64,000 bases of DNA, taken from the NCBI RefSeq assembly GCF_041647995.1, contig NZ_JARRIB010000006.1, forward strand, positions 1 to 64,000, in the 5' to 3' direction. This document shows, one piece after another, positions 1 through 64,000 of this stretch. Under the pieces are notes generated by a model. The model did no database searches. It worked only from the letters and a program-made list of their open reading frames with translations, and was not told the origin of the DNA. Every line of letters starts with the position of its first letter. Within the stretch, counting starts at the first letter, position 1. Origin of the DNA: Pyrococcus kukulkanii. GTDB taxonomy: Archaea > Methanobacteriota_B > Thermococci > Thermococcales > Thermococcaceae. A program made the translations under genes and the position numbers.

Positions 1-240
1 TGGCTGAGGTGGAACTCCCTACCGCCGATACAAAGTGACACACCTCTATACAAAATGAAGCGGTAGGGAGAAACGGCTTCACTGTGTCCCTCCCGTTGGG
101 AGGGATGACGCCGTTAGGCATCCTCTCAACCGATAATCCAGAGCTTGGGCGGGTAGGGGTAATTTCAGGCCGGGCCCGCGGGCTGAACCTCATGGTGGTG
201 AGCCCGCTACCTCCAGGGCGGGAGTTCATTTGCTAGATGT
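1..240 (+). mobile_element. GC-rich structured end, possibly the 3' end of an IS200/IS605 (tnpB) element
   Basis: The stretch is much richer in G+C than its surroundings and packed with inverted repeats. CTCCCTACCGC at 15-25 has a perfect reverse complement at 60-70, and further hairpins lie around 87-100 and 165-225. Frame 3 gives eleven residues ending in a stop at 36-38 that could be the tail of a truncated protein, but it is too short to assign. In IS200/IS605 elements the tnpB 3' end merges into a structured omega-RNA and right end, which would fit. A free-standing GC-rich ncRNA is the alternative. The element would extend to the left of the window. Confidence 0.3.
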
Positions 241-342
241 TTCGGTTGAGACTTAAGATTTTGCAACTGTTGTATAAGAGTGCATCATGTCGAAACCTTT
301 ATAGGTGGTGTCGTTATATTTTGTATTGGGAAAGTTTGGAAT

Positions 343-403
343 GCCCGTGCGCATGATGCCCCCCGAGCCGTGAGGCAATGACGAGGGGGCTGAGTGAACG
401 GGC
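343..403 (+). ncRNA. H/ACA-like guide RNA candidate
   Basis: The sequence folds into the archaeal H/ACA plan. A lower stem GCCCGT/ACGGGC (343-348 with 398-403) is followed by a two-sided pocket of 9 nt (349-357) and 7 nt (391-397). Above it is a stem GCCCCC/GGGGGC, and then a GA-rich kink-turn-like loop (CCGAG against ATGACGA) closed by CC-GTGA-GG. A TATA-like stretch (TTATATTTTG, about 313-322) lies some 25-30 bases upstream. A clean ACA does not follow the lower stem (AGG is seen), which is the main weakness. Box C/D-like sequences are also present, so a C/D sRNA is the alternative. Confidence 0.4.
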
Positions 404-412
404 AGGATGACC

Positions 413-904
413 TTATTCCACTGTTTCTCCTCTTCTTGCAAGATTAGCAAGGTTATCAGCAATGTTAATCAATTTGCGCCTCTTCTTGTCGAGCTTGTCC
501 TCCTTGGAGAGGCGTCCTTCGCACACCACGTTAACCTTCGGGTACCTTTTCTTCACTGACTTATACAGATCATCATCTACAATTATTTCAATTGCATTAT
601 TGCCGAGCACGTCTAAGTCCTTCCAGAACTTATACCCGACCTTCATGTAAACCCAATAGAAGAGGAGGAACTGCTTGTTATTCGGCCACTTTTTCAGGAA
701 TTTCTTGATGTACTTTTCCTTCCCCTCAACGTCCTTGAAGTGCTCCACCCATCGGAACTTATTGTAAACTGTATCCAGAGACGATGCCGGAATCGCTACT
801 ATTGCAGCGTACCCATCGCTCTTGTCAACAGCAACAATTAACTTCTCCTTTGCTTCGCCAACCCTACTGAGCATCTCTAGTTTTTTCTTTCTCCGCTTGC
901 TCAT
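413..904 (-). CDS. Uncharacterised basic protein, 163 aa
   Basis: A complete reading frame starts with ATG at 904 behind the Shine-Dalgarno-like ggaggtt and ends at 413, just downstream of the H/ACA-like RNA on the other strand. The first ten residues are strongly basic (RRKKK), and basic stretches recur near 67-72 (KKFLKKWP) and 117-120. The middle (about 20-60) could form an alpha/beta fold (VAVDKSDGYAAIVAIP), but I recognise no catalytic motif and cannot assign a family. The many lysines suggest nucleic-acid contact; that is inference only. No obvious operon partner: the HicB-like gene upstream is divergent. Confidence 0.6.
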   Translation of the reverse strand: MSKRRKKKLEMLSRVGEAKEKLIVAVDKSDGYAAIVAIPASSLDTVYNKFRWVEHFKDVEGKEKYIKKFLKKWPNNKQFLLFYWVYMKVGYKFWKDLDVLGNNAIEIIVDDDLYKSVKKRYPKVNVVCEGRLSKEDKLDKKRRKLINIADNLANLARRGETVE

Positions 905-1030
905 GAGTTAACCTCCAAGGAAGAGAAGACGTCCGCTCATAATGTTGTATGCTGAGTATAAAACTCTTTTGCGCTTGGATTCGTATGAGTAGCACACTTT
1001 TTTATAAGCAATAGTGCAAAAGCAGGAATC

Positions 1031-1198
1031 ATGAAGAAAATAAAGCTTGAGATTGTACTCGAAGAACAGGAAGAAAGTGGCTACGTAGTTTATGTCGAGA
1101 ACTTGCCCGGTTGCATGAGCCAAGGAGAAACAATTGAAGAAGCGCTCAGGAACATTGCCGAAGCTATTTCACTGTATCTTGAAGCTACAGGGCGTTGA
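1031..1198 (+). CDS. HicB-like antitoxin, orphan, 55 aa
   Basis: This short gene encodes a HicB/UPF0150-type domain: a beta-hairpin with ESGYVVYVENLPGC (about 15-28), then the SQGETIEEALRNI turn and helix that are diagnostic of the family. HicB proteins neutralise the HicA mRNA interferase. Only the partial RNase H-like core is present; there is no C-terminal DNA-binding domain, which is common for short HicBs. I looked for a HicA (small dsRBD-like protein) on both sides and saw none, so this copy is orphan. A TATA-like TTTTTTATAAG lies near 1000. The family call is firm; activity as an antitoxin is inferred. Confidence 0.8.
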   Translation: MKKIKLEIVLEEQEESGYVVYVENLPGCMSQGETIEEALRNIAEAISLYLEATGR

Positions 1199-1213
1199 GT
1201 TATACCCGCACTC

Positions 1214-1964
1214 TTACAAAAACTCCAAGCTTTTCTCAAGCGGGACGAAAATACTATGCCCCAGAACAAAGTGTTTTCCTCCTGTAGCACTCATACACTC
1301 CAGTCTGAAGAGTGCCCCGCTCGAGCAGAGCAGCTTTTCCCTGATTTCGTTCAATTTTCTCTTGGAGAACTTTCGGGCTTCATTCCCCGTGAAAGGGAGC
1401 TCCTCCACGGGGCTGTACTCGGATAAGAAGTCTTTCCAAGGATTCTTGACATAAAACTCGGTGAGGATGACTTTGTTTGCCGTGACGGGAGTGAGTTCGA
1501 TTATCGAGAGCGCCTGCGAGAAGCTTGCCCACTTCTCTAAGAGCTTTTCTACCTCGGCTTTGAAAACGTAAAAGGGCTTGTCGAGATGAATACAAACCGA
1601 GTCAGGGCTAAGAACTAGGATAGGGCGTTTATAGTAGGCATTTCTGAGAAAAACTTTGAGCATGTCGTTAACCATGATGGAAACAATCTTTCGCTTGAAA
1701 TCATTCAAGCTGGCCCTGTTTATCGCTGGAGGCACGGTAAGTGTTATTACATTGGATGAAGATAATTGATACGAGTTCACTTCCCTCATCAAGATATACG
1801 AGAGCATGTAATCCCAAATAAGATTTTCTTTTTACAAGTGGGTTCAGCAAGATTGTTGTTCCTATGAGATGGGAAGCTATCTTGATAGGAATTCTTGTGC
1901 CCAAGCTTTGATTTCGAAAGAACTCCGCACTTGAAAATGTCCTCTTGTTTATTATGTTATCCAC
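1214..1964 (-). pseudogene. Uncharacterised protein, probably split by a frameshift
   Basis: The open frame 1214-1807 (197 codons) lacks a convincing ribosome binding site. A second frame, 1701-1964, begins with ATG (MDNIINKRTF...) and runs into it. Joining the two near 1800, where both read a leucine-rich segment, would give one protein of about 250 aa. I therefore read this as one gene with a one-base shift. The downstream part has a hydrophobic N-terminal beta/alpha region and a basic segment near 144-158 (EARKFSKRKLNEIREK). No known domain is recognised. It converges on the HicB gene, with 15 bases between them. Confidence 0.45.
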
Positions 1965-2051
1965 ACTAACGAAGTATAATTATTACGTTTTTGATAAGAG
2001 AAAACTTTATAAAGTGTAATCATATTTTTGTTACTATGAGGATGCATCGGA

Positions 2052-2297
2052 ATGTGCGGGGAGTTGTCTCTTGTTGTGAAAGATTTTGGGAGATCAGTTG
2101 CAGAGTACTGCAAAAAACACGAGGGGAGGGGAGTATCAATCCTCAATAGACTTATGATAGCACAGGACAAAGTAGAAATCATGTATGTTCTCATAGGACT
2201 TCTCAGTGAAATGTACCATAACAATATCAGAGCAGATAGTGCAGAAGATTTCATAAATAAGCTTAGCGAAGCTGATGAAAAAGAAGCAAAAAACTAG
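2052..2297 (+). CDS. Small helical protein, 81 aa, unknown
   Basis: A short complete frame starts with ATG at 2052 and has a TATA-like AAACTTTATAAAG some 35-45 bases upstream (about 2003-2015), typical promoter spacing for an archaeal gene with a short leader. The product is predicted all-helical and slightly acidic at its C-terminus (SEADEKEAKN), with a hydrophobic segment VEIMYVLIGLLSEMY (about 41-55). I do not recognise it. It stands alone, convergent with the OLD nuclease gene. Small helical accessory proteins are common in such islands, but no role can be claimed. Confidence 0.45.
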   Translation: MCGELSLVVKDFGRSVAEYCKKHEGRGVSILNRLMIAQDKVEIMYVLIGLLSEMYHNNIRADSAEDFINKLSEADEKEAKN

Positions 2298-2427
2298 TCA
2301 ACGAGCTTATTGCATATGTTTATGCTTATTTGGTGGAACAACAGTAGCGTTAGCTAATCCACGTTTCCTTATTTTTCTTTGGTGATAAGAATTTCAGCTC
2401 GAACTCGGTGGGATTGCCCCTAACACT

Positions 2428-4482
2428 TCACACCCTGTAGCCGAGCTCTTCGAGGAACTTCCTGATGAATTCTTCGAATTTTTCAGGGTCTTTCATCTTT
2501 TCTTTCACATCATCTTCAGACACCCTGTTGGCAATCTTCCAGACGGCCTCAATTTTCCCTCCGCCCTCTTTCCCAAATAAATCCTCCAAGTAATCTTTCC
2601 AGTCATCGGCTGGGCATGCAAATACTTTGTCATGATATTGTGAGGGAATTTTGGGCTCCGCTTTTCGGTCGCATATTACCCTGAATGGTATACGGAGCCT
2701 CTCAATGATTTTTATAATTGACTTAATGTTACCATCTCCCCCCGCATTTATAATTTCGATATTGTAGTCCTCCAGTGGGTACCCAAGCTTCCTAGCCAGT
2801 ATTGGAACGCTCAGGTATTCCGAGTCTCCCTCTGCTATTATCACGCCGCTGGCGAAAAGTGCACGTATAAGTGATGAATCCTTTATCATTTTGAGCTCGT
2901 CCTTAAGCTCGAGGTTCTCCAAGGCGTCTTTTATCACAACAACTTTTGTTCTGCCCTGGTCGTCCATGTAAAAGCGGTACGTCTTTTCTAGAGTCTCTGA
3001 GTCGACAAAATACGGGGAATGCGTTATCAAGATGATCTGGTTATTCATGCCCGAAAGCTCCTTCAAAGCCTGCAGAACCCTTTTCTGTTGCACTGGGTGC
3101 AGATGCAGGGCCGGCTCATCAAGGATTATCACCCTGCCTTCCGAGCCCGCTATCGTTGATATGAGATTAAGAACCTCAAAGACCCCAGAACCGACAGCAG
3201 TTATTGGAAACTTCTTTCTCCTTTTCTCGTCTATTATGAAGAGTTTTGGGGCTTTTCTTTCCTGTTCGACCTTGTTTTTGGCCTCGAACGGCCGTCTCTC
3301 GGTGTCAAAAGAAAGGCCGAAAATGTCTTTGAAGCGCTCCTTAATCTCCCTCAACCTGGGGTCGCTTGACTCTTTCAAGGCATGTAGGAAGGACGCCAAG
3401 TTTTCGCCACTTCCGTCATACTCTATAGCTGGCTTGTATTCCTCCTCTAATGGAAGTCCCCTGATCTCACCAAGCCAAATTATCGAGGAAGTGAAGATTT
3501 GTTTCAGCAAATCCCATAAAGAGTACGTTCTTAACTCATCCCATCCAAGCTCTCTGTACATTTTTCGGGCTTTCCACTTCTGCTCGTCGGGCAGAGAGCT
3601 GTGTGAAACCGACAGCTGACTCTTATGCAACGAGAGCGTATACAAAAGATGGCCCCAAATAAAATCCTCCCGCCTGCGGTCTTGGAGAGTATTCTCAGCT
3701 TTTTTATTCTCTTTATTCTCAGCTTTTTGGAGGATTTCATCCAAGTTAGAACTCCTGTCTCCCATAGACATGACTAGATATGAGACAAAGCTATCTTCCA
3801 TATCACGCAATAAAGAGTCTCTTCTGCTTGACCCAACATAAGAAGGGTGGCGAATTGCCGAGTCATTTATGTAAATCTCACCACAGTGCTTGCTTTCCCC
3901 CTTCCCTGCACTCTCCAGATTCTTACTCTTAATTTTTATCACAAAAAATGGTCTAGGCACTCTGCTTTCCCCTTCGTATCTCCACACTACTCTTACTTCC
4001 CCGAACTGTTCGGGAAAAGCCTCTTGGAATTGCGCAAGCTCCTGCAAGAACAGGCTGTTAAGCCTCTCCTGAATTTTTTCATTCTCAAGTTCTTCGTCAA
4101 GTCTTGATATATCAAACCCTTTCTTCCTTAATTTTTCCCTATCTGTTAGGTAAAATTTTATCTTGTCATTTTGGGCATTCTCAATTCCAGGTGCCAAGTG
4201 CAACGAAACGAACTCTCTAATGTAGCTAATTTCTTTTTCATTAAGCTCTACATCAACTTCTACTTTTGCCCGGGGCTTGTTGGGGTCATGTAGAATTCCC
4301 TCCAGCTCTTCCAAGGAAGGGCGGTTGTCTCCGAAGCAACGCTTCAAGAAGTCCAATGTTCTAACTATGTTGGTTTTCCCGGCATTGTTAGGCCCCACGA
4401 TCACTGCAAGGTCAAGCGGCAGGGCAAGCTCGACCTCATCATAAGAAAACAGGTTTTCAACCCTTATCTTTCTAATCCTCAT
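2428..4482 (-). CDS. OLD-family ATP-dependent nuclease (AAA ATPase + TOPRIM)
   Basis: The 684-aa protein has an ABC-type ATPase with Walker A GPNNAGKTN (about 30-38), Walker B VIILDEPALHLHP (about 450-462) and the H-loop ILITHSPYF. A TOPRIM domain follows from about 545 (IAEGDSEYL). OLD proteins are ATP-regulated nucleases used in phage defence; GajA of Gabija belongs to this family. Oddly, the second TOPRIM acidic motif reads CDRKAEP where DxD is usual, so the last metal ligand may come from elsewhere or be lost. The gene is alone, but fragments of a UvrD-like helicase (the GajB type) lie upstream at 5.2-5.6 kb. Start ATG at 4482 follows a ggaggtgcc site. Confidence 0.85.
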   Translation of the reverse strand: MRIRKIRVENLFSYDEVELALPLDLAVIVGPNNAGKTNIVRTLDFLKRCFGDNRPSLEELEGILHDPNKPRAKVEVDVELNEKEISYIREFVSLHLAPGIENAQNDKIKFYLTDREKLRKKGFDISRLDEELENEKIQERLNSLFLQELAQFQEAFPEQFGEVRVVWRYEGESRVPRPFFVIKIKSKNLESAGKGESKHCGEIYINDSAIRHPSYVGSSRRDSLLRDMEDSFVSYLVMSMGDRSSNLDEILQKAENKENKKAENTLQDRRREDFIWGHLLYTLSLHKSQLSVSHSSLPDEQKWKARKMYRELGWDELRTYSLWDLLKQIFTSSIIWLGEIRGLPLEEEYKPAIEYDGSGENLASFLHALKESSDPRLREIKERFKDIFGLSFDTERRPFEAKNKVEQERKAPKLFIIDEKRRKKFPITAVGSGVFEVLNLISTIAGSEGRVIILDEPALHLHPVQQKRVLQALKELSGMNNQIILITHSPYFVDSETLEKTYRFYMDDQGRTKVVVIKDALENLELKDELKMIKDSSLIRALFASGVIIAEGDSEYLSVPILARKLGYPLEDYNIEIINAGGDGNIKSIIKIIERLRIPFRVICDRKAEPKIPSQYHDKVFACPADDWKDYLEDLFGKEGGGKIEAVWKIANRVSEDDVKEKMKDPEKFEEFIRKFLEELGYRV

Positions 4483-4508
4483 AAGGGCACCTCCATCACT
4501 TAATATAA

Positions 4509-4524
4509 GGAATATTTATATTCC
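4509..4524 (-). promoter_or_regulatory. Palindromic TATA region of the OLD nuclease gene
   Basis: GGAATAT-TT-ATATTCC is a 7-bp perfect inverted repeat that contains the TATA-like element 27-42 bases before the start codon. An operator overlapping the TATA box would let a repressor block TBP/TFB binding. A second inverted repeat, AATTGAC-6-GTCAATT, lies further upstream at 4567-4586. Confidence 0.4.
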
Positions 4525-4711
4525 GCCCGCCACACTGCAGTTACACAGTATTACCACTTTTGGATAAATTGACCTTGAAGTCAATTCACAAGCCCAAGAA
4601 CTGTAACTCGAAGCCTTGCTAGAGGCATATAGAATCGAACACTCTTGCCCGGCGGCTGCTTATCCTTTCGACGTGCTACTCACGCTTCGATGCATATCGA
4701 AAACACACGAA

Positions 4712-4986
4712 TGTAGTCAAATCCTGTTGCACTTTATGACTACAAAATGCGAAAAGTTACGACAGCCCCGCAACCTTTGAAAGCCACCCTGCTCGGGTTC
4801 GAAAAGAAGGCACGAGAGGGGTCAGATGTCGTCAAATCACAACCCGCCTGTTTCAAGGCCGACCCTGAAAATGAGGGGCTTCGATTTGACGACATCCGAG
4901 GCATATACAGGCTTCTTTTTCTCGCTGGAGAAGGCTTAATTAAGCCAAAAAAAGCCAGGTTCTCGGCTTTTTCTATTGGGCGTTGA
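4712..4986 (+). repeat. Palindrome-rich element with a small ORF, possibly a dispersed repeat
   Basis: Four inverted repeats are nested here: TGTAGTCA (4712-4719) with TGACTACA (4737-4744); GATGTCGTCAAATC (4825-4838) with its perfect complement (4883-4896); the 14-bp palindrome GGCTTAATTAAGCC (4933-4946); and a terminator-like AAAAAGCC/GGCTTTTT hairpin (4949-4972). The open frame 4747-4986 (79 codons) runs through them. Its sequence looks more like translated structured DNA than a normal protein, so I would not call it a gene without expression data. Such units are typical of dispersed repeats, but only one copy is in the window. Confidence 0.4.
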
Positions 4987-5166
4987 GGCAACCTCGATAA
5001 GGCGCTCAAAAGAGTCATGTAATTCCGCTTTTTCTCCCGTGCACACCTCGAAACTGCCATAATTCAAGCCCGCCAAAGGCTTTTCTTGAGAAATACACAG
5101 TCATTGAGGCTCAGAAATTGGATCATGATCCGCTGAAATGAAAAAAACTCGGCAAAGAAGGCTTGC

Positions 5167-5780
5167 TCAACAGGCCTGCAAAATATCTCCAGCCAGCCTC
5201 TCATAGTATTTCACTCCCTCGTCACGCTTCGTCTCAAGTATGTGCTTTGCGAGCTCTGGGCGCCAAACCTTCGTGAGGCTCGTGAAAACGTCATCATAAG
5301 CTATAACCAGCTTTTCCCTCGCCCGCGTCAGCGCGACGTGTGCAGTAAATACTTCCAGCTCGCTGTACTGCATTCTCACACTCTCGTTTCTCAGCAGGGC
5401 GTTCACCGCAACCCTTACATCCGCTTCTCTCCCCTTAGCGCTGTGCGCTGTGTCCACGCGCAGGTTCTCGTTGAGGTCGACGAGCTCGCCCGCAATGAGC
5501 TTACTCTCAGTGTCGCTGAGCGCCACAACCTCGAAAAAGTTGTTTTTCAGCTTTTCGAGAGTGCTGACCTCTGCAGGAGAAATCTCTACTCCCTGGCTCT
5601 CTAACCTCTGCCAGACCTCACCACCAGCAGTACAAACTCCAAAACGAGAACCGTTCTCATACTTCACGACAGCATTGTGGACGGGGCAAACTCTCGAGGT
5701 GCTTTTTGGATTTACTTTTATCACGGGGACGCCATACTCTCTCGCCTTCTCCTCAATCGCCCTCTCTCTTCTAAGAAGTG
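5167..5780 (-). pseudogene. In-frame chimera: TnpB zinc-finger fragment fused to a UvrD-like helicase C-terminus
   Basis: Reading from about 5780 downwards, the frame opens with a piece typical of IS200/IS605 TnpB: a basic helix (RRERAIEEKAREYG), then VIKVNPKSTSRVCPVH and a second cysteine segment (FGVC). Near 5605 it switches, without losing frame, to the end of a superfamily 1 helicase: VDTAHSAKGREADVR (motif V) and ALTRAREKLVI (motif VI). The helicase N-terminal two-thirds and the TnpB catalytic core are absent, so neither activity should survive. The helicase piece next to an OLD nuclease hints at a former Gabija-like pair, although here it lies upstream of the nuclease rather than downstream as gajB does. 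Confidence 0.7.
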
Positions 5781-6580
5781 CTCCAACTCTACTAAAGTCT
5801 CATTCACAGCCTTCTCAAACACCCTTTCCAGGAACTCTTCATGACTTGCTCCAAGGCAACGTCTAAGTCCGTAGAGATTTAACCAGCTAGGTAGCGTTCC
5901 AAGCCTCCAAATTGCCTCCTGAATCTCCCTTTGGGTGACATCAACACCATCCTGCTCAAAGCCCTTCCTTAGGAATTCCGTCGCTACCCATTCAGGCCAG
6001 GGCGGGAGAAGTATTTCAATTGGTGGCCTCCCATATAGGCTGTCCTTGTGAGTGGTTTCGAACAGCTTTTAACAACACCGGCATAGGAGCCCGTAAATAT
6101 CACCAGTAGGGAATCGTTTTCATTAAATGCCGCGGCTAGGGCTTTTAAAAAGGAGTTTACACCTTGTTTCACGTTTTGAACCTCATCAAGAATTAGTATT
6201 GTGTCTTTTAGGGCAAAAAGAGCATCTTCTAAAGCGTTTTTGGCAGCTACGTTTTCTCTAAGTTTTACACTAGTTCAAATATCTCCGGTAGAAAAAGAAA
6301 TCTCTGCGATGTATTTTGGGAGGGTATCAAGAATTGATTTTGGTAATCTGCCGAGTATCTTTTTCGTGGCTTGCCTAGAAGTCTCAGTATTTTTCAAGTC
6401 AACAAAGATTACTTTATACTTCATTTTCTCTGCAAAGGCGTTAGCCCCAGCCCATGCTAGACTAGTCTTTCCAGCCATCCTCGGTCCGAGAATTGCCACC
6501 CAGCTTTTGGCATGAAGAGCGTTTATTAACTTGTTTAACTCCTCAGAACCTTCAAATAAGCTTTCTTTATCTTTTCTCAC
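5745..6580 (-). pseudogene. Archaeal AAA ATPase, broken by frameshifts and a 3' truncation
   Basis: The frame 6275-6580 starts well and carries Walker A (AILGPRMAGKTS, about 28-39). A frame change near 6200-6270 is needed to reach the Walker B/sensor region (ILILDEVQNV, then LLVIFTGSYAG). Another near 6050 leads to GRPPIEILLPPWPEW, the region before the winged-helix part, which runs to about 5780. There it collides with the TnpB/helicase chimera and loses its usual C-terminal nuclease-like domain. The family (archaeal AAA ATPases with DUF-type C-termini) is common in Thermococcales islands. Non-functional as read. Confidence 0.7.
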
Positions 6581-6858
6581 CCTCTGATCAAAAAAATAAA
6601 ATTGTATTGGTTTTAGTGAGGTAAATCAATTGTTTTAGTGGGGGCTTAGTACATGCAAAGATCTTGAGAAATTTTGCTAGCTAAATGATTTTGAGAGTGA
6701 GGATATAGTGTAGGAATATTGTTCAGGTATTGGCATTTCCAAGTATACCTGACTTGAAGGACAGTTCTCAAAAGACATAGGCTTTGAGCAAAAGTACAAG
6801 GTGGGGAAGAAATTTTATAATAGTTTTAGTGTCAAAGACATGTATACGGGGGATTTCT

Positions 6859-7686
6859 ATGGATGAAGGTAGAAATAGACCATATGTACTGGAGCCCTCT
6901 GCTTGGGAGCCTCTCCAAGATTACATTAAAGAAGAACCTCTTTTTGTCCCTGAAGAATTCGAAGAGGTTAACTACAGAATTGAAGGAATTGAAGAAGGCC
7001 TGAGGAAAAGTCTTGAAAGGAGAGACCTCCCAGTCTTTTCCGAAGTTGGAGAGACTGAGGAGTCTAAAGGCATAGTTGTGGATTTCCTTGCATTCTATGT
7101 TCCGTACCACTACAGCAGAAGTGACTGGGGCATATATCTCAGGTTGCCCAAGATATTAGGTGCGTTTAAGGGGATAGTGAGAAACTACGGTGCATATATA
7201 GGAATCAGCAACATTGGGGATGTGTTGGGGGCTTTTACCGTCTTTCTAGCCTACATATACTGGCACGAGCTTACCCACCACATAGTTGAGGACATATGCT
7301 CGATGATGGGAGCGAACTATCCCGTACTGAGCAGGCAGGAAGAGGAGGGGCTTGCAGAGTGGCACGCCTTTGTGACGGCTGAGAGGCGCTTGTCTCTTCC
7401 CTACAGACCATATAGGAGGCTGAACACAGCAATAATCAGTAGAGGGATCTGGTGGAAAATTCCTAACCCAGGTAAAGAAGCTAGGAGGAAAATCCTTTCA
7501 GCAATATACTATTACTTTAGGAGAGATAAGGATCCTATTTACAAGCCTATTGTAAGGGACAGTGTTGTAAAGAAGCTTGGACTGCTGTGGACTCCTGTCA
7601 GAGAAGCTTCAGTGCGCGGTGGCTATGCATACTTAGTGGACAGCAGGGAAGAAGTTTATCACAGAGTATACTGGACTATATACTGA
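6859..7686 (+). CDS. Zinc metalloprotease-like protein (HELTHH)
   Basis: The protein (275 aa from ATG 6859; an upstream in-frame codon at 6784 is less likely) has a gluzincin-type signature: HELTHH at about 136-141, followed some 26 residues later by EGLAEWHAF with a plausible third ligand Glu. A hydrophobic helix (FTVFLAYIYW) leads into the motif. The N-terminal part is acidic and not recognised; the C-terminal part is basic and aromatic. The substrate is unknown. The last 60 residues recur as a degraded copy at 10739-10945. A second zincin-like gene lies at 13.1 kb, so this island carries a small family of them. Confidence 0.65.
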   Translation: MDEGRNRPYVLEPSAWEPLQDYIKEEPLFVPEEFEEVNYRIEGIEEGLRKSLERRDLPVFSEVGETEESKGIVVDFLAFYVPYHYSRSDWGIYLRLPKILGAFKGIVRNYGAYIGISNIGDVLGAFTVFLAYIYWHELTHHIVEDICSMMGANYPVLSRQEEEGLAEWHAFVTAERRLSLPYRPYRRLNTAIISRGIWWKIPNPGKEARRKILSAIYYYFRRDKDPIYKPIVRDSVVKKLGLLWTPVREASVRGGYAYLVDSREEVYHRVYWTIY

Positions 7687-8064
7687 GATCTAGACAGCAC
7701 CCTTTGTCCTTTCCCTCAGAACCTTTTTCGTATTTTTGTTTCTCTCTTGCCCAAGTAGCTGAATCTGCATATGCCTTCTTAGCCAAAGTTCACAATTAAA
7801 CTGCCTTGTGTTTTGCTGTGTCTTTCTTAAAATTGCTGTTTTCTGTTTTGAGGGTTTTCGTTCTTATTTACCTTCTCCAAAACATATATTAGAAGCTCCT
7901 GGTAAAGTCTGGAAATTGGGGGATTAGAATGAGCGGGCAGGACAGGGGCAGGAAAGGGTAAAACTTCCATTATAGGGGAGTTCAAAAGACTTGAAAAAAT
8001 AGAACTCAAGCTCGAATTGACGTCCTACCCATAAGGTTGTGTATTATGCTTAGGGGTGGTGTGG
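7687..8064. other. Gene-free stretch with a possible ATPase remnant
   Basis: No convincing gene is present. From about 7951 to 8033 a short frame reads KGKTSIIGEFKRLEKI and stops, reminiscent of the P-loop and first helix of an archaeal ATPase. It is too short to be sure. The 3' part leads into the GGTG ribosome binding site of the next gene. Confidence 0.25.
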
Positions 8065-8656
8065 ATGCCTTTCTCAAAGAAAGATCTGCATCTAAAAGGG
8101 GAAAGACTAACAGAAGACACGTTAACAGGACAAGGTGCAGGAAAGAACGGGTATATTGAAGTTTTGGAACGGTTGACAAGCTATGAGGAACCTTTGAGTA
8201 GAATATATTCAATAAGGATTACGGATAAATTAGCTGAGTTTGTCTATGGAACTAAAGCACTAAGGGAGCACCTTTCTGGAAAGAGAGTTCCTACGCAGGT
8301 TGTTCTTGTAGAGGCTCTGGTTCTATATAAGGCTGTCATCGAGGGTGCTGATTACGAGACGCTTTTGGAACTTGCAAGTGTCATCAGGAGGAGGGCTCGG
8401 GAAAAAATAAAAGCTGTCAATCTGCATGATGAAGTGAAGAGAGAAGTTGTGCAGATTCTAAGGTTTTATGAGTTCAGTACTATGGAGGAAGTCCCAGCGT
8501 TGATCCCAGGTAGACGTCGTTGGGAGAAAAGGGGATATTACAGTTGGTGTAGAGGTTGTGGATAGTGGTGACGTTGCTAGGGATGCGAAAAAGCTGGTGA
8601 TGAATAATTATTACCTCTTCATCATCGAGATTGCTGAGGATTTCATCTTGGACTAA
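8065..8656 (+). pseudogene. Uncharacterised helical protein, frameshifted near its 3' end
   Basis: The frame from ATG 8065 (site ggtg 4 bases upstream) gives 166 codons, then ends at 8565 in an unlikely cysteine-rich tail (SWCRGCG). Shifting one base near 8530 continues as DITVGVEVVDSGDVARDAKK and reaches LFIIEIAEDFILD with a stop at 8654-8656, a much more protein-like end. The body is helical with an arginine-rich segment (SVIRRRAREKI). I do not recognise the family. It converges on the nucleotidyltransferase/HTH pair. The shift may be real decay or a sequencing error. Confidence 0.5.
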
Positions 8657-8737
8657 CTGTTTGAAGGCTTCTATGTCTATGCAGAATGTTGAGTCTTCTA
8701 TCTCATCAGTATAGGCAGTTATCCAGACTACCTCACC

Positions 8738-9461
8738 TCATATAATTGTCCCGAGGGAATTAATAAACATGTCCAAACTGGAACTTCTCAGACCCCTCAT
8801 TCTGAGAAGCTCTTGGACTTCTATCATCTTCTCATACAAAATGCCAACAAGACGCTCAAAACTCTCCGGCTCGATAGTATTCTTCTGAACTTTGAGCTCT
8901 TTAAAAACCACATTAAAATCAACTCCCAGCTCAAGTAGCCTCAAGAGGTCATCAACATCCTTCGAACGACCCAGAGAAGTAACACCCTTAAACAGGAATA
9001 TATCCTCAAGAGATACAAGATGCACTCTAAGCTTCTTCAAACCAACGAACTCCCTCGGAATAAACGCTCTCTTCCCCATACTCTCCGTTAGCTGAATACC
9101 ACCCATAACACGCTTCACAAAAACATCAAGATTAAAATCACCCATGTCAGGATCAATCTTCCTGTAAACAGCATCAGCACCAAGCCTCCCCCCATACTCA
9201 TGACCAAAGACCTTCAGATAAACCACAAGCCCACCACTCGTCCTCCACTCTGGAGATGGATCCGTAAGAACATCTTCAAAGGTCTTAAATGCCTTATAAT
9301 TTTCAAGAACAACATCAACATCAGCAGTCGCAGGCTTAACACCCCTAAGTGCGAGATTCCCACCACCAATAAGATACACATTAACCTCCCCTGAACCCAT
9401 GAGCCGAGCCTTTTTCATCAAGCAAAACAAACTCACGAATTAACCTCTCCCTTGTTATCAT
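8738..9461 (-). pseudogene. Nucleotidyltransferase of an HTH/NTase module, one-base frameshift near the 5' end
   Basis: The main frame carries the Pol-beta-type nucleotidyltransferase start YLIGGGNLAL, followed by TADVDVVLE with the two catalytic aspartates. Toxins of this kind (MNT, AbiEii) transfer nucleotides to RNA or protein. The natural start is probably ATG 9461: it sits eight bases after a strong GGAGGT that overlaps the stop of the HTH gene, and it reads MITRERLIREFVLLDEK. That frame meets the main one only if one base is removed at GATGAAAAAGGCTC (about 9415-9428). As given, the ORF 8738-9436 lacks a ribosome binding site, so expression depends on the shift being an error or being bypassed. 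Confidence 0.65.
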
Positions 9462-9464
9462 CCC

Positions 9465-10424
9465 TCACGACCTCCCCAAATACTGATGACAGAGCTCCTC
9501 AACCTCCTCCCAAGAAGGAAATGGATATGGCTTTTCCTTCCCCTGAAGATATTCGAGAATCTCATTAACAGTACCAGAAACACCAAATTTTGTTGCAAGC
9601 TTTCTGAGCCATCCCTCATTAAAACTCCTGGACTTAAGGAGAACAATAACATAAAGGAGCTCTCTCGCATCCCTCTCAAGGGTTAAAGTGTGCACGACAA
9701 CTTCCTCGAGGGTGAGCTCTTTTCGAGCAGGCCAGTAATAATGATAAACCCCTGACGAAATCAGGGGGAGCCCAAAGTCTGAAAAACGGGCCAGCCCAGT
9801 AAGCTGGAAGTATCCAATCCTCCTCCCTTTGAATACCCCAGTCGCAAGTATGAACTCCTCAACTCCACTCCATACAACAGAGGCATTTGGCTCAAACTCT
9901 TTCGCTTTAATTGAATTCTGGAGATAAAAGTACTCGTCAGCAAAGATCTTGAAAAGAGAAAAGCGTTCACTTATAAAGTAGCCCCCCTCCTTTTTTCCCA
10001 CAATGAGCCGCTCCATAAGCTGGGTGAGGACCCTGTATAAAGTAGCTCTGCTCACATTTGCTTTCAACTGGATGAGCCAGACTGGTTGAGGCTTTTCAAC
10101 CTCAAGAGCAGTAAGAACTTTCAGGGCATTCCCTGTCAAAACATTAAGTAAGCTTCCACTCGGCTGGGAATTACTTGAGCTCAAAATTGTTGACCTTAAG
10201 TTAACTGGAAAAATGATATTGAGGAGTTCAATTACCTTATTTCTCGTTGGCTTAACAACGACCGGCTTTTTTCCCTCAAACTCCACAAGCCCCTTCTTTT
10301 CAAGGGAATGCAGGAGAGCTGATAGCCTGCCCTTGGAGATGTTGAGCTTGCGGGATAACTCGTTCAATTTGGTGGGTTTGTCAAGTGCGAGGAGCACCTT
10401 GAGTTCGGATCTCGTGAGTGTCAT
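9465..10424 (-). CDS. Winged-helix regulator, probable antitoxin partner of the nucleotidyltransferase
   Basis: The 319-aa protein opens with a winged helix (SELKVLLALDKP, LSRKLNISKGRLSALLHSLE, about 5-45). A second helix-turn-helix follows at about 105-150 (VSRATLYRVLTQLMER). The C-terminal 150 residues contain WSGVEEFILATG and end in a helical part. Two-wing regulators encoded just before a nucleotidyltransferase act as antitoxin and autorepressor in AbiE-like modules; the translational coupling to the next gene supports that here. The start ATG at 10424 directly abuts a 48-bp palindromic operator. The DNA-binding call is firm, the toxin-antitoxin role inferred. Confidence 0.75.
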   Translation of the reverse strand: MTLTRSELKVLLALDKPTKLNELSRKLNISKGRLSALLHSLEKKGLVEFEGKKPVVVKPTRNKVIELLNIIFPVNLRSTILSSSNSQPSGSLLNVLTGNALKVLTALEVEKPQPVWLIQLKANVSRATLYRVLTQLMERLIVGKKEGGYFISERFSLFKIFADEYFYLQNSIKAKEFEPNASVVWSGVEEFILATGVFKGRRIGYFQLTGLARFSDFGLPLISSGVYHYYWPARKELTLEEVVVHTLTLERDARELLYVIVLLKSRSFNEGWLRKLATKFGVSGTVNEILEYLQGKEKPYPFPSWEEVEELCHQYLGRS

Positions 10425-10472
10425 GTCTCAAACTCCAAAATGATTTTATAAAAACATTTTGGTTTTTGAGAC
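10425..10472 (-). promoter_or_regulatory. 48-bp palindromic operator/promoter of the HTH-nucleotidyltransferase operon
   Basis: GTCTCAAA (10425-10432) pairs with TTTGAGAC (10465-10472), and CCAAAATG (10435-10442) with CATTTTGG (10455-10462). The spacers are symmetrical two-base steps and the centre ATTTTATAAAAA is the TATA box. The whole element lies immediately upstream of the HTH start codon, so binding by the HTH protein would shut off its own operon. Confidence 0.65.
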
Positions 10473-10502
10473 AAAAATGTGAGAGGTAAGTTAGCCGTAC
10501 AG

Positions 10503-10712
10503 TTAAATGTTGTCGGGTATTTGGGGTCTCTCTAATTGTTGACCTCCTCCCCACCGCAAACGGCTGGGTTCCAACGCCTTAAAGACTTCCTTAACCTTCG
10601 CCGTGAGCTCTTCTTCATCCTTTAACAGTTTAGTCATTTCCTCGCTGTACTCCCTCATTTTCTCCTCGAACATTCTTGATTCATCAAAAACATCAATCCT
10701 AAAACGACGCAC
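10503..10712 (-). CDS. Small coiled-coil ORF, 69 codons, doubtful
   Basis: A GTG-initiated frame encodes a charged helical stretch (MFEEKMREYSEEMTKLLK) likely to form a coiled coil, then a glycine-rich end (RWGGGQQLERP). There is no good ribosome binding site and the N-terminus may be a truncation. It could be the tail of a lost gene that used to lie upstream, where the zincin fragment now sits on the other strand. I recognise no family. Confidence 0.3.
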   Translation of the reverse strand: MRRFRIDVFDESRMFEEKMREYSEEMTKLLKDEEELTAKVKEVFKALEPSRLRWGGGQQLERPQIPDNI

Positions 10713-10738
10713 TTTAGATAAAACTCATTATGCATAAA

Positions 10739-10945
10739 GGAGGCATAGGAAATTTTTTAACTATTTACTACTATCTTGGAGGAGATAGAGATCCCATTTA
10801 TAGGCCCGTCGTAAGATGAAGTGTCGTAAATATGCTTGGATTATTGTGGACTTCTGTTGGAGAAGTCTCAGTATGCGACGGCTGTGTATACTTAGTTGGT
10901 GGCAAGGAAGCCTACTCGGGGTTTATTGAACCATATATTGAGGTT
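10739..10945 (+). pseudogene. Partial copy of the HELTHH protease gene (3' 60 codons)
   Basis: The sequence aligns with 7486-7686. Its translation YYYLGGDRDPIYRPVVR, stop, SVVNMLGLLWTSVGEVS parallels YYYFRRDKDPIYKPIVR and SVVKKLGLLWTPVREAS of the intact gene. An in-frame TGA (after PVVR) and the missing zinc-binding region make it non-functional. It marks an old duplication of the protease gene bracketing the HTH/nucleotidyltransferase module. Confidence 0.8.
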
Positions 10946-10991
10946 TGGTCAGTCCAAGTAGGATTGTTGGGTCTCTTGGCCTATTTTGAGA

Positions 10992-11531
10992 CTATAGGTC
11001 TCTGAGTATTTCTTTGGCTATTCTTTCTTGGGTGTAGTGGAGGATGTAGTCTAAGCGCTTGTGCCCAGTAATCTTAGCTATGACTTGGGGTGGGTAGCCT
11101 TTCTTTGCCAAATGGCTGACAAATGCGTACCTCAATGAGTGCGTGTTGAACCCGTAGGTCTTCTTCACCCAGGTTGAGATCCTAATGACGAGACCCTTCT
11201 TGTCGTGCTTCTTAAGCTCCTCCTCAAGTACTCCCTTCGTCACTAAAATGTCGGTTTTGGTGACCTCCTTAGGTAGAACCATTAACCTCTGATAGTTGTC
11301 TTTCCTTTTCTCTACGGTTATGTAGGCCTCTCTCTTGTACTCCTGGGCCACGTGAGTTATGAAGTCTATGGCTTCACCTATTCTAGATCCATTCCGGAGT
11401 TGGGTCAGGAGGATGATCAAGTACAACCTGCGCTTGAGGGCTTTAGGCCCCTCCTTCTTTCTGACCTCCTCGAGCTCCTTGGTGAGCAACTTGTACGTCT
11501 TCTCATAGTCGAGGCCTTGATCCCATCCCAC
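10992..11531 (-). CDS. Short tyrosine recombinase (catalytic domain only)
   Basis: All main catalytic residues of the tyrosine-recombinase fold can be seen in 179 aa: Arg50 (GSRIGEA), His131-x-x-Arg134 (HSLRYAF), His157 (ITGHKRL) and the nucleophile Tyr166 (ILHYTQE). The N-terminal core-binding domain of full-size integrases (about 300-400 aa) is missing. A stop six codons upstream and an AGGTGG site before GTG 11531 suggest the short form is expressed as such. It could be a stand-alone short integrase or the C-terminal half left by an SSV-type integration. Two strong palindromes lie just upstream. No tRNA fragment marking an attachment site was found nearby. Confidence 0.8.
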   Translation of the reverse strand: MGWDQGLDYEKTYKLLTKELEEVRKKEGPKALKRRLYLIILLTQLRNGSRIGEAIDFITHVAQEYKREAYITVEKRKDNYQRLMVLPKEVTKTDILVTKGVLEEELKKHDKKGLVIRISTWVKKTYGFNTHSLRYAFVSHLAKKGYPPQVIAKITGHKRLDYILHYTQERIAKEILRDL

Positions 11532-11548
11532 ACTGTCCCACCTTGTTT

Positions 11549-11577
11549 AACTTATTTACATTTCTTGTAAATAAGTT
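11549..11577. promoter_or_regulatory. Palindrome 1 upstream of the integrase gene
   Basis: AACTTATTTACA and TGTAAATAAGTT form a perfect 12-bp inverted repeat around a 5-base loop. It sits 18 bases before the integrase start, where it would overlap the transcription start or promoter. Possible repressor operator, or part of a recombination core site. Confidence 0.55.
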
Positions 11578-11594
11578 TAACGTATATAGCCATA

Positions 11595-11626
11595 TTTGTT
11601 GAACTTACGACCATAAGTTCAACAAA
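11595..11626. promoter_or_regulatory. Palindrome 2 upstream of the integrase gene
   Basis: TTTGTTGAACTTA and TAAGTTCAACAAA form a perfect 13-bp inverted repeat with a 6-base spacer. It is unlike palindrome 1 in sequence, so two different proteins, or one regulator and one recombinase, may bind. The two sites are 17 bases apart. Confidence 0.55.
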
Positions 11627-12116
11627 AGAACCCAATCCCTCCCCCAACCAGTAAAGTACGTCCTCTAATCCACCCAATTCACCCCCCACTTGGATTAGAA
11701 ACTCGTTCTTTCTGTCATTAAATTCCTGAGCTTAAGTGGATTCGCAATCTTATTTCAAAAACGTACTCAGTCAGAAAATCCAGAGTAACCCTCATAAACC
11801 CCCTTTACAGCCTTGAACTTCTTCTTTGTGAGTGGTAGCTTTCAAGGAACACAGTCCTACTCAGTTTTACACGCATTAACAAGAGCATGCATGAGAACCA
11901 TTTAAACATTAACACCTGAAACGAAAGTAAAAGTACATAAAAACACACAAACAAAAGAACAGCCTACCTTTCTCAACGTTTTGTCGAGTTTGAATTTATT
12001 ACTGGTGACGTTTTGACTATGTATTCATCTCGGAGTTGAATATATTGATGAGCTCAAGATCGAAAGAAATATTAGGGTCAAATTTGTATTAGTTTATGAG
12101 GACGGAGGTGTGGGGC
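11627..12116. other. Gene-free stretch with a possible coding remnant
   Basis: No intact gene is seen. On the minus strand around 11780-11850 a short frame reads LTKKKFKAVKGVYEGYSGF before a stop, which looks like a decayed basic protein end. The last 60 bases are AT-rich and carry the promoter and the ggaggtg site of the next gene. Confidence 0.3.
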
Positions 12117-12971
12117 ATGGTGTGGGAAGGGCTTTTCGAGAAAAAGTACTGGGTAGATGACAGGGCCAAACACAGGGAGAAGGTGGTGCAGTACCTAAGA
12201 GAGTTCGTCAAAAAGAAGGATAGGGAGAGCCTGAGAAAGCTCTTAAACGAGCTCTGGGCCTCCGAGGCCTTCCAAGTAGACGCGGCGATCGAGATGCGGA
12301 TTCTTGCCAGAGGTTTCACGTTTGAGGAAGTTGCTAACAAGTTGGCCTTGGCCCTCACCGACCCCGACAGGCTCCTAGACGAAAAGGTTCCCGGGTTCGG
12401 CCCTTCCAGCATAACTGAAATACTCTTCTCTATTGATCCGAACAAGTACCCACTATTTAACAAGAGGGCAGTAGTTGGGCTGAAACGGTTGGGGTATGAG
12501 GACTTTGAGGGGGCATACTTCAGCAGGGCGACCTACGCCAGATTTGCCGACGTCGCAGAGAGGTTCTTCCAAGATTACAGAGCCGTGAAGGAGTACATCG
12601 AATCAAAAATAAACGCCAGCATTCCAAAGTTTGAGTTCGTGGATGGGATACTCAACCTAGTATATGAAGGGAAGCTCACCCCCCAAGAGCTCGAAGAGCT
12701 GAAAAGGCAGGCAATATTAGATAAATTCCCAGAAGAGGAAGTTCTTAATTACGCAGTTGATAGTGTAAAGAGAGCATTGGAACAATACTTCAACTGGCTT
12801 AAAAAAGGAGACCCTGAAGACAGAGCTGTTGAAAAGGCAGCTGGCTATGTTGTTGGAATGATGGTTGCGTCAGCCACTGACAAAAGGAAAAAAGAGACTC
12901 TCATCTTGACCTTAGGAGCTCTTGCCCAAATGGCAGAAAAGATAGCAAAATTTCTCAGGGAACTCGATTAA
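12117..12971 (+). CDS. Uncharacterised helical protein with a helix-hairpin-helix-like segment
   Basis: I place the start at ATG 12117, behind ggaggtg, rather than at 12096; this gives 284 aa. Residues about 80-115 read VPGFGPSSITEILFSIDP, KYPLFNKRAVVGLKRLG. This resembles the helix-hairpin-helix-like region found at the front of several restriction-associated proteins, where a Gly-rich turn leads to a DNA-contacting helix. The remainder is long acidic helices (LTPQELEELKRQ). No catalytic motif is visible. It is followed 86 bases later by the zincin-like gene on the same strand and may pair with it. Confidence 0.6.
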   Translation: MVWEGLFEKKYWVDDRAKHREKVVQYLREFVKKKDRESLRKLLNELWASEAFQVDAAIEMRILARGFTFEEVANKLALALTDPDRLLDEKVPGFGPSSITEILFSIDPNKYPLFNKRAVVGLKRLGYEDFEGAYFSRATYARFADVAERFFQDYRAVKEYIESKINASIPKFEFVDGILNLVYEGKLTPQELEELKRQAILDKFPEEEVLNYAVDSVKRALEQYFNWLKKGDPEDRAVEKAAGYVVGMMVASATDKRKKETLILTLGALAQMAEKIAKFLRELD

Positions 12972-13057
12972 CTTTCTCTCTATCTACTAGTATTTTAACT
13001 ATTATGGGAGGAGGCGAGCTTAAATAGCTTTTTGTGACAAAGAGGGGTGGATGAGAA

Positions 13058-14224
13058 ATGGAGGGTAATGCTATGGGAGATTCTTCTGAAGGAATCCTTA
13101 AGGATCTCAGTATGAAGGATATTCCGGATATTTTGATGGCGATTTTGTCCCCTTATGTTGGGTTAGTTAAGGTTTCGGATATTTTGTATGGGAATTTGAG
13201 GATACAGTTGGCGGATGAGGTTCCTGATGAAGTTAAGCGGTTTGCCCAAGAGTTAATTGATGCTTATAGGGCGTATTTCTTTGGGACGGATGAAGAGGAA
13301 AAAGGTGTAGAGAAGCAGGGTGAGGGTGTGTATGTCCCGCCAGAGTATAGGTGGTATATTAAGGAGGACATGATCGGGAAGTTGCCTTCGGAAATTAGTA
13401 TACACACGGATGCAACCGGTAGAATATTTGTCGACCTTAGGGAGCTGAAGAAAAAAAGGAAGAAGAAATCTATCGATGCCATCTGGAGAGAAATTGGAGG
13501 AAGAGTCTATGTTGGTTGCAGTATTTTAGATGCATATGTGAATGGTGATGTTAGGAGGTTAGTTGAGTTTGCCACAAGGAAGTGGAGTGAGGAAGAGAGG
13601 AGTTTGTGGGCTGATTTGGTTAGTTTTGCGGAGTTCCGTGGAATGATCAAGCGAAGACTGGGTTTGAGTGGGGCTGTAGACGTAGCTGAAGCGCCTAGTG
13701 AGGGCATCCAAAAGAAGGGCAGATGGAAGACTGGATGCACTGGCAACAGGATTGAAGTCTTTATAAACAATATTCCAAAGGAGGAAATTATTGGCCCGAT
13801 TGGAGCGACTGCGCTGATAATAAAGGGCAAACTCGATAAAGCGAGGCACACTCTGGCCTGGTACTACTATCATACGGCAGGCCACTTACTGTTCAGGAAG
13901 TGGTTTGATGATGAGATGTTAGATGAGTTAAGGGAGTGGGTGGGCAGGGTTAAGTTGGGAGAGTATGCTGAGATTGATTTGGAGGAGTTTTGGTGTGAAG
14001 CGTTTGCGTTGTATGTTTTGACGGGCGGGGAGCCGAGCAAGTATAAGTATGTTCCGAAGGAGTTCGAGGAGACTCTCCTGAACTTAACGACTGTGCTGGA
14101 GGAGAAAATTAGCGAATGGAGAATGAAAATTCTGTTGGACAAAGACCACAAGAGTAAAAGTGAAAACTGGTACGTTTATGACAGCTTTGATGCCCAAGTT
14201 GGAGTGCTGAAGTCCCCTATATAG
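13058..14224 (+). CDS. ImmA/IrrE-like zincin relative with HTAGH instead of HExxH
   Basis: The 388-aa protein contains YYYHTAGHLLF (His272, His276), followed by EFWCEAFALYVL with Glu314. This is the layout of ImmA/IrrE-type metallopeptidases (HExGH, then ExxAxxFA), which cleave repressors. The catalytic glutamate of HExxH is replaced by threonine, so zinc may bind but hydrolysis would be impaired unless another acid serves. The N-terminal half (about 1-150) is acidic, unrecognised and ends in a lysine run (KKKRKKKS). Codon choice is AT-rich at wobble sites, unlike the NYN cluster beside it. Start ATG 13058 follows aggggtgg. Confidence 0.5.
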   Translation: MEGNAMGDSSEGILKDLSMKDIPDILMAILSPYVGLVKVSDILYGNLRIQLADEVPDEVKRFAQELIDAYRAYFFGTDEEEKGVEKQGEGVYVPPEYRWYIKEDMIGKLPSEISIHTDATGRIFVDLRELKKKRKKKSIDAIWREIGGRVYVGCSILDAYVNGDVRRLVEFATRKWSEEERSLWADLVSFAEFRGMIKRRLGLSGAVDVAEAPSEGIQKKGRWKTGCTGNRIEVFINNIPKEEIIGPIGATALIIKGKLDKARHTLAWYYYHTAGHLLFRKWFDDEMLDELREWVGRVKLGEYAEIDLEEFWCEAFALYVLTGGEPSKYKYVPKEFEETLLNLTTVLEEKISEWRMKILLDKDHKSKSENWYVYDSFDAQVGVLKSPI

Positions 14225-14229
14225 GAACC

Positions 14230-14679
14230 TTAAGTAGACCTATCCTGTTTTCCCCTCAACCAATCCATATAATCCGTGCCCCAACCCACAACAAAATCAT
14301 CCACCATATCCTTGACCCAATCCTCCCGCTCAACTCCATCCACATCCCCAAACACTATAACCGCACCATATTCCTTAAACGCAATAACCCTCTCCCAGAC
14401 TTCACCATCCCACTCAAAAAACTTCACTTCAATGACCCGCCAGTCATACCCGACACTATACTTAACCCTCCTCCACCACTCCTTCCTAACCTCAACCTCT
14501 TCCCTTGGAACCCTCTCAACGTGGACAATCAGATACTTCTCGCCCCCTTCCCTTGTAGTTCCCTTCACAACCAAGTTAAAGAAACCCTCCTCTTCATCAT
14601 TCCAAGCCCCAACCTCAATCTTCTTAACATCCCTAAACACTCCCTTAATCTTCTTGAAATCCACCTTTAACACTTCCAT
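14230..14679 (-). CDS. Uncharacterised protein, last gene of the NYN cluster, 149 aa
   Basis: A complete frame behind ggaggtggggaa encodes a beta-rich, valine- and tryptophan-rich protein (YLIVHVERVPREEVEV, VIEVKFFEWDGEVWERVIAF). The pattern of alternating hydrophobic and charged residues suggests a small alpha/beta domain. I recognise no family. It is the fourth gene of a same-strand cluster (500-codon gene, NYN nuclease, 118-codon gene, this one) and converges on the zincin-like gene with 5 bases between stops. It probably works with the NYN protein, but that is inferred from position only. Confidence 0.6.
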   Translation of the reverse strand: MEVLKVDFKKIKGVFRDVKKIEVGAWNDEEEGFFNLVVKGTTREGGEKYLIVHVERVPREEVEVRKEWWRRVKYSVGYDWRVIEVKFFEWDGEVWERVIAFKEYGAVIVFGDVDGVEREDWVKDMVDDFVVGWGTDYMDWLRGKQDRST

Positions 14680-14720
14680 TTCCCCACCTCCTCTTTGTTT
14701 AAATAAGGGAAAAATAGATA

Positions 14721-15059
14721 TCAGTCGGCATAGACAAAAAATAACTCTAGGAAACGCTCAACAAGGCCCCTCTCGAACTCGTGAACATTAAAGAACGGCT
14801 CAAAGACCTTATCAACCCTGAACTTTAAGAACAGGTACTCCTTCACATCATAGTCTACAAACTTGTGCTCCACCAGCTCCATGCCAAAATCCGTCCTCAA
14901 CTCGTCAAGCACATTCCCGTTAAGCAACCTCTTAACGTCCCTCCCCTTGACAACAACATGGACTGTCCCTTGCACTCTAACCCTACGCCAATCCTCCCTG
15001 GCCTTATCGATGACATAACTAACCTGGATATTACCTGCTCTAACCCAGTTTGCAATCAT
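14721..15059 (-). CDS. Uncharacterised protein, third gene of the NYN cluster, 112 aa
   Basis: The reading frame opens at 15077, but ATG 15059 has the better site (ggtggtgaat) and is my choice. The product has a repeated beta pattern (RRVRVQGTVHVVVKG) and a C-terminal aromatic helix (EPFFNVHEFERGLVERFLEL). No known domain is recognised. The stop of the NYN gene lies about 20 bases upstream, so the two are almost certainly co-transcribed. Confidence 0.55.
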   Translation of the reverse strand: MIANWVRAGNIQVSYVIDKAREDWRRVRVQGTVHVVVKGRDVKRLLNGNVLDELRTDFGMELVEHKFVDYDVKEYLFLKFRVDKVFEPFFNVHEFERGLVERFLELFFVYAD

Positions 15060-15078
15060 ATTCACCACACCCACCACA

Positions 15079-15633
15079 TTAGACTGAAGGAGCTTTGCCC
15101 TCTACTCTCTGAAAACTTGACTCTTCAGCGTTTACATAAATATCCTCGCCAAGTATGCTGAAGTCAAGAAGGTTAACCACTTGGAACATCTCTTTGATAG
15201 GCCTAGCAGTATACTCCAAGAAAGTTGCAAAAAGCACGTCTTTACCGAGCTCCCGTACCTTTTGTGCGAACGGTAAAAAGTCCCCATCCCCCGAAACTAT
15301 TACAAATGCGTCGATTGGTCTTTCATAGGCTATGCTCATTCCATCAACTATCATAACAATATCGGCCGTGCTCTTTGGCCCATTCTCCTTCATAGTAGAT
15401 CTTGCCAAGATTACTTTGATTCCCATACTCTCTAAATTGTTGGCAGCGTTAGGATTTCTGATAGCGAAGGGGTTAGCATAGAACCTAGCTATTGTGACTT
15501 CATAACCAAGGGATTCAAGGAACTTAAATAACCCCTTCCAATCTATAGCCTTATCAATGTGCACCTTCCTACCAATAATATTCTCCAGACACCTCCAGAC
15601 ATTTTCTCCGTCAATCAACACGGCAGTCCTCAC
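15079..15633 (-). CDS. NYN-domain (PIN-like) ribonuclease, LabA/DUF88 type
   Basis: The protein shows the acidic pocket of NYN/PIN-like metal-dependent RNases: LIDGENVW (Asp8) at the start of strand 1, STADIVMIVDGM in the middle and VSGDGDFLPF (two Asp) before the last strand. Total length 184 aa is one compact domain plus a short tail. NYN proteins cleave structured RNA. The start is GTG 15633 behind gggggtg. It lies between a 497-codon unknown gene and two small unknown genes on the same strand, an arrangement I do not know as a described system. Confidence 0.85.
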   Translation of the reverse strand: MRTAVLIDGENVWRCLENIIGRKVHIDKAIDWKGLFKFLESLGYEVTIARFYANPFAIRNPNAANNLESMGIKVILARSTMKENGPKSTADIVMIVDGMSIAYERPIDAFVIVSGDGDFLPFAQKVRELGKDVLFATFLEYTARPIKEMFQVVNLLDFSILGEDIYVNAEESSFQRVEGKAPSV

Positions 15634-15769
15634 ACCCCCACCCCCGCAATATTATGTCAAACAACATTTGTAATATTAGAACTGGCCCTCCCCATAATAT
15701 TAGATGGAGGGCTCCACAATGCAAAATTTTTACAATGCTATATCCCAAGCATAGGGGGTAAAAAAACGG

Positions 15770-17260
15770 TTAGAGCGGTTCTTTAGCTATTAGGTCTTCC
15801 AAGATGTTCTTTATTTTCTCCCCCCTGAAAAGCTCCAATACCCTAATGAGTGGCTTTGGAAATGTCGTGGTGAAAACTTCAGAGGGCTTTGAAAACGCTG
15901 AAAGCAGATCCCTGCCCTCCTTCTGCCTTAGGAGGAGGTAGTCGAGAGATATGTCGATGCCCTTAGAAACGCTGAGCACATCAAGAGCCTCCTCGTCAAT
16001 CTCCCCACGCTCGACTTTTGCCCTCGCTTCGACAACTCTTTCTTCGCTCAGGCCTACAGCCCTATAGTACGCCCGCCTGATAATGTCCCTTAACTTCTTT
16101 AAGTTCTCCTTGACTTCCTCCCTACTGGGTTTTTTCCTGAGGGTTATCCCATTTATCCTGAGCTCATTCCCAGAGAACTGCATCCTAAATAAGGGCAGAG
16201 GGTAGTCCTCAAAACAGTAGGGCAGGAACTCAGCGTGTATAAACTCTTCCCCCTCTTCAGGGTACACAAAAGGCCTGATACCTTCCCTGGAAAGTATCTC
16301 TATTTCTTTGTCAAATTTGTGACAGAAGATGCTCTTGTAGTCCTCAAGAGTTAAGGCCTCTCCCCGCTCGAGTTTTGCCCTTATCTCCTCAATAGTGTGG
16401 GGGCACTCCACAAAGGCATCGAAGAGGATTTTCTTGTGGAACTTAACCACAACATCTGGCGGAAATTCTTGAATTGCCCTGATTGGGTACTCAAACACTA
16501 CGTAGCGAAAGTCAAGCGTGTTGACCTCCGGACCAAACCTCAAAAATACCTCATCCCCCTCTTTAAAAACACCCACATAGGTGTAGAAAAACGCTTCAAG
16601 CGTTTCGAAGTCACTAGCAACAGTTTTCTCAAAAAGCAAGTCAACAATCTCTTCAGGGATGCCCTCCCGCTGGACTTGAACCTTCACAAGGCGTTTTATA
16701 AAGTAGTGAATGTGTTTTAACTCAGAGATACTAATAGGTTCCTCGTGCTCATAGATCAGCATATACTTTCTGCCCCTCTCATCCTCGTTGAATGTCCTCC
16801 TCTCCTGAAGCTTTTTTATGCTGTCAAGCGACTCTCTAATAAGCAGATAGGCCCTCGGCGCCATTATTCCTGTCCTGTTGAGCTCTTCAATCAAACTCCT
16901 AGTTGCAGTCACCAGGAGCCTGCGAAGGATCGCTGATGGAGAGGTCTCATGTTTAAGTGCCAGGCCATACAGCTTTATCCAGTAAGGAAACGAGATCCTG
17001 ATAGAGAGTAGTTTTGGGGTGAGGAGCTTTTCGAACTCTCTAAGGTAGTCCTTTTTTGAACGCTCCATCAGCTCCTTTGCCTCAGCAAACTTTCCCTCTT
17101 TTACAAGCTCCGAAATCACCTCCTGGATCTTCTCTCTTTCAACGAACCTTGCGACTTTTCTCTCAAAGTCATAGTAAGGGACTTTGTCAGTTAGGGCTGC
17201 AATATACTCCATATCCTGCAAACTCTTGTAATTCAACATATTAATATCCACGTATTTCAT
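15770..17260 (-). CDS. Large uncharacterised helical protein, first gene of the NYN cluster
   Basis: Start ATG 17260 follows ggtggtggct; the upstream GTG at 17272 is less likely. The 496-aa product is charged and mostly helical (IQEVISELVKEGKFAEAKELMERS). A basic helical segment ISFPYWIKLYGLALKH (about 90-105) is a possible RNA/DNA or partner surface. Several DYPLPLF- and ECPHTIEEI-type segments suggest two or more domains. I see no catalytic motif. The GC-rich structured RNA at 17330-17425 lies just upstream of this gene. It is the probable large partner of the NYN nuclease. Confidence 0.6.
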   Translation of the reverse strand: MKYVDINMLNYKSLQDMEYIAALTDKVPYYDFERKVARFVEREKIQEVISELVKEGKFAEAKELMERSKKDYLREFEKLLTPKLLSIRISFPYWIKLYGLALKHETSPSAILRRLLVTATRSLIEELNRTGIMAPRAYLLIRESLDSIKKLQERRTFNEDERGRKYMLIYEHEEPISISELKHIHYFIKRLVKVQVQREGIPEEIVDLLFEKTVASDFETLEAFFYTYVGVFKEGDEVFLRFGPEVNTLDFRYVVFEYPIRAIQEFPPDVVVKFHKKILFDAFVECPHTIEEIRAKLERGEALTLEDYKSIFCHKFDKEIEILSREGIRPFVYPEEGEEFIHAEFLPYCFEDYPLPLFRMQFSGNELRINGITLRKKPSREEVKENLKKLRDIIRRAYYRAVGLSEERVVEARAKVERGEIDEEALDVLSVSKGIDISLDYLLLRQKEGRDLLSAFSKPSEVFTTTFPKPLIRVLELFRGEKIKNILEDLIAKEPL

Positions 17261-17329
17261 AGCCACCACCAATTCTGTAATTTGAGAAAGGCATCTAAAG
17301 TTTATTGGAGGGGCTACATAGGCATTCTG

Positions 17330-17425
17330 GTATCATTCCCTTAAGGGGAGAGCTCCTGGGCCGATGGCCCGGCCTGCGGGCAGGCCAAAACTGGTAACGG
17401 GAGTAGGTTATGGGCCCGCAAACCG
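17330..17425. ncRNA. GC-rich structured RNA candidate upstream of the NYN cluster
   Basis: Three perfect hairpins follow each other in an otherwise AT-rich gap: CCCTTAAGGG (17338-17347), GGGCC-gat-GGCCC (17358-17370) and GGCCTGC-gg-GCAGGCC (17371-17386). A further GC-rich tail TGGGCCCGC lies at about 17411-17419. GC islands of this kind in hyperthermophile genomes usually mark stable non-coding RNAs. Strand is uncertain. A box-like ATGACGGA follows at 17434. It could instead be a leader or attenuator of a transcript. Confidence 0.45.
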
Positions 17426-17639
17426 ATTTGAGTAATGACGGATACTATAACACTTCACATACACCACTTAGTGGACATGTTTATCACTTGTATTATCTGT
17501 AATGAACTACACAAACAAGTCTGTTCGAACCATAAAGCGTCCCTCAACTCTTCCTAACATACCTTCCAACACTAGGACAATTAACTCTAGAGTGTAGGCT
17601 CCTCGTCTACTTCTGTTTACTCTTTTTACCCGTTGTGGG

Positions 17640-17850
17640 GTTGTGTGGATAGAAATATTTATATACTTCTAATATGGATAATTGGTTAGATAATCCGGGT
17701 TTAAATAAATAATTATTCAATTGTTTAATTGTTGCTTTATTTAATTGAATAATTATTTCAGCTTTTTTATATAATATATACGCCTGGCGCGGGGGCAACC
17801 CAGAAAACTGTGGGGAAACGGGTTGACCAAACAATAATTATTATATTAAT
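17640..17850. other. AT-rich, origin-like region with a 16-bp inverted repeat
   Basis: AAATAATTATTCAATT (from about 17705) and AATTGAATAATTATTT (ending about 17758) form a perfect 16-bp inverted repeat in a 70-90% A+T stretch. It is followed by a second hairpin CAACCC...GGGTTG (about 17797-17826) around TGTGGGGAAAC and then another AT-rich run. An AT-rich unwinding region with long repeats next to G-rich motifs is the usual look of a replication origin of an archaeal plasmid. A recombination site or a strong promoter are alternatives. No replication initiator gene is recognised nearby. Confidence 0.35.
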
Positions 17851-20102
17851 TGTTTAAGGCCACCCCCGTTCGCCCCACTTTTCGGGCTTTGGTTTTTGGC
17901 GGGTTTGTTGCTGGGTTGCCTCTTCTGTTGTTTTTGGTTTGGTTGTGTTTATATATTCCGCAGCGGATGTTTGAGTGGGGTGTGGGTGTGGGGCGTGGGA
18001 AGATCGTGGTTGTTGTGGTTCTTGTCGCCATTGTTGTTGGTGTCCTCTTCGCCCTCAGGAAGCCGTCAGAGCCTAAGGTGGGCGCCCAGATCCTGGGCGT
18101 CGAAGTGGAGGGCGACAGCGTAGTCTTCACCCTCAACTCCACGCCACCCAGGAAAGTCCTCTTCAACGGCAGACCAGTCGAGTTCGAAGTTCAGAACACT
18201 ACGGTGAGGTTCTCAGCCCCCTACTCCCTCCTGGGGCGGGTAAATAAGATCACTCTTGAATTCCCCTCGGGGAACGCCACTCTCACTTACATCACGCCCG
18301 AGGTTGAGTTGAGGGCTTTCGTGAGCTTCCCCGGGAAACCCCTCGCCCTCACGGGCAGCTTCTCGTGCGGGAACGTGAGCGTGGGCGGTAGTGTAGTGTC
18401 CTTTACGGGGAGGGCGAGGGCGCCGGGCGAGTGCTCATTCGAGGCCGTGGGCCTCTTCGAGCACCCATTAGTCCAAGTCGACGCTGGGGCCTTGAGCGTC
18501 GTCTCCCCCCAGCTCGCCGGGGAGCTCGCGGGGCTCTCCAAGGTCATCCACACCCTCAAGGTCGAGAAGGTCGTGAGGGCGTTCAAGATCCCCCTAGAGG
18601 ACTGGGACTACTACATCTACCCCCCAGCCCGGAGCGGTGGGTTAGTCGGGTACGCCTACGACTTCTCTAACGTGACGCCTGGAGCTGTTGGAACCCTCTT
18701 TAAGAGGGGCCTCGTGGAGGCCGTGAACCCCGATGGTAAGGCCCTCTGCGTGCCGGGCTTAAGTGGGTGCCAAGGCCTGGCCGGGCCACAGGGCGGCCTC
18801 CCGATCATCGTCCCAGAAGAAGGAGACAAGGGCCACCACGTAATGCACGTTGAGGTTCCACTATACTTAGACGAGGGCGAATACATAATCGTAACCTCAT
18901 TCACCTGGGAAGACAAAGATGATAAGAATGGGGACAAGCACGAGTTCATAATATCGGTTAAAGACGAGGACGGCTACAGCCTCGCAGAGAGCCCAGCAAT
19001 AGAGGAGAAAGAGGCCGGCACAACGGGGAGCCCCTTCCAAGTCAGCTACCCAATGCAGGTCAAGGCCAACACGAGGGGCAAGTATAGGGTGGTCATAGAC
19101 GTTTACCAGACCCAAGACGCAGGCCCCAAAGAGAAGGCCCTGATACTCAACAAGATACTAATCTTGAAGATGCCAGAGGCACCAGCCACGATGGCCATCG
19201 ACATCCCATCCCTCTTCACCGAAGTGGACTTAGACAACCTCAACACCCGCAACTTAATAGAAGGCATAGCCTACGTCGAGCCCACAAAGGACATATACCT
19301 ATACAACAAAACTGAAGCATTCATTAGAGCAGAAGATAACATAATATCAGTAATCTCGCCAAATAGGACTGCACTTGAGTATGTGCCTACTTCCTTCGTG
19401 CCTGACTACACGATTGACTGGCTTGGGTATTATGATGTTGTGGGTGGGAGGCAGGCTGGGTATGCTTTTGATGCGGTAGTTCTGAGGAGGGGGCTTGCTG
19501 GTGTCTCTGCAGTCTATAAGGACGGGGGGATTTTCTCCTACGACCCGAGGTTGGAGGTTACTGTTACTTTCGGGCCGTCGAGCCTCGCCTACTACTATGC
19601 GGTGGGCTGGTTTGCGTCCGCAACGAATGCCGAGCTCCCGAGCTGGTATGACAGGCTGACCCTGAGGGCATACGATTACGTCTCCTCAATGAGCTACACG
19701 GTTGGTGGCCTTGAGATTGAGTCCCTTTACGAAAGTTCAGTGAAATTCACGCTTGAGCCAACAGAACAGGTGGTCGCTGGGGACACTACGGACTTCAGCG
19801 AGGCGTTATACTTTGTCGTAGGGCTCAAGGACTACTCCGAGCCCTACGACTACAAGACTGGGAGCGTGGAGTGGGGGATTTTACTCAAGAATGTGAGGCG
19901 TGGGGCTGACTACTTGGTGGCCATGCTTAGAAGGGCCGATACTGGAGTAATAGTGGGATACTGGACTTACCCTCTCCCCAGCAACTGCAACCCGTGCAAC
20001 ATACTCCTATCACTCGACGGGCTGACTGACAGGGGCGAGCTGTTGAACTTCATCGGGCACAAATACGTGCTGACTGTTAGTGGTGTAGTGAGGGGGCGAT
20101 GA
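17850..20102 (+). CDS. Large membrane-anchored surface protein, GC-rich, virus/plasmid type
   Basis: The frame gives up to 750 aa with two N-terminal hydrophobic helices (about 11-36 and 51-68, VVVVLVAIVVGVLFAL). A long beta-rich outside portion with no known catalytic motif follows. Sites such as NVS, NTT, NKT, NRT would allow N-glycosylation. The TTG at 17850 has no good ribosome site; ATG 17968, just before the second helix, is the alternative start. The first two-thirds is strikingly GC-rich compared with the genes on both sides, suggesting transfer from a high-GC relative. Large surface proteins of this build occur in integrated Thermococcales plasmids and viruses, but I cannot assign one. 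Confidence 0.65.
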   Translation: MFKATPVRPTFRALVFGGFVAGLPLLLFLVWLCLYIPQRMFEWGVGVGRGKIVVVVVLVAIVVGVLFALRKPSEPKVGAQILGVEVEGDSVVFTLNSTPPRKVLFNGRPVEFEVQNTTVRFSAPYSLLGRVNKITLEFPSGNATLTYITPEVELRAFVSFPGKPLALTGSFSCGNVSVGGSVVSFTGRARAPGECSFEAVGLFEHPLVQVDAGALSVVSPQLAGELAGLSKVIHTLKVEKVVRAFKIPLEDWDYYIYPPARSGGLVGYAYDFSNVTPGAVGTLFKRGLVEAVNPDGKALCVPGLSGCQGLAGPQGGLPIIVPEEGDKGHHVMHVEVPLYLDEGEYIIVTSFTWEDKDDKNGDKHEFIISVKDEDGYSLAESPAIEEKEAGTTGSPFQVSYPMQVKANTRGKYRVVIDVYQTQDAGPKEKALILNKILILKMPEAPATMAIDIPSLFTEVDLDNLNTRNLIEGIAYVEPTKDIYLYNKTEAFIRAEDNIISVISPNRTALEYVPTSFVPDYTIDWLGYYDVVGGRQAGYAFDAVVLRRGLAGVSAVYKDGGIFSYDPRLEVTVTFGPSSLAYYYAVGWFASATNAELPSWYDRLTLRAYDYVSSMSYTVGGLEIESLYESSVKFTLEPTEQVVAGDTTDFSEALYFVVGLKDYSEPYDYKTGSVEWGILLKNVRRGADYLVAMLRRADTGVIVGYWTYPLPSNCNPCNILLSLDGLTDRGELLNFIGHKYVLTVSGVVRGR

Positions 20103-20427
20103 TGAAGGAGGATTTGTTCGCTTAGTTGGGAAAGTTTGGGTTTTCCTTGCTCTTCTGCTGGTTTAAAAATATACATGTTAATGATCTCCTCGGAAAACTT
20201 TTTTCATAAGTGTAATAGTTGTTAGCTGTTCTTTTTGGTTATTATGCTTTCTCTTTTCTTCTTTTTAGTGGAATCGTCTGGAAAGCCCTGTTAGTCGGGA
20301 ACCTCCTAGCTTTTTGTTATAAAGTTTTCTTATAGGCGATGCTGACTGAAAGTGTTTGAATATATTTGGGAGATGAAGGCAAAAAGTTTAAAAAGATTGG
20401 TTCCTATATCATAGCAGGTGATCGGAG
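20103..20427 (+). promoter_or_regulatory. Intergenic region with the promoter of the ATPase operon
   Basis: No gene is seen after a 7-codon frame (MKEDLFA) that follows the surface-protein stop. A TATA-like AGTTTAAAAAG lies at 20385-20395, about 33-43 bases before ATG 20428, and a ggtgatcggag ribosome site precedes the start. This would drive the four-gene operon. Confidence 0.5.
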
Positions 20428-20901
20428 ATGAAGGTGGACACTCGGCAACTATTAAATTTGTTGACGGGCGTAGTGGAGAGGGAGAGGGGCAGTTATGGAG
20501 CTGATATTGAAGCCGTTGATTTGCTATTGTTCTCGAAGGGGATAGAAGAAAAAAGAACTATTCCAGAAGCTTTAGATAGTATTGACCAACTCCGAAAATA
20601 CGAAAAGCAGTATGATGTCCCTATCTTGCGGATAACAGACCAAAGTGTCGAGGAAGTTGGACAGAATGGAGTAAGTTGGCTTCTAAGGAAACTGGACAGG
20701 GCAGGACTTGGGAGATTCGGGGTAATAATTGGGGATGAAGTTGTCCGATACCCTAAGTTGAAGATAACAACAGATAGTGGAATAATATCGAGGATACTCA
20801 GGAGTTCTAGGGTGAGAGGAGACGGGTACATGAGTTCTGTCATTATGAGAAATCTTAGGTGGTTTTTGGATAGAAGAAAAGTTTATAGGGGGTTTATTTA
20901 A
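20428..20901 (+). CDS. Uncharacterised protein, first gene of the AAA+ operon, 157 aa
   Basis: The product begins with acidic helices, then shows an alpha/beta pattern (VPILRITDQS, FGVIIGDEVVRYPKLKI) and a basic C-terminus (RNLRWFLDRRKVYRGF). The pattern suggests a small Rossmann-like or nuclease-like fold, but the catalytic residues of known families are not seen. Its stop overlaps the start of the next gene (TAATG), so the two are translationally coupled. The function is unknown; the C-terminal arginine cluster might bind nucleic acid or the partner protein. Confidence 0.6.
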   Translation: MKVDTRQLLNLLTGVVERERGSYGADIEAVDLLLFSKGIEEKRTIPEALDSIDQLRKYEKQYDVPILRITDQSVEEVGQNGVSWLLRKLDRAGLGRFGVIIGDEVVRYPKLKITTDSGIISRILRSSRVRGDGYMSSVIMRNLRWFLDRRKVYRGFI

Positions 20902-22334
20902 TGACGCTCCATTACCTGCTTGATAACCCTATTTTATTGACAAAGATCAGCCAACTCAGCCTTGAGGGGGGTGTTACTCTTAGTTATATAACTTATGAGG
21001 CTGAAAGATTTCTAGAATACGGAAAATTAAACTATCCTAACGATTTCCACGTTAAAGATGTTGTAGACAAGGCTGTCGAATACCTCAGTAGTTTCTACCC
21101 GCAAATTGGGGACATTAGGAAGGCGTTAGAAGAGAGGGTGAAGTATAGGATCCTGCCGGCGCTAGTATTATGGCGTGGATTAATAAATTTCTCCATTCGT
21201 TTTCCAGGCTGGGAGTATCACCTAATAAGGAATAGTGAAAAGGAGTTTTTGAAGTTTTCTGAGGAAATACTCATAGAGTTTGAAAATAGGAAGAAAGAGC
21301 GGAAAACGTACCCGATCCCACAGCTGATAAATAACGTTATCAGGCGTAATATGGACAAAAAGGCTGGGCTAATGTTAGCAATTTGGCTAAACATTGCTTA
21401 TGAGTCTGAGCTCATTAACTCTCTAGTGTCATTTGAGATCGTTCGCTTTAACACGGCAGTGAATAAGCTGCTCGACGAAATTGTGAGCACAATTATCAAG
21501 CTTAGTAACGAAATTGGGTTCAGAAGGGATGCTACCTCAAGGGAGAGGTTGGCTCCAGAGGAGAAACTAAGGAATGAGCTTGAAAAAGCGATCTTGTCCT
21601 GGTACTTTGCCCTTAATGGGGATTACCTTGGACGTGGGAAAAAGGCCCTCGCGTACCTGTTATCAGTATATCCAGAATGGTTCAAGTACTTCAAGGAAGA
21701 CGTGCTGTTTTACCCACTTGCATTGGCCATATACGAAATGTTCATAGCCTATGGAGGGGATAAGAGAGATCTAGATGAGATTCCATCAATTTCTGTCCTA
21801 ACTCCGGATTCAATATTCAGCTCAATTGAAAGATCAAAAAACCCTAGGACGAATCTCCTGTTTGCACTCTCCACAGTTCTTTCACTACTCAATAGGATGT
21901 ACCTCGTAGTGTCATCTGAATTCAGCAAGAACCTCAAACCAGAGACGATAGAAAAATACCTTGTAACGCCAATAGACGTTATATCGAGCATTGCTTTAAT
22001 TGCAAGTAAAAAGGGCGAAGACGATTTCGAAGTCTCGTTCAAAGAGATTTCAGCACAGCTTGCAGAGTTCTATTCCAAAATTGGAATGGAGAAGATACTA
22101 GCAAAGGCTGGCGTAGAAGTGAGTCTGACCCCCGATTATATTTTCAAGATGCAATCTCTATCGGACAGTCTTTCGATCTTAGCCAACTTTAGCCATATAT
22201 TTTCACCCATAACAACGTTCTCAGCCCTACCCAAACTTGAGCTAAGTCAAGGATATGCTGACTCATTTCTAGTTAAAAGAAAAAACTTCGATGAGTTGAT
22301 ATATGAATACTTTACTGAAAAGAAGAGGAGGTGA
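20901..22334 (+). CDS. Uncharacterised all-helical protein, second gene of the AAA+ operon, 477 aa
   Basis: The start codon shares one base with the previous stop. The protein is almost entirely helical, with long amphipathic repeats (AVNKLLDEIVSTIIKLSNEIG, ALSTVLSLLNRMYLVV) and a few hydrophobic helices too charged at the flanks to be clear membrane spans. No motif is recognised. In defence and partition systems, large helical proteins next to an AAA+ ATPase often form the sensor or scaffold. That role is inference here. Seven bases separate its stop from the ATPase start, with ggaggtg between. Confidence 0.6.
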   Translation: MTLHYLLDNPILLTKISQLSLEGGVTLSYITYEAERFLEYGKLNYPNDFHVKDVVDKAVEYLSSFYPQIGDIRKALEERVKYRILPALVLWRGLINFSIRFPGWEYHLIRNSEKEFLKFSEEILIEFENRKKERKTYPIPQLINNVIRRNMDKKAGLMLAIWLNIAYESELINSLVSFEIVRFNTAVNKLLDEIVSTIIKLSNEIGFRRDATSRERLAPEEKLRNELEKAILSWYFALNGDYLGRGKKALAYLLSVYPEWFKYFKEDVLFYPLALAIYEMFIAYGGDKRDLDEIPSISVLTPDSIFSSIERSKNPRTNLLFALSTVLSLLNRMYLVVSSEFSKNLKPETIEKYLVTPIDVISSIALIASKKGEDDFEVSFKEISAQLAEFYSKIGMEKILAKAGVEVSLTPDYIFKMQSLSDSLSILANFSHIFSPITTFSALPKLELSQGYADSFLVKRKNFDELIYEYFTEKKRR

Positions 22335-22340
22335 AGAAAA

Positions 22341-24086
22341 ATGAGGAGGGAGGTGGGGAAAGTGAAGAAGCCTACCTTAAAGGACAACCCCTTTAGTGTT
22401 AAGGCCGACATAAAGTTAGAAGACATACCAAAAGTCTTTGACCTAGAACAGCTTGACAAGAACCCACTAGCAAAATATCTTAAACAAATAATAAGCAAGG
22501 GAATTAGGTACGCAATTGTCGTAGGCGGAAAGGGGACAGGGAAAACTTTCACACTCAAAACTATTGAGGAAATTTTTGAGGAATACGGTTACACCACTAT
22601 AGTAGTATCTGGGGGAGAAGAGGATAACAAAATAAAGCAAAAGTTGGATGAAGCCGAAAAGAAACTCAAAAACGGCGAGAAAGTCCTCCTTATCATTGAC
22701 GATGCGGCCGATATGCCGCTTGATAATTTCAAAGAGTTCATTTCAAAGATATACAAATTATATCTAGACTATTCATCTTTTGCATTCGCAATCGCTACTC
22801 AGACAGAGGTCAGGAGAACATATGAGCAAGTATTCAGGACTATAAAGAGTTATACCTCTGAGTTTACAAAAATATTCGGGCCAAGTGTGGACTTTGAGAG
22901 CATTATAAGGGACCTCTACTACAAGTCTCTAACTAGTAAACATGAAGCTTTTGTCTATGAGGGGCTTAGGGCCGGAGTGCTAATAAGCCTAGATGCGTTT
23001 TGGGGAGGATTTAGATCAGCACTAAAGATTGAGAAATCCAAGCAGATAATTAAAGAATACATAGACTTCTATTCAACAGGAGTTATTGATTGCAAACCAC
23101 AGCAAGAAATAATAGATATTATGGAAAAAGATGAGTGGTTAGAGTACGTCCTTATTAAGTTGCTGGAGAATCCACCGAAAATAATTAGTATTGATAGTAA
23201 ACCTATCATTGTTGAAAACACTGGGAGCAGTGTTGCTCAATCCTTAAATGCGGTCTCACTAAACGAGATACTCGAAAGATTGTATGAAGACCTCAAGGAG
23301 GGAAATGTAAAAGACAAGAATGATATAGATGATGTCAGGAAGGTACTTTTCGGAAAACTTCAAGGCAGCGGATCCAGAATTGCCCCAAATGACCTTATAA
23401 ATGCAATAGACGTGGCATTCAATGGGACGAATGTGTTGGCCGATATTCTAGATAAAGTAGGGCTTGCTTACGTGAAAAAGAATGAAGCTCTTAAGGAACA
23501 TGTACAGAGCATTAAGAAGAATTACAAGGTGCCACTATTCATGAGAGTAGAAGTAAAAGATGCAGAAGGGGGCGTCAGCACTATTCATAAGATGTTTTTC
23601 CTATTAGCACGCCTTTATATCAGGCAGCAGAAAGGCAAGAATGATGGAGAGGACAATCAGAATAAGAAAAACAGGAGAGGGGGAGGTTCACAGCAACTAT
23701 ACTCGTCCGATCGCAGAAAAATCAGAGATCTACTTCAAATAAAAGAACTAGAAAGCGTGCCAAACCACATCACAGTAATTTGCGACAAGTTTAGTACCCT
23801 CAATAAATTGCTTAATATCCCTGAATTTAGGAGAAGATATGAGGAAGCACTATCAAACTTGGAGGTTCTAGTAATAGAGGACTTGTCTGACCGTGATAAG
23901 GCAGTAATACTTGAATTGTCTAGGTTATCTCAGTTACAGGGAGTTGGGAGCATACCTCATTTAGAGCACTTGGTCAAAATATTCTACAGCACAGTGCTAT
24001 TATCCATATCTCTTAGCTTCAGGAAACCAAGATGGGGAGCGTCATGGTTGGCAAAGTTATTGCTTCCAAAAATAGTAGAGAGTTAG
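22341..24086 (+). CDS. AAA+/STAND-like ATPase, third gene of the operon, 581 aa
   Basis: Walker A is GGKGTGKTF (62-70), Walker B VLLIIDDAAD (115-124), and a sensor-like FAIATQTEVRR follows at about 148-158. The remaining 420 residues are mainly helical, with a central linker rich in Lys/Asn/Gly (about 430-450, NRRGGGSQQ) and a conserved-looking C-terminus (SFRKPRWGASWLAKLLLP). The linker suggests two modules. The ATPase resembles ORC/Cdc6- and STAND-type P-loop proteins but lacks clear family signatures. It is probably the motor or switch of the operon. The site ggaggtg precedes ATG 22341. Confidence 0.75.
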   Translation: MRREVGKVKKPTLKDNPFSVKADIKLEDIPKVFDLEQLDKNPLAKYLKQIISKGIRYAIVVGGKGTGKTFTLKTIEEIFEEYGYTTIVVSGGEEDNKIKQKLDEAEKKLKNGEKVLLIIDDAADMPLDNFKEFISKIYKLYLDYSSFAFAIATQTEVRRTYEQVFRTIKSYTSEFTKIFGPSVDFESIIRDLYYKSLTSKHEAFVYEGLRAGVLISLDAFWGGFRSALKIEKSKQIIKEYIDFYSTGVIDCKPQQEIIDIMEKDEWLEYVLIKLLENPPKIISIDSKPIIVENTGSSVAQSLNAVSLNEILERLYEDLKEGNVKDKNDIDDVRKVLFGKLQGSGSRIAPNDLINAIDVAFNGTNVLADILDKVGLAYVKKNEALKEHVQSIKKNYKVPLFMRVEVKDAEGGVSTIHKMFFLLARLYIRQQKGKNDGEDNQNKKNRRGGGSQQLYSSDRRKIRDLLQIKELESVPNHITVICDKFSTLNKLLNIPEFRRRYEEALSNLEVLVIEDLSDRDKAVILELSRLSQLQGVGSIPHLEHLVKIFYSTVLLSISLSFRKPRWGASWLAKLLLPKIVES

Positions 24087-24157
24087 TGCCCCCCATTTCC
24101 TCTTTTCTCAAAATAAACGATATGCTAACCCTCTTAGGGTTAAGAGGGGGGAGGAAA

Positions 24158-24646
24158 ATGGAAATTGGACATAAGGTGTGGGAAAATATAACTCCTGAGG
24201 AGCCGAACATAGTAGTTGAATATGAGTATCCTACTTACGAAGACATAGAGGACGGGCCCAAAGAAGTAAGAATTAAAGTTCTTCGGGAGGGCATGATAGG
24301 CTTTGGACTCTCTGAAGAAGATGTAATCATTTCCTACGTTCCTATAACGTGCAATGAGTGCCATAGAACTTATTTACTCCCTACCCATATGGAGAAAGTA
24401 GCTACATATGAAAGAGAGATGGGGCCAGAATATCAATGGCTGGTTACCTATGAAGGAGAATGCCCTGTATGTAAGAGGAACAATATAGAAGTTGAGATAG
24501 AGGCTTTTGAATACCCACCAGGAAACATAGGTGCTATTAATGTGATAAGACTAGAGGGCGCAAGATTTCCTAATAAACTGGAGATTGATTCAAAAATAAA
24601 CGAATTACTAATAAAAGAGCTAATCAAGGGCGAGCTTGGATTGTAA
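24158..24646 (+). CDS. Zinc-ribbon protein, fourth gene of the AAA+ operon, 162 aa
   Basis: I choose ATG 24158 because aggggggaggaaa precedes it; a longer frame from 24032 overlaps the ATPase gene and is unlikely. Two CxxC knuckles, CNECHRT and CPVCKRN, are separated by about 40 residues and form a zinc ribbon. Around them is a beta-rich acidic domain (EPNIVVEYEYPTYEDIED). Zinc ribbons of this type bind nucleic acid or protein. The gene follows the ATPase by 71 bases on the same strand, so it probably belongs to the same transcript. Confidence 0.65.
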   Translation: MEIGHKVWENITPEEPNIVVEYEYPTYEDIEDGPKEVRIKVLREGMIGFGLSEEDVIISYVPITCNECHRTYLLPTHMEKVATYEREMGPEYQWLVTYEGECPVCKRNNIEVEIEAFEYPPGNIGAINVIRLEGARFPNKLEIDSKINELLIKELIKGELGL

Positions 24647-24984
24647 TTAAAAGGGAAGTCATAGTAGAAGGAAAATTAAACAAGGAAAAGAAGCTCGTGA
24701 AAGAGTGGGTCGTAGGCTTTAATAAGAAGAAAGAATGCCTGCTTATAATTAGGAGCCCTAATGCAAAACACAACACCGCAGATCAAAAAGTTAGCAGAAC
24801 TCCACGTAATACAAAACATATAGCAAAAAACCTAAAGCAAAAGTGGACAATACTCACTTTACTAGGCCTATTCGTAGTTGGGTGTAGAAAATTGTGTATG
24901 AAGTATTCAGCAGAAAGGTTTAATAGGATGGATCTCAAAAATATACACCAAAGTTATCAAAGCTGTTAACTATGGTGGATAATC
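24647..24984 (+). other. Degraded coding remnant between the ATPase operon and AbiE
   Basis: In the +1 frame relative to the zinc-ribbon gene, an open stretch to 24969 reads REVIVEGKLNKEKKLVKEWV and then NKKKECLLIIRS before losing protein character. It has no good start. It looks like the front of a lost gene, perhaps a fifth member of the operon. A ggtgg site for AbiEi lies at its end. Confidence 0.3.
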
Positions 24985-25728
24985 ATGAGAATTGAACTGC
25001 TCAACAAACTCGCAAGAAAGAGGGTCTTCACCATAGATGAAGCAGCTAAGATAACAGGAATCGACAAAAACACCCTAAAGGTTCTCCTCAGCAGGCTCGA
25101 GAAAAAGGGCTTGGTTGAAAGGGTTGAAAAGGGGAAATATATTATTGTCCCGCTTGGAGCGGAAAAGGGAGAATACACGCTCCATGAGTTCGTAATAGGC
25201 TCACTCCTTGTAAAGCCATCAGCCATAGCCTACTGGTCGGCCCTCAACCATCACGGATTTACCGAGCAAATCCCCAACACAGTCTTCGTCCAGACGACGG
25301 CAAGAAAGAAAAGACAAGACCTCAGGGTCTTTGGAGTAAGGTATAAAATCGTCAAAATAAAGCCCGAGAAGTTCTTCGGCATCGAGAAAGTCTGGATTGA
25401 GGAGTTCCAAGTACCCATAACAGAGAGGGAAAAGACGGTAGTGGACTGCCTGGACAAGCCGAGGTACTGCGGGGGGATAATTGAGGTCGCCAAAGCCTTC
25501 AGGGAAGAACTTGAGGCAGAAAAACTCAGAGAGTATGCGCTGAGGATGAACAGCTCTGCGGTCGTAAGAAGGCTCGGCTACCTGTGTGACTATTTCGGGG
25601 TCAATATTGACTTGCCAAGGCCAAAAACGAGGAACTACATTCTTCTAGACCCAACAATGCCAAAAGGGGGAAACGTTGACAGCAAGTGGAGGGTCATAGT
25701 TAACGTTGAACTGGAGGGGTTGGAGTGA
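24985..25728 (+). CDS. abiEi: AbiEi-type antitoxin and autoregulator
   Basis: The protein (247 aa) has the AbiEi plan: an N-terminal winged helix (FTIDEAAKITGIDKNTLKVL, LEKKGLVERVEKGKYII, about 14-55) and then the AbiEi domain. That domain shows SAIAYWSALNHHGFTEQIP and a late TEREKTVVDCLDKPRYCGG segment typical of the family. AbiEi represses its operon and counters AbiEii in type IV systems. Its stop overlaps the toxin start (GTGA). The start ATG 24985 follows ggtggataatc. Confidence 0.9.
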   Translation: MRIELLNKLARKRVFTIDEAAKITGIDKNTLKVLLSRLEKKGLVERVEKGKYIIVPLGAEKGEYTLHEFVIGSLLVKPSAIAYWSALNHHGFTEQIPNTVFVQTTARKKRQDLRVFGVRYKIVKIKPEKFFGIEKVWIEEFQVPITEREKTVVDCLDKPRYCGGIIEVAKAFREELEAEKLREYALRMNSSAVVRRLGYLCDYFGVNIDLPRPKTRNYILLDPTMPKGGNVDSKWRVIVNVELEGLE

Positions 25729-26519
25729 TCCCAATACTTGAAATCAAGGCAGTTGCGAGGAAGGAGAGGATCCCCGAGAGCACTGTGGAGAGGGACTATG
25801 CCCAGAACTGGCTTTTATTCGGGCTCTCAAAGACATCCCTTAAAATGGCGTTAAAGGGAGGAACCGGAATAAGAAAGGCCTACATTGAGGACTACAGGTT
25901 TTCCGACGATCTGGATTTCACGCTTTTGGAGGAATATGATAGGGAGACAATACGAAGAGAACTACTAGAGGGTGTTAGGATTGCAAGAAAAGAGAGCGGT
26001 ATCAGTTTTAAAGAGGAAGTCGACTTTAAAGAGACGCCAAATGGTTATGAGGCAAGAGTCTACTTCAGGATAATAAGGGCATCAGGAGCGCCATTAAAGA
26101 TCAAAATCGATCTAACCAAAAAGGAAAATGAACCAATCTTGCTCCCGTTAGAAAAAAGGAAAATTATTCATCCTTATTCTGATGAGTGCAATGCTGAAAT
26201 TTTTACGTATTCCCTTGAGGAAATCTTTGCCGAGAAAGTCCGCTCACTCTTCCAGAGAACGAGACCAAGAGATTTGTATGATGTGTGGAGATTAAAGGAT
26301 ATCATCGAATTAGAGACTGCTCTTAACATTCTTCCCGAAAAGTTCAGACTTAAGAACGTTCAGCTTGATATGAAAACATTCGAAGGACGCAGGATTTATT
26401 ATGAGAGGGCTTGGGAGCGGAGCTTGGCACACCAAATAAGCCCGCTCCCGGAATTTGATAGAGTCTGGAATGATGTTCTGAAATTCTTGTCAGGGAGAGT
26501 GTTAAGCTATGAGGATTAA
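25725..26519 (+). CDS. abiEii: AbiEii-type nucleotidyltransferase toxin
   Basis: The protein (264 aa, GTG start overlapping the abiEi stop) carries the AbiEii signature: LKMALKGGTGIRKAYI, then RFSDDLDFTLL with the catalytic Asp pair (about 60-64), and late EEIFAEKVRSLFQRTRPRDLYD with the Lys and Arg of the active site. AbiEii toxins use NTPs and cause growth arrest during phage infection. A degraded second copy of this gene lies at 54.6 kb. It overlaps the recombinase gene by 11 bases. Confidence 0.92.
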   Translation: MIPILEIKAVARKERIPESTVERDYAQNWLLFGLSKTSLKMALKGGTGIRKAYIEDYRFSDDLDFTLLEEYDRETIRRELLEGVRIARKESGISFKEEVDFKETPNGYEARVYFRIIRASGAPLKIKIDLTKKENEPILLPLEKRKIIHPYSDECNAEIFTYSLEEIFAEKVRSLFQRTRPRDLYDVWRLKDIIELETALNILPEKFRLKNVQLDMKTFEGRRIYYERAWERSLAHQISPLPEFDRVWNDVLKFLSGRVLSYED

Positions 26520-27216
26520 AGCTGTCGTCTACTCCCGTGTGAGTACTGGAGAGCAAAACCCCAAGGCCCAGCTTGAGGTGGTCCTGCAGTACGCCCAAGA
26601 GAGGGGTTACGAGGTTGTAAAAATTTTGGAGGAGCAGACCAGCGGGAGCACAGACCCGCTGGAAAGGCCAGTTTTTAAAGAGCTCCTAAAATTCGTAAAA
26701 GAGAACAACATTGGGGTCATTATTCTCTACGATCTCACGAGGTTCTACAGGGCTGCAAGCCCCACACAGGCCCTAAACAAGCTCAGGCAGATTATGGATG
26801 AGTATGAAGTGTTCTTCGAGTTTGCGAGGGAGCCTGAAATAGAGGACCCACTCTTCCGGGAATTCTGGATGTTCGTCAAGAGCTGGTTCGCGAGCTACGA
26901 GCGCTTGCAGACTAGCTTGAGGACAAAGTACGGCCTGATGAGGCTCAAGAAGGAAGGGAGGCTCTATCATAGGCCCTCAGTTGTCCATTACTATGCTGCC
27001 TGGCTTTATGACAAGGACTTCAGCGAGCTTACTAAGGAAGAGCTCGAGAGTGCAAAGAAACAGTTAGTAAAGATTGTGAAAAAGTACTGGGACAACCCGG
27101 CAGTGAAAAAGACAAAAATTGGGGAACTGTTAAAGCAAAATGAATTGAGGGAGATGTACATAAGATTTCCAAAGGCCCCAGATAGTTATTTCACCTGGAG
27201 GATCCTTCAAAATTGA
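26509..27216 (+). CDS. Small serine recombinase (resolvase/invertase catalytic domain)
   Basis: The N-terminus shows the serine recombinase core: VVYSRVSTGEQ (Ser12 nucleophile; Arg10), then the long connecting helices and a Tyr/Arg-rich DLTRFYRAA near 72-80. Total length 235 aa leaves about 80 residues for a helix-turn-helix-like C-terminus (VKKTKIGELLKQNELREMY). Enzymes of this class resolve or move circular elements. It overlaps the toxin gene, so the whole AbiE-recombinase block may travel as a unit. IS607 TnpA has a leading helix-turn-helix which is absent here. Confidence 0.85.
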   Translation: MRIKAVVYSRVSTGEQNPKAQLEVVLQYAQERGYEVVKILEEQTSGSTDPLERPVFKELLKFVKENNIGVIILYDLTRFYRAASPTQALNKLRQIMDEYEVFFEFAREPEIEDPLFREFWMFVKSWFASYERLQTSLRTKYGLMRLKKEGRLYHRPSVVHYYAAWLYDKDFSELTKEELESAKKQLVKIVKKYWDNPAVKKTKIGELLKQNELREMYIRFPKAPDSYFTWRILQN

Positions 27217-27270
27217 TACATATCCACCGTCTAATTTTTTGGATACTGTTTGAAGCCATTTGATTACTTT

Positions 27271-27310
27271 TTTCTTTCTCAAGCCTCGCCCTTCAGGGCG
27301 GGGGAGGCCA
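27271..27310 (+). mobile_element. Solitary IS200/IS605-type hairpin end
   Basis: A T-rich lead followed by AAGCCTCGCCC-ttca-GGGCGGGGGAGG matches the hairpin ends at 32.0 and 56.4 kb (same CGCCC-TTCA-GGGCG core). In IS200/IS605 elements such sub-terminal hairpins are bound by TnpA at the left end. No transposase gene adjoins it. The nuclease gene on the minus strand runs into it and takes its last residues and stop codon from the hairpin. Confidence 0.6.
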
Positions 27311-28909
27311 GTCTCTAATCCTTTCAATGAATTCCCTAATTGGGATTAGCTTGGCATTTTCTATGTCAAGCGTGTAGAACTCAATTAAATCCCCGTATCT
27401 CTTTTTCAACCAATCCCTTAAAGTCAGCACGTCTTTGAGATAGATCATCAGCTGGGGATTTGGAATAACAATCCATGTCTTGAAACCTCTCTCAACCCTG
27501 CTTTCTGCAGTTTTTCTCAGCTTTATAAGAGGTATGCAAGTTCCATAGAGGGTTTCAACTTCTATTGCAACCTGTCCAAGTTTTTCATCATCAACGAAGA
27601 CATCAATCTTAATATCTCCAAACTCTTTTTCTGTGGAGATTTTGATAGTATCCCCATTATCAAAAGGTAGATGCATGGATATGCCGAGCTTTCTGTTTAA
27701 GTACTCAACAACAAATGCCTTCAGTGCATAGTGTAGCAAACTTTCATTTTCACTCGGATTAACCAAAAGAGCTGTTAGAATTTTGTTACCATCTGCAGTA
27801 ATGATATATTTCGTAAATCGTTCTAGTTTCTCCAAAAAAGAATTTTCTAAGCCAATAGCATACTCATCAAATGCAACTTTTTTATCGGGAGGTCTCTCAT
27901 TAAATATTCCCCACATCAAATTGGGCAACTTAAATAACATATCTCTGTCACTAACTTTAATCTCCAAGAATCTTGGCAACTTTGTAAAAACTTTTTCTTT
28001 ACTAAAATGAATGTTCCATAATTTCCTCTTTAGTTTTTGCAGGTTCTTAGCTTTTCCATAAAACACTAAGAATCCAAATCCCTGGGCGTATATTTCCCTC
28101 AATTTGTCGTATAAGGCCTTTTTAACTAATAATTCTTCTAGTTCTCTGGCTTCTTCTTTGGCTTTCTCTCTCCCAGTATCAACTTCGTCAACTTCTACCA
28201 CACAAATAGAGTTTCCAGCCTTGATCTCATCAATTTTCTCCATAAGGTTTTTCGAGGATATGTGGATCGCATTAGGCAAGCTACCGACTCTAATCCTGTA
28301 AATCTCTAGTAGTATCCTCTTTAAAAACTCGATGTACTCTAAGGAACGATCCTCTGGCCTTTGAGCAAAAATTACTATTGGATGCTCAGAGATTACATTA
28401 AAGGGACTCCCAAAAGTCCTCTCTAACAAGTTCAGGTCTTCCCACAAGAGGGGCGTTCCCGTGAAAGAATCTCCACAAGAGGTTGCAAAAGCTTCTCTCT
28501 TTACGCCTACCTGAATAACCTCAAAGAATTTGGGAGTGACTGGAACAAACCTTGGTAAAGACAGGGATTTCACCGCCTTCTCAAGAATTTCACTTCTATC
28601 CTCAAAAGCAGGTTCAACGCAAATGAGCTCAGGAGGATGCAACTTTGCAACGTCTCTGCTTTCAATGCGTTCGGATTCCGTGAAAACAGGCTTTATGATT
28701 ACTGGAGCAATGTCAACATTTTCCATCTCTTTTTCCTTGATCTCTTCCAGTTGAAGAAATACTGGTAGAACCGCTTGAATTGTAACCTCTCTAATTACTT
28801 TATCTTTTTCCACAATTGGTGCTGGGACTTTTATCACTGGGATCTCCTGAGCCATTGCCTCCTTTTTCTTCTTTTTTGTTTTGCTCTTCTCAATTAGGAA
28901 ACTTTTCAT
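27293..28909 (-). CDS. PD-(D/E)xK-type nuclease-like protein, third gene of the Ntn-hydrolase operon
   Basis: ATG 28909 overlaps the stop of the preceding gene (ATGA) and follows gggtgggag, so I use it rather than 28930; 538 aa. The first 120 residues are low-complexity, rich in Val/Pro/Glu (EIPVIKVPAPIVEKDKVI). A middle domain (about 130-330) is unrecognised. The C-terminal domain has ESLLHYALKAFVVEYL, then DIKIDVFVDD and VAIEVETLYG with basic RKTAESR after it. That is the E...D...ExE order of PD-(D/E)xK nucleases. The last residues (WPPPP) come from the IS-type hairpin. It is the likely effector of the operon. Confidence 0.6.
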   Translation of the reverse strand: MKSFLIEKSKTKKKKKEAMAQEIPVIKVPAPIVEKDKVIREVTIQAVLPVFLQLEEIKEKEMENVDIAPVIIKPVFTESERIESRDVAKLHPPELICVEPAFEDRSEILEKAVKSLSLPRFVPVTPKFFEVIQVGVKREAFATSCGDSFTGTPLLWEDLNLLERTFGSPFNVISEHPIVIFAQRPEDRSLEYIEFLKRILLEIYRIRVGSLPNAIHISSKNLMEKIDEIKAGNSICVVEVDEVDTGREKAKEEARELEELLVKKALYDKLREIYAQGFGFLVFYGKAKNLQKLKRKLWNIHFSKEKVFTKLPRFLEIKVSDRDMLFKLPNLMWGIFNERPPDKKVAFDEYAIGLENSFLEKLERFTKYIITADGNKILTALLVNPSENESLLHYALKAFVVEYLNRKLGISMHLPFDNGDTIKISTEKEFGDIKIDVFVDDEKLGQVAIEVETLYGTCIPLIKLRKTAESRVERGFKTWIVIPNPQLMIYLKDVLTLRDWLKKRYGDLIEFYTLDIENAKLIPIREFIERIRDWPPPP

Positions 28910-30087
28910 CTCTCCCACCCGAGCACACATCCCCAGATATACTCCCTATCTCCTTCTCTCCTAATTTCCCTAACGTATGCAAGTCCAAGGAACATTAAAG
29001 GCGCCATAAACGCTATTAGATCGCTGTAATTCACACTGTAGCTCTTAAATTTAGCCTCTCCCCCTTTAATGCGGAGAAGATAATCACTCTCCCACACTCC
29101 ATAGTAGTCACTATAATAAGAACCATGCCATTTAAACTGTTCTGGCAGATTAAATTTTACAACTCTATCGCCTAAATCAAAGGGCATGGTACTTTCTCCA
29201 TATCTCCCCTTAACAAACTCAAGAGCCTTTGGAAATCTCTCCACTGAAATAAATTCTTTTAATTGTCCTCCTTGAACCTCAACATATCTTGCAAACTCGT
29301 CTATTGCATTGAAGTACTCCAGAACTTCTGATTTCTTGAATAGTTCGTAGATGTCCATAATTATTTTCCAAATCAGCCATCCTGGACATCCATCAACTAA
29401 CCCCATAATGTTAAGTTTGTCATTTAGAGCTTCACCTGGCAAGTCTGGGCCTGCAATTTTTCCTATTACAATACCATATCTCTCCAAGGTCCTCCTTGTC
29501 TCTTCTTCAAAGAGGCGAGGATATATGTTCTCGGCGTAGTACTTTGGGATTGAGTATATAGAAACAATAAAGAATGAGATTGGATTGTACAGTGGTAGCA
29601 GTGCCTTTCCATCGTTCAGAACATCTCTGACAGCCTTTATGAGCGTCTCTATCTTCGTAACTTCATCTTCAATCTCTACCGTCGGTTTCTCAATCTCAAG
29701 TTTCTCGTAAATTTTATCAAGACTACTTTCTATGTCCTTAGTAATTGCCACAACTTCAGTTTCTTGAATTGAAGGGGCAACATATTCGCATGCTTCTTCA
29801 AGAGATTTGCCCCCTACCACTCTTGTGTTTATCTTCTCTATGTCCTCCTCTTTTATGGCAATTCCATAAAATTTTTTGTAAAAGTCCGAGCCAAAGAAAA
29901 TCTCCTTCCAAAGGGATGGGTTCTCCTTAATAAGCTCTCCTACACTCCTATTTTCAGCTTCTTTTTTAAGTAGTTCTCTAATTTTTAAGAACCTTTTGAC
30001 GCTTGCATAGAACTTTGCAATGTTTTTGGTGAAGTAATCTCTCCAAGCTCCCTCATCAAAGTATCTAATCTCCTCCACTTTCCCCAT
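28906..30087 (-). CDS. Uncharacterised protein, second gene of the Ntn-hydrolase operon, 393 aa
   Basis: I choose ATG 30087, four bases after ggtggag, over the TTG at 30105; it overlaps the Ntn-hydrolase stop by 23 bases. The protein begins with acidic helices, holds a hydrophobic segment NPISFFIVSIYSIPKYY (about 186-202) and another at the end (LIAFMAPLMFLGLAYV, about 361-376). A tyrosine-rich beta region lies before the latter (WHGSYYSDYYGVWESDYLL). The hydrophobic parts are borderline for membrane insertion. No family is recognised. Its position between a protease-fold and a nuclease-fold gene suggests it links or senses. Confidence 0.65.
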   Translation of the reverse strand: MGKVEEIRYFDEGAWRDYFTKNIAKFYASVKRFLKIRELLKKEAENRSVGELIKENPSLWKEIFFGSDFYKKFYGIAIKEEDIEKINTRVVGGKSLEEACEYVAPSIQETEVVAITKDIESSLDKIYEKLEIEKPTVEIEDEVTKIETLIKAVRDVLNDGKALLPLYNPISFFIVSIYSIPKYYAENIYPRLFEEETRRTLERYGIVIGKIAGPDLPGEALNDKLNIMGLVDGCPGWLIWKIIMDIYELFKKSEVLEYFNAIDEFARYVEVQGGQLKEFISVERFPKALEFVKGRYGESTMPFDLGDRVVKFNLPEQFKWHGSYYSDYYGVWESDYLLRIKGGEAKFKSYSVNYSDLIAFMAPLMFLGLAYVREIRREGDREYIWGCVLGWER

Positions 30088-30877
30088 CTTTCTCCACCTC
30101 TCCAAAGAGCCCTACCAGTGCCTTCTCAACCTTATCCTCCCCAACCACATCACACAAGAGGTTCAGGAGCTTGATAAGCTCCCTCCTCTTCCTCGTCTTC
30201 TCCTTAAACTCTCTCAGGGCATCTTCTTTCACTGGGCCAAGAACAACCTTATCCCTCTCAACCCTCATCAGCCAGCTCTCGCCAACAAAAGGACCAACAG
30301 CGGGGTCAATCTCGCTAACCATGTCGATTATAAACGTTGTCAGAACACCCAAATTTGCCGGAGTTTCCGGCTCATAACCGAGAAGCTTAAGCAAAAGCAT
30401 GCCGCCGGTAATTGAGCCGCAGCCAATCATTGCAAACCCAGGATTATCATGAACAGGTTCTGCTAAACCCCTGCTGTCAAAGTGGTAAATCGAGGCCCTT
30501 CCCTCCAAGTCAACACTTGCCAGGATCATGTTGAAGCTCACGTCAATCCCCATATTCCTCAATTCTCTAAACCTTGCAATTAAAGTCTTCTCCACCGCAC
30601 TGACAATCTCTTGAAACTCTTCATAGCTGGGTGTCCGTTTTTCATCCTTCATGAACTCCCTCACTACAGAATCCACGACTGAATAACCATACTTTACAAT
30701 TGCCGCATCGCCGGAACCGCCAGCTATTGCAACAGGAACATCAGCAAGGGAAACTGGATGTATCTTTTTGGCCTCATAACTTATCGGCCCCCAAGTCACC
30801 TTAGAATCAGAAGTCATGAGGACTGCTTCCTTCCCGTCATCCTCCATAACCCACTTTAAAGCAATCACAAGAGTCAC
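30065..30877 (-). CDS. Proteasome-like Ntn hydrolase, first gene of a three-gene operon
   Basis: The 270-aa product reads (M)TLVIALKW, then VLMTSDSKVTWGPI and EAKKIHPV. Removal of Met would expose Thr as N-terminal nucleophile; the Asp in TSDSKV and the Lys in AKKI match Asp17 and Lys33 of proteasome beta subunits. Downstream GSGDAAI and MIGCGSITGG fit the fold. The C-terminus has an extra helical tail (about 225-270). Proteasome beta proteins in this genus are housekeeping, but this one is divergent and lies in an island with overlapping unknown and nuclease genes. The start is GTG 30877 behind ggtgag. Confidence 0.75.
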   Translation of the reverse strand: MTLVIALKWVMEDDGKEAVLMTSDSKVTWGPISYEAKKIHPVSLADVPVAIAGGSGDAAIVKYGYSVVDSVVREFMKDEKRTPSYEEFQEIVSAVEKTLIARFRELRNMGIDVSFNMILASVDLEGRASIYHFDSRGLAEPVHDNPGFAMIGCGSITGGMLLLKLLGYEPETPANLGVLTTFIIDMVSEIDPAVGPFVGESWLMRVERDKVVLGPVKEDALREFKEKTRKRRELIKLLNLLCDVVGEDKVEKALVGLFGEVEKDGESGGD

Positions 30878-31186
30878 GCCAACTCACCACTGTTAAATTT
30901 ATAATATCCAAATTTTTAAATCTCTTATGGTGGTAAGTTGGATGCTAACATCCCATTCATATTCACATAATAGATTCCCAATTGAAAAAGCCTCTAGAAG
31001 TCAAAGTAAAAACTATCTACCCTCCACTGGAGTGATATCAGGATATCCAGCTTCTCCAGCTCTATAAAATTTTAGGACAAGTGGACTCGCTAGCGGGAAA
31101 GATTGTAGTGTATTCAGAGGATGAGGGAAACTGAGTGTAGAAACATTTAAATTCTGTGTGTCCACGTAATTTACATGGTGGTTGGA
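30878..31186. other. Gene-free stretch carrying the VapBC promoter
   Basis: No gene is seen. Divergent promoters are expected: AAATTTATAATATCC (about 30895-30909) for the Ntn-hydrolase operon and ACATTTAAATTC (31143-31154) for VapB. A ggtggttgg ribosome site precedes VapB. The middle is unremarkable. Confidence 0.4.
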
Positions 31187-31408
31187 ATGCCAAACATGAC
31201 GATTTCAGTTCCTGATGAGCTGTATGAGATAATGAAAAAGCACAGGGAGATTAAGTGGAGTGAGATTGCTAGGCGGGCAATGTGGGAGTATGCGAAGAAG
31301 CTTGAGCTTTTAGACAAGCTCCTGGAGAATTCAGAACTTACAGACGAGGATGTTAGCGAACTAGCTAAAAAGATTAAAAAGAGGATCGCAGAGAGGCATG
31401 AAATATGA
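31187..31408 (+). CDS. vapB: VapB-type antitoxin (ribbon-helix-helix)
   Basis: From ATG 31187 (behind ggtggttgg) the 73-aa protein begins [16 protein letters not shown], a ribbon-helix-helix start, with [15 protein letters not shown] as the second helix (about 21-35). The C-terminal half ([16 protein letters not shown]) would wrap the toxin. The stop overlaps the VapC start (ATGA), the usual coupling for VapBC. The earlier ATG 31175 is a possible alternative start. Confidence 0.88.
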
Positions 31409-31827
31409 AAGTTGTCGTCGATGCTAACGTGATAATTTCAGCGTTCAAAAGAGATTCTATAACCCGGAAAGTTCTCCTTTTTCCCTTCATAAGTTTTTAT
31501 TCGCCAGCATACCTTTTAGATGAGCTTGAAGAACATAAGATGGAGATCATGAAAAAAGCTAAGATCAACGAAGAAGAATTTAATATTATCTTAAATCTCC
31601 TGCTTGGAAATGTGAAGATTGTTCCAAAAGAAGCTTATATCGATAAGATGAGGGAGGCCTTGAAAATTGTTGGTGAGATTGATAAAGATGACGCTCCCTA
31701 CTTTGCACTTGCCTTAAAAATTGGCGCGGGAATTTGGAGCTATGACAGAAAACTGGCTAACCAAAGAAAAGTTAAAATCTTCACGACAGGAGAGCTCCTC
31801 GAAATCATAAGAAAAGGAACATTCTAA
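31405..31827 (+). CDS. vapC: VapC-type PIN-domain toxin
   Basis: The 140-aa PIN domain shows [11 protein letters not shown] (Asp4), a mid Glu in LLDELEEHK, and the late acidic pair [12 protein letters not shown] and WSYDRKLA. These form the metal-binding site of VapC RNases, which cleave tRNA or rRNA. It is complete and coupled to VapB, so the module is probably active. Confidence 0.9.
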
Positions 31828-32003
31828 AAGGTTTCTACACAAAAACATTGTGAACATCCGGATCAAAATTTGCGAGAAATTTATTGCGAAGATGCGGGGC
31901 TACACCTCCACGGAGCTTGAATAAATGAATACATTTCAAACGTTAACGTTCAACAATATACTCTATCGCAGCTTCGTCTCTTCGCAACAAATTTTCTGTG
32001 ATA

Positions 32004-32046
32004 TTTTCTTTTGAAAGCCCCCTTCAGGGCGGGGAGGAGGTCAGAT
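32004..32046 (+). mobile_element. Solitary IS200/IS605-type hairpin end
   Basis: TTTTCTTTTGAAAGCCCCCTTCAGGGCGGGGAGGAGGTCAGA carries the same hairpin and GGAGGTCAGA tail as the other ends in this window. No transposase is adjacent, so it is a relic or a non-autonomous (PATE/MITE-like) unit. Confidence 0.65.
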
Positions 32047-32103
32047 GCTTGGTTTATCCTAGGTAGCTTTTAAAGGGTTTGGAGTGTTTGTGTGTGGAGT
32101 TGC

Positions 32104-32285
32104 GATGGGGGTTGAGGAAGTTGTGGAGTCTTTGGGGGAGGGAGGATAGACAAACTCTGCAAACTCGACCCAAGAAAAATAGTCGAACACCAAAAAGCCG
32201 AAATAATCGAGATCAGAGAATGATCACGAGGATGGCATAACAGTATCCTCCAATGCCAGGCCAGAATGCTAGCCGAAGGTGTGGA
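32104..32285 (+). pseudogene. Small decayed gene after the IS end
   Basis: Behind a TATA-like stretch and ggagttgcg, a frame starts at 32104 (MGVEEVVESLGEGG) and stops. Other frames continue with DPRKIVEHQKAEIIEIRE and then RGWHNSILQCQARMLAEGVE. Joined, these resemble a small antitoxin-like helical protein broken by two shifts. Family not established. Confidence 0.4.
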
Positions 32286-32298
32286 AGCCTCGAGGCCC

Positions 32299-32829
32299 TC
32301 AGTAGATTGTGACCTTTTTAACTCCTTTGAGCCTTGAGAGTTCATTCACGAGGTCGCCAGGAATTGGCTTCCTAGTAATGATCGTGATCCTCCCCCCAGG
32401 GTCAAGCCCGAGATTGTCCACGACAACTTGAATGACGTTAATGCCCCTCTCCTCAAACTTCTCCGCAACCCTCGCAAGAACCCCCACAATATTAACCCCC
32501 GTCTCAACCTCAATCACACTGCCAGCACGCTTCAAGACCCCCACCGGCTCAAGCCTCGTGAATACCTCCCTAAGCTCGGGCATCCCTAGAATCATCACGG
32601 CCGTCTCCTTGACGGCCCTCCTCTCAATGTTTAATGCCCTCGCTATTCTAGTGTAGGGCACTTTAATGACCCCACACCTTATACTCGCATCCCCCGTCAC
32701 CTTAAACCCATACCTAAGGAGGAACCTCGCCACCCACCTTCTTGCCGGATACTCATCAAAGTACTCCTTTATGATCCCGCCTTGGAGGAGCTTTCTAACA
32801 GCCCTCCATGCGTCATGCTCGCTCTTCAC
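32299..32829 (-). CDS. ACT-domain regulator with a TBP-derived N-terminus
   Basis: From about residue 15 this is a COG2150-type regulator of amino-acid metabolism: a DNA-binding-like part ([36 protein letters not shown]) and a C-terminal ACT domain ([31 protein letters not shown]). The first residues ([13 protein letters not shown]) and the in-frame codons before the GTG start ([15 protein letters not shown]) are instead the second repeat of TBP. The normal N-terminus has been replaced by a TBP fragment through recombination. A stop at 32872-32874 limits the fusion, so the GTG at 32829 must initiate if it is expressed. The gene otherwise looks intact. Confidence 0.75.
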
Positions 32830-32871
32830 GCCACTACAAACAATCCTCCCAGAGCTGAAGAGGAGTATGAC
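32830..32871 (-). pseudogene. TBP fragment upstream of and in frame with the ACT regulator
   Basis: The 14 codons read [14 protein letters not shown], matching the TBP gene at 40.1 kb ([14 protein letters not shown]) apart from one residue, and continue in frame into the regulator. A stop codon precedes them. This is the second-repeat strand region that normally contacts the TATA box. Confidence 0.85.
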
Positions 32872-32914
32872 TCAGCGGTTGATAAATTTCCTTGAAGACT
32901 ATCTCAAAGAATTA

Positions 32915-33377
32915 TTAAACAGATGACGATTGAGAAACAAGGATAAATAAATTTAACAATCTAACTCCCCAAGAAAAATTAAAGTTAGGCGTATATGAGG
33001 AAAGCTTAGATATTATGGGTAAGCAAGAACCTTTTTTTAATTTGTCAAATACCTCATCGAGCTTTTCCTCACTTAACACTTTATGATTATACGAGATCAT
33101 ATAAAGCTTGATGGTACTCTTAATTATCGGTTTTATCCCGGGATAGCGTCTAACATCCTTATCCTCGATTAGGACGTTTAATTCTTTGAACCCGCTTTTC
33201 AAATTGGAGGTTATCTCGACAACTATTACTGTTCGGCTAATTCGATTAAACTCATTGGATGAGATAATTAATGCAGGCCCTGTTTTTGTCCTGCTCAAAT
33301 CCTCATAAAGGCAAAAGAACAATTTCTCCCTGTTTAAACTCCACCCTGGGCCTCCTAATAATCGTCCCAAAATTCAT
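32915..33377 (-). pseudogene. PemK/MazF-like toxin, frameshifted
   Basis: The downstream frame has the MazF core: YEDLSRTKTGPALIISSNEF, then VVEITSNLKSG. The proper N-terminus lies in another frame, from ATG 33377: MNFGTIIRRPRVEFKQGEIV, the typical QGEIV strand. It stops at 33310 in TTTGCCTTTATGAGG unless one base is added. The ATG overlaps the antitoxin end, the usual coupling. MazF toxins are mRNA interferases; this one should be inactive as read. Its C-terminus is also longer than normal. Confidence 0.75.
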
Positions 33378-33600
33378 CCTCTTTACTGTTCCAACCCTCG
33401 GCCAAAACAGGCTGAACCATATTTAAGACTCACCTCTCCTCTTCAGTGAGTTCCTCTCTCCTCATCTCCCTAAGATAATGCCTAACGGCCTCCTTGATAG
33501 AATAGCTCCTGTTACTGAATACTCCACTTTGAACCAACCTGTCAATTTCTTCAACTACTTTTGAAGGGAGCCTTACAGAAATTTTAACTGTGGTAGCCAT
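33355..33600 (-). pseudogene. Ribbon-helix-helix antitoxin with an in-frame stop
   Basis: From ATG 33600 the frame reads TTVKISVRLPSKVVEEIDRL and SNRSYSIKEAVRHYLREM, a MetJ/CopG ribbon-helix-helix domain. It hits TGA at 33430-33432. In the same frame it resumes and ends NSKEDEFWDDY at 33355-33357, a typical acidic toxin-binding tail. One nonsense change therefore separates the DNA-binding part from the neutralising tail. Confidence 0.75.
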
Positions 33601-33774
33601 TTGTCTCAATCTATGAAACTATTTGTAGGACATCCTAATAAACCCATCGGCATTTTCACTGATACTGTCAGGATAAGCAGCGGAAGTAGCTTAAGCGTCT
33701 GATAATACTTCAAGAAAGAAGGGGGACGCCTACAGGCAAACCGCAGAAATCCTGGAAATCAGCCACACAGCTAG

Positions 33775-34749
33775 AAGACAGTAAAAAACTCGCAAAAACA
33801 ATTTACCAGCGGTGAAAAAAAAACAAGAGTCAGTATAGGAGTAAGAAAGCATAATGGAGAGCTGTTTTTCATAAAGATAGTTGATAACGGAAAGGACATC
33901 CATAGAATTCCAGTTGTTGTTTCCAATGGCAAAGTCTTCTATGGAGTTAAGCTACTCGAATGGCTCATTGAAGCCCTCAAAGACGGATACGAGGTTCTTG
34001 GCCCAGTTAATCCAAAATCTCCAACGGGAAAACTTGTTGGAATGGCAAGGGATAAATTCTACAGGATTCGGGGAAAATACGAAAACTATGAAAGCTGGCT
34101 TATAAGGAAACAGCTAAAGAAGGGGAAATTATTTAGAAAAACGAGGATAGTTGTGGAGAAGATAGTAGAGTTTAAACCAATTGGGAGAAAGCTCGAAGTT
34201 GCTAGGATAATTCCACTCCCAATTCTTGAGATACTGGGACTTTCTGAAGATGATATAGAACTTCCAAGTGGGGAGTATGGGTTCATATTCCAAAGGAACT
34301 TCGTCCCCCTGGAGGATATCCTAAAAGCTGAGAAAAAGGCCATGAAGATAGTTATGGAACTCGAGAGTAGAAGGCTAAGGGAGGAATACGGTGATACAGG
34401 ATAGGAGGTTAAGGATGTATCATTACATAGACATTATGACGTTTTAGTCAAAACTCAAGAGGGAGAAAAGTACATCGAAGTTAAAGGACACCTTCCTTTA
34501 TTCCTTCACGCCGAGTTAACGGAGGCCGAAATTAATTTTGCCAAGGAGAATAAGGACAAATACTAGATATATATAGTAGCCAACATAAAGAAGAGACCTA
34601 TAATCGTCAAGGTCTTCAGACCCTTTGACAATCCAAGAATATTCCTAGTTAACGAAAATGAAAATGAGGATGTTGACATCACAGAGTACATTAAGGTAAA
34701 TATCAGACACAAAGAAAGAGCAATTTTATTTCTAACCAAATCTTTTTAA
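33775..34749 (+). pseudogene. Helicase-associated DUF3883 protein fragment with two amber codons
   Basis: One frame stays open from 33775 to 34749 except for TAG at 34402-34404 and 34564-34566. Its last third is a DUF3883 nuclease-like domain: HYDVLVKTQEGEKYIEVKG (the ExK motif), LTEAEINFAKENKD and, after the second TAG, IYIVANIKKRP. The first part is an unrecognised basic domain (RKQLKKGKLFRKTR). There is no start codon with a ribosome site, so the 5' end is lost. DUF3883 domains usually sit at the end of large SNF2/restriction-type proteins. The frame 34042-34404 alone is not a real gene. Confidence 0.7.
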
Positions 34750-34770
34750 TTCCCTCAACTCAGCTCGCTG

Positions 34771-35187
34771 ATGATGGAAATGTTCGAGGAAGTTCAAGTT
34801 GAAGCGTACGTTTTTCCCACCGAGGATATAGAGAAGGTCAAGAAAGCCATGCTCAACCTAGTCCCTGGGCTAAAGTTTGAGGCATTCGACAGGGGAGATT
34901 ACATGCTCCTCGTCGGCAAGACCACCGACAAGAGAGCCCTACAAAGGCTGTACGAGCTCTTCAGGGGTCAACAAATTTTAGATACAGCGAGGATGATGCT
35001 CGAGGAGGGCTACTTCGGAGAGGAGATAATAATCAAGGTTCACAAGCAGGTTGCTTACGTGGGCAAGGTCAACTTCAACGAAGAATCCCCCCTGGGTCCA
35101 ATAACGATAATAATTAGAACGAAGGAACCAAAGAGGCTCATGAAGTGGCTCGCTCCTAGGACTAAGAACGGAATACCGATAGAGTAA
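34771..35187 (+). CDS. Conserved archaeal protein, UPF0201-like
   Basis: The 138-aa protein has the conserved segments [19 protein letters not shown] and [20 protein letters not shown], then [20 protein letters not shown] and [22 protein letters not shown] associate this pattern with the archaeal UPF0201 family of small alpha/beta proteins with proposed RNA or nucleotide binding. It is the first core gene after the island. ATG 34771, 34774 and 34780 are all possible starts. The function is not established. Confidence 0.7.
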
Positions 35188-35320
35188 AATCTTAAATTTC
35201 CTCAAATTAGTGGAATTTTATTCAATAATTTAACTTTTATTTACAAAAACTGTTTTAAGAGGCTTAGCGTATTCTATCTTGCATAATATTATATCTGGAT
35301 AAAAGGCAGGGGGCTATATT

Positions 35321-37204
35321 ATGGAAGAGTTCAAACCATATATTCCCCCGGAAAAGTCCCTACCAGAGTACACCGTTAAAGCCCTAATCCTCGGTATCGT
35401 TCTAGCGATAATAATGGGTGCGGCAAATGCGTACCTTGGAATGTACGCTGGGATGACGGTAAGTGCAAGCATTCCCGCAGCCGTTATCTCGATGGCAATT
35501 CTCATGGCCTTTAGAGATAAAAACATCTTAGAGAACAACATGGTTCAGACTGCAGCCTCAGCCGGCGAAGCCCTTGCGGCGGGAGTAATATTCACGTTCC
35601 CAGCCCTAGTGGTTCTCAACTACTACACTACGTTCCCGTACTACATAGTTACAATAATTGCAGCCTTGGGTGGCTCCCTAGGTGCACTCTTCACAATCGT
35701 CTTGAGGAGGGCCTTCATAGTTGAAGAGAAGCTTCCATACCCAGAAGGTACGGCCTGTGCCGAAGTTTTAATTGCCGGAGACAAGGGCGGAAGCCATGCA
35801 AGACCAATTCTCTATGGTGGAATCCTGGGAGCAGTGTACAAGTTCCTGGGTAGCATTGGAGTTTGGAAAGGGACGCTTGAAGCCGCTAAGATGGCTGGAA
35901 GCAGGGTGTTTTACTTCGGAAGCGACCTTTCAGCCGCCCTAATAAGTGTCGGTTATATAGTTGGCCTTAACATAGCATTCTTAGTATTCCTCGGTGGAGC
36001 AATAGCTTGGTTCATAGCGATCCCAATTTACGCCGCAAAGATGGGCAATCCCCAAGGTTTGAGCGCCCTCGACCTTGCCTGGACGATCTGGAGCACGAAG
36101 ATAAGGTACATGGGAGTAGGAGCAATGGTTGTTGGTGGTCTTTGGAGCCTAGTAAAGCTTAGAGGCCCAATAATAAGGGGAATAAAGAGGGGACTTGAAG
36201 CGGCAAAGAGGAGGCAGGCAGGTGAAGCAATTCTGAGAACTGAAGAAGATCTACCTCTCAATTACGTTATAGCCCTCATAATAGCGTTCGTGATCCCGAT
36301 GTTCCTGCTCTACGCCCACGTCCTCCACTCGGTGGGAATGGCAGCCGTTATGGCGATAATAATGCTTATCCTTGGATTCTTTGGAAGTGCAATTGCCGGC
36401 TACTTGGCAGGTATCGTTGGTTCATCAAACAACCCAGTTTCAGGAATAACCATTATGAGCCTACTATTTACAGCCCTAATCCTCAAAGCTCTGGGTCTCT
36501 CAGGAATGGAGGGGATGGCAGCAACTATCTTGGTGGCCGCGGTCATCTGTACCGCTGCAGCAATAGCCGGAGATACGATGCAGGATCTCGCTACAGGTTA
36601 TCTCGTTGGTGCAACGCCAAAGAGGCAGCAAGTGTTCGAGATAATAGGAACGTTCTTTGCAGCACTAGTAATGGCCCCCGTGCTTAACCTCCTGATTCAG
36701 GCTTATGGAATAGCTGGAACCCCAACGGCTAAGGGAGAGAACGCACTGCCCGCTCCACAGGCATTCCTAATGGCCAAAGTTACGGAGGGAGTCTTCAAGG
36801 GTACCTTAGAGTGGAAGATGATCTACATTGGAGCGGCAATTGCAATAATCCTAATAATAATAGATGAGATACTTGCCAGGATGAACTCGAAGTTCAGGAC
36901 ACCCGTGATGCCAGTAGCTGTTGGAATTTATCTCCCACTAAGCCTTGGCGTGCCAATACTCCTTGGAGGAATTGCAAGGTATCTAGCTGAGAAGGCCAGC
37001 GGAAGGGAGGAGGGAATGGCGAGCCCAGGAGTGCTTGGGGCTGCTGGTCTAATAGCTGGAGAGGCCCTCACGGGAATACTCTTTGCAGGCCTAATAGTTG
37101 CCGGAGTCGCTCCTTCAGTAAAGACCACAGCTGTAGGAAACGTAATTGGAGTGCTCTTCCTCCTAGCCCTGCTTGGATGGCTTTACAAGCTTGGTAAGGA
37201 GTGA
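35321..37204 (+). CDS. OPT-family oligopeptide transporter
   Basis: The 627-aa membrane protein has about fourteen hydrophobic segments and the OPT hallmarks: GAANAYLGMYAGMTVSASIP in the first part, GSSNNPVSGITIM near the middle and IAGDTMQDLATGYLVGATP. OPT transporters import peptides or metal chelates with protons. The PqqD-like and M20 peptidase genes follow on the same strand, a sensible set for peptide uptake and breakdown. Complete; start ATG 35321 after ggggg. Confidence 0.9.
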   Translation: MEEFKPYIPPEKSLPEYTVKALILGIVLAIIMGAANAYLGMYAGMTVSASIPAAVISMAILMAFRDKNILENNMVQTAASAGEALAAGVIFTFPALVVLNYYTTFPYYIVTIIAALGGSLGALFTIVLRRAFIVEEKLPYPEGTACAEVLIAGDKGGSHARPILYGGILGAVYKFLGSIGVWKGTLEAAKMAGSRVFYFGSDLSAALISVGYIVGLNIAFLVFLGGAIAWFIAIPIYAAKMGNPQGLSALDLAWTIWSTKIRYMGVGAMVVGGLWSLVKLRGPIIRGIKRGLEAAKRRQAGEAILRTEEDLPLNYVIALIIAFVIPMFLLYAHVLHSVGMAAVMAIIMLILGFFGSAIAGYLAGIVGSSNNPVSGITIMSLLFTALILKALGLSGMEGMAATILVAAVICTAAAIAGDTMQDLATGYLVGATPKRQQVFEIIGTFFAALVMAPVLNLLIQAYGIAGTPTAKGENALPAPQAFLMAKVTEGVFKGTLEWKMIYIGAAIAIILIIIDEILARMNSKFRTPVMPVAVGIYLPLSLGVPILLGGIARYLAEKASGREEGMASPGVLGAAGLIAGEALTGILFAGLIVAGVAPSVKTTAVGNVIGVLFLLALLGWLYKLGKE

Positions 37205-37240
37205 TTCTTTTTCTTCTATTTTTATTTTGGAGGCGGAATC

Positions 37241-37570
37241 ATGGAAGAGCTCCTTGATGCAATCCCCAGGAGAAATGAGAAGGTGCAGTTAAAGAAAATT
37301 AATGGAAAATATTATCTCCTAATTCCGATGGAGTCTCCCTTAGACTTCTTAGCTAGGCTAATTCACGGAAAGTATCGGAGGATCGAGCTTGATGAGATAG
37401 GTGCCGAAGTCTGGATGCTGTGCGATGGGAAGAAAAAGGTTAGAGAGATCGGAGAGATACTTGAGAGAAAGTTTGGTGAGAGGGTTAAACCAACTAACGA
37501 AAGGTTAGTAACTTTCCTCCTATCATTATATAAGAGAAAGTTAGTAAGCTTCTGGAGGGAGGAAGAATGA
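37241..37570 (+). CDS. PqqD-like small protein
   Basis: The 109-aa protein has the PqqD winged-helix-like pattern: IELDEIGAEVWMLCDGKKKV, then EIGEILERKFGERV and LVTFLLSLYKRKLVSF. PqqD-type domains bind peptide substrates for radical-SAM or other modifying enzymes; no such enzyme is next to it. The stop overlaps the M20 peptidase start (ATGA). ggaggcgga precedes ATG 37241. Confidence 0.8.
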   Translation: MEELLDAIPRRNEKVQLKKINGKYYLLIPMESPLDFLARLIHGKYRRIELDEIGAEVWMLCDGKKKVREIGEILERKFGERVKPTNERLVTFLLSLYKRKLVSFWREEE

Positions 37571-38802
37571 TTGAAGAAGTCAGCAAGGAGATTGAGAGGC
37601 TTAGGGATGAGATGGTTCAGACCTTAGTGGAGCTTATAAAAATTCCCGCGTTGAGCCCGGACTACGGAGGAGAGGGAGAGTACGACAAGGCCCAGAAGTT
37701 GCTTGAAATTATAAAAGACTGGCCCTTTGACAAGGTTGAGGTCTATGAAGCACCAGATCCAAGGGCCAAGAACGGGGTTAGGCCGAGCATTATAGCCTAC
37801 TACTACGGGCAAGAGAAGGATAAGAGACTCTGGATAATTACTCACTTAGACGTTGTGCCCCCAGGAGAAGGTTGGACGGTGACCGAACCCTTTAAGCCAA
37901 TAGTTAAGGACGGGAAAGTCTACGGAAGGGGAAGCGAGGATAATGGGCAGAGCTTAGTTGCTTCTCTGTACGCGGTAAAGGCCATGATGAACCTTGGGAT
38001 AAGGCCGAAGAGAACTGTAATCTTGGCCTTCGTCAGCGATGAGGAGACTGGGAGTAAGTACGGAGTTGAGTGGCTGATAAAGAACCACCCCGAGCTCTTC
38101 AAGAAGGATGATCTAATCCTAGTTCCCGATGGAGGAAACTCAGAGGGAACCTTCATAGAGGTCGCCGAGAAGAGCATCCTCTGGTTCAAGCTGAAGGTCA
38201 AGGGGAAGCAGGTTCACGCCAGCATGCCGGATAAAGGTTTGAACGCCCACAGGGTTGCCCTGGATTTAGCGTACCATCTAGACAAGTTCCTACACGAGAA
38301 GTACGACAAGAGGGATGAACTCTTTGACCCACCGGAGAGTACTTTTGAGCCAACAATGGTTAAGAATCCTGCAAGCTCTCCAAACATAGCCCCCGGAGAG
38401 CATGAGGTGGTATTTGACTGCAGGGTTCTTCCAGAATACAACTTGGACGAGGTTCTAGAGGACGTTAAGAGGATTGCGGATGAGGTGAGGGAGAGGTACA
38501 AGAAGGATGACCTCCCCAGGATCGAGGTTGAGATTCTCCAAAGGTTAGATGCTCCCAAGCCTACGGATCCCAACAGCGAGATAGTTAAGCTCCTCAAGGA
38601 GGCCATAAAGAGGCTTAGGGGCAAGGAAGCTAAGGTAGGCGGTATCGGTGGAGGAACCTTTGCGGCGTTCTTCAGGAAGCTCGGGATTCCAGCGGTAGTG
38701 TGGGCCACTCTGGATGAGATGGCCCACCAGCCAAACGAGTACGCAAAGATAGATAATATGGTAGAGGACGCTAAGGTAATGGCGGCCCTTGCCCTTCTCT
38801 GA
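37567..38802 (+). CDS. M20-family metallopeptidase
   Basis: The 411-aa enzyme shows the M20 dizinc motifs: ITHLDVVPPG (His, Asp), GRGSEDNGQS, DEETGS with the catalytic Glu, VPDGG, and a late MAHQPNEY. The dimerisation domain sits between (KQVHASMPDKG). Likely a di/tripeptidase or related deacylase; the exact substrate is uncertain. It is coupled to the PqqD-like gene and converges on the ATPase gene, overlapping its end by 32 bases. Confidence 0.9.
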   Translation: MIEEVSKEIERLRDEMVQTLVELIKIPALSPDYGGEGEYDKAQKLLEIIKDWPFDKVEVYEAPDPRAKNGVRPSIIAYYYGQEKDKRLWIITHLDVVPPGEGWTVTEPFKPIVKDGKVYGRGSEDNGQSLVASLYAVKAMMNLGIRPKRTVILAFVSDEETGSKYGVEWLIKNHPELFKKDDLILVPDGGNSEGTFIEVAEKSILWFKLKVKGKQVHASMPDKGLNAHRVALDLAYHLDKFLHEKYDKRDELFDPPESTFEPTMVKNPASSPNIAPGEHEVVFDCRVLPEYNLDEVLEDVKRIADEVRERYKKDDLPRIEVEILQRLDAPKPTDPNSEIVKLLKEAIKRLRGKEAKVGGIGGGTFAAFFRKLGIPAVVWATLDEMAHQPNEYAKIDNMVEDAKVMAALALL

Positions 38803-39931
38803 TTTTCTCCAATTTTGTCAAGAACTCGGGAATCTCATCCTTTTCTAAGACTATAACCCCACGTGGATACCTTCTGTGAGCTCTCCCAGATTTCACCTCA
38901 ACTTTTAGACTATCGGCTATTGCATCAACTTCGTAGGAGTTCTTATAATAGTATATCTCGCCAAAGACCCTGTACATATGCTCCTGAACGACCCATTCGT
39001 AAAGGGCCTCCTCTTTAACGTCAACCCCGTAGAGCATGGCAAAAGCTCTGGCAATTGCCGGATCCCTCAGAAAAAACTTCTTCTCCTTCTTGAAGTTAAT
39101 CCGGCTCCCCTCCCTATGGTAGACTATTTTGAGTATGAACATGTCCTCCAATAGCTCCGCGTACTCTCTCGCGGTGACGTGGTTCAGGCCTATATCCTTT
39201 CCAAGGGCCGAGAAAGAGAGTGCAGATGGTGCCTTTCTAAGTATCTCGTGGATTATCGCCCTCATAATCTTGGGGCTCCTCTCAATTCTAGCTATCTCCC
39301 TGTCGAGGGAAAGTATTAGCTCTTCCGAGAACCGTTCATCCCCGTTTATGCTCCTGGGAAAACCTCCAAGCGTTAGATAGTCTTGGAAGTCCTTTCCGGT
39401 TATCCTGTGGAATTCTGGGAATGAGAGGGGCAGAACTTCAACGTCCTTCCCCTTTCCCCTCCTCCCTATGAACGATTCAGAGTACTTGAGCAACCTGAAG
39501 GTTGAGGAGCCCGAAACTATCACCGAAAACTTCCTTAAAATTCCCGAATCTATCAGGCCCTTAACTACCTTCCACCACCCTTCCACGGAAGTTACTTCAT
39601 CGAGAATTAAGATTCCTTCCCTGTCCTTTATGGCCAGGAGAATTCTCCTCAGCTCTGCAGGATCAACCAGAAGGTCACAGTTAACATAGGTTACGTTCCT
39701 GGGTTCAAACCCTGAATTTATGAGCTCCCTGATGAGTAGCTTAATCCCGGTGGTTTTTCCAACTTGCCTCGGCCCCACAATAAAGTTTAGAGAGAAAGGG
39801 GTAACGCTTATCTCCTTTATCCACCCGGGGATCCACTTATATTTCTGTCTCTTCCACTCCCTAAGTTGGGGATCATCCCTCTCCCAATTATCGGAGAACC
39901 ACCAGGGATTGGTGAGCGATAATATCTCCAT
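38771..39931 (-). CDS. Archaeal AAA_14/DUF4143 ATPase
   Basis: The 386-aa protein has Walker A VGPRQVGKTTG (about 52-62), Walker B ILILDEVTSVEGWW, VSGSSTFRL and the family marker GRRGKGKDVEVLPLSFPEF. A winged helix (LNHVTAREYAELL) and a C-terminal nuclease-like EVDAIADSLKVEVKSG follow. The family is abundant in Thermococcales and its role is unknown. An 18-bp palindrome lies just before the start ATG 39931, so it may be repressed. A broken relative is at 54.9 kb. Confidence 0.88.
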   Translation of the reverse strand: MEILSLTNPWWFSDNWERDDPQLREWKRQKYKWIPGWIKEISVTPFSLNFIVGPRQVGKTTGIKLLIRELINSGFEPRNVTYVNCDLLVDPAELRRILLAIKDREGILILDEVTSVEGWWKVVKGLIDSGILRKFSVIVSGSSTFRLLKYSESFIGRRGKGKDVEVLPLSFPEFHRITGKDFQDYLTLGGFPRSINGDERFSEELILSLDREIARIERSPKIMRAIIHEILRKAPSALSFSALGKDIGLNHVTAREYAELLEDMFILKIVYHREGSRINFKKEKKFFLRDPAIARAFAMLYGVDVKEEALYEWVVQEHMYRVFGEIYYYKNSYEVDAIADSLKVEVKSGRAHRRYPRGVIVLEKDEIPEFLTKLEKIREGQGPPLP

Positions 39932-39933
39932 AG

Positions 39934-39951
39934 TTGAAAGTTAACTTTCAA
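39934..39951 (-). promoter_or_regulatory. 18-bp perfect palindrome in front of the ATPase start
   Basis: TTGAAAGTTAACTTTCAA sits between the TATA-like TTTATAAATTATT and the ATG 2 bases downstream, covering the expected transcription start. It would suit a dimeric repressor. The leader would be nearly absent. Confidence 0.6.
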
Positions 39952-39972
39952 TAATTTATAAAAGTAGCGAGG

Positions 39973-40548
39973 TTAAAGCTCCTCCTCTTCTTCCTCCATA
40001 AGCCCGTACTTCTCCAGCTCCCTGAGGAGCTTCCTCACCGCCTCCCATGCGTCAGCTTCGCTCTTCGCTCCAGAACATACGATCTTACCAGAGGAGAACA
40101 GTAGAATTACCGCTCTCGGCTCTTTAACCCTATAAATCACTCCGGGGAACTGTTCCGGCTCATATTCACAGTTTGGAAGTGTTAGGGCAACGTTATCTAA
40201 GTTGAACTCCCTACCGATGTCACCGCTAAACACCATGTTCTGGATATCAATCTGGGGAGCCCTCTTGAACTTGACCCCTATTCCTTTAAGCTTCTGAACG
40301 AGCTTTGCAACTGCCCTTTCAATATCCTGAACGCTCTTAGCACCGGTAACAACAAGCTTACCCGAGCTGAATATTAGCAGGGCAACCTTCGGATCATCGA
40401 AGCGACAGATAATACCGGGGAACTCCTCAGGATTGTACTTAGAATTGGGGCATATATCGAGAACCTTCTCCAAATCGAGCTGAGCGAAGAGATCTACGGA
40501 AGCGACGATATTCTCTATCCTTAGCTTGACCTTGCTCATGTCCACCAT
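39973..40548 (-). CDS. tbp: TATA-binding protein
   Basis: The 191-aa product is TBP: two imperfect repeats ([20 protein letters not shown], then [20 protein letters not shown]). Each carries the GxxV(C/T)GAKS stirrup segment ([24 protein letters not shown]), and the protein ends in an acidic EEEEEEL tail typical of Thermococcales. It recognises TATA boxes and recruits TFB. ATG 40548, after ggaggtgttaac, is the start; the frame continues upstream without meaning. Fragments of this gene recur at 32.8 kb and 54.5 kb. Confidence 0.98.
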
Positions 40549-40574
40549 GTTAACACCTCCCTTTAAAAAGCCCT

Positions 40575-40604
40575 TTATAAATACAAAGCCCACTCTTTTT
40601 AAAC
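40575..40604 (-). promoter_or_regulatory. Promoter of the TBP gene
   Basis: Reading the minus strand, GTTTAAAAAG (40595-40604) is a good TATA box at about 50 bases from the start codon and TTTATAAA (about 40575-40583) a second. The spacing to ggaggtg fits initiation from either. Confidence 0.45.
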
Positions 40605-40652
40605 CTTATCTAGGCCTAAGGATACAAGAAGTAACCACCAAAAGTAGAAAAT

Positions 40653-41210
40653 TCAAATCTGCGAGATTATTTTCGAAACGATATCTCGGATTTTAGCTTG
40701 GAATTCGTCAAAACTGCAATCGTTGACTATCATGTAGTCCGCCAGAGCTATAACCTCCCCAATTCCGAACTTCAACTCTTTCCTATCCCTGTCGACGAAC
40801 TCTTCCCATGTCTTTGGATCGTCACTCCTTCCCCTCCTCCTGAGCCTCTCGAACCTCATCTTGGGGGGAGAGTGGACTGCGAGGATTATGATTTCCTCTT
40901 CGCTGAACCTCTTCCTGAACTCCTCAACCTCATAAGGACTTCTCACTCCCTCAATCACAACTACTGGTTCTGTCTCGAGCAACTTCTCCACCTTCGGTAT
41001 CGTTAGTATCGCAACTGCTCCTGGCCCCAACTCCTCCCTGACCTTGAGGCTTACCTCTTTGAGACCTTCTGGAGTCCTGGGGATTCCCCTTCTATCGGCT
41101 TCCTCCCTAATAGCGTCACCCATGGAAACAACTGGGATGCCCCTCTTCTGGAAGGCCTTGGCAACTTCACCCTTCCCAGAGCCAGGCATCCCAGTTAAAA
41201 GAACGATCAT
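40653..41210 (-). CDS. UPF0200-type nucleotide kinase
   Basis: The 185-aa P-loop protein begins TGMPGSGKGEVAKAF (Walker A, about 6-20). It has the kinase core VSMGDAIREEADRRG, the EGVRSPYEVEEF segment and a lid with RRRGRSDD. The UPF0200 family resembles dephospho-CoA and nucleoside-monophosphate kinases, but its substrate is not settled. It lies 10 bases after proS on the same strand, likely co-transcribed with it. Confidence 0.85.
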   Translation of the reverse strand: MIVLLTGMPGSGKGEVAKAFQKRGIPVVSMGDAIREEADRRGIPRTPEGLKEVSLKVREELGPGAVAILTIPKVEKLLETEPVVVIEGVRSPYEVEEFRKRFSEEEIIILAVHSPPKMRFERLRRRGRSDDPKTWEEFVDRDRKELKFGIGEVIALADYMIVNDCSFDEFQAKIRDIVSKIISQI

Positions 41211-41220
41211 AGGGAAGCCC

Positions 41221-42669
41221 TCAGTACGTTCTTGCGAACCTTGCTATAAACTTAGCCTCCCTACCACATACTGGACACTTCTTACCCTCTGGGGCCTCGG
41301 GATTTGGATAGGGAGTTCCAAGCATCTTCGCCTCAAGCTCCTCCTCCATCTTAAGCCCACACTCCTCGTTGCCACACCACGGGATCTCGACTACTCCCCT
41401 CCTGTCCTCGAAGGCTTTCTTTGCTTCCTCCAGCGTGTCGACCCTCTTTATGTGACTTTCGAGCCACTCCCTCGATCTCTTAGCTAAATAGTTCATTATA
41501 TCGTCGAAGAGCTCCCTCACCCTGTCAACGAGCTCTTCCCTACTTACCGTAATCTTCTCGAGCTTATCCCTCCTAGCGATGACTACCGTTCTGTTGTCGG
41601 CATCCCTCGGCCCGACCTCTATCCTCACGGGAACCCCCTTAAGCTCCCAGTCGTAGAACTTCCATCCGGGCCTCTTGTCCCTCATGTCGAGGTGAACCCT
41701 TATTCCAGCCGTCCTCAGCTCCTCCTCGATCTCCCTAGCGTAGGAATAAACTTTCTCCTCCTCGCCCTTCTTGGGAATCGGGACTATAACGACCTGAATC
41801 GGGGCTATCGTTGGAGGCAAAACCATCCCCCTGTCGTCTCCGTGTATGGCTATGACGGCAGCGAGGAGCCTCTCGCTCATTCCGAACGTCGTCTGATGAA
41901 CGTAAGCGTGGGTTCCATCCTCTTTCTCGTAGATTATGTTGTAGGCCCTTGCGAAGTTGTCCTTGTAGTGGTGCATGGTTCCTATCTGGAGGGTTCTTCC
42001 GTCAGGCATTACCACCTCCGCTCCCAGGGAGTAGTAGGCCCCAGGGAACTTGTCCCACTCGGGCCTCTTCGAGATTATGTAAGCTAGGGCAAGCTTCTTC
42101 ATGAGGTTGTCAAATATCTCTAGATCCTCCTTTATTTGCCTCTCCGCATCTTCGAAGTCTACGTGTGCTGTGTGGGCCTCAAAGAACCTGCTTATCTCTC
42201 TAACCCTGATTAAGGGCCTCGTGTGCTTGGTCTCGTAGCGGTAGACGTTAACTATCTGGTATATCTTGAAAGGCAAGTCAGCGTGAGACCTAATCCAACC
42301 TCCCTTATCCTTGGAGAACATTGGGTAGATGGCGGTCTCGCTCGTGGGCCTAAGAATTAGCTTAACGTCGAGCTCGTCATGACCGGCATGGGTTATCCAG
42401 AAGACCTCCCCCTCAAAACCCGCTATATGCTCGGCCTCCTTCTTGAACTCGGTCTCAGGAATTAAAGCCGGGAACAACACTTCTTGATGACCTGTTCTCT
42501 CCATCTCCTCGTGGATGAACTTTTCAATGTTCCTCATTATTTTAAGCCCATATGGAAGCCAAACGTTCATCCCCTTAACGGGATACCTCTTGTCAAGAAT
42601 TCCGGCCTCCTCTATTACATCGTTGAACCACTCGCTGAAGTTCTCGCTCCACCTCTTCCTCTCCACCAT
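41221..42669 (-). CDS. proS: Prolyl-tRNA synthetase, archaeal type
   Basis: The class II enzyme charges tRNA-Pro. Visible are the start [17 protein letters not shown], the motif 2 region [17 protein letters not shown], the anticodon-binding part ([12 protein letters not shown]), and the C-terminal zinc-binding cysteines (GNEECG, CPVCGRE) with a terminal Tyr. From ATG 42669 (after aggtggtctt) it is 482 aa, the usual length; the frame upstream to 42807 is spurious. It is divergent from the flippase gene. Confidence 0.97.
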
Positions 42670-42760
42670 AAGACCACCTAAAGTTAGCCGGGTTAAGTAA
42701 TTTTTAATCTTTCGTTTTGTTTTTGAAAAGCTTTTAATTGACGAAATAAAAGCTACGTGC

Positions 42761-44053
42761 ATGGACAAGAGAAAAGTTATAATAAGGCACTCGCTCGCGA
42801 GCATCATAGCCTTGGCGGTCTTTGGGGGAAGCAGATTCCTCTATAATATTGTAGTGGCGAGGAGGTACGGTGTAGAGGTTCTTGGAGAGGTAAACTCAAT
42901 AATTTCTCAAGCATTCTTGCTTGCAGGGTTCTTAGCTTTCTTCTCTGTAGGGTTGGGAAAGTTTACGGCGGAGTTCCTGGGGAGAGGGGAACGTGAGAGA
43001 ATTAAGGCGATAACTGGTATTTCTTACATCTTTCCCTTCCTGGGACTTCTATTAGCTCCAATTAATCTTCAACTCGCAGTGTTATCGGTGATGAGGGCCC
43101 TTCAGTTGACGTTCCGCTCATTCGTCTACGGTCTTCACAGGGGAGAGGTTTACGCCTATGCCGTTCTCTTGGGCTTCTTGGGGTTCATCGTAGGGTTCCT
43201 CGATGGAGTTTTAATGCCCTACTACCTCCTCCTAGGCATGATATCAGCATTCGGATTGGGTTATTCCATGAAGTTCCTGGGGAGGCCCAAGGGGAAAGAG
43301 GTTAAGGCACTTGTTAAGTACTCTGGCTGGGCCTTCCTTGGCAGTATCGCGGGGATATTCCTTCTCCAAGCTCCTTACTTCCTCACAGAAAAGCTGGCGG
43401 GCTCAAGAATTGCTGGAGCTGTGTCGGCAATGCTCTCAACTTCTTTCTTGCTCTCCTACATGCCCCAGGTAGTCCAATCTGCTATTGTCCCACTGTACGC
43501 CTTCGATTATGGTCGAGGTAGAAAGAATGAAATCAAGGTTTTAGCCGAGGAAGCAACGTCCTTGCTTTCTCTGATGACAGCTTTAGTGGTTTTCTTAATG
43601 CTTATATTCTCCAACATTTTGGAGAACCTCTTTGGAGTGAATTTCAGCTGGCCATTCCTCCTCTCCCTCCTAGCAGTCGAAGTCTACGTAGTCTTTAATC
43701 CCCTAATAAACGTCCTAAGTTCAACGGAGTACATAAAAAGGGCAGCCTTATATTCCCTCACTGGTGCCATTATTTCTCTCTTCCTCTGGCTACTCCTAAT
43801 TCCAAGGCTCCATGAAGTCGGAACCTTTCTGGGGCTTTTGGCTGGGTACTCAACGATCTTCCTACTCGTTCTAGCTGAGGCAAGAAGAAGATTTGAAGTT
43901 AAAATCACCTCTATAAGACCCTTCGTCTTAGCGGTGCCTTTTCAGGTGATATCGATAAAACTCCCAGTCCTGGGGTTGATTTTGTACTTGCTTATGGAGT
44001 ATAAAGATATAAGGAGAGGGATTAAGCTTTTCCTCCGTGGTACAAAATCCTAA
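42761..44053 (+). CDS. Polysaccharide flippase-like membrane protein (MOP/Wzx superfamily)
   Basis: The 430-aa protein has about 12 hydrophobic helices. It starts with the family-typical [20 protein letters not shown] and [13 protein letters not shown], as in Wzx/RfbX flippases for lipid-linked sugars. The gene stands alone rather than in a glycan cluster. The start ATG 42761 has no clear ribosome site and may be leaderless. Its end overlaps the phosphoesterase gene on the other strand by 32 bases. Confidence 0.85.
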
Positions 44054-44780
44054 CTATCTCATCCGGAAGCTTCTCGTTCTTTATTCTCTCCTCAATTATC
44101 TTCTTGTCGTAATCAACTTCGACGAACTTTACCCTGAGAGTTTCAGCATCTATCAGGGCGAAGGTTGCCTTGTGCTCCCTCGCCGGTGGGAAGCCAACGC
44201 TTCCGGGGCAGACAACCCTTCCGTACCTCGTCATTGCATCGACCGGATACCTCGGGCTCGCCACTATGAGCATCTCGTACTCCTTGACGGGTCTCATTAT
44301 TGCCTCGTAATAACTCGTTGGCTGATCCGGGAGTACCTCTCCATCGAACGGGTTTATCGGACTACCGTAAACCCCGAATATTTTGTTATCTCCTACCTTG
44401 TCCACGAGGTAAACAGGAAGATCCCTCAGGAACTCCCTTCCCTCATGAGCAAGTTTCTCCCAGGTGTACTTAAGCGAGGCCTTGAGGTGCTTCGGTATCT
44501 CAAGCTTATCTATGTAGTCAGGCCCTTCCGCATGGGGATCGCTCATGGCTATAAGCTGGTCGTACTTACCCCTGATTATCTTCACCCTCTCGCTCTTTGC
44601 AAGGTCTTTGATTGCATCTATAACCTCCCTGGGATATGGGAACAGGCCAACTATGTTGCCCAAGATGTAGTACTTCTCGATCTCGTATCCTTTCTCCTTC
44701 ATCTCTTCTATTTTTCCTAGGGCCGCCGTTAGGGCCGGGAGGTTTCCGGCTATGTTAGCGAGAACAGCCACGTACACCAT
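44022..44780 (-). CDS. Calcineurin-like metallophosphoesterase
   Basis: The 252-aa protein has ANIAGNLPALTAAL where the family usually has a D-x-H at strand 1; the first Asp and His are replaced (AVLANIAGN). Later come YILGNIVG (normally GD), RGKYDQ and ASPRYP. The fold is that of YfcE/MJ0936-like phosphoesterases, but the metal ligands Asp/His are missing in the first two motifs. This copy may thus be a non-catalytic relative. A CPGSVGFPP segment typical of the family remains. Confidence 0.75.
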   Translation of the reverse strand: MVYVAVLANIAGNLPALTAALGKIEEMKEKGYEIEKYYILGNIVGLFPYPREVIDAIKDLAKSERVKIIRGKYDQLIAMSDPHAEGPDYIDKLEIPKHLKASLKYTWEKLAHEGREFLRDLPVYLVDKVGDNKIFGVYGSPINPFDGEVLPDQPTSYYEAIMRPVKEYEMLIVASPRYPVDAMTRYGRVVCPGSVGFPPAREHKATFALIDAETLRVKFVEVDYDKKIIEERIKNEKLPDEIVRILYHGGKA

Positions 44781-44835
44781 CTTACCACCCCCCAGAACTT
44801 TTCTTTACCCAAATTAACTAAAATCTTTGAGGTAT

Positions 44836-47457
44836 TTAAACCTTTTGATTAAGAACCTTCCCCCATATTTTGATCGCCATCCACTTGTCCAGGAATTCGT
44901 TAAAGGTTCCGCACTTGGGAGAGTATATACAGGCAGGACATCCATCTTTGCAGGGACACTTGGCTATATGCTCCCTACTCCTCACCATTAGCTTTTCAAT
45001 GTTCTCGTAGATCGGCCCTATTATTCCAGAACCTCCCTCGTTTCCATCGTAGATGAACACCACTGGAAGCCCGTGATAGTCGTCGTAGCTGTAGCCACCG
45101 AGCTCCCTCGAGTCAACGTGCGTTACGACCGGAGATATCTTTATCAGGTTGTGCTCTATCGCGTGGAGGCCCGAGCCTATTCCGTCCTTGCTATCTATCA
45201 TCTTCTTTACGGCGAAGACGAATTCTGGATCTGCTATCCCAGAATCCTTTGAGTGCTTGGCTATTATGCTCCTTATATAATGGGTAGTTGCACCCAAGAG
45301 CGTTGGGAAGAGCATTTTCCTCGATAGCCTGTTGTAGAGGAACATAGCTAATTCGGGATCAACTTCCGAGGCCTTTGCGAAGAACTCCCTGAACTCCTCC
45401 CCAGGAATTGACTCTATCTCCTTGGGGAACACGAGCCAGATTCCCTCGGTTTCGAACTCCCTAACGTAGGGAGAATCAAAGGTCACCCTCGCGAACTTCC
45501 ACCAGTCCTCGAAGTAGGTAACGGAGTACTCGACTTCTCCCCTCAGTATACCTTCCTCCCTCAGCTTCTCGAGCCTCTCTACATGTCTCTCAACGTCCCT
45601 CCCCTTGACGGCGTAGCCGGTGTACTCGTGCCTAACCCTAAGCCTCCCCATGAACACCTTAACGGGCCCTACAGACTTCTCCCTGTAGGTTTCAAGGACA
45701 TCTATGCTTTCAGTCTTGCTTACATTTGTCTCGAGATCTTCCTGCATAGGGATCTCGCGGGCAAAGACGAAGTGGAACTTCTCCCTCCTCAACTTATCAA
45801 CGGCCATGTAGAGCCTGCCCCTCGAAGGGTAAATCATCCCTGGGAGGAGACTCCTGTGGAACTCGAGCTCGTCAACCTCCTCCACGATCATCTTTCTCTT
45901 CTTTAGGTAGTTTATGAACCTGAGAAGTTCCGCTCCACTCCTCCTCATAAGTCCGGCCCTAACCCAGGCCTCGTCCAAGACCAAGAAGAAGCTCTCATCG
46001 CTCGTCGTCCTTATCGATGAGTAGTTAGCCGGCTTCCTTATCCTGACCTCATCCTTCCCCGTTATCGGGTTCTTCTGAACCTCAACTGCCCCCTCGCTCC
46101 TGAGTTCCTCTAAAGCCCTAAGCCAGTAATCGGGGATTTCTTCAACTCCAATGACGCCGAGCTCGGCAAGAAGATAGTGAAGGTGCTTCTTGGCTATTCT
46201 CTGGTTGTTCAGATTTACCGGAATCCTCTCAACGAGCCCCTTCTCTATCCCCTCCACGAGCTCGTCGAAGTGCTCCTTGTAGTAGTAGTCGAGGCCGTTC
46301 CTCCTCAGTATTATTGAATTTATCGCTATCCTGTTAGGATCCCTCCCTGCCCTTCCAAACCTCTGAATTAAGGAGAATAAACCATCTGACGGGATTCCAT
46401 AGTTTATCACGGCATCAAGATCGCCTATATCTATCCCAAGCTCAAGGGCATTAGTGGTTAAGAGAACCTTGAGGTGACCCTCCTTGAAGTCCCTCTCTAT
46501 CATCCACCTCTCTTCCTTGGTTAAAGTGCCCTTATAGGTGGTTATGCTACTAAATACATCAGAGAAGAGAAACATCCTCATTATCCTCTCAGTTCCCCTC
46601 CTTGAGTCAAAGAAGACTAGGGTTTTGATGCCTTCCCTCACCAGCCTTTCAACTATCTGCCTTATTAATTGTTCACCTGTGAATCTTCTAGGCTCGAACA
46701 TCACTATGTACCTCTTTGGACTCGGACTTCCAGATTTAGTTACCTCCTCGAAATCTACACCAAAGAAGTCCCTAGCGAACTCTCCTGGGTTCCTAAGGGT
46801 TGCAGATAAGGCCAGAATTTGGGGGTTTGACCTTAACCGTTTGAGCCTGAAGAACAGCCTTCTGAAGACGAAGGCCACGTTCGTTCCAAAAACTCCCCTG
46901 TACACGTGTAGTTCATCAACGACCAAGAGTTTGAGGTTCTTGAGCAACCACCTGTACTCTATCCACCTCGGCAGGATGTTGTGATGGAGCATGTCCGGTG
47001 TCGTGAAGATGATGTTGGGCTTCTCTTTTAGTATCTTCCTTCTCTCACCCCACTCTACATCTCCAGTTAGTATTTCAGCTTTCACGGACCTCCCAGATAC
47101 CTCTTTAAAGATAGCGTTTTCCTGCCTAAACTTCTCCATCTGGTTGTTTATCAAGGCTCGGGTTGGATATATCAGGAGAAAGGTTGAGGAAGGATCCTCG
47201 AGAAACTGATCAAAGATAAAGAGCCTGAATATCTCACTTTTCCCGCTCGCGGTTGGGGTTGAAACCACAACATTTTTCCCAGCGTAAAGCTTTTTGAGGG
47301 CTTCCACTTGGTGAGAGTAAAGCCTAAACCCTAACCTCCCAACTAACTCATTTACCTCTTTATGCCTGAACTTGAACTCCCCGTACTCACCAAAGCGGGG
47401 AGGAATCTCGTGGACGTGGACTATCTCGCTCTCTAAGCCCTTGAACACTTCTATCAT
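44836..47457 (-). CDS. DEAD/DEAH helicase with DUF1998 (Hrq1/MrfA-like)
   Basis: The 873-aa SF2 helicase has Walker A TPTASGKSE, motif II VVDELHVYRG, motif III LSATLRN, motif VI QRFGRAGRD and a C-terminal DUF1998 part. The latter ends in CPCKDGCPACIYSPKCG, four cysteines that bind zinc. MrfA/Hrq1 proteins act in DNA crosslink repair with 3'-5' polarity. The start ATG 47457 overlaps the stop of the MBL-fold gene. Confidence 0.93.
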   Translation of the reverse strand: MIEVFKGLESEIVHVHEIPPRFGEYGEFKFRHKEVNELVGRLGFRLYSHQVEALKKLYAGKNVVVSTPTASGKSEIFRLFIFDQFLEDPSSTFLLIYPTRALINNQMEKFRQENAIFKEVSGRSVKAEILTGDVEWGERRKILKEKPNIIFTTPDMLHHNILPRWIEYRWLLKNLKLLVVDELHVYRGVFGTNVAFVFRRLFFRLKRLRSNPQILALSATLRNPGEFARDFFGVDFEEVTKSGSPSPKRYIVMFEPRRFTGEQLIRQIVERLVREGIKTLVFFDSRRGTERIMRMFLFSDVFSSITTYKGTLTKEERWMIERDFKEGHLKVLLTTNALELGIDIGDLDAVINYGIPSDGLFSLIQRFGRAGRDPNRIAINSIILRRNGLDYYYKEHFDELVEGIEKGLVERIPVNLNNQRIAKKHLHYLLAELGVIGVEEIPDYWLRALEELRSEGAVEVQKNPITGKDEVRIRKPANYSSIRTTSDESFFLVLDEAWVRAGLMRRSGAELLRFINYLKKRKMIVEEVDELEFHRSLLPGMIYPSRGRLYMAVDKLRREKFHFVFAREIPMQEDLETNVSKTESIDVLETYREKSVGPVKVFMGRLRVRHEYTGYAVKGRDVERHVERLEKLREEGILRGEVEYSVTYFEDWWKFARVTFDSPYVREFETEGIWLVFPKEIESIPGEEFREFFAKASEVDPELAMFLYNRLSRKMLFPTLLGATTHYIRSIIAKHSKDSGIADPEFVFAVKKMIDSKDGIGSGLHAIEHNLIKISPVVTHVDSRELGGYSYDDYHGLPVVFIYDGNEGGSGIIGPIYENIEKLMVRSREHIAKCPCKDGCPACIYSPKCGTFNEFLDKWMAIKIWGKVLNQKV

Positions 47458-48377
47458 TTCAGCTCCTTCAGGAATTTTTGAACGCCCTTAGGCAATTCAA
47501 CATCTTCTCCCTTTTCAAGCTTATGCAACTCCTTTCTATAGGCCTCAAGGGGAGCGCTTTCCTTCCCCATGAACTCTGCGAAGGTTAGCGGCCTCTTATC
47601 GAGCTCTTCGAAGAACTTTTCGTAACTTTTATCCCTAACCACATGGTGGTCTATTATCAGCTCAGCGTTCGTCTCGGCTATTATCCTGTTTATGTTTCTA
47701 ATTCCTATGTCCCTCACATTGCCCACCCTGTGCGTTAGGTACGTTGGAGGACCTCCCGCGAATATTACATCAGGGTTCTTCTCGATTATCCAATCGATGG
47801 CCTTATCGTTTATAAGCTGGGTATCGCTCGCGTGCAGAACTGACTTTCTCCCGTCATCCACTAGAGTCATCAGCACGAATCCGAGCTTTGAGCCTTCCCT
47901 TCCATGAGGCACCGGAGGTGAGAATTCTATGGTAAAGTTGCCAAAGTCAAAGGTCCTTGAGTCGGCGAACTCTGTCTTCTTTGCTATCGGATTGACGTTC
48001 TTCAGGAACTCGTGGGCCCTTTTCCTTTGACTGTTGTTTATGTTTTCGGTTGGATGCTTTATTAGCAGAATCTTCCCAGTATAGATTTCCTTGGCTTTTT
48101 CAACGGATGAGCTCTCGTAGAGACCCTCAAAGAAGGGAGTGTGATGGTCGTAGTGGTAGTGAGAAATCGTCACGACTTCGGCTTTTTTTGCGTACTCCTG
48201 AATCTTCTCTCTAGCTAATGCCAAGGCCTTCATCTCGGAATTTGCTGGAGGAAGGGAGTACCTCTTTGGCCCTAGGGCAACCCCAGGATCTATTAGAATT
48301 CCAATCTTACCTATCTTGAGGTACAGAGCAAGGCTTCTAACGCCAAGGCTCTCCGATGCTAGAGGAATTATCCTCAT
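47454..48377 (-). CDS. MBL-fold hydrolase, UPF0282-like
   Basis: The 307-aa metallo-beta-lactamase-fold protein carries ISHYHYDHHTPF (HxHxDH), VLHASDTQL and LIIDHHVVRD. These match the archaeal UPF0282 family, of unknown substrate. It is upstream of and overlaps the helicase gene by 4 bases (ATGA), so a joint role in nucleic-acid processing is plausible, though inferred. Confidence 0.85.
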   Translation of the reverse strand: MRIIPLASESLGVRSLALYLKIGKIGILIDPGVALGPKRYSLPPANSEMKALALAREKIQEYAKKAEVVTISHYHYDHHTPFFEGLYESSSVEKAKEIYTGKILLIKHPTENINNSQRKRAHEFLKNVNPIAKKTEFADSRTFDFGNFTIEFSPPVPHGREGSKLGFVLMTLVDDGRKSVLHASDTQLINDKAIDWIIEKNPDVIFAGGPPTYLTHRVGNVRDIGIRNINRIIAETNAELIIDHHVVRDKSYEKFFEELDKRPLTFAEFMGKESAPLEAYRKELHKLEKGEDVELPKGVQKFLKELK

Positions 48378-48422
48378 ACTTTACCCTCCCGCCAGAATAA
48401 GACCAGAAGAACAGGATTATGG

Positions 48423-48500
48423 TGGTCCCGCGGCCCGGATTTGAACCGGGGACCTGCGGATCTACAGTCCGCCGCCACTACCAGGCTAGGCTACCGCGGG
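48423..48500 (-). tRNA. tRNA-Tyr (GUA)
   Basis: The minus strand folds into a standard cloverleaf. The acceptor is CCCGCGG/CCGCGGG with C1-G72, an archaeal tRNA-Tyr trait. The anticodon loop is CTGTAGA (anticodon GTA), the T-arm CCCGGTTCAAATCCGGG, the discriminator A and CCA is encoded. No intron is seen. No partial copy that would mark an attachment site occurs in the window. Confidence 0.97.
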
Positions 48501-48591
48501 ACCCTACTGTAAGCCCCAAATTGATCTCACCAAAAGTAGGTTTATAAACTTTTCGCGGAGCGACTTATAAACCTAGCTGAGAACTAGATTT

Positions 48592-49047
48592 ATGCAGTGC
48601 CCTTTCTGCACTCCAGAACCAAGGAATCTCCTATACGAGGACGAGCTAATAAGGATACTCGTTGACAGCTATCCCGCGAACAGGGGACACTTGCTGGTAG
48701 TTCCAAGAAGGCACGTTACAAGAGTTGAGGATTTGACCTGGGAAGAAAAGCTTGCGATAATGAGGGGAATAGAGAAGGCCATGGATGCCCTAAAGAAAGT
48801 CCTCTTACCAGACGGCTTCAACGTGGGAATAAACATTGGAAGGGCCGCAGGTCAAACCGTTGAGCACTTGCACGTTCACGTGATCCCAAGGTACAAGGAT
48901 GACTGCAACTTTCCAAGGGGAGGTGTCCGGAAGGCCGTGCTTGACATCGAGGACGAAAACTTATCAAACAGGGAGAAGTGGATAAGGAACAGGCTCAGCG
49001 AGCAGGAGGTAGAAAGGCTGAGGGTGGCGATTAATGGATCTAAATAA
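48592..49047 (+). CDS. HIT-family nucleotide hydrolase
   Basis: The 151-aa protein has CPFCTPEPR at the start (a zinc-type HIT N-terminus), then the histidine triad HLHVHVIPR (about 86-94). HIT proteins hydrolyse nucleoside phosphoramidates or dinucleoside polyphosphates. The last 14 bases overlap the next gene on the same strand. Confidence 0.92.
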   Translation: MQCPFCTPEPRNLLYEDELIRILVDSYPANRGHLLVVPRRHVTRVEDLTWEEKLAIMRGIEKAMDALKKVLLPDGFNVGINIGRAAGQTVEHLHVHVIPRYKDDCNFPRGGVRKAVLDIEDENLSNREKWIRNRLSEQEVERLRVAINGSK

Positions 49048-50005
49048 AATAGTGCTTGGCGTTGTGGTTGTAATAATAGTGTACCTTGCAATACTTACGA
49101 TTGCCCCCTTCTTTTCGGCATTATTCTTTGCGTTTGTAACAGCCTACGCCCTCGAACCACTGCACGATAGACTATCCAAGAAGATCGGAGTTAGAAAGTC
49201 TGCTACCGCTATCACCCTGCTAATTCTCATGATGGCACTTGGAACCCTGCTCCTCCTCGTGTACACCCTAACTCCAGTAGTTGATCAGGCTTACGTATAC
49301 CTCTCGGACATTGAGAGGTTAATAAGAACTGTTCAGCTTCCCATAGGATCAATTGATGAGCTCATAACTCAGGCAATAGAGAAGGGCAAGGAAAACCTTG
49401 CAAGCCTCACGTTCTCGATACCAAAGTACCTCCTTCAGACCGTGGTTTATCTGGCCTTCGTATACTTCTTCCTGATAAAGAGGAACGCAATTCGTGAGCT
49501 ATTGGTGTTTGAAGATGAAAGGCTTAACAGGATAATTAAGCGAGGAGAATTAACACTTCAGGCTCTAATAAGGGCGTGGCTCTTACTTAACATAGCAAAG
49601 GGCTTTCTCATGACTCTCGGCTTCATAATCTTCAGAGTTTCAAACCTACCAACCGCAATACTTGCTGGGATACTTACGGTACTCTTCTCCTTTGTCCCCC
49701 TGTTTGAGGGCTGGATGATTTGGGTAGCAGGGAGCTTATACCTCCTTATCCATGACCATATAATTTCAGCCTTAGGCCTAGCAGTTTATGGCGCTCTCTT
49801 AGTCTCTCCAACACCCGACTTCACGATAAGGCCAAAGTTAGTTGCTAGGGAAGCAAAGTTCGATGAGACAATAGTTTTAATCGGGATGATAGGGGGAACT
49901 TGGAGCCTTGGACTTAAAGGGCTTATCATAGGGCCGATAGTCCTAAATGTAGCTATAGAAATGCTGAAAGAATGGAAAAAGATTACAAGCTCTCCAAAAT
50001 CTTAA
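49034..50005 (+). CDS. AI-2E family membrane protein
   Basis: The 323-aa protein has some eight hydrophobic segments, with the family-typical long N-terminal helices and an ending GLIIGPIVLNVAIEML. Members export small molecules or act as Na+/H+ antiporters; the substrate cannot be inferred. It overlaps the HIT gene at its start and the nicotinamidase gene (opposite strand) at its end. Confidence 0.85.
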   Translation: MDLNKIVLGVVVVIIVYLAILTIAPFFSALFFAFVTAYALEPLHDRLSKKIGVRKSATAITLLILMMALGTLLLLVYTLTPVVDQAYVYLSDIERLIRTVQLPIGSIDELITQAIEKGKENLASLTFSIPKYLLQTVVYLAFVYFFLIKRNAIRELLVFEDERLNRIIKRGELTLQALIRAWLLLNIAKGFLMTLGFIIFRVSNLPTAILAGILTVLFSFVPLFEGWMIWVAGSLYLLIHDHIISALGLAVYGALLVSPTPDFTIRPKLVAREAKFDETIVLIGMIGGTWSLGLKGLIIGPIVLNVAIEMLKEWKKITSSPKS

Positions 50006-50528
50006 TTCCTTCCTTCTCCATTTCCTTCAGGGCCTCCTTCTCGCCCTCAGGGGTTATCCCTTTAACGGCATCCTTGAGCAGGTAGACCTCAAAACCATGC
50101 TTTAACGCGTCTAAGGCAGTGGCCCTTACGCAGTACTCCGTGGCAACCCCACAGATGTAAACTTTCTTCACACCTTTTTCCCTAAGTATCTCCGCTAAGT
50201 TAGTTCCTTCAAATCCCGAGTAAGCTTCCTTCTCGGGATCGGTAGCCTTTGAGATTATTACGGCATCCTCAGGTAAATCAACTACAAACTCAGCTCCTGG
50301 GGTGTTCTGAACGCAGTGCTTGGGCCAGGGGCCTCCTCTCTCCTTAAAGCTGATATGATCTTCAGGGTGCCAGTCCCTCGTCGCAACTATAAGTGCCCCC
50401 TTCTCTCTGAACCTCTTTATGTACTCGTTCACCTTTGGTATTATCTTGTCTCCCTCGGGCACCGGTAAAGCACCTCCAGGCATGAAGTCCCTCTGCATGT
50501 CAACAATTATGAGGGCCTCTTCAGGCAT
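49983..50528 (-). CDS. Nicotinamidase (isochorismatase fold)
   Basis: From ATG 50528 the 181-aa protein matches archaeal nicotinamidases: ALIIVDMQRDFMPGG (Asp10), TRDWHPEDH with the metal ligands, and GVATEYCVRATALDA with the catalytic cysteine. It turns nicotinamide into nicotinate for NAD salvage. An NAD kinase gene lies 1.3 kb away. The upstream ATG at 50546 is less likely. Confidence 0.95.
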   Translation of the reverse strand: MPEEALIIVDMQRDFMPGGALPVPEGDKIIPKVNEYIKRFREKGALIVATRDWHPEDHISFKERGGPWPKHCVQNTPGAEFVVDLPEDAVIISKATDPEKEAYSGFEGTNLAEILREKGVKKVYICGVATEYCVRATALDALKHGFEVYLLKDAVKGITPEGEKEALKEMEKEGIKILESL

Positions 50529-50582
50529 GCTGATCACCATATACAAATAAACTCAGGGAAAAGTTAAGGTTTTGGTTGACGA

Positions 50583-50770
50583 TCTGACCTCCTCTCCTTT
50601 GCGGGGGTTCCCACGGGGAACACCCTCCACACGGTCGCCCATGGTTCATTAGGCAGGTGGGCGTCACCGGGCACGGCCAGGATACCCTCTAAAGGAGGAA
50701 TAAAAATAGAATCTAAAACTTTGCTTTCCTCCCCCCTAAAGGCTTCCAGCCCGCAAAGGAGGTGACCTTT
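50583..50770. ncRNA. GC-rich structured element sharing an IS200/IS605 end motif
   Basis: TCCTTTGCGGG (50595-50605) pairs perfectly with CCCGCAAAGGA (50750-50760) across 144 bases. Inside are GTTCCC-acg-GGGAAC and GCCCA...TGGGC stems and CCTCC/GGAGG. The left edge TCTGACCTCCTC (50584-50595) is the same 12-mer, in reverse, as the tail GAGGAGGTCAGA of the IS end at 32.0 kb. So this is either a stable ncRNA or a small non-autonomous IS-derived element. Strand unknown. Confidence 0.45.
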
Positions 50771-50814
50771 AAACTGGCATCAACTTTTTAATTCCGCTTA
50801 AAGACCTTTACCCT

Positions 50815-51778
50815 ATGAGGGAAGTTAAGGTATCTATTTTTGGGTTCGGTACCGTCGGCAGAGCTTTAGTCGAGATGATATCCGAGAAGCCAAGAGTTGC
50901 TGGCGTTGAAATAAGGGTAGAGTCAATAACGGACAGGAGCGGAACAGTCTGGGGCGACTTCGACCCTCTCGAGGCTAAGGAGGTCAAGGAGAATACTGGA
51001 AGAATAAGCGCCCTCGGAGACTATGATGTTTACTCTTTCAAGCCCCAGGAATTAGTAGAGGAGATTAAGCCTGACATACTCGTCGACGTGAGTAGCTGGG
51101 ATGGAGCGCTCAGCATGTACGAGGTGGCTCTAAGGGAGGGAGTTAGCGTCGTTACAAGCAACAAAACCCCCAATAGCTGAGCACTATGACAAGCTTAGAG
51201 AGCTCGCTGAAGAGTCAAAAGCGGGAATATACTTCGAGTCAACAGTAATGGCTGGAACGCCGATAATAGGCCTACTGAGGGAAAACCTCCTGGGAGAGAA
51301 TATCGAGGAGATACTGGCCGTTCTCAATGCAAGCACAACCTTCATACTTACAAGAATGGAGAGCGGTAAAAGCTTTGATGAGGCATTTAAAGAGGCAAAG
51401 TCCCTAGGAATTCTTGAGGAGGATCCATCAAAGGATATAGATGGAATCGACGCATTTTACAAAGCAAAAATCCTCCACTGGGTCGCCTACGGAGAACCTC
51501 CCGAGAAAACCGAGAGGATCGGAATAAGGGAAGTTAAAGATGCCAAGAACGTGAGGCTAGTCGCTAAAGTTTCAAAGGGCAAAATAAGCGTTAAGCCCAG
51601 GAAACTCGAAGAAAATAGCCCCTTACTTGTCTCCGGGATATACAATGCGGCAATAATAAGGACGAACAATCTGGGAGAGCTTGTCCTTAAGGGAAAGGGC
51701 GGTGGAGGAAGGGTCACTGCTAGTGGGGTATTCACGGACATAGTAAAAGCTGCCTTGAAGTTCCCAAGTCCCCGCTAG
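50815..51778 (+). pseudogene. hom: Homoserine dehydrogenase interrupted by a one-base frameshift
   Basis: The first frame (to 51180) holds the NAD(P)-binding start IFGFGTVGRALVEM and ends in VVTSNKTPNS. The proper continuation is one base off and reads KPPIAEHYDKLRELAEES, ESTVMAGTPIIG, then SKDIDGIDAFYKAKILHWVA with catalytic Asp/Lys residues. The shift sits in AACAAAACCCCCAAT (about 51159-51173), a double homopolymer. Removing one A restores about 320 aa, the normal archaeal length. It is either a sequencing error or a recent loss that would block threonine/methionine synthesis from aspartate. Confidence 0.85.
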
Positions 51779-52608
51779 TGTCTTTCCTTTATTCTCATTG
51801 TGTACTTAGGGTAAATCTCCCTCGTGAACCTCACGAACTTCGTCTTCCTTGGGCTTTTCTTGATGCTTATCTCAACGTCGGGAGGAAGGTACTCGTAGTA
51901 CTGGCCATCTATGGCCATTACTATCTCCCTGTCTGTTATTAACCTTACATCAACTTTCGAATCCCCAGGGACTACCATTGGAACCGAGGTTTTGGGAAGG
52001 GGAAGAAGGGGAACTATGATTATCGTGTCAAGCCTTGGATCAACGAAAGGTCCGCCAGCGGACATGGCATAGCCCGTGGAGCCGGTAGGTGTAGAAACGA
52101 CCAATCCGTCAGCCCTCACCTCATCCGCAAGTCCCCCATCTATGTAATAGCGAAGATGAATTATTTTCCCAGGAACACCCGTGAGTATTGCAACTTCATT
52201 TAGGGCATCTGGAACCTTATTCTCTCCGTTTATGTACGTTCTAAGCTTTATCCTCTCATCAATGTAGTAATCACCTTCAAGTATCCTGTTTATAGCAAAG
52301 AAAGTCTCCGAAGGTTCAACTTCTGTTAGAAAGCCAAGAGTGCCCATATTTATGCTCAAAATTGGGATATCCTTCTTGGTCTTGTGCTCTATCCTCAGAA
52401 TTGTCCCATCCCCACCTATCGCTATTATGAAGTCAACATCAAACTCCTCAAGAGGTATAGCGTCCTCTTCCTTGAAATGGGGGAATTTCTCATAGGTTTC
52501 AAAGTCAACCACGACTTCATAACCGCTAACCTTGAGAAAATCATACACCCTGTAAGCGAGCTTCAGGGCCTCTTCCTTGTCCCTCCTAGCAACTATCCCA
52601 AACTTCAT
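51775..52608 (-). CDS. nadK: NAD kinase
   Basis: From ATG 52608 the 277-aa enzyme shows [10 protein letters not shown] (Asp of GGDGT), the NE motif in DALNEVAIL and [14 protein letters not shown], the signature of NAD/polyphosphate kinases. It makes NADP from NAD. It converges on hom with a 4-base overlap. Confidence 0.95.
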
Positions 52609-52655
52609 AGAAATCAAAAGTTTTCCGAGATTTGCATTTTTAACTTTAGTGTCTA

Positions 52656-53276
52656 TCAGTTGGAATAAACTACAACAAACTCCACGTTGCTGAGGAAAAT
52701 TACCACGAGACCTATTAGTCCAACTTTCAATGCAATTGAAACTATCCTGGGGTAGGGCCTTGGGAAGTCATGGGTTGAAACCATAACCGTCCCTTCGTCC
52801 CAGACTAGAGCGTCCTTGGGCATTCCCATTAGGGTCAGTGCAACCATTATATCCCCAACTAAGCCCGCGGTATTAAGCACAAATAGGAAGGCCCAGAAAA
52901 ATGAAGTGAATAGCTTGGCCAAAATCAGGAAGATGGGGGATAGAAGAGCAGGAGCGAGGCTAACTTTGATATAGTCTCCGGCCTTAACCTTCGTATCCGT
53001 TGCTATGTACGGAGCTATATCGATTTTCGTCACCGTCGTTATCCCAAACTTAACATTAGCCCCAAGGAGCTTGAGAGCCAAGGCATGCATACCCTCATGG
53101 AGAATAATCATGACAACGATTGGGAAGATAATGTGCCTAAGGAAGTCTAAGGTGGAGTAAATATGAACGCTGACATCACCAACAACAAGCTGAGCTAACT
53201 TTGCAGCTACGAAAAAGAGAAGGAGGTACAGGGAAACAATGTCCCATGTGTACTCCTTTAAGCTGAACTTCTCCAT
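52656..53276 (-). CDS. DUF3267-like membrane zincin
   Basis: The 206-aa membrane protein carries [15 protein letters not shown] (HExxH, about 60-75) in the middle of four to five hydrophobic segments, the pattern of DUF3267 putative metalloproteases. ATG 53276 overlaps the idsA stop (TGATG), so it is translated after it. The substrate is unknown. Confidence 0.75.
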
Positions 53277-54304
53277 CAGTATTCCCTCTCTACTATGAAC
53301 CTAGCCAATAACTCTAAGTCCTTTCTAGCAGTGCTGTTCGGGAGGGCCTTTAGGGCCTCATTGGCTTTATTAACGAGATCCTTTGCAACTCTCGAGGCGT
53401 ACTCTATGCTTCCGTACTCCTTCAATAGCTCTATAGCCTCCATAACTTCAGCCTTTATATCATCTTCAATTATACCTTTACCTTTCACATCGCCCGCGTA
53501 CCTTCCGAACACCCTCATGAACTTCTCCTTGGCCTTTTCATCGGCGTTCTCAAAGAAGTGGGCCACTATGAGAGTTTTCTTGCCCTTCCTTATGTCACTA
53601 CCCACCGGTTTGCCCAGCTTTTCCTCATCTGCAATTAAATCGAGAACGTCATCCCATATCTGGAAAGCCATACCAACGTTCCTCCCCCAGGTTGACAGGG
53701 CTTTGATGTACTCCTCATCGTCCGTGCCAACGATGCCTCCAACGGTAGCTGAAGCATCAAATAATGCCCCTGTCTTCCCGCTGATCATCTTCATGTACTC
53801 ATCTATCGTGACCGTTTCCCTCTTCTCAAACTCTAGATCCATGGCCTGGCCTTCGCAGAGCTCATTTGAAGCTTTAACTATCGTCTCCAGAATCCTAGCC
53901 TTCTTCTCCGAGCTTACCTCGGCCCTTGACACTGCTTCAAAGGCCTTGCTGAAGAGTAGGTCTCCGGCGAGAATCGCCATGTTTATTCCCCAAAGCTTGT
54001 GCACTGTAGGCTTACCCCTCCTCGTCTCGTCCATATCCATTATGTCATCATGAACGAGGGAGTAGTTGTGGATTAGCTCTATGGCAACCGCCGGATAAAC
54101 CGCACTTAAAGGGTTTCCTCCAACGGCCTCGGTTGCCGTTAAAACTACAAAGGGCCTGACCCTCTTGCCACCTGCCAATGGGTAGTGTCTCGCCGCATCA
54201 TAGAGGACTCTTGGCTCCTTTTCGGGGATGAGCTCGAAGAGCTTCTCGTCAACAAGTTTAGCTTTTGCCTTAATTCTTGCAAAGAGTTCGTCATATTCTC
54301 CCAT
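53276..54304 (-). CDS. idsA: Isoprenyl diphosphate synthase (GGPP/FPP synthase)
   Basis: The 342-aa enzyme shows the first aspartate-rich motif HDDIMDMDETRRGKPT (about 87-102), KTGALFDASA and the second motif QIWDDVLDL with GKPVGSDIRKGKKT. It makes the C15-C25 isoprenoid chains of archaeal lipids. ATG 54304 follows ggagggaacagca. It is the last core gene before the small island. Confidence 0.95.
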   Translation of the reverse strand: MGEYDELFARIKAKAKLVDEKLFELIPEKEPRVLYDAARHYPLAGGKRVRPFVVLTATEAVGGNPLSAVYPAVAIELIHNYSLVHDDIMDMDETRRGKPTVHKLWGINMAILAGDLLFSKAFEAVSRAEVSSEKKARILETIVKASNELCEGQAMDLEFEKRETVTIDEYMKMISGKTGALFDASATVGGIVGTDDEEYIKALSTWGRNVGMAFQIWDDVLDLIADEEKLGKPVGSDIRKGKKTLIVAHFFENADEKAKEKFMRVFGRYAGDVKGKGIIEDDIKAEVMEAIELLKEYGSIEYASRVAKDLVNKANEALKALPNSTARKDLELLARFIVEREY

Positions 54305-54483
54305 TGCTGTTCCCTCCGAGGATGATAAGTAGCCAAGGATGAGAGGGATGAAGTCTTTATGAGTTTTACTTGAGATATGCTGTGCGTTACCTTAATCTTC
54401 TAACTTTTTAGAGTAGTATTAATTATAAATTTCAACAGAAAGAAAATTTTCGGTGAGGACTTAGGAAGGAATTAGTTTCGAGA

Positions 54484-54551
54484 CTACTGCTTGAAAAACT
54501 CCTGAACCCCAGTCACGACGCATTTCCCAGAGTTAAAGAGGAGAGAGTAAC
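54484..54551 (-). pseudogene. TBP fragment (first repeat)
   Basis: The minus strand reads LFNSGKCVVTGVQEFFKQ and then a stop, mirroring [18 protein letters not shown] of the real TBP at 40.4 kb. Only about 20 codons remain and they have drifted. A TBP fragment from the other repeat lies at 32.8 kb. Confidence 0.6.
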
Positions 54552-54564
54552 AACCCCTGGCTCA

Positions 54565-54881
54565 CTCTTGAAATCAAGGTGATTGCGAGGAAAAAGGGAG
54601 TCCCCGAGAGCACTGTGGAGAGGGACTATGCTCAGGACTGGCTTTTGTTTGGACTCTCAAAGACGTGTCTGAAGATGGCATTGAAGGGAGGAACCGGAAT
54701 AAGGAAGGCCTATATCGAGGGCTACAGGTTTTCCGATGATTTGGACTTCACGCTCTTGGGAGAACATGCATGGAAAAACGGTACAAGAGGAATTAGTGAA
54801 GGATACTAGGATTGCCAAAAAAGAAAGCGGTATCAGTTTTAAAGAGGGAATCGACTTTAAAGAGGCACCAAATGAAGTGCC
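54565..54881 (+). pseudogene. AbiEii toxin fragment, truncated second copy
   Basis: The sequence closely matches 25735-26045 of the intact toxin, including the signature LKMALKGGTGIRKAYI and RFSDDLDFTLL. It lacks the start, shifts frame after about 54770, and ends abruptly near 54881 against an ATPase remnant. The intact copy is 29 kb away. Confidence 0.88.
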
Positions 54882-54884
54882 TAG

Positions 54885-55203
54885 ATTACCGTAACCATTG
54901 TTTCTCTGGCTATTTCAAGACTCTTCCCAAAGCGGACGAATTTCCTTATGTAAGCCCCCAAAAGACCCTCCATCGGCATGCCATTGGTCATCCTGGGAAG
55001 TCACTGATTTTCAGATACTCCCCAAAGAGCTTCAGCGTTTTTATCTGTAGAGCTCTGGCCGTTTCAGATCTACGACCTTAGCATATTCCCTCAAAAAACA
55101 GTGGCATGACTTTAAGCGTCCTTCCTTTTCCCTCCCTGGAAACTGTTCCATGTCCTGCTTCACCCCCAGAGAACTTGAGCCCGTGATCGTGACGACGTCG
55201 TTC
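54885..55203 (-). pseudogene. AAA_14/DUF4143 ATPase remnant
   Basis: On the minus strand one frame reads DDVVTITGSSSLGVKQDMEQF, then GREGKGRTLKVMPLFFREY, the family marker also seen in the ATPase at 38.8 kb. Other frames continue with ISDFPRMTNGMPMEGLLGAY and KFVRFGKSLEIARETM. The P-loop and C-terminal domain are gone. Confidence 0.7.
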
Positions 55204-55208
55204 TCCAG

Positions 55209-55613
55209 TCAATGGGTGGTTTGACTCCTGAATTTCACTACTTCCACGTCCAGTCCTTCGAAGTGCTTGTCATCCGTTACGACCTTAGCATCAACGGAAT
55301 AAGCGCTCGCCGCTATCAAGGCATCAACAATTGGAATCGCCTTCACCTTATACTTCCCTGCCTTTAATGCCACCTCCTCATCTATTGGAACTACCTTCAA
55401 GTTTGAAAATCTTACCTGCTCCACTCTCTTCCTATCGACTTCCTCTCCAGCCCTTCTCAAGTAAAGGTAGTAAATCTCTGTCAGCGTGATGGAGCTTATG
55501 AATCCTTCCGCCTTACCCTCGTCAACTTCTTTTAAGAGTTTCTCTACGAACTCCGCCCCTTTCTCATTGTTGAAGAATGCAATCAGCGCTTTAGTGTCGA
55601 AGAGGTACTTCAT
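55209..55613 (-). CDS. vapC: VapC-type PIN-domain toxin
   Basis: From ATG 55613 the 134-aa PIN domain has LFDTKALIAFF (Asp5), LTEIYYLYLR (Glu) and IVDALIAASAYSVDAKVVTDD with the late acids. It is complete. The upstream frame to 55640 overlaps the antitoxin gene, and this start keeps only a short gap, which is usual. Confidence 0.88.
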   Translation of the reverse strand: MKYLFDTKALIAFFNNEKGAEFVEKLLKEVDEGKAEGFISSITLTEIYYLYLRRAGEEVDRKRVEQVRFSNLKVVPIDEEVALKAGKYKVKAIPIVDALIAASAYSVDAKVVTDDKHFEGLDVEVVKFRSQTTH

Positions 55614-55621
55614 GGTCTCCA

Positions 55622-55846
55622 CTAGAATTCTTTGTCCCATTCTTCTCTTATCTTTTCAATTTCTTCTGACGCTCCTTCTATCTTGTCCACGCCTCTCAGC
55701 CTAGACAGCTTAACAACTGGCCTTAAGATTATTGCATCACCCTCCCTTTCAATTAGCAGTTTGTCCCCTTTTGATAGTTTTAGTTCTTTCCTGATTTTTG
55801 CTGGGATTACGATCTGACCTTTTGAGGATAGTTTTACAACCTCCAT
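55622..55846 (-). CDS. vapB: AbrB-type antitoxin of VapBC
   Basis: From ATG 55846 the 74-aa protein starts VVKLSSKGQIVIPAKIRKEL, then GDKLLIEREGDAIILRPV: a swapped-hairpin AbrB/SpoVT DNA-binding domain. The C-terminal tail (ASEEIEKIREEWDKEF) is toxin-binding. VapC follows 8 bases later. This intact pair stands amid pseudogenes. Confidence 0.88.
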   Translation of the reverse strand: MEVVKLSSKGQIVIPAKIRKELKLSKGDKLLIEREGDAIILRPVVKLSRLRGVDKIEGASEEIEKIREEWDKEF

Positions 55847-55855
55847 TTTTACCAC

Positions 55856-56118
55856 ATTGTTTTACTTTTCCCTGTAGCTCCTACCAGAGGATGGCGTTCT
55901 AAAGTGGCAACTCAACATCAAACCGCCAACATAGTGGAGGATTTTCCTCAGGGACAAAAGCCATCGAAGTTAGTAGGGGTTATTAAAGTTAAAGTCGGAC
56001 TTTGAAAGAAAGAGGTAGAACGGAGAGGAAAAGGACGTAAAGAGGATGATAGGGCTATTCTACATAAGTTTTTTGTGTAGTTCCTCTAGAGCTTGCATCT
56101 TTAGGTAAGTTTGCCTAG
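55856..56118. other. Gene-free stretch
   Basis: I see no gene, repeat or RNA signature between the VapB gene and the IS-type end. It is the decayed part of the small island. Confidence 0.5.
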
Positions 56119-56157
56119 TCTGACATTCTCTCTGCCCTGAATGACAGGGCTTGAAAA
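56119..56157 (-). mobile_element. IS200/IS605-type hairpin end, reverse orientation
   Basis: TCTGACATTCTCTCTGCCCTGAATGACAGGGCTTGAAAA is the diverged complement of the ends at 27.3 and 32.0 kb: the TCTGAC edge, the GCCCTG/CAGGGC stem and the T-rich flank (as AAAA) are kept. It faces the end at 56371. Confidence 0.55.
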
Positions 56158-56370
56158 TGTTCGTAGCACTTCATTATGGACGCAAACTTCTCCAAGCTAC
56201 AGAGAGAAGTGTCCCCACCAGATGATCCAGTCAGGCAATAATTAGATTTAGACGGAACGGCATTCGGCGAGCTCCTGAAATTCGCAGAAAACAAAAAGGA
56301 AATGTTGGGCAGACAATCATAGAGTTCAACAAAGAAGAACTGCAGTTCTCCTACACAGTTCTGCTCACCT
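56158..56370 (+). other. Insert between two facing IS-type ends, decayed
   Basis: Short broken frames such as MDANFSKLQREVSPPDDPV and GTAFGELLKFAENKKEMLG are seen, interrupted by stops at about 56240 and 56320. They may come from a lost gene carried between the two ends. Confidence 0.3.
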
Positions 56371-56395
56371 TTTTCTTTTGAAAGCCTCGCCCTCA
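56371..56395 (+). mobile_element. IS200/IS605-type hairpin end, truncated
   Basis: TTTTCTTTTGAAAGCCTCGCCCT matches the start of the ends at 27.3 and 32.0 kb but lacks the second half of the hairpin. Together with 56119-56157 it makes an inverted pair about 280 bp long. Confidence 0.55.
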
Positions 56396-56469
56396 TGGTT
56401 TCATTGGAGAGCTTTCGGGGGGTGACTCCTCACATCTTCAAAGTCCCTATTTACGAAATGTATAGGGGG

Positions 56470-57110
56470 TCCAAAGCTTGAGAAACTAATCGCTTTTTTG
56501 CTAGCCTCTAATGTTCGTATTCTTGCTCTTTCAGCTACTGTCCGCCCTATTGAGAGTCTAGCTAACTGGCTTAATTGCGATTACGTTGTTGGTAAGGCTC
56601 CTCCTCGGCAAGTTAAGGTGAATAGGGTTTTTATGAATGTTCGGAAGAGGGAAGAGCTTCTTGAGATTCTCGCTAAGAATAGGGATTTGTATTCTCCAGC
56701 TATAGTCTTCTGCCCAACGAAGTCCCAGAGTAAGATTCTTGCCCAGAAAATGGTTAAGATCTTAAAGAAGTGGCCTGGAGGGGGTATCAGTGAGGGATAT
56801 CAAGGTTGAGCTGATCCTCATATATGGTAGAGTAGATATGTAAAGAGTAATCCTCAATGTCCTTTGAAGCTGGTATGGCTACGGTTTAACAACTTTGAGG
56901 GGGTTGAGTGGATTGAGGAGAGTTTGAGGAGAATGATGGTAGAGCTAATGAGGTTAGAGGCTGAGACTCTTCTTATAATGATGAGATTACGGAAGATCTG
57001 AAAGAGAGTCTGAAGGCTTATATGGAGATAGGAAGAGATAAAGCCTCTAACAGGTGGAGAGTCGAAGAAGCTCTTAGAAGGAGGATTAGCTTTCATAGGC
57101 TCTAGGTCCC
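56470..57110 (+). pseudogene. Ski2/Hel308-like helicase remnant
   Basis: GPKLEKLIAFLLASNVRILALSATV and then PIESLANWLNC match the region of motif III in Ski2-like SF2 helicases, with AIVFCPTKSQSKILAQK (motif IV) following. The open frame 56498-56809 is only this middle part. Downstream, broken frames (FNNFEGVEWIEESLRRMM; DEITEDLKESLKAYMEIG) could be the drifted C-terminus. Motifs I-II and V-VI are missing, so it is inactive. Confidence 0.65.
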
Positions 57111-57234
57111 GTATATTATCTTCCTTTAATACAACACCTGGTGTCGAGTAAATTGGAGAAGAGTTCTTGGTTGAGCATAAGGCAAGAATTAGTTAGGGCT
57201 CATAAAGCCGAATCCAGCAGAAAAATTAAGATCT

Positions 57235-58557
57235 CTAGGGAATCTCAACAACATGCCCGTTCCTTGAGATAAACACATCCTTGCTGATCATGTACCCCTC
57301 TTCCTCGGCAAGCTCAGCGTAGTGAGTGAGCATCCTAAACTCTCCATGGGCTGGAACTATGTACTCGGGGTTGAGCATCCTGATGAGGTAACGGTGATCC
57401 TCCCTGCTTGCATGGCCTGAAACGTGGAGGTTCTTTATCATCCTAACGCCCCTCATCCTTAACTTGGTCTCTAAGGCGTACCTCTGAGCTATGTTTAAGG
57501 GATTAGGAATCACTCCAGCTGAGAAAACAACAGTATCCCTCTTTCCTATGTCGTAGAGCTCTCCGTTGGCCATTCTAGTTAGGATTGCCCCAGGTTCTCC
57601 TTGATGCCCAGTAACTATGAGAAGATAGTTCTCTCTGGCCTGAGAAACCTCCTTTAGAACCTTGCTGACAGCATTAGGACTTCTGAGAACCCTTGAACCT
57701 TTCATCTTTATTAGCCCGAGCTGCTTCGCTATTCCCGTGTACTTTGCCAATGACCTTCCGATGAATATAGCCTGCCTCCCCATCTTGTTCGCTATCTCAA
57801 TGAGCTCCTGAAGCCTTGCTATATGGCTCGCGAAGGTTGTGGCAATTAGTCCATCGGCTTCCATACCCTCGTACAAGAAAAAGTCCTCGAGAAGCATCTT
57901 TGCAACGGCCTCACTGGGAGTTTTAGTTTCCTCCGCAACCCTAGTTGATTCAGGAATTAAAACCTTAACTCCCTCCTTCCCAAGTTCCTTCAGTCTCTTA
58001 TAGTCGGGCCTCTCTCCGTAGGGATGGTTGTTGTCGAACTTGTAATCGCAAGCGTAAACAACGGCTCCTTCCGGGGTGTGTATTACCACAATCGATGATT
58101 GGGGAATTGAGTGGGTTATCTGCACAAATTCTATTGCAAGGTTCTCGCTTACCTGAACTATCTCGCCGTAGTTCGTCTCGTACAGCGGGTTGGTTACCTC
58201 AAAATATTCCTCCCCCTTTATCTCGCTTTTTGCGAGCCTTATTGTATATGGAGTTCCATAGATGGGGACGTCGGGATAATGAGGAGCTAGCTTACCAATT
58301 GCCCCTATATGGTCGAGGTGTCCGTGGGATAGGGCTATGGCGACAACTTTCTTGTCTCTTATCGGTCTATCGTCTGGAATTGCTCCCAGTTTCCTGAGCT
58401 CCTTGGAGCTCATCTTCTGGAATTCAACGTCCTCGTGAATTAAAACCCTGTCAAGCCTTATCCCCATATCAACAATCACGACCTCTCCATCGTATTCTAC
58501 AGCAGTCATGTTCTTTCCTACTTCCTCGTATCCTCCCAACGTGTATATCTTGATCAT
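57235..58557 (-). CDS. Archaeal ribonuclease J (beta-CASP)
   Basis: The 440-aa metallo-beta-lactamase RNase has LSHGHLDHIG (HxHxDH), the beta-CASP segments (TTFASHIARLQELI, VTGHQGEPGAIL) and the C-terminal VSGHASREDH and VPAHGEFRML motifs. aRNase J is a 5'-3' exonuclease in Thermococcales. ATG 58557 follows ggaggaagg-type purines. A strong hairpin lies just upstream in its leader. Confidence 0.93.
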   Translation of the reverse strand: MIKIYTLGGYEEVGKNMTAVEYDGEVVIVDMGIRLDRVLIHEDVEFQKMSSKELRKLGAIPDDRPIRDKKVVAIALSHGHLDHIGAIGKLAPHYPDVPIYGTPYTIRLAKSEIKGEEYFEVTNPLYETNYGEIVQVSENLAIEFVQITHSIPQSSIVVIHTPEGAVVYACDYKFDNNHPYGERPDYKRLKELGKEGVKVLIPESTRVAEETKTPSEAVAKMLLEDFFLYEGMEADGLIATTFASHIARLQELIEIANKMGRQAIFIGRSLAKYTGIAKQLGLIKMKGSRVLRSPNAVSKVLKEVSQARENYLLIVTGHQGEPGAILTRMANGELYDIGKRDTVVFSAGVIPNPLNIAQRYALETKLRMRGVRMIKNLHVSGHASREDHRYLIRMLNPEYIVPAHGEFRMLTHYAELAEEEGYMISKDVFISRNGHVVEIP

Positions 58558-58567
58558 TTCCTTCCTC

Positions 58568-58609
58568 CTCCGTTCTGATGCCCCGAGCCCTTTCGGGCAC
58601 GGGACGGAG
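58568..58609 (-). ncRNA. Hairpin in the RNase J leader (or a C/D-like small RNA)
   Basis: CCCG (58582-58585) pairs with CGGG (58600-58603) and GCCC (58587-58590) with GGGC (58595-58598) around a TTTC loop, with one A-A mismatch. An outer CTCCG/CGGAG (58568-58572 with 58605-58609) closes it over a TTCTGATGC bulge. It ends 11 bases before the RNase J start codon, so it could control translation of the RNase's own mRNA. On the plus strand CTGATG and CTGA could be C and D boxes. Confidence 0.35.
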
Positions 58610-58801
58610 CTGATCTTAATTCACTGGTTTTAGTTTAAAAAGATGTGCATTCACCTAACTACACTACAACTGAAGAAGATATCAATAACAGCTAAGACAT
58701 TGAGAAACCTGACCCGCTGACCAACTTCCTTAAAATTAGACGGGGAGAAAAGAGTAAAAAGCCCAACTTCAGCGGCGTTTATTAGCCCAAACTAAGGGGA
58801 A
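58610..58801. other. Gene-free stretch
   Basis: The space between the RNase J promoter and the end of the PmbA gene holds AT-rich promoter-like sequence (GTTTAAAAAGATG at about 58634-58646, read from the plus strand) and nothing else I can recognise. Confidence 0.4.
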
Positions 58802-60124
58802 TCACTTAGTGGCCCTGGTTATCCCCACTTCCTTCACGAGGACGTACGGGGTAGTTACTGGCCTTGAAACTTCCCACCAGTGGATGTGATATGAATCCTT
58901 CGTTAGGGCCACTACATTCTGAAGAATCCTAAGCATGTTGTCGCTTACCCTTATGTTCCTTATCGGCTTTAATTCGCCGTTCTCCACCAGGAATATTCCA
59001 TCCCTGGGTATAGTTGAGAAGTCGCCGGTCATGTAGTTCTGGAACCTCGTGTACCAGACGTTCGTTATGTAAATTCCCCTCTTCACTTCCTGGAAGAGCT
59101 CATCCTTAGTGTAATCTCCAGGCTCGAGGACTATGTTCCATGCCCTTGGGGTAATTAAACCAGCGTTCGCGGTGGTTTCCCTCTTGTACTTCTTTGCCAA
59201 GCTCGTGTTGAATAGGTACGTCTTTAGGACGCCGTTCTCTATGAGGGTAGTCTCCCTAGTTGGGACTCCCTCATCATCGAACTTCCTAGTTGCGTAACCG
59301 TTAGGCAAATTACCAACGTCCTTTATCGTTACTATTTCACTTGCAACTTTCTGGTCGAGCTTGTTGGCGAAGTAGCTAAAGCCCGCTTCAACGGCGAAAG
59401 CAGAAAACGCCCAGCCCATGTAGCTGAGTAGATTAGCGAAGGCCAATGGGTCAAATATTACGTCAAACCTTCCCTCGGGCCCCTGCTCAGGGTCCCTTGC
59501 CAGCTTGGCTATCTCTCCAGCCTTTCTCCCTGCGGACTCTGGATCAAACTTCTTGAGGACCCTGACGGAGTTAGTTCCGTGTCCGCTTTCGAGATCCCCA
59601 ATGAAAGCCCTAACGCTTATCTCGATTCCAGTTCCCTCATCAGAGGCTTCAACGCCGTTGCTCGTCGTTAGGTAAAGCTTGTTGTGGTCTGTATAGAGAA
59701 CCCCAGCAACCCTTTTAGCACCTTCCTCAAGTGCTGCATTTATAGCCCTCTCAATGTACTCGCTGGGATCGTCAAGCTCGACTATCGCCTTATCGAATGT
59801 CTCGGGGATGTCTTTGTATTTGAAGGGTCCCTCGGCAATCCCGTAGTAGTCCTCCTTCGGCTTCATCTTCTCGAGGTTGGCCTTCAGCGTCTTGAGGGTC
59901 TTCTCTATGTTCTCCTCGCTCAAGTCGATGATGCTTGTCCCTGCGATCCTCTTCTCCCACTCAACAAAGAGCTCAACCTTCCTCTCGTGCCAGTGCTTTG
60001 CAACGGTGACCTCATTGTTTGCGAACCTAACCTGCCTCCTGTTCATCTCATAGCTTAAAACTACAACATCCCCAAAGCCCAGCTCCTTGGCCTTCTTAAG
60101 GATAAGCTCGTTAACATCAAACAT
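58802..60124 (-). CDS. pmbA: TldE/PmbA-type subunit of a metalloprotease pair
   Basis: From ATG 60124 (after gaggtggtggaa) the 440-aa protein has the modulator fold of TldD/PmbA but no HExxxH. It keeps the RQVRFANNEVTVAKHWHERK start and the GDFSTIPRDGIFLVENGE end of the PmbA branch. PmbA partners TldD in peptide cleavage. It follows tldD after 10 bases on the same strand. Confidence 0.93.
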   Translation of the reverse strand: MFDVNELILKKAKELGFGDVVVLSYEMNRRQVRFANNEVTVAKHWHERKVELFVEWEKRIAGTSIIDLSEENIEKTLKTLKANLEKMKPKEDYYGIAEGPFKYKDIPETFDKAIVELDDPSEYIERAINAALEEGAKRVAGVLYTDHNKLYLTTSNGVEASDEGTGIEISVRAFIGDLESGHGTNSVRVLKKFDPESAGRKAGEIAKLARDPEQGPEGRFDVIFDPLAFANLLSYMGWAFSAFAVEAGFSYFANKLDQKVASEIVTIKDVGNLPNGYATRKFDDEGVPTRETTLIENGVLKTYLFNTSLAKKYKRETTANAGLITPRAWNIVLEPGDYTKDELFQEVKRGIYITNVWYTRFQNYMTGDFSTIPRDGIFLVENGELKPIRNIRVSDNMLRILQNVVALTKDSYHIHWWEVSRPVTTPYVLVKEVGITRATK

Positions 60125-60134
60125 TTCCACCACC

Positions 60135-61556
60135 TCACGGCCTCCTCAGTGGGATATCCCTAAGCCTCGCATGTGCTCCACCCATCCAAACGGGAACGCC
60201 TTGCCCTGGTTCTCCCTTCCCACAGGTTCCTGGATAGAACTCCACTTCCTTGCCCACAGCATCAACGCTACTCCATAATCCTCTGGTCGTGATCTCAAGA
60301 ATCGGCCTCTTCACAGGGTGCTTTATCTCGCCGTTCTCGATGAGGTATGCCTCCCTACCTATGTACCTCTGCTGGTACCTTCTGTCGTCAATGTTCCACT
60401 CGTTGAAGGAGACCATGTAGACGCCGAGCTTGATGTCCTCGATGAGTTCCTCGAATGAGTAATCTCCTGGGGCGAGGTAGGTGTTGGCCATTCTCACAAT
60501 TGGCTCCCTGTTGTAGTTTATTGCTCTAGCTGCGGCGTTTGAATTAAGGCCGAGCTTGTAGGCGTACTCCCTGTTCATGAGAAACTCGGTAATGACCCCG
60601 TTCCTTATGAGGTACCTTGGGCGAGCTTTCACTCCTTCGTCATCGTAGAGGTAGAAGCCCCAGCTGTTTGGAATCGTTGGATCATCTATTACAGTAACAA
60701 CTTCGCTCCCGATTCTCTCCCCTAACATATCAGGCTTGACAAAGCTCTCTCCCGCCTGAGCGGCCTCCCTTCCCATTATCCTGTCGAGCTCATAGGGATG
60801 TCCCACGCTCTCGTGAACTGCGATTCCTGCCACCTCGGGGCTTATAATGAGATCAACTTTACCTTCTGGAGGTCTCTTCCCCTCAACTATGAGCTTTCTC
60901 AAAGTTTCAACTTCCCTCTTAGCCCTTTCCCAGGGCTCATCCTTCTCAATTAGCTCAAGTCCTCCGGAGAAAGCTCTCTCGATGAATGGAGCCTGCTCCA
61001 TCTGACCGTTCTCGAAGACAACCAAGTTGTACATTACGGAAACCCTTGGGATTTTGCTCTTCACGTAGGCCCCCTCGCTGTTGACGAAGACCTTCTTCCA
61101 GAGTTGGTCGGAATATGCGAGGTACCTCATCGGAACCTTTATTCCAGTCCCTGTGACTTCTTCCTCAATTTTCTTCAGGAGCTCGAGCTTTTCTTCTGGG
61201 GAAACGTCGCGGAAGTCTTTCTTCATCTTGACCTCGTACTTGACCTGGTGGAAGTGTTCTTCGCTGAACTTTATTGGCTCTTTCCTGAGCTTTGAGGCAG
61301 ATTTTGCCAGCTTTACCGCCCTCTCAACAGCCTCTGCAACGCTCTCCTTGGTTAGAACGTTCGTGCTTGCGAAGCCCATTCCACCGTTAACGAGGACTCT
61401 AATTCCTATTCCCCTGTCTGAGAGCAGGCTTAATCCCTCTGGAACACCGTTCTTCATTGCAATTGAAGTCCCCTGCTTCTCCTCAAACCTTGCTTCCGCG
61501 TACTCTGCTCCCAGATCCAGAGCCCTCTCCACCGCGAACTCAACTAAGTCATGCAT
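60135..61556 (-). CDS. tldD: TldD-type metalloprotease
   Basis: From ATG 61556 (gaggtg six bases upstream) the 473-aa protein carries the zinc motif VAGIAVHESVGHPYELD (HExxxH). It also has FVKPDMLGERIGSE and the LVNGGMGFASTNVL region of TldD. It degrades peptides with the PmbA protein coded next to it. Its closing part CGKGEPGQGVPVWMGGAHAR is typical of the family and of ordinary length. Confidence 0.95.
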   Translation of the reverse strand: MHDLVEFAVERALDLGAEYAEARFEEKQGTSIAMKNGVPEGLSLLSDRGIGIRVLVNGGMGFASTNVLTKESVAEAVERAVKLAKSASKLRKEPIKFSEEHFHQVKYEVKMKKDFRDVSPEEKLELLKKIEEEVTGTGIKVPMRYLAYSDQLWKKVFVNSEGAYVKSKIPRVSVMYNLVVFENGQMEQAPFIERAFSGGLELIEKDEPWERAKREVETLRKLIVEGKRPPEGKVDLIISPEVAGIAVHESVGHPYELDRIMGREAAQAGESFVKPDMLGERIGSEVVTVIDDPTIPNSWGFYLYDDEGVKARPRYLIRNGVITEFLMNREYAYKLGLNSNAAARAINYNREPIVRMANTYLAPGDYSFEELIEDIKLGVYMVSFNEWNIDDRRYQQRYIGREAYLIENGEIKHPVKRPILEITTRGLWSSVDAVGKEVEFYPGTCGKGEPGQGVPVWMGGAHARLRDIPLRRP

Positions 61557-61682
61557 GCTCATCACCTCGATAGTGGTGTATACATCTATGCCCTCGGAAG
61601 TATAAAAGTCTTTTCGTTAAGATTTGTATCGAAAGGAGAAGGGTGAAGAAAATTTAATAGGAAGTCACGTGAAAGCTAGACC

Positions 61683-62813
61683 ATGGATTACGTCAGGCGT
61701 TTCTACATTTCCAGCCTACTTCACTTAACGTTTTATTCTGGCTTTTACCTTATCTACCTCCAGTCGCTTTCACTATCAAAGTCCCAGATTGGGTTTTTGA
61801 TAGGGCTCTCGTTGATTCTCGTTGCCATTTTCGAGATTCCAACTGGAATTGTTGCAGACAAGATATCAAAGAAGACCAGCGTTCTCCTGTCAAAGATCCT
61901 TCTGATCCCAGGAACGTTACTCCTCTACTTGGCTAACTCATTTTGGCATGTTCTTTTTGCAACTATATTCAACTCCCTCGCAGTAGCATTTCTTACTGGA
62001 GCAGAGACTGGTTGGCTCTATGAACTCCTTTCCCGAGATGGGAGGAGAGACGAGTATCCAAAGACTTATGGCAGGCTTAGAGCATTCGAAATGGCAGGTA
62101 GCTTCCTGGGTGCTACCCTGGGAGGCTTCATTGCAAGGCTCTTAAGCATGAGGGTAGCAATCCTACTGAGCGTCCCCTTCATCTTAATATCTTTTTTGAT
62201 AATGCTCACGATCCCATCTGATACCACGAAGAGTAAGCTTCCCTACGGTTATCACCTAATAGAGACTTTTAGATTCCTGAGAAGCTCACGCGTGTTAGCA
62301 CTCCTCTTCGCATATGCGAGCTTAATAGGGCTATCGCTGGCAAGCTTTACCTCCTTCATGCAACTCTACTTCTATGAATTTATGCCTTCAATACTTGGAG
62401 TATCGTGGCTTTCCGGCCTTTACACGCTAATCAACGGAATTTCGTGGTACGTTGACGTTGGTGAAAATCGTAGGAAGGTTTTGTACGTATACTCCCCAAT
62501 TTTAATTCCGGGTTTAACGTTATTAGCTGGACTAAGCTCTTGGTTCGGCTTTTTGACCTTGGTGTTGGGAAGTTTACTATTTGCCCAAGCATTTAAGGAA
62601 TGGCAGAGGGCATTCCAAGGAGCAATCCCTGATGATAAGAGGGCAACCTTAGGCTCATTTTACTCATTATTCGCGTCTTTGATCAACGGAATCTATATCT
62701 CCATCTTGGGAACAATATTTGGAAAAATTGGAATAAGAGCAGGGCTCGTGGTAGTTTCACTGATGTTCCTAGGGGCTGGGCTCGTGGTTCGTAAGCACAT
62801 CCCTATGGAATAA
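61683..62813 (+). CDS. Major facilitator superfamily transporter
   Basis: The 376-aa membrane protein has about 11-12 hydrophobic helices and the MFS loop between helices 2 and 3 (GIVADKISKKTSVLLS). The substrate is unknown; drug or sugar efflux is usual. It converges on a second MFS gene, overlapping it by 45 bases. Confidence 0.85.
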   Translation: MDYVRRFYISSLLHLTFYSGFYLIYLQSLSLSKSQIGFLIGLSLILVAIFEIPTGIVADKISKKTSVLLSKILLIPGTLLLYLANSFWHVLFATIFNSLAVAFLTGAETGWLYELLSRDGRRDEYPKTYGRLRAFEMAGSFLGATLGGFIARLLSMRVAILLSVPFILISFLIMLTIPSDTTKSKLPYGYHLIETFRFLRSSRVLALLFAYASLIGLSLASFTSFMQLYFYEFMPSILGVSWLSGLYTLINGISWYVDVGENRRKVLYVYSPILIPGLTLLAGLSSWFGFLTLVLGSLLFAQAFKEWQRAFQGAIPDDKRATLGSFYSLFASLINGIYISILGTIFGKIGIRAGLVVVSLMFLGAGLVVRKHIPME

Positions 62814-63995
62814 CCAGTAGTACAGCACAACCACTCCCATTCCTACCCAGAGCAATGCCGAGACCTTCCATGCCCCTAAGTGATCGATCAGCGGACCAAC
62901 GACAACTAAGCCTATGGGAACCGTTAGATTGGCCAGAACTCCTAAAGCAGAGAAAACCCTCCCCCTGAACTCAGTAGGAACGGCCCTCTGCAGATTGGAG
63001 TTTATGGGGACGTTTATCATGGCATTCGACATTCCCATGGCTATGCCCATCCCTATTAGAACGTAAAACACAACGTCCCTGGGGACATTGGAGTAGGGAG
63101 AAATTATCCAGATGAATGGAAGCATAAGGGCCCCATTTACCAACATCAGTTTGAATATATGCCTCCCAGTCTTCCTACCAAGGACGGCAGCAATTAGCAC
63201 GTTTCCAAGTAAAGCACCGAGCATGAAAGAGCTCTCAACGATTCCAAACTGTTGACTTGAGAGCTTCAAGACTTCCCTAAGGGAGTACGGCCATATGATG
63301 GCTCCAAATGGATTACCGAAGGCGTTCATAGCCAAGGCAAAAGTAACCAAAACTACGAGATACCTGCTACTCCTTATGAATTTTATTCCCTCCACGAGAT
63401 CTTTAATAATTTCCGAGAGATTCTCAATCTTTCTGCTTTTCCATTCATATCTTATGAACATCTCAAACAGACCTGAACCAAAGAAACTCACAGCATTGAC
63501 CAGAATTGCCAGTTTTATCCCTCCAAGCGCGTAGATAAAACCACCCAAGGCCGGGCCAATGAGCCTTGCTATTATTCCAGCGGACATGACTATGGAGTTC
63601 GCCCTCTCAAGATCCTCTTGGTCAACCAAATCCGGGTACATCGCGGACGTTCCTGCGGAGAAGAATGAGCTCATTACAGCCAGAACTACTTGAACTGTCA
63701 ACAGTTCCTTTATCCCCAGGAAGTTGAAGGCGACAACACCAAATAATAGAACTCCTCTCGCCAAGTCCAAGCTCACCATTAAGGCCTTCCTATTGTACCT
63801 ATCTCCAATGACGCCGGCAATGGGCATTGTCAATAACGAGGGGATTAAGTCGGCCAACACGAAGAGAGTCATGATTTTAGCGCTGTGCGTTATATCTAAA
63901 ACGTACAGGGGCAAGGCCACTTCTTGAACGGCCCATCCTACTTGGGATATGAACCTGCCAATTGCGAAGAGCCAAAAGTCCCTCCCGAGCCTCAT
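62769..63995 (-). CDS. Major facilitator superfamily transporter
   Basis: The 408-aa protein has 12 hydrophobic helices and the loop motif GVIGDRYNRKALMVSLD. The fourth-helix region SFFSAGTSAMYPDLVDQEDL and the second-half loop VPTEFRGRVFSALGV are as in the multidrug-efflux-like (MFS_3/enterobactin exporter) branch. The ATG at 63995 is close to the window edge, and an upstream start cannot be excluded. Confidence 0.85.
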   Translation of the reverse strand: MRLGRDFWLFAIGRFISQVGWAVQEVALPLYVLDITHSAKIMTLFVLADLIPSLLTMPIAGVIGDRYNRKALMVSLDLARGVLLFGVVAFNFLGIKELLTVQVVLAVMSSFFSAGTSAMYPDLVDQEDLERANSIVMSAGIIARLIGPALGGFIYALGGIKLAILVNAVSFFGSGLFEMFIRYEWKSRKIENLSEIIKDLVEGIKFIRSSRYLVVLVTFALAMNAFGNPFGAIIWPYSLREVLKLSSQQFGIVESSFMLGALLGNVLIAAVLGRKTGRHIFKLMLVNGALMLPFIWIISPYSNVPRDVVFYVLIGMGIAMGMSNAMINVPINSNLQRAVPTEFRGRVFSALGVLANLTVPIGLVVVGPLIDHLGAWKVSALLWVGMGVVVLYYWLFHRDVLTNHEPSP

Positions 63996-64000
63996 GAGAA

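What the first reader, a model, noticed from the sequence alone, without database searches (positions are those of the whole stretch)
20428..24646. Tight four-gene operon around an AAA+ ATPase with no recognisable family
Seen: TAATG overlap, 7-base gap, then 71-base gap; an ATPase with clear Walker A and B and a hydrophilic linker; a 477-aa all-helical protein; a zinc-ribbon protein; a small alpha/beta protein. A single promoter precedes gene 1. Known: helical scaffold plus P-loop switch plus small effector is a common plan for defence or partition modules. Inferred: a defence, partition or plasmid-maintenance complex.
Basis: partly seen in the sequence, partly recalled or inferred. Interest (0 to 1): 0.65.

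Follow-up and report, generated by a model that had tools for sequence, protein, structure and literature searches.

The report
Orphan ATPase operon in archaeal island
A real four-gene transcription unit built around an ATP-burning protein sits in a patch of foreign, toxin- and defence-rich DNA in a heat-loving archaeon; three of its four proteins have no full relative in hundreds of sequenced archaea, so it is probably a rare accessory or defence module whose function sequence alone cannot reveal.

Summary
The operon is real: four same-strand genes (157, 477, 581, 162 aa) behind the only TATA-like promoter of the stretch, with a 1-base overlap, a 6-base gap and a 71-base gap. Gene 3 is a P-loop AAA-type ATPase without an assignable family; it fails the Orc1/Cdc6 model. 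Its first ~95 residues (NPF box plus Walker A) resemble a chromosomal ATPase family of the same archaea. Gene 4 has a two-knuckle zinc core whose only relatives found are solo chromosomal genes in three Thermococcus genomes. Genes 1 and 2 have no convincing relative among about 350 and 396 archaeal genomes, plasmids, phages or viral contigs. The quartet was found in one genome. It lies in a chromosomal region of at least 34.7 kb that nearest relatives lack at this site, between genes shared with Thermococcus barophilus plasmid pTBMP1, which does not carry it, and an AbiEi/AbiEii plus recombinase cassette. Best reading: horizontally acquired island cargo, most likely an ATP-driven nucleic-acid complex for conflict between host and mobile elements. 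That function is inferred from neighbourhood and domains only. It matches no known defence system or replication initiator, and plasmid-backbone partition is disfavoured.

The parts
20379..20396 (+). BRE/TATA-like promoter element, the only one in 20000-25000 by the pattern used
20416..20423 (+). Shine-Dalgarno AGGTGATC of gene 1
20428..20901 (+). Gene 1, 157 aa, basic (pI 9.7), no family, no convincing relative
20901..22334 (+). Gene 2, 477 aa, no family, no convincing relative in 396 archaeal genomes; one borderline hydrophobic stretch near residue 319
22341..24086 (+). Gene 3, 581 aa, P-loop AAA-type ATPase (NPF box, Walker A GGKGTGKT, Walker B LLIIDDAAD), hydrophilic linker about residues 424-447, unassigned C-terminal part
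24087..24157 (+). 71-base gap with a predicted hairpin pairing over the ribosome-binding site and start of gene 4 (z = -2.0; weak)
24158..24646 (+). Gene 4, 162 aa, acidic, two-knuckle zinc protein (C65-x2-C68, C102-x2-C105 and EYPPG motif shared with solo Thermococcus homologues)
24985..25728 (+). Flanking: AbiEi-like antitoxin; the block conserved in other genomes begins at 24914
25725..26519 (+). Flanking: AbiEii nucleotidyltransferase toxin
26509..27216 (+). Flanking: serine recombinase (Resolvase N-terminal domain)
15079..17272 (-). Flanking: NYN-domain protein (15079-15633) and 500-aa protein (15770-17272) shared with plasmid pTBMP1 at 65% and 78% identity
1..34731 (.). Variable region (left end lies beyond the contig start): collinearity with the nearest relative G003 begins at 34732

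Best explanation
A horizontally acquired accessory operon, read from one promoter, carried as cargo in a chromosomal genomic island next to a toxin-antitoxin/recombinase cassette. Shown: the genes, the ATPase motifs, the zinc core, the island setting, and the rarity. Inferred mechanism: the gene 3 ATPase oligomerises on, or is switched by, nucleic acid; the gene 2 protein acts as adaptor or scaffold; the acidic zinc protein (gene 4) and the basic gene 1 protein act as contact or effector subunits; together they recognise and block or dismantle an incoming mobile element. This is a conflict/defence-type module rather than a housekeeping one.
For: One transcription unit. AAA-type ATPase; weak best matches include nSTAND_NTPase5 (1.6e-5, below cut-off), AAA_22, phage clamp loader (9e-4), and the defence models mad8 (0.005, over residues 57-281) and BrxD (0.015). 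Patchy distribution: the quartet in one genome, gene 2 in none of the other genomes searched, including a 77%-complete genome of the same species. Weak codon fit to the host. The region from the contig start to 34731 is absent at this site in G003, where its two flanks are about 30 bases apart. The same region holds an OLD-like nuclease, AbiEi/AbiEii, PIN, PemK-like, NYN and a nucleotidyltransferase-like gene. A comparable mosaic island with AbiEi/AbiEii and pTBMP1-like genes is known in Pyrococcus yayanosii (PMC5126054).
Against: No defence-family model matches significantly. No nuclease, protease, deaminase or other effector domain was recognised. The solo chromosomal relatives of gene 4 show that its domain is not confined to conflict systems. 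Neighbourhood is weak evidence: islands collect all kinds of cargo.
Confidence: 0.4

Rival explanations
1. Replication or partition module of an integrated plasmid: gene 3 is an initiator- or loader-type AAA+ protein and genes 1, 2 and 4 are origin or partner proteins.
For: Neighbouring genes are shared with plasmid pTBMP1. The N-terminal NPF-Walker A segment and the clamp-loader and DnaC-like weak matches suit a loader-type ATPase.
Against: TIGR02928 does not match gene 3 (host copy on contig C3). pTBMP1 and G009 carry the shared neighbour genes without the quartet. No relative in 72,556 plasmid records for any of the four proteins. No origin-like direct-repeat array in 17000-28000.
Confidence: 0.2
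2. Genes of an archaeal virus or provirus remnant (packaging, replication or host take-over), not selected for host benefit.
For: Orphan proteins are typical of archaeal viruses; an integrase fragment and a large membrane-anchored 750-aa protein with no family lie nearby.
Against: No match in 50,697 phage records, none convincing in IMG/VR scans, no significant PHROG for genes 1, 2 and 4. No capsid or terminase was recognised among the proteins scanned.
Confidence: 0.15
3. Target-selection ATPase module of a transposition system: gene 3 like TnsC/TniB, gene 4 like a zinc-finger target selector.
For: The host ATPase family that resembles the gene 3 N-terminus has weak TniB matches; a serine recombinase lies about 2 kb downstream.
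Against: No DDE transposase in the operon; no inverted repeats in 17000-28000; the recombinase belongs to a separately conserved block with AbiE starting at 24914.
Confidence: 0.08

Closest known systems
Chromosomal NPF-type AAA ATPase family of the same archaeal class (L007, L006, L004, L002; Pfam AAA_22 with a TrmB-like winged helix)
   Same: NPF box, spacing to Walker A and Walker A itself: 31% identity over residues 11-89 of gene 3, hhalign probability 86, E 5e-6.
   Different: Similarity ends after Walker A; gene 3 is 581 aa with a linker and a different C-terminus, and no operon partners are shared.
Orc1/Cdc6 replication initiators
   Same: P-loop ATPase of the AAA+ class in an archaeon.
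   Different: Model TIGR02928 does not match gene 3; the host has its own full-scoring copy elsewhere.
MADS (mad8), BREX (BrxD) and nSTAND ATPases of defence systems
   Same: Weak ATPase-level similarity (mad8 E 0.005 over 225 residues; BrxD E 0.015; nSTAND_NTPase5 E 1.6e-5).
   Different: None of the partner proteins scanned matches a MADS or BREX model; scores are at superfamily level.
Solo zinc protein next to endA and kbl in three Thermococcus genomes (L051, L052, L053)
   Same: Both CxxC knuckles and the E-MG-E-Q...YEG-CP-C...E-EYPPG pattern: 33-38% identity over the core.
   Different: Single gene in a stable chromosomal place; lacks the long C-terminal tail of gene 4.
Pyrococcus yayanosii island PYG1 and T. 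barophilus TBG1/pTBMP1
   Same: Mosaic island with AbiEi/AbiEii and pTBMP1-like genes (PMC5126054).
   Different: The quartet is not on pTBMP1 and no quartet was found in any other genome searched; PYG1 itself was not compared gene by gene.

Membership tests
AAA+ / P-loop ATPase superfamily (gene 3) | Walker A and Walker B at suitable spacing, profile match | tested here: met
   GGKGTGKT and LLIIDDAAD; AAA_30 E 2.7e-6, just over the cut-off
AAA+ / P-loop ATPase superfamily (gene 3) | Sensor 1, arginine finger and lid in a folded model | not tested
Orc1/Cdc6 initiator | Match to TIGR02928 | tested here: not met
   One search lists no TIGR02928 match; one search finds only host loci outside the window
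Known anti-phage defence system (PADLOC-DB 2.0.0) | Significant match of operon proteins to system models | tested here: not met
   Only mad8 0.005 and BrxD 0.015 for gene 3; none for genes 1, 2 and 4
Known anti-phage defence system (PADLOC-DB 2.0.0) | Protection against virus or plasmid | not testable with these tools
   Needs an infection or transformation assay
Plasmid backbone (replication/partition) | Carried by related plasmids | tested here: not met
   No plasmid match for any of the four proteins; pTBMP1 lacks the quartet
Zinc-ribbon protein (gene 4) | Two CxxC knuckles conserved in relatives | tested here: met
   C65, C68, C102 and C105 invariant in A1; core modelled as beta strands with pLDDT mostly 79-92 over residues 61-120
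Tn7-like transposition module | DDE transposase and terminal inverted repeats | tested here: not met
   No such family in the ten ORFs scanned; no inverted repeats in 17000-28000

The most novel reading that the evidence does not exclude
A four-component ATP-dependent defence or element-control system not yet described: an NPF-type AAA ATPase with two proteins of unseen families and a zinc subunit recruited from a Thermococcus chromosomal protein.
Probability: 0.25. Interest if true: 0.6.

Novelty: new variant of a known kind. Interest (0 to 1): 0.3.

Why it matters
If it is a defence module, it would add a multi-subunit ATPase system from hyperthermophilic archaea, whose antiviral repertoire is poorly known, and its heat-stable subunits would be convenient for structural work. 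If not, it remains a clear example of island 'dark matter': a real operon whose proteins have almost no sequenced relatives.

Tried and rejected
Profile libraries gave nothing for genes 1, 2 and 4 beyond noise. PDB sequence searches were uninformative; the zinc-finger hits are short C2H2 motif matches with no stretch, or one short stretch, passing alone. IMG/VR matches to gene 1 (L039, L040): L039 is a helicase sharing only the 'FGVIIGDE' stretch, so rejected; L040 gives the same match and was not read separately. The Cytophagales match to gene 4 (L055) is a short chance stretch in an unrelated 1099-aa protein, rejected. G047 for gene 2 (E 8e-4, 28% over part of the protein) and G253 and G322 for gene 1 (E about 9e-4) are weak, unconfirmed matches that I treat as background. 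Foldseek of gene 4 gave no significant match. The 90-aa ORF 24697-24969 was rejected as a gene: codon score no better than the other frames.

Full report
Observation. The four genes are present as described, on the + strand: 20428-20901 (157 aa), 20901-22334 (477 aa), 22341-24086 (581 aa) and 24158-24646 (162 aa). Gene 1 has AGGTGATC and gene 3 GGAGGTGA; no clear word was found before gene 2. The BRE/TATA-like pattern used occurs once between 20000 and 25000, at 20379-20396. In 500 order-1 simulations of the region the longest ORF averaged 94.5 aa and never exceeded 176, so genes 2 and 3 cannot be chance. Gene 4 is confirmed by homologues. Gene 1 is the least certain: its length is within the simulated range and its codon score barely prefers its frame, but its start signal and its overlap with gene 2 favour a gene.

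Proteins. Gene 3 carries Walker A GGKGTGKT and Walker B LLIIDDAAD. Its best Pfam match is AAA_30 (2.7e-6, just over the cut-off), followed by sub-threshold nSTAND_NTPase5 and AAA_22; PHROGs gives a phage clamp loader at 9e-4; PADLOC gives only mad8 at 0.005 and BrxD at 0.015. In relatives, only its first part (about residues 11-116) is matched, at E about 1e-3 to 4e-5; those I read belong to a family of roughly 400-aa chromosomal ATPases. A profile comparison with that family gives probability 86 and E 5e-6 over residues 11-89 and stops after Walker A. The Orc1/Cdc6 model does not match gene 3 and finds the host's own copy on another contig.

Gene 4 is acidic, with two CxxC knuckles. Its core is shared (33-38% identity) with solo 135-141-aa proteins of three Thermococcus genomes. 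In the two listed fully, G083 and G110, these lie between an acetyltransferase plus a tRNA-endonuclease-like gene on one side and a glycine C-acetyltransferase-like gene on the other; the gene names are my reading of the translations. A profile search of all 115 genomes of the phylum finds only these three plus the window copy above background. The AlphaFold model is confident only for the beta-rich core, and Foldseek against the PDB gives no significant match. Gene 1 (basic, pI 9.7) and gene 2 match no family. Gene 2 finds nothing convincing in 396 archaeal genomes or in the 115 of its phylum; gene 1 nothing convincing in 347. Plasmid, phage and viral-contig searches were negative or gave chance matches. 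Gene 1 modelled alone is not interpretable (pLDDT 43).

Setting. The window is the first 64 kb of a 75-kb contig of an archaeon in the family that contains Thermococcus. From 34732 rightwards it is collinear with the nearest relative G003 at 92-96% identity; to the left nothing corresponds at that place. In G003 the two flanks lie about 30 bases apart, whereas in this genome the left flank sits on contig C3 near 392551, followed there by transposase-like genes. So at least 34.7 kb, and about 47 kb if C3 and C6 join, is inserted or rearranged; that join is inferred, not shown. The quartet is flanked on the left by genes shared with plasmid pTBMP1 of T. barophilus (500-aa protein 78%, NYN protein 65%) and on the right by an AbiEi/AbiEii plus serine recombinase block that is also on that plasmid and in other genomes and whose conservation starts at 24914. 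Neither pTBMP1 nor G009 carries the quartet in the corresponding place. No DNA match to 20428-24646 was listed in the 71 family genomes searched. The same region holds an OLD-like nuclease, PIN, PemK-like and nucleotidyltransferase-like genes, a UvrD fragment and an integrase fragment. A similar mosaic island is described in Pyrococcus yayanosii (PMC5126054).

Interpretation. The evidence supports a rare, horizontally acquired cargo operon. The step from 'island cargo with an ATPase' to 'defence' rests on neighbourhood and on superfamily-level similarity, which are weak. The plasmid-backbone reading is disfavoured because related elements lack the quartet and the initiator model fails. I therefore give 0.4 to a conflict/defence-type ATPase complex, 0.2 to replication or partition, 0.15 to a viral remnant and 0.08 to a transposition module, leaving the rest to unknown alternatives. 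That the four proteins form one complex is an assumption from gene order.

Noticed in passing
window 27293-30877 (-): Three overlapping or adjacent minus-strand genes: a proteasome-subunit-like protein (270 aa, PF00227 E 4e-4, just under the cut-off), a 399-aa and a 545-aa protein without family. The 270-aa gene has DNA relatives at about 68-71% identity in other genomes.
   Followed up: partly
window 24914-27216 (+): AbiEi/AbiEii plus serine recombinase block that recurs in several genomes at 72-86% DNA identity with a sharp left edge at 24914; related copies on pTBMP1.
   Followed up: partly
window 17358-17427: About 70-base element with relatives at 81-89% identity at many places in many genomes of the family (several per genome); no Rfam match; the minus strand folds better than shuffles (z = -2.4).
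   Followed up: partly
window 24087-24166: Hairpin predicted to cover the ribosome-binding site and start codon of gene 4 (-26.2 kcal/mol, z = -2.0); possible translational control, weak evidence.
   Followed up: partly
window 17850-20102 (+): 750-aa protein, 56% GC against about 40% in the operon beside it, hydrophobic N-terminus, no family match.
   Followed up: no
window 10992-11531, 5167-5724, 6275-6580, 32915-33370 (-): Short genes that look like fragments or remnants: phage-integrase C-terminus, UvrD-like C-terminus, a small AAA domain, a PemK-like toxin.
   Followed up: partly
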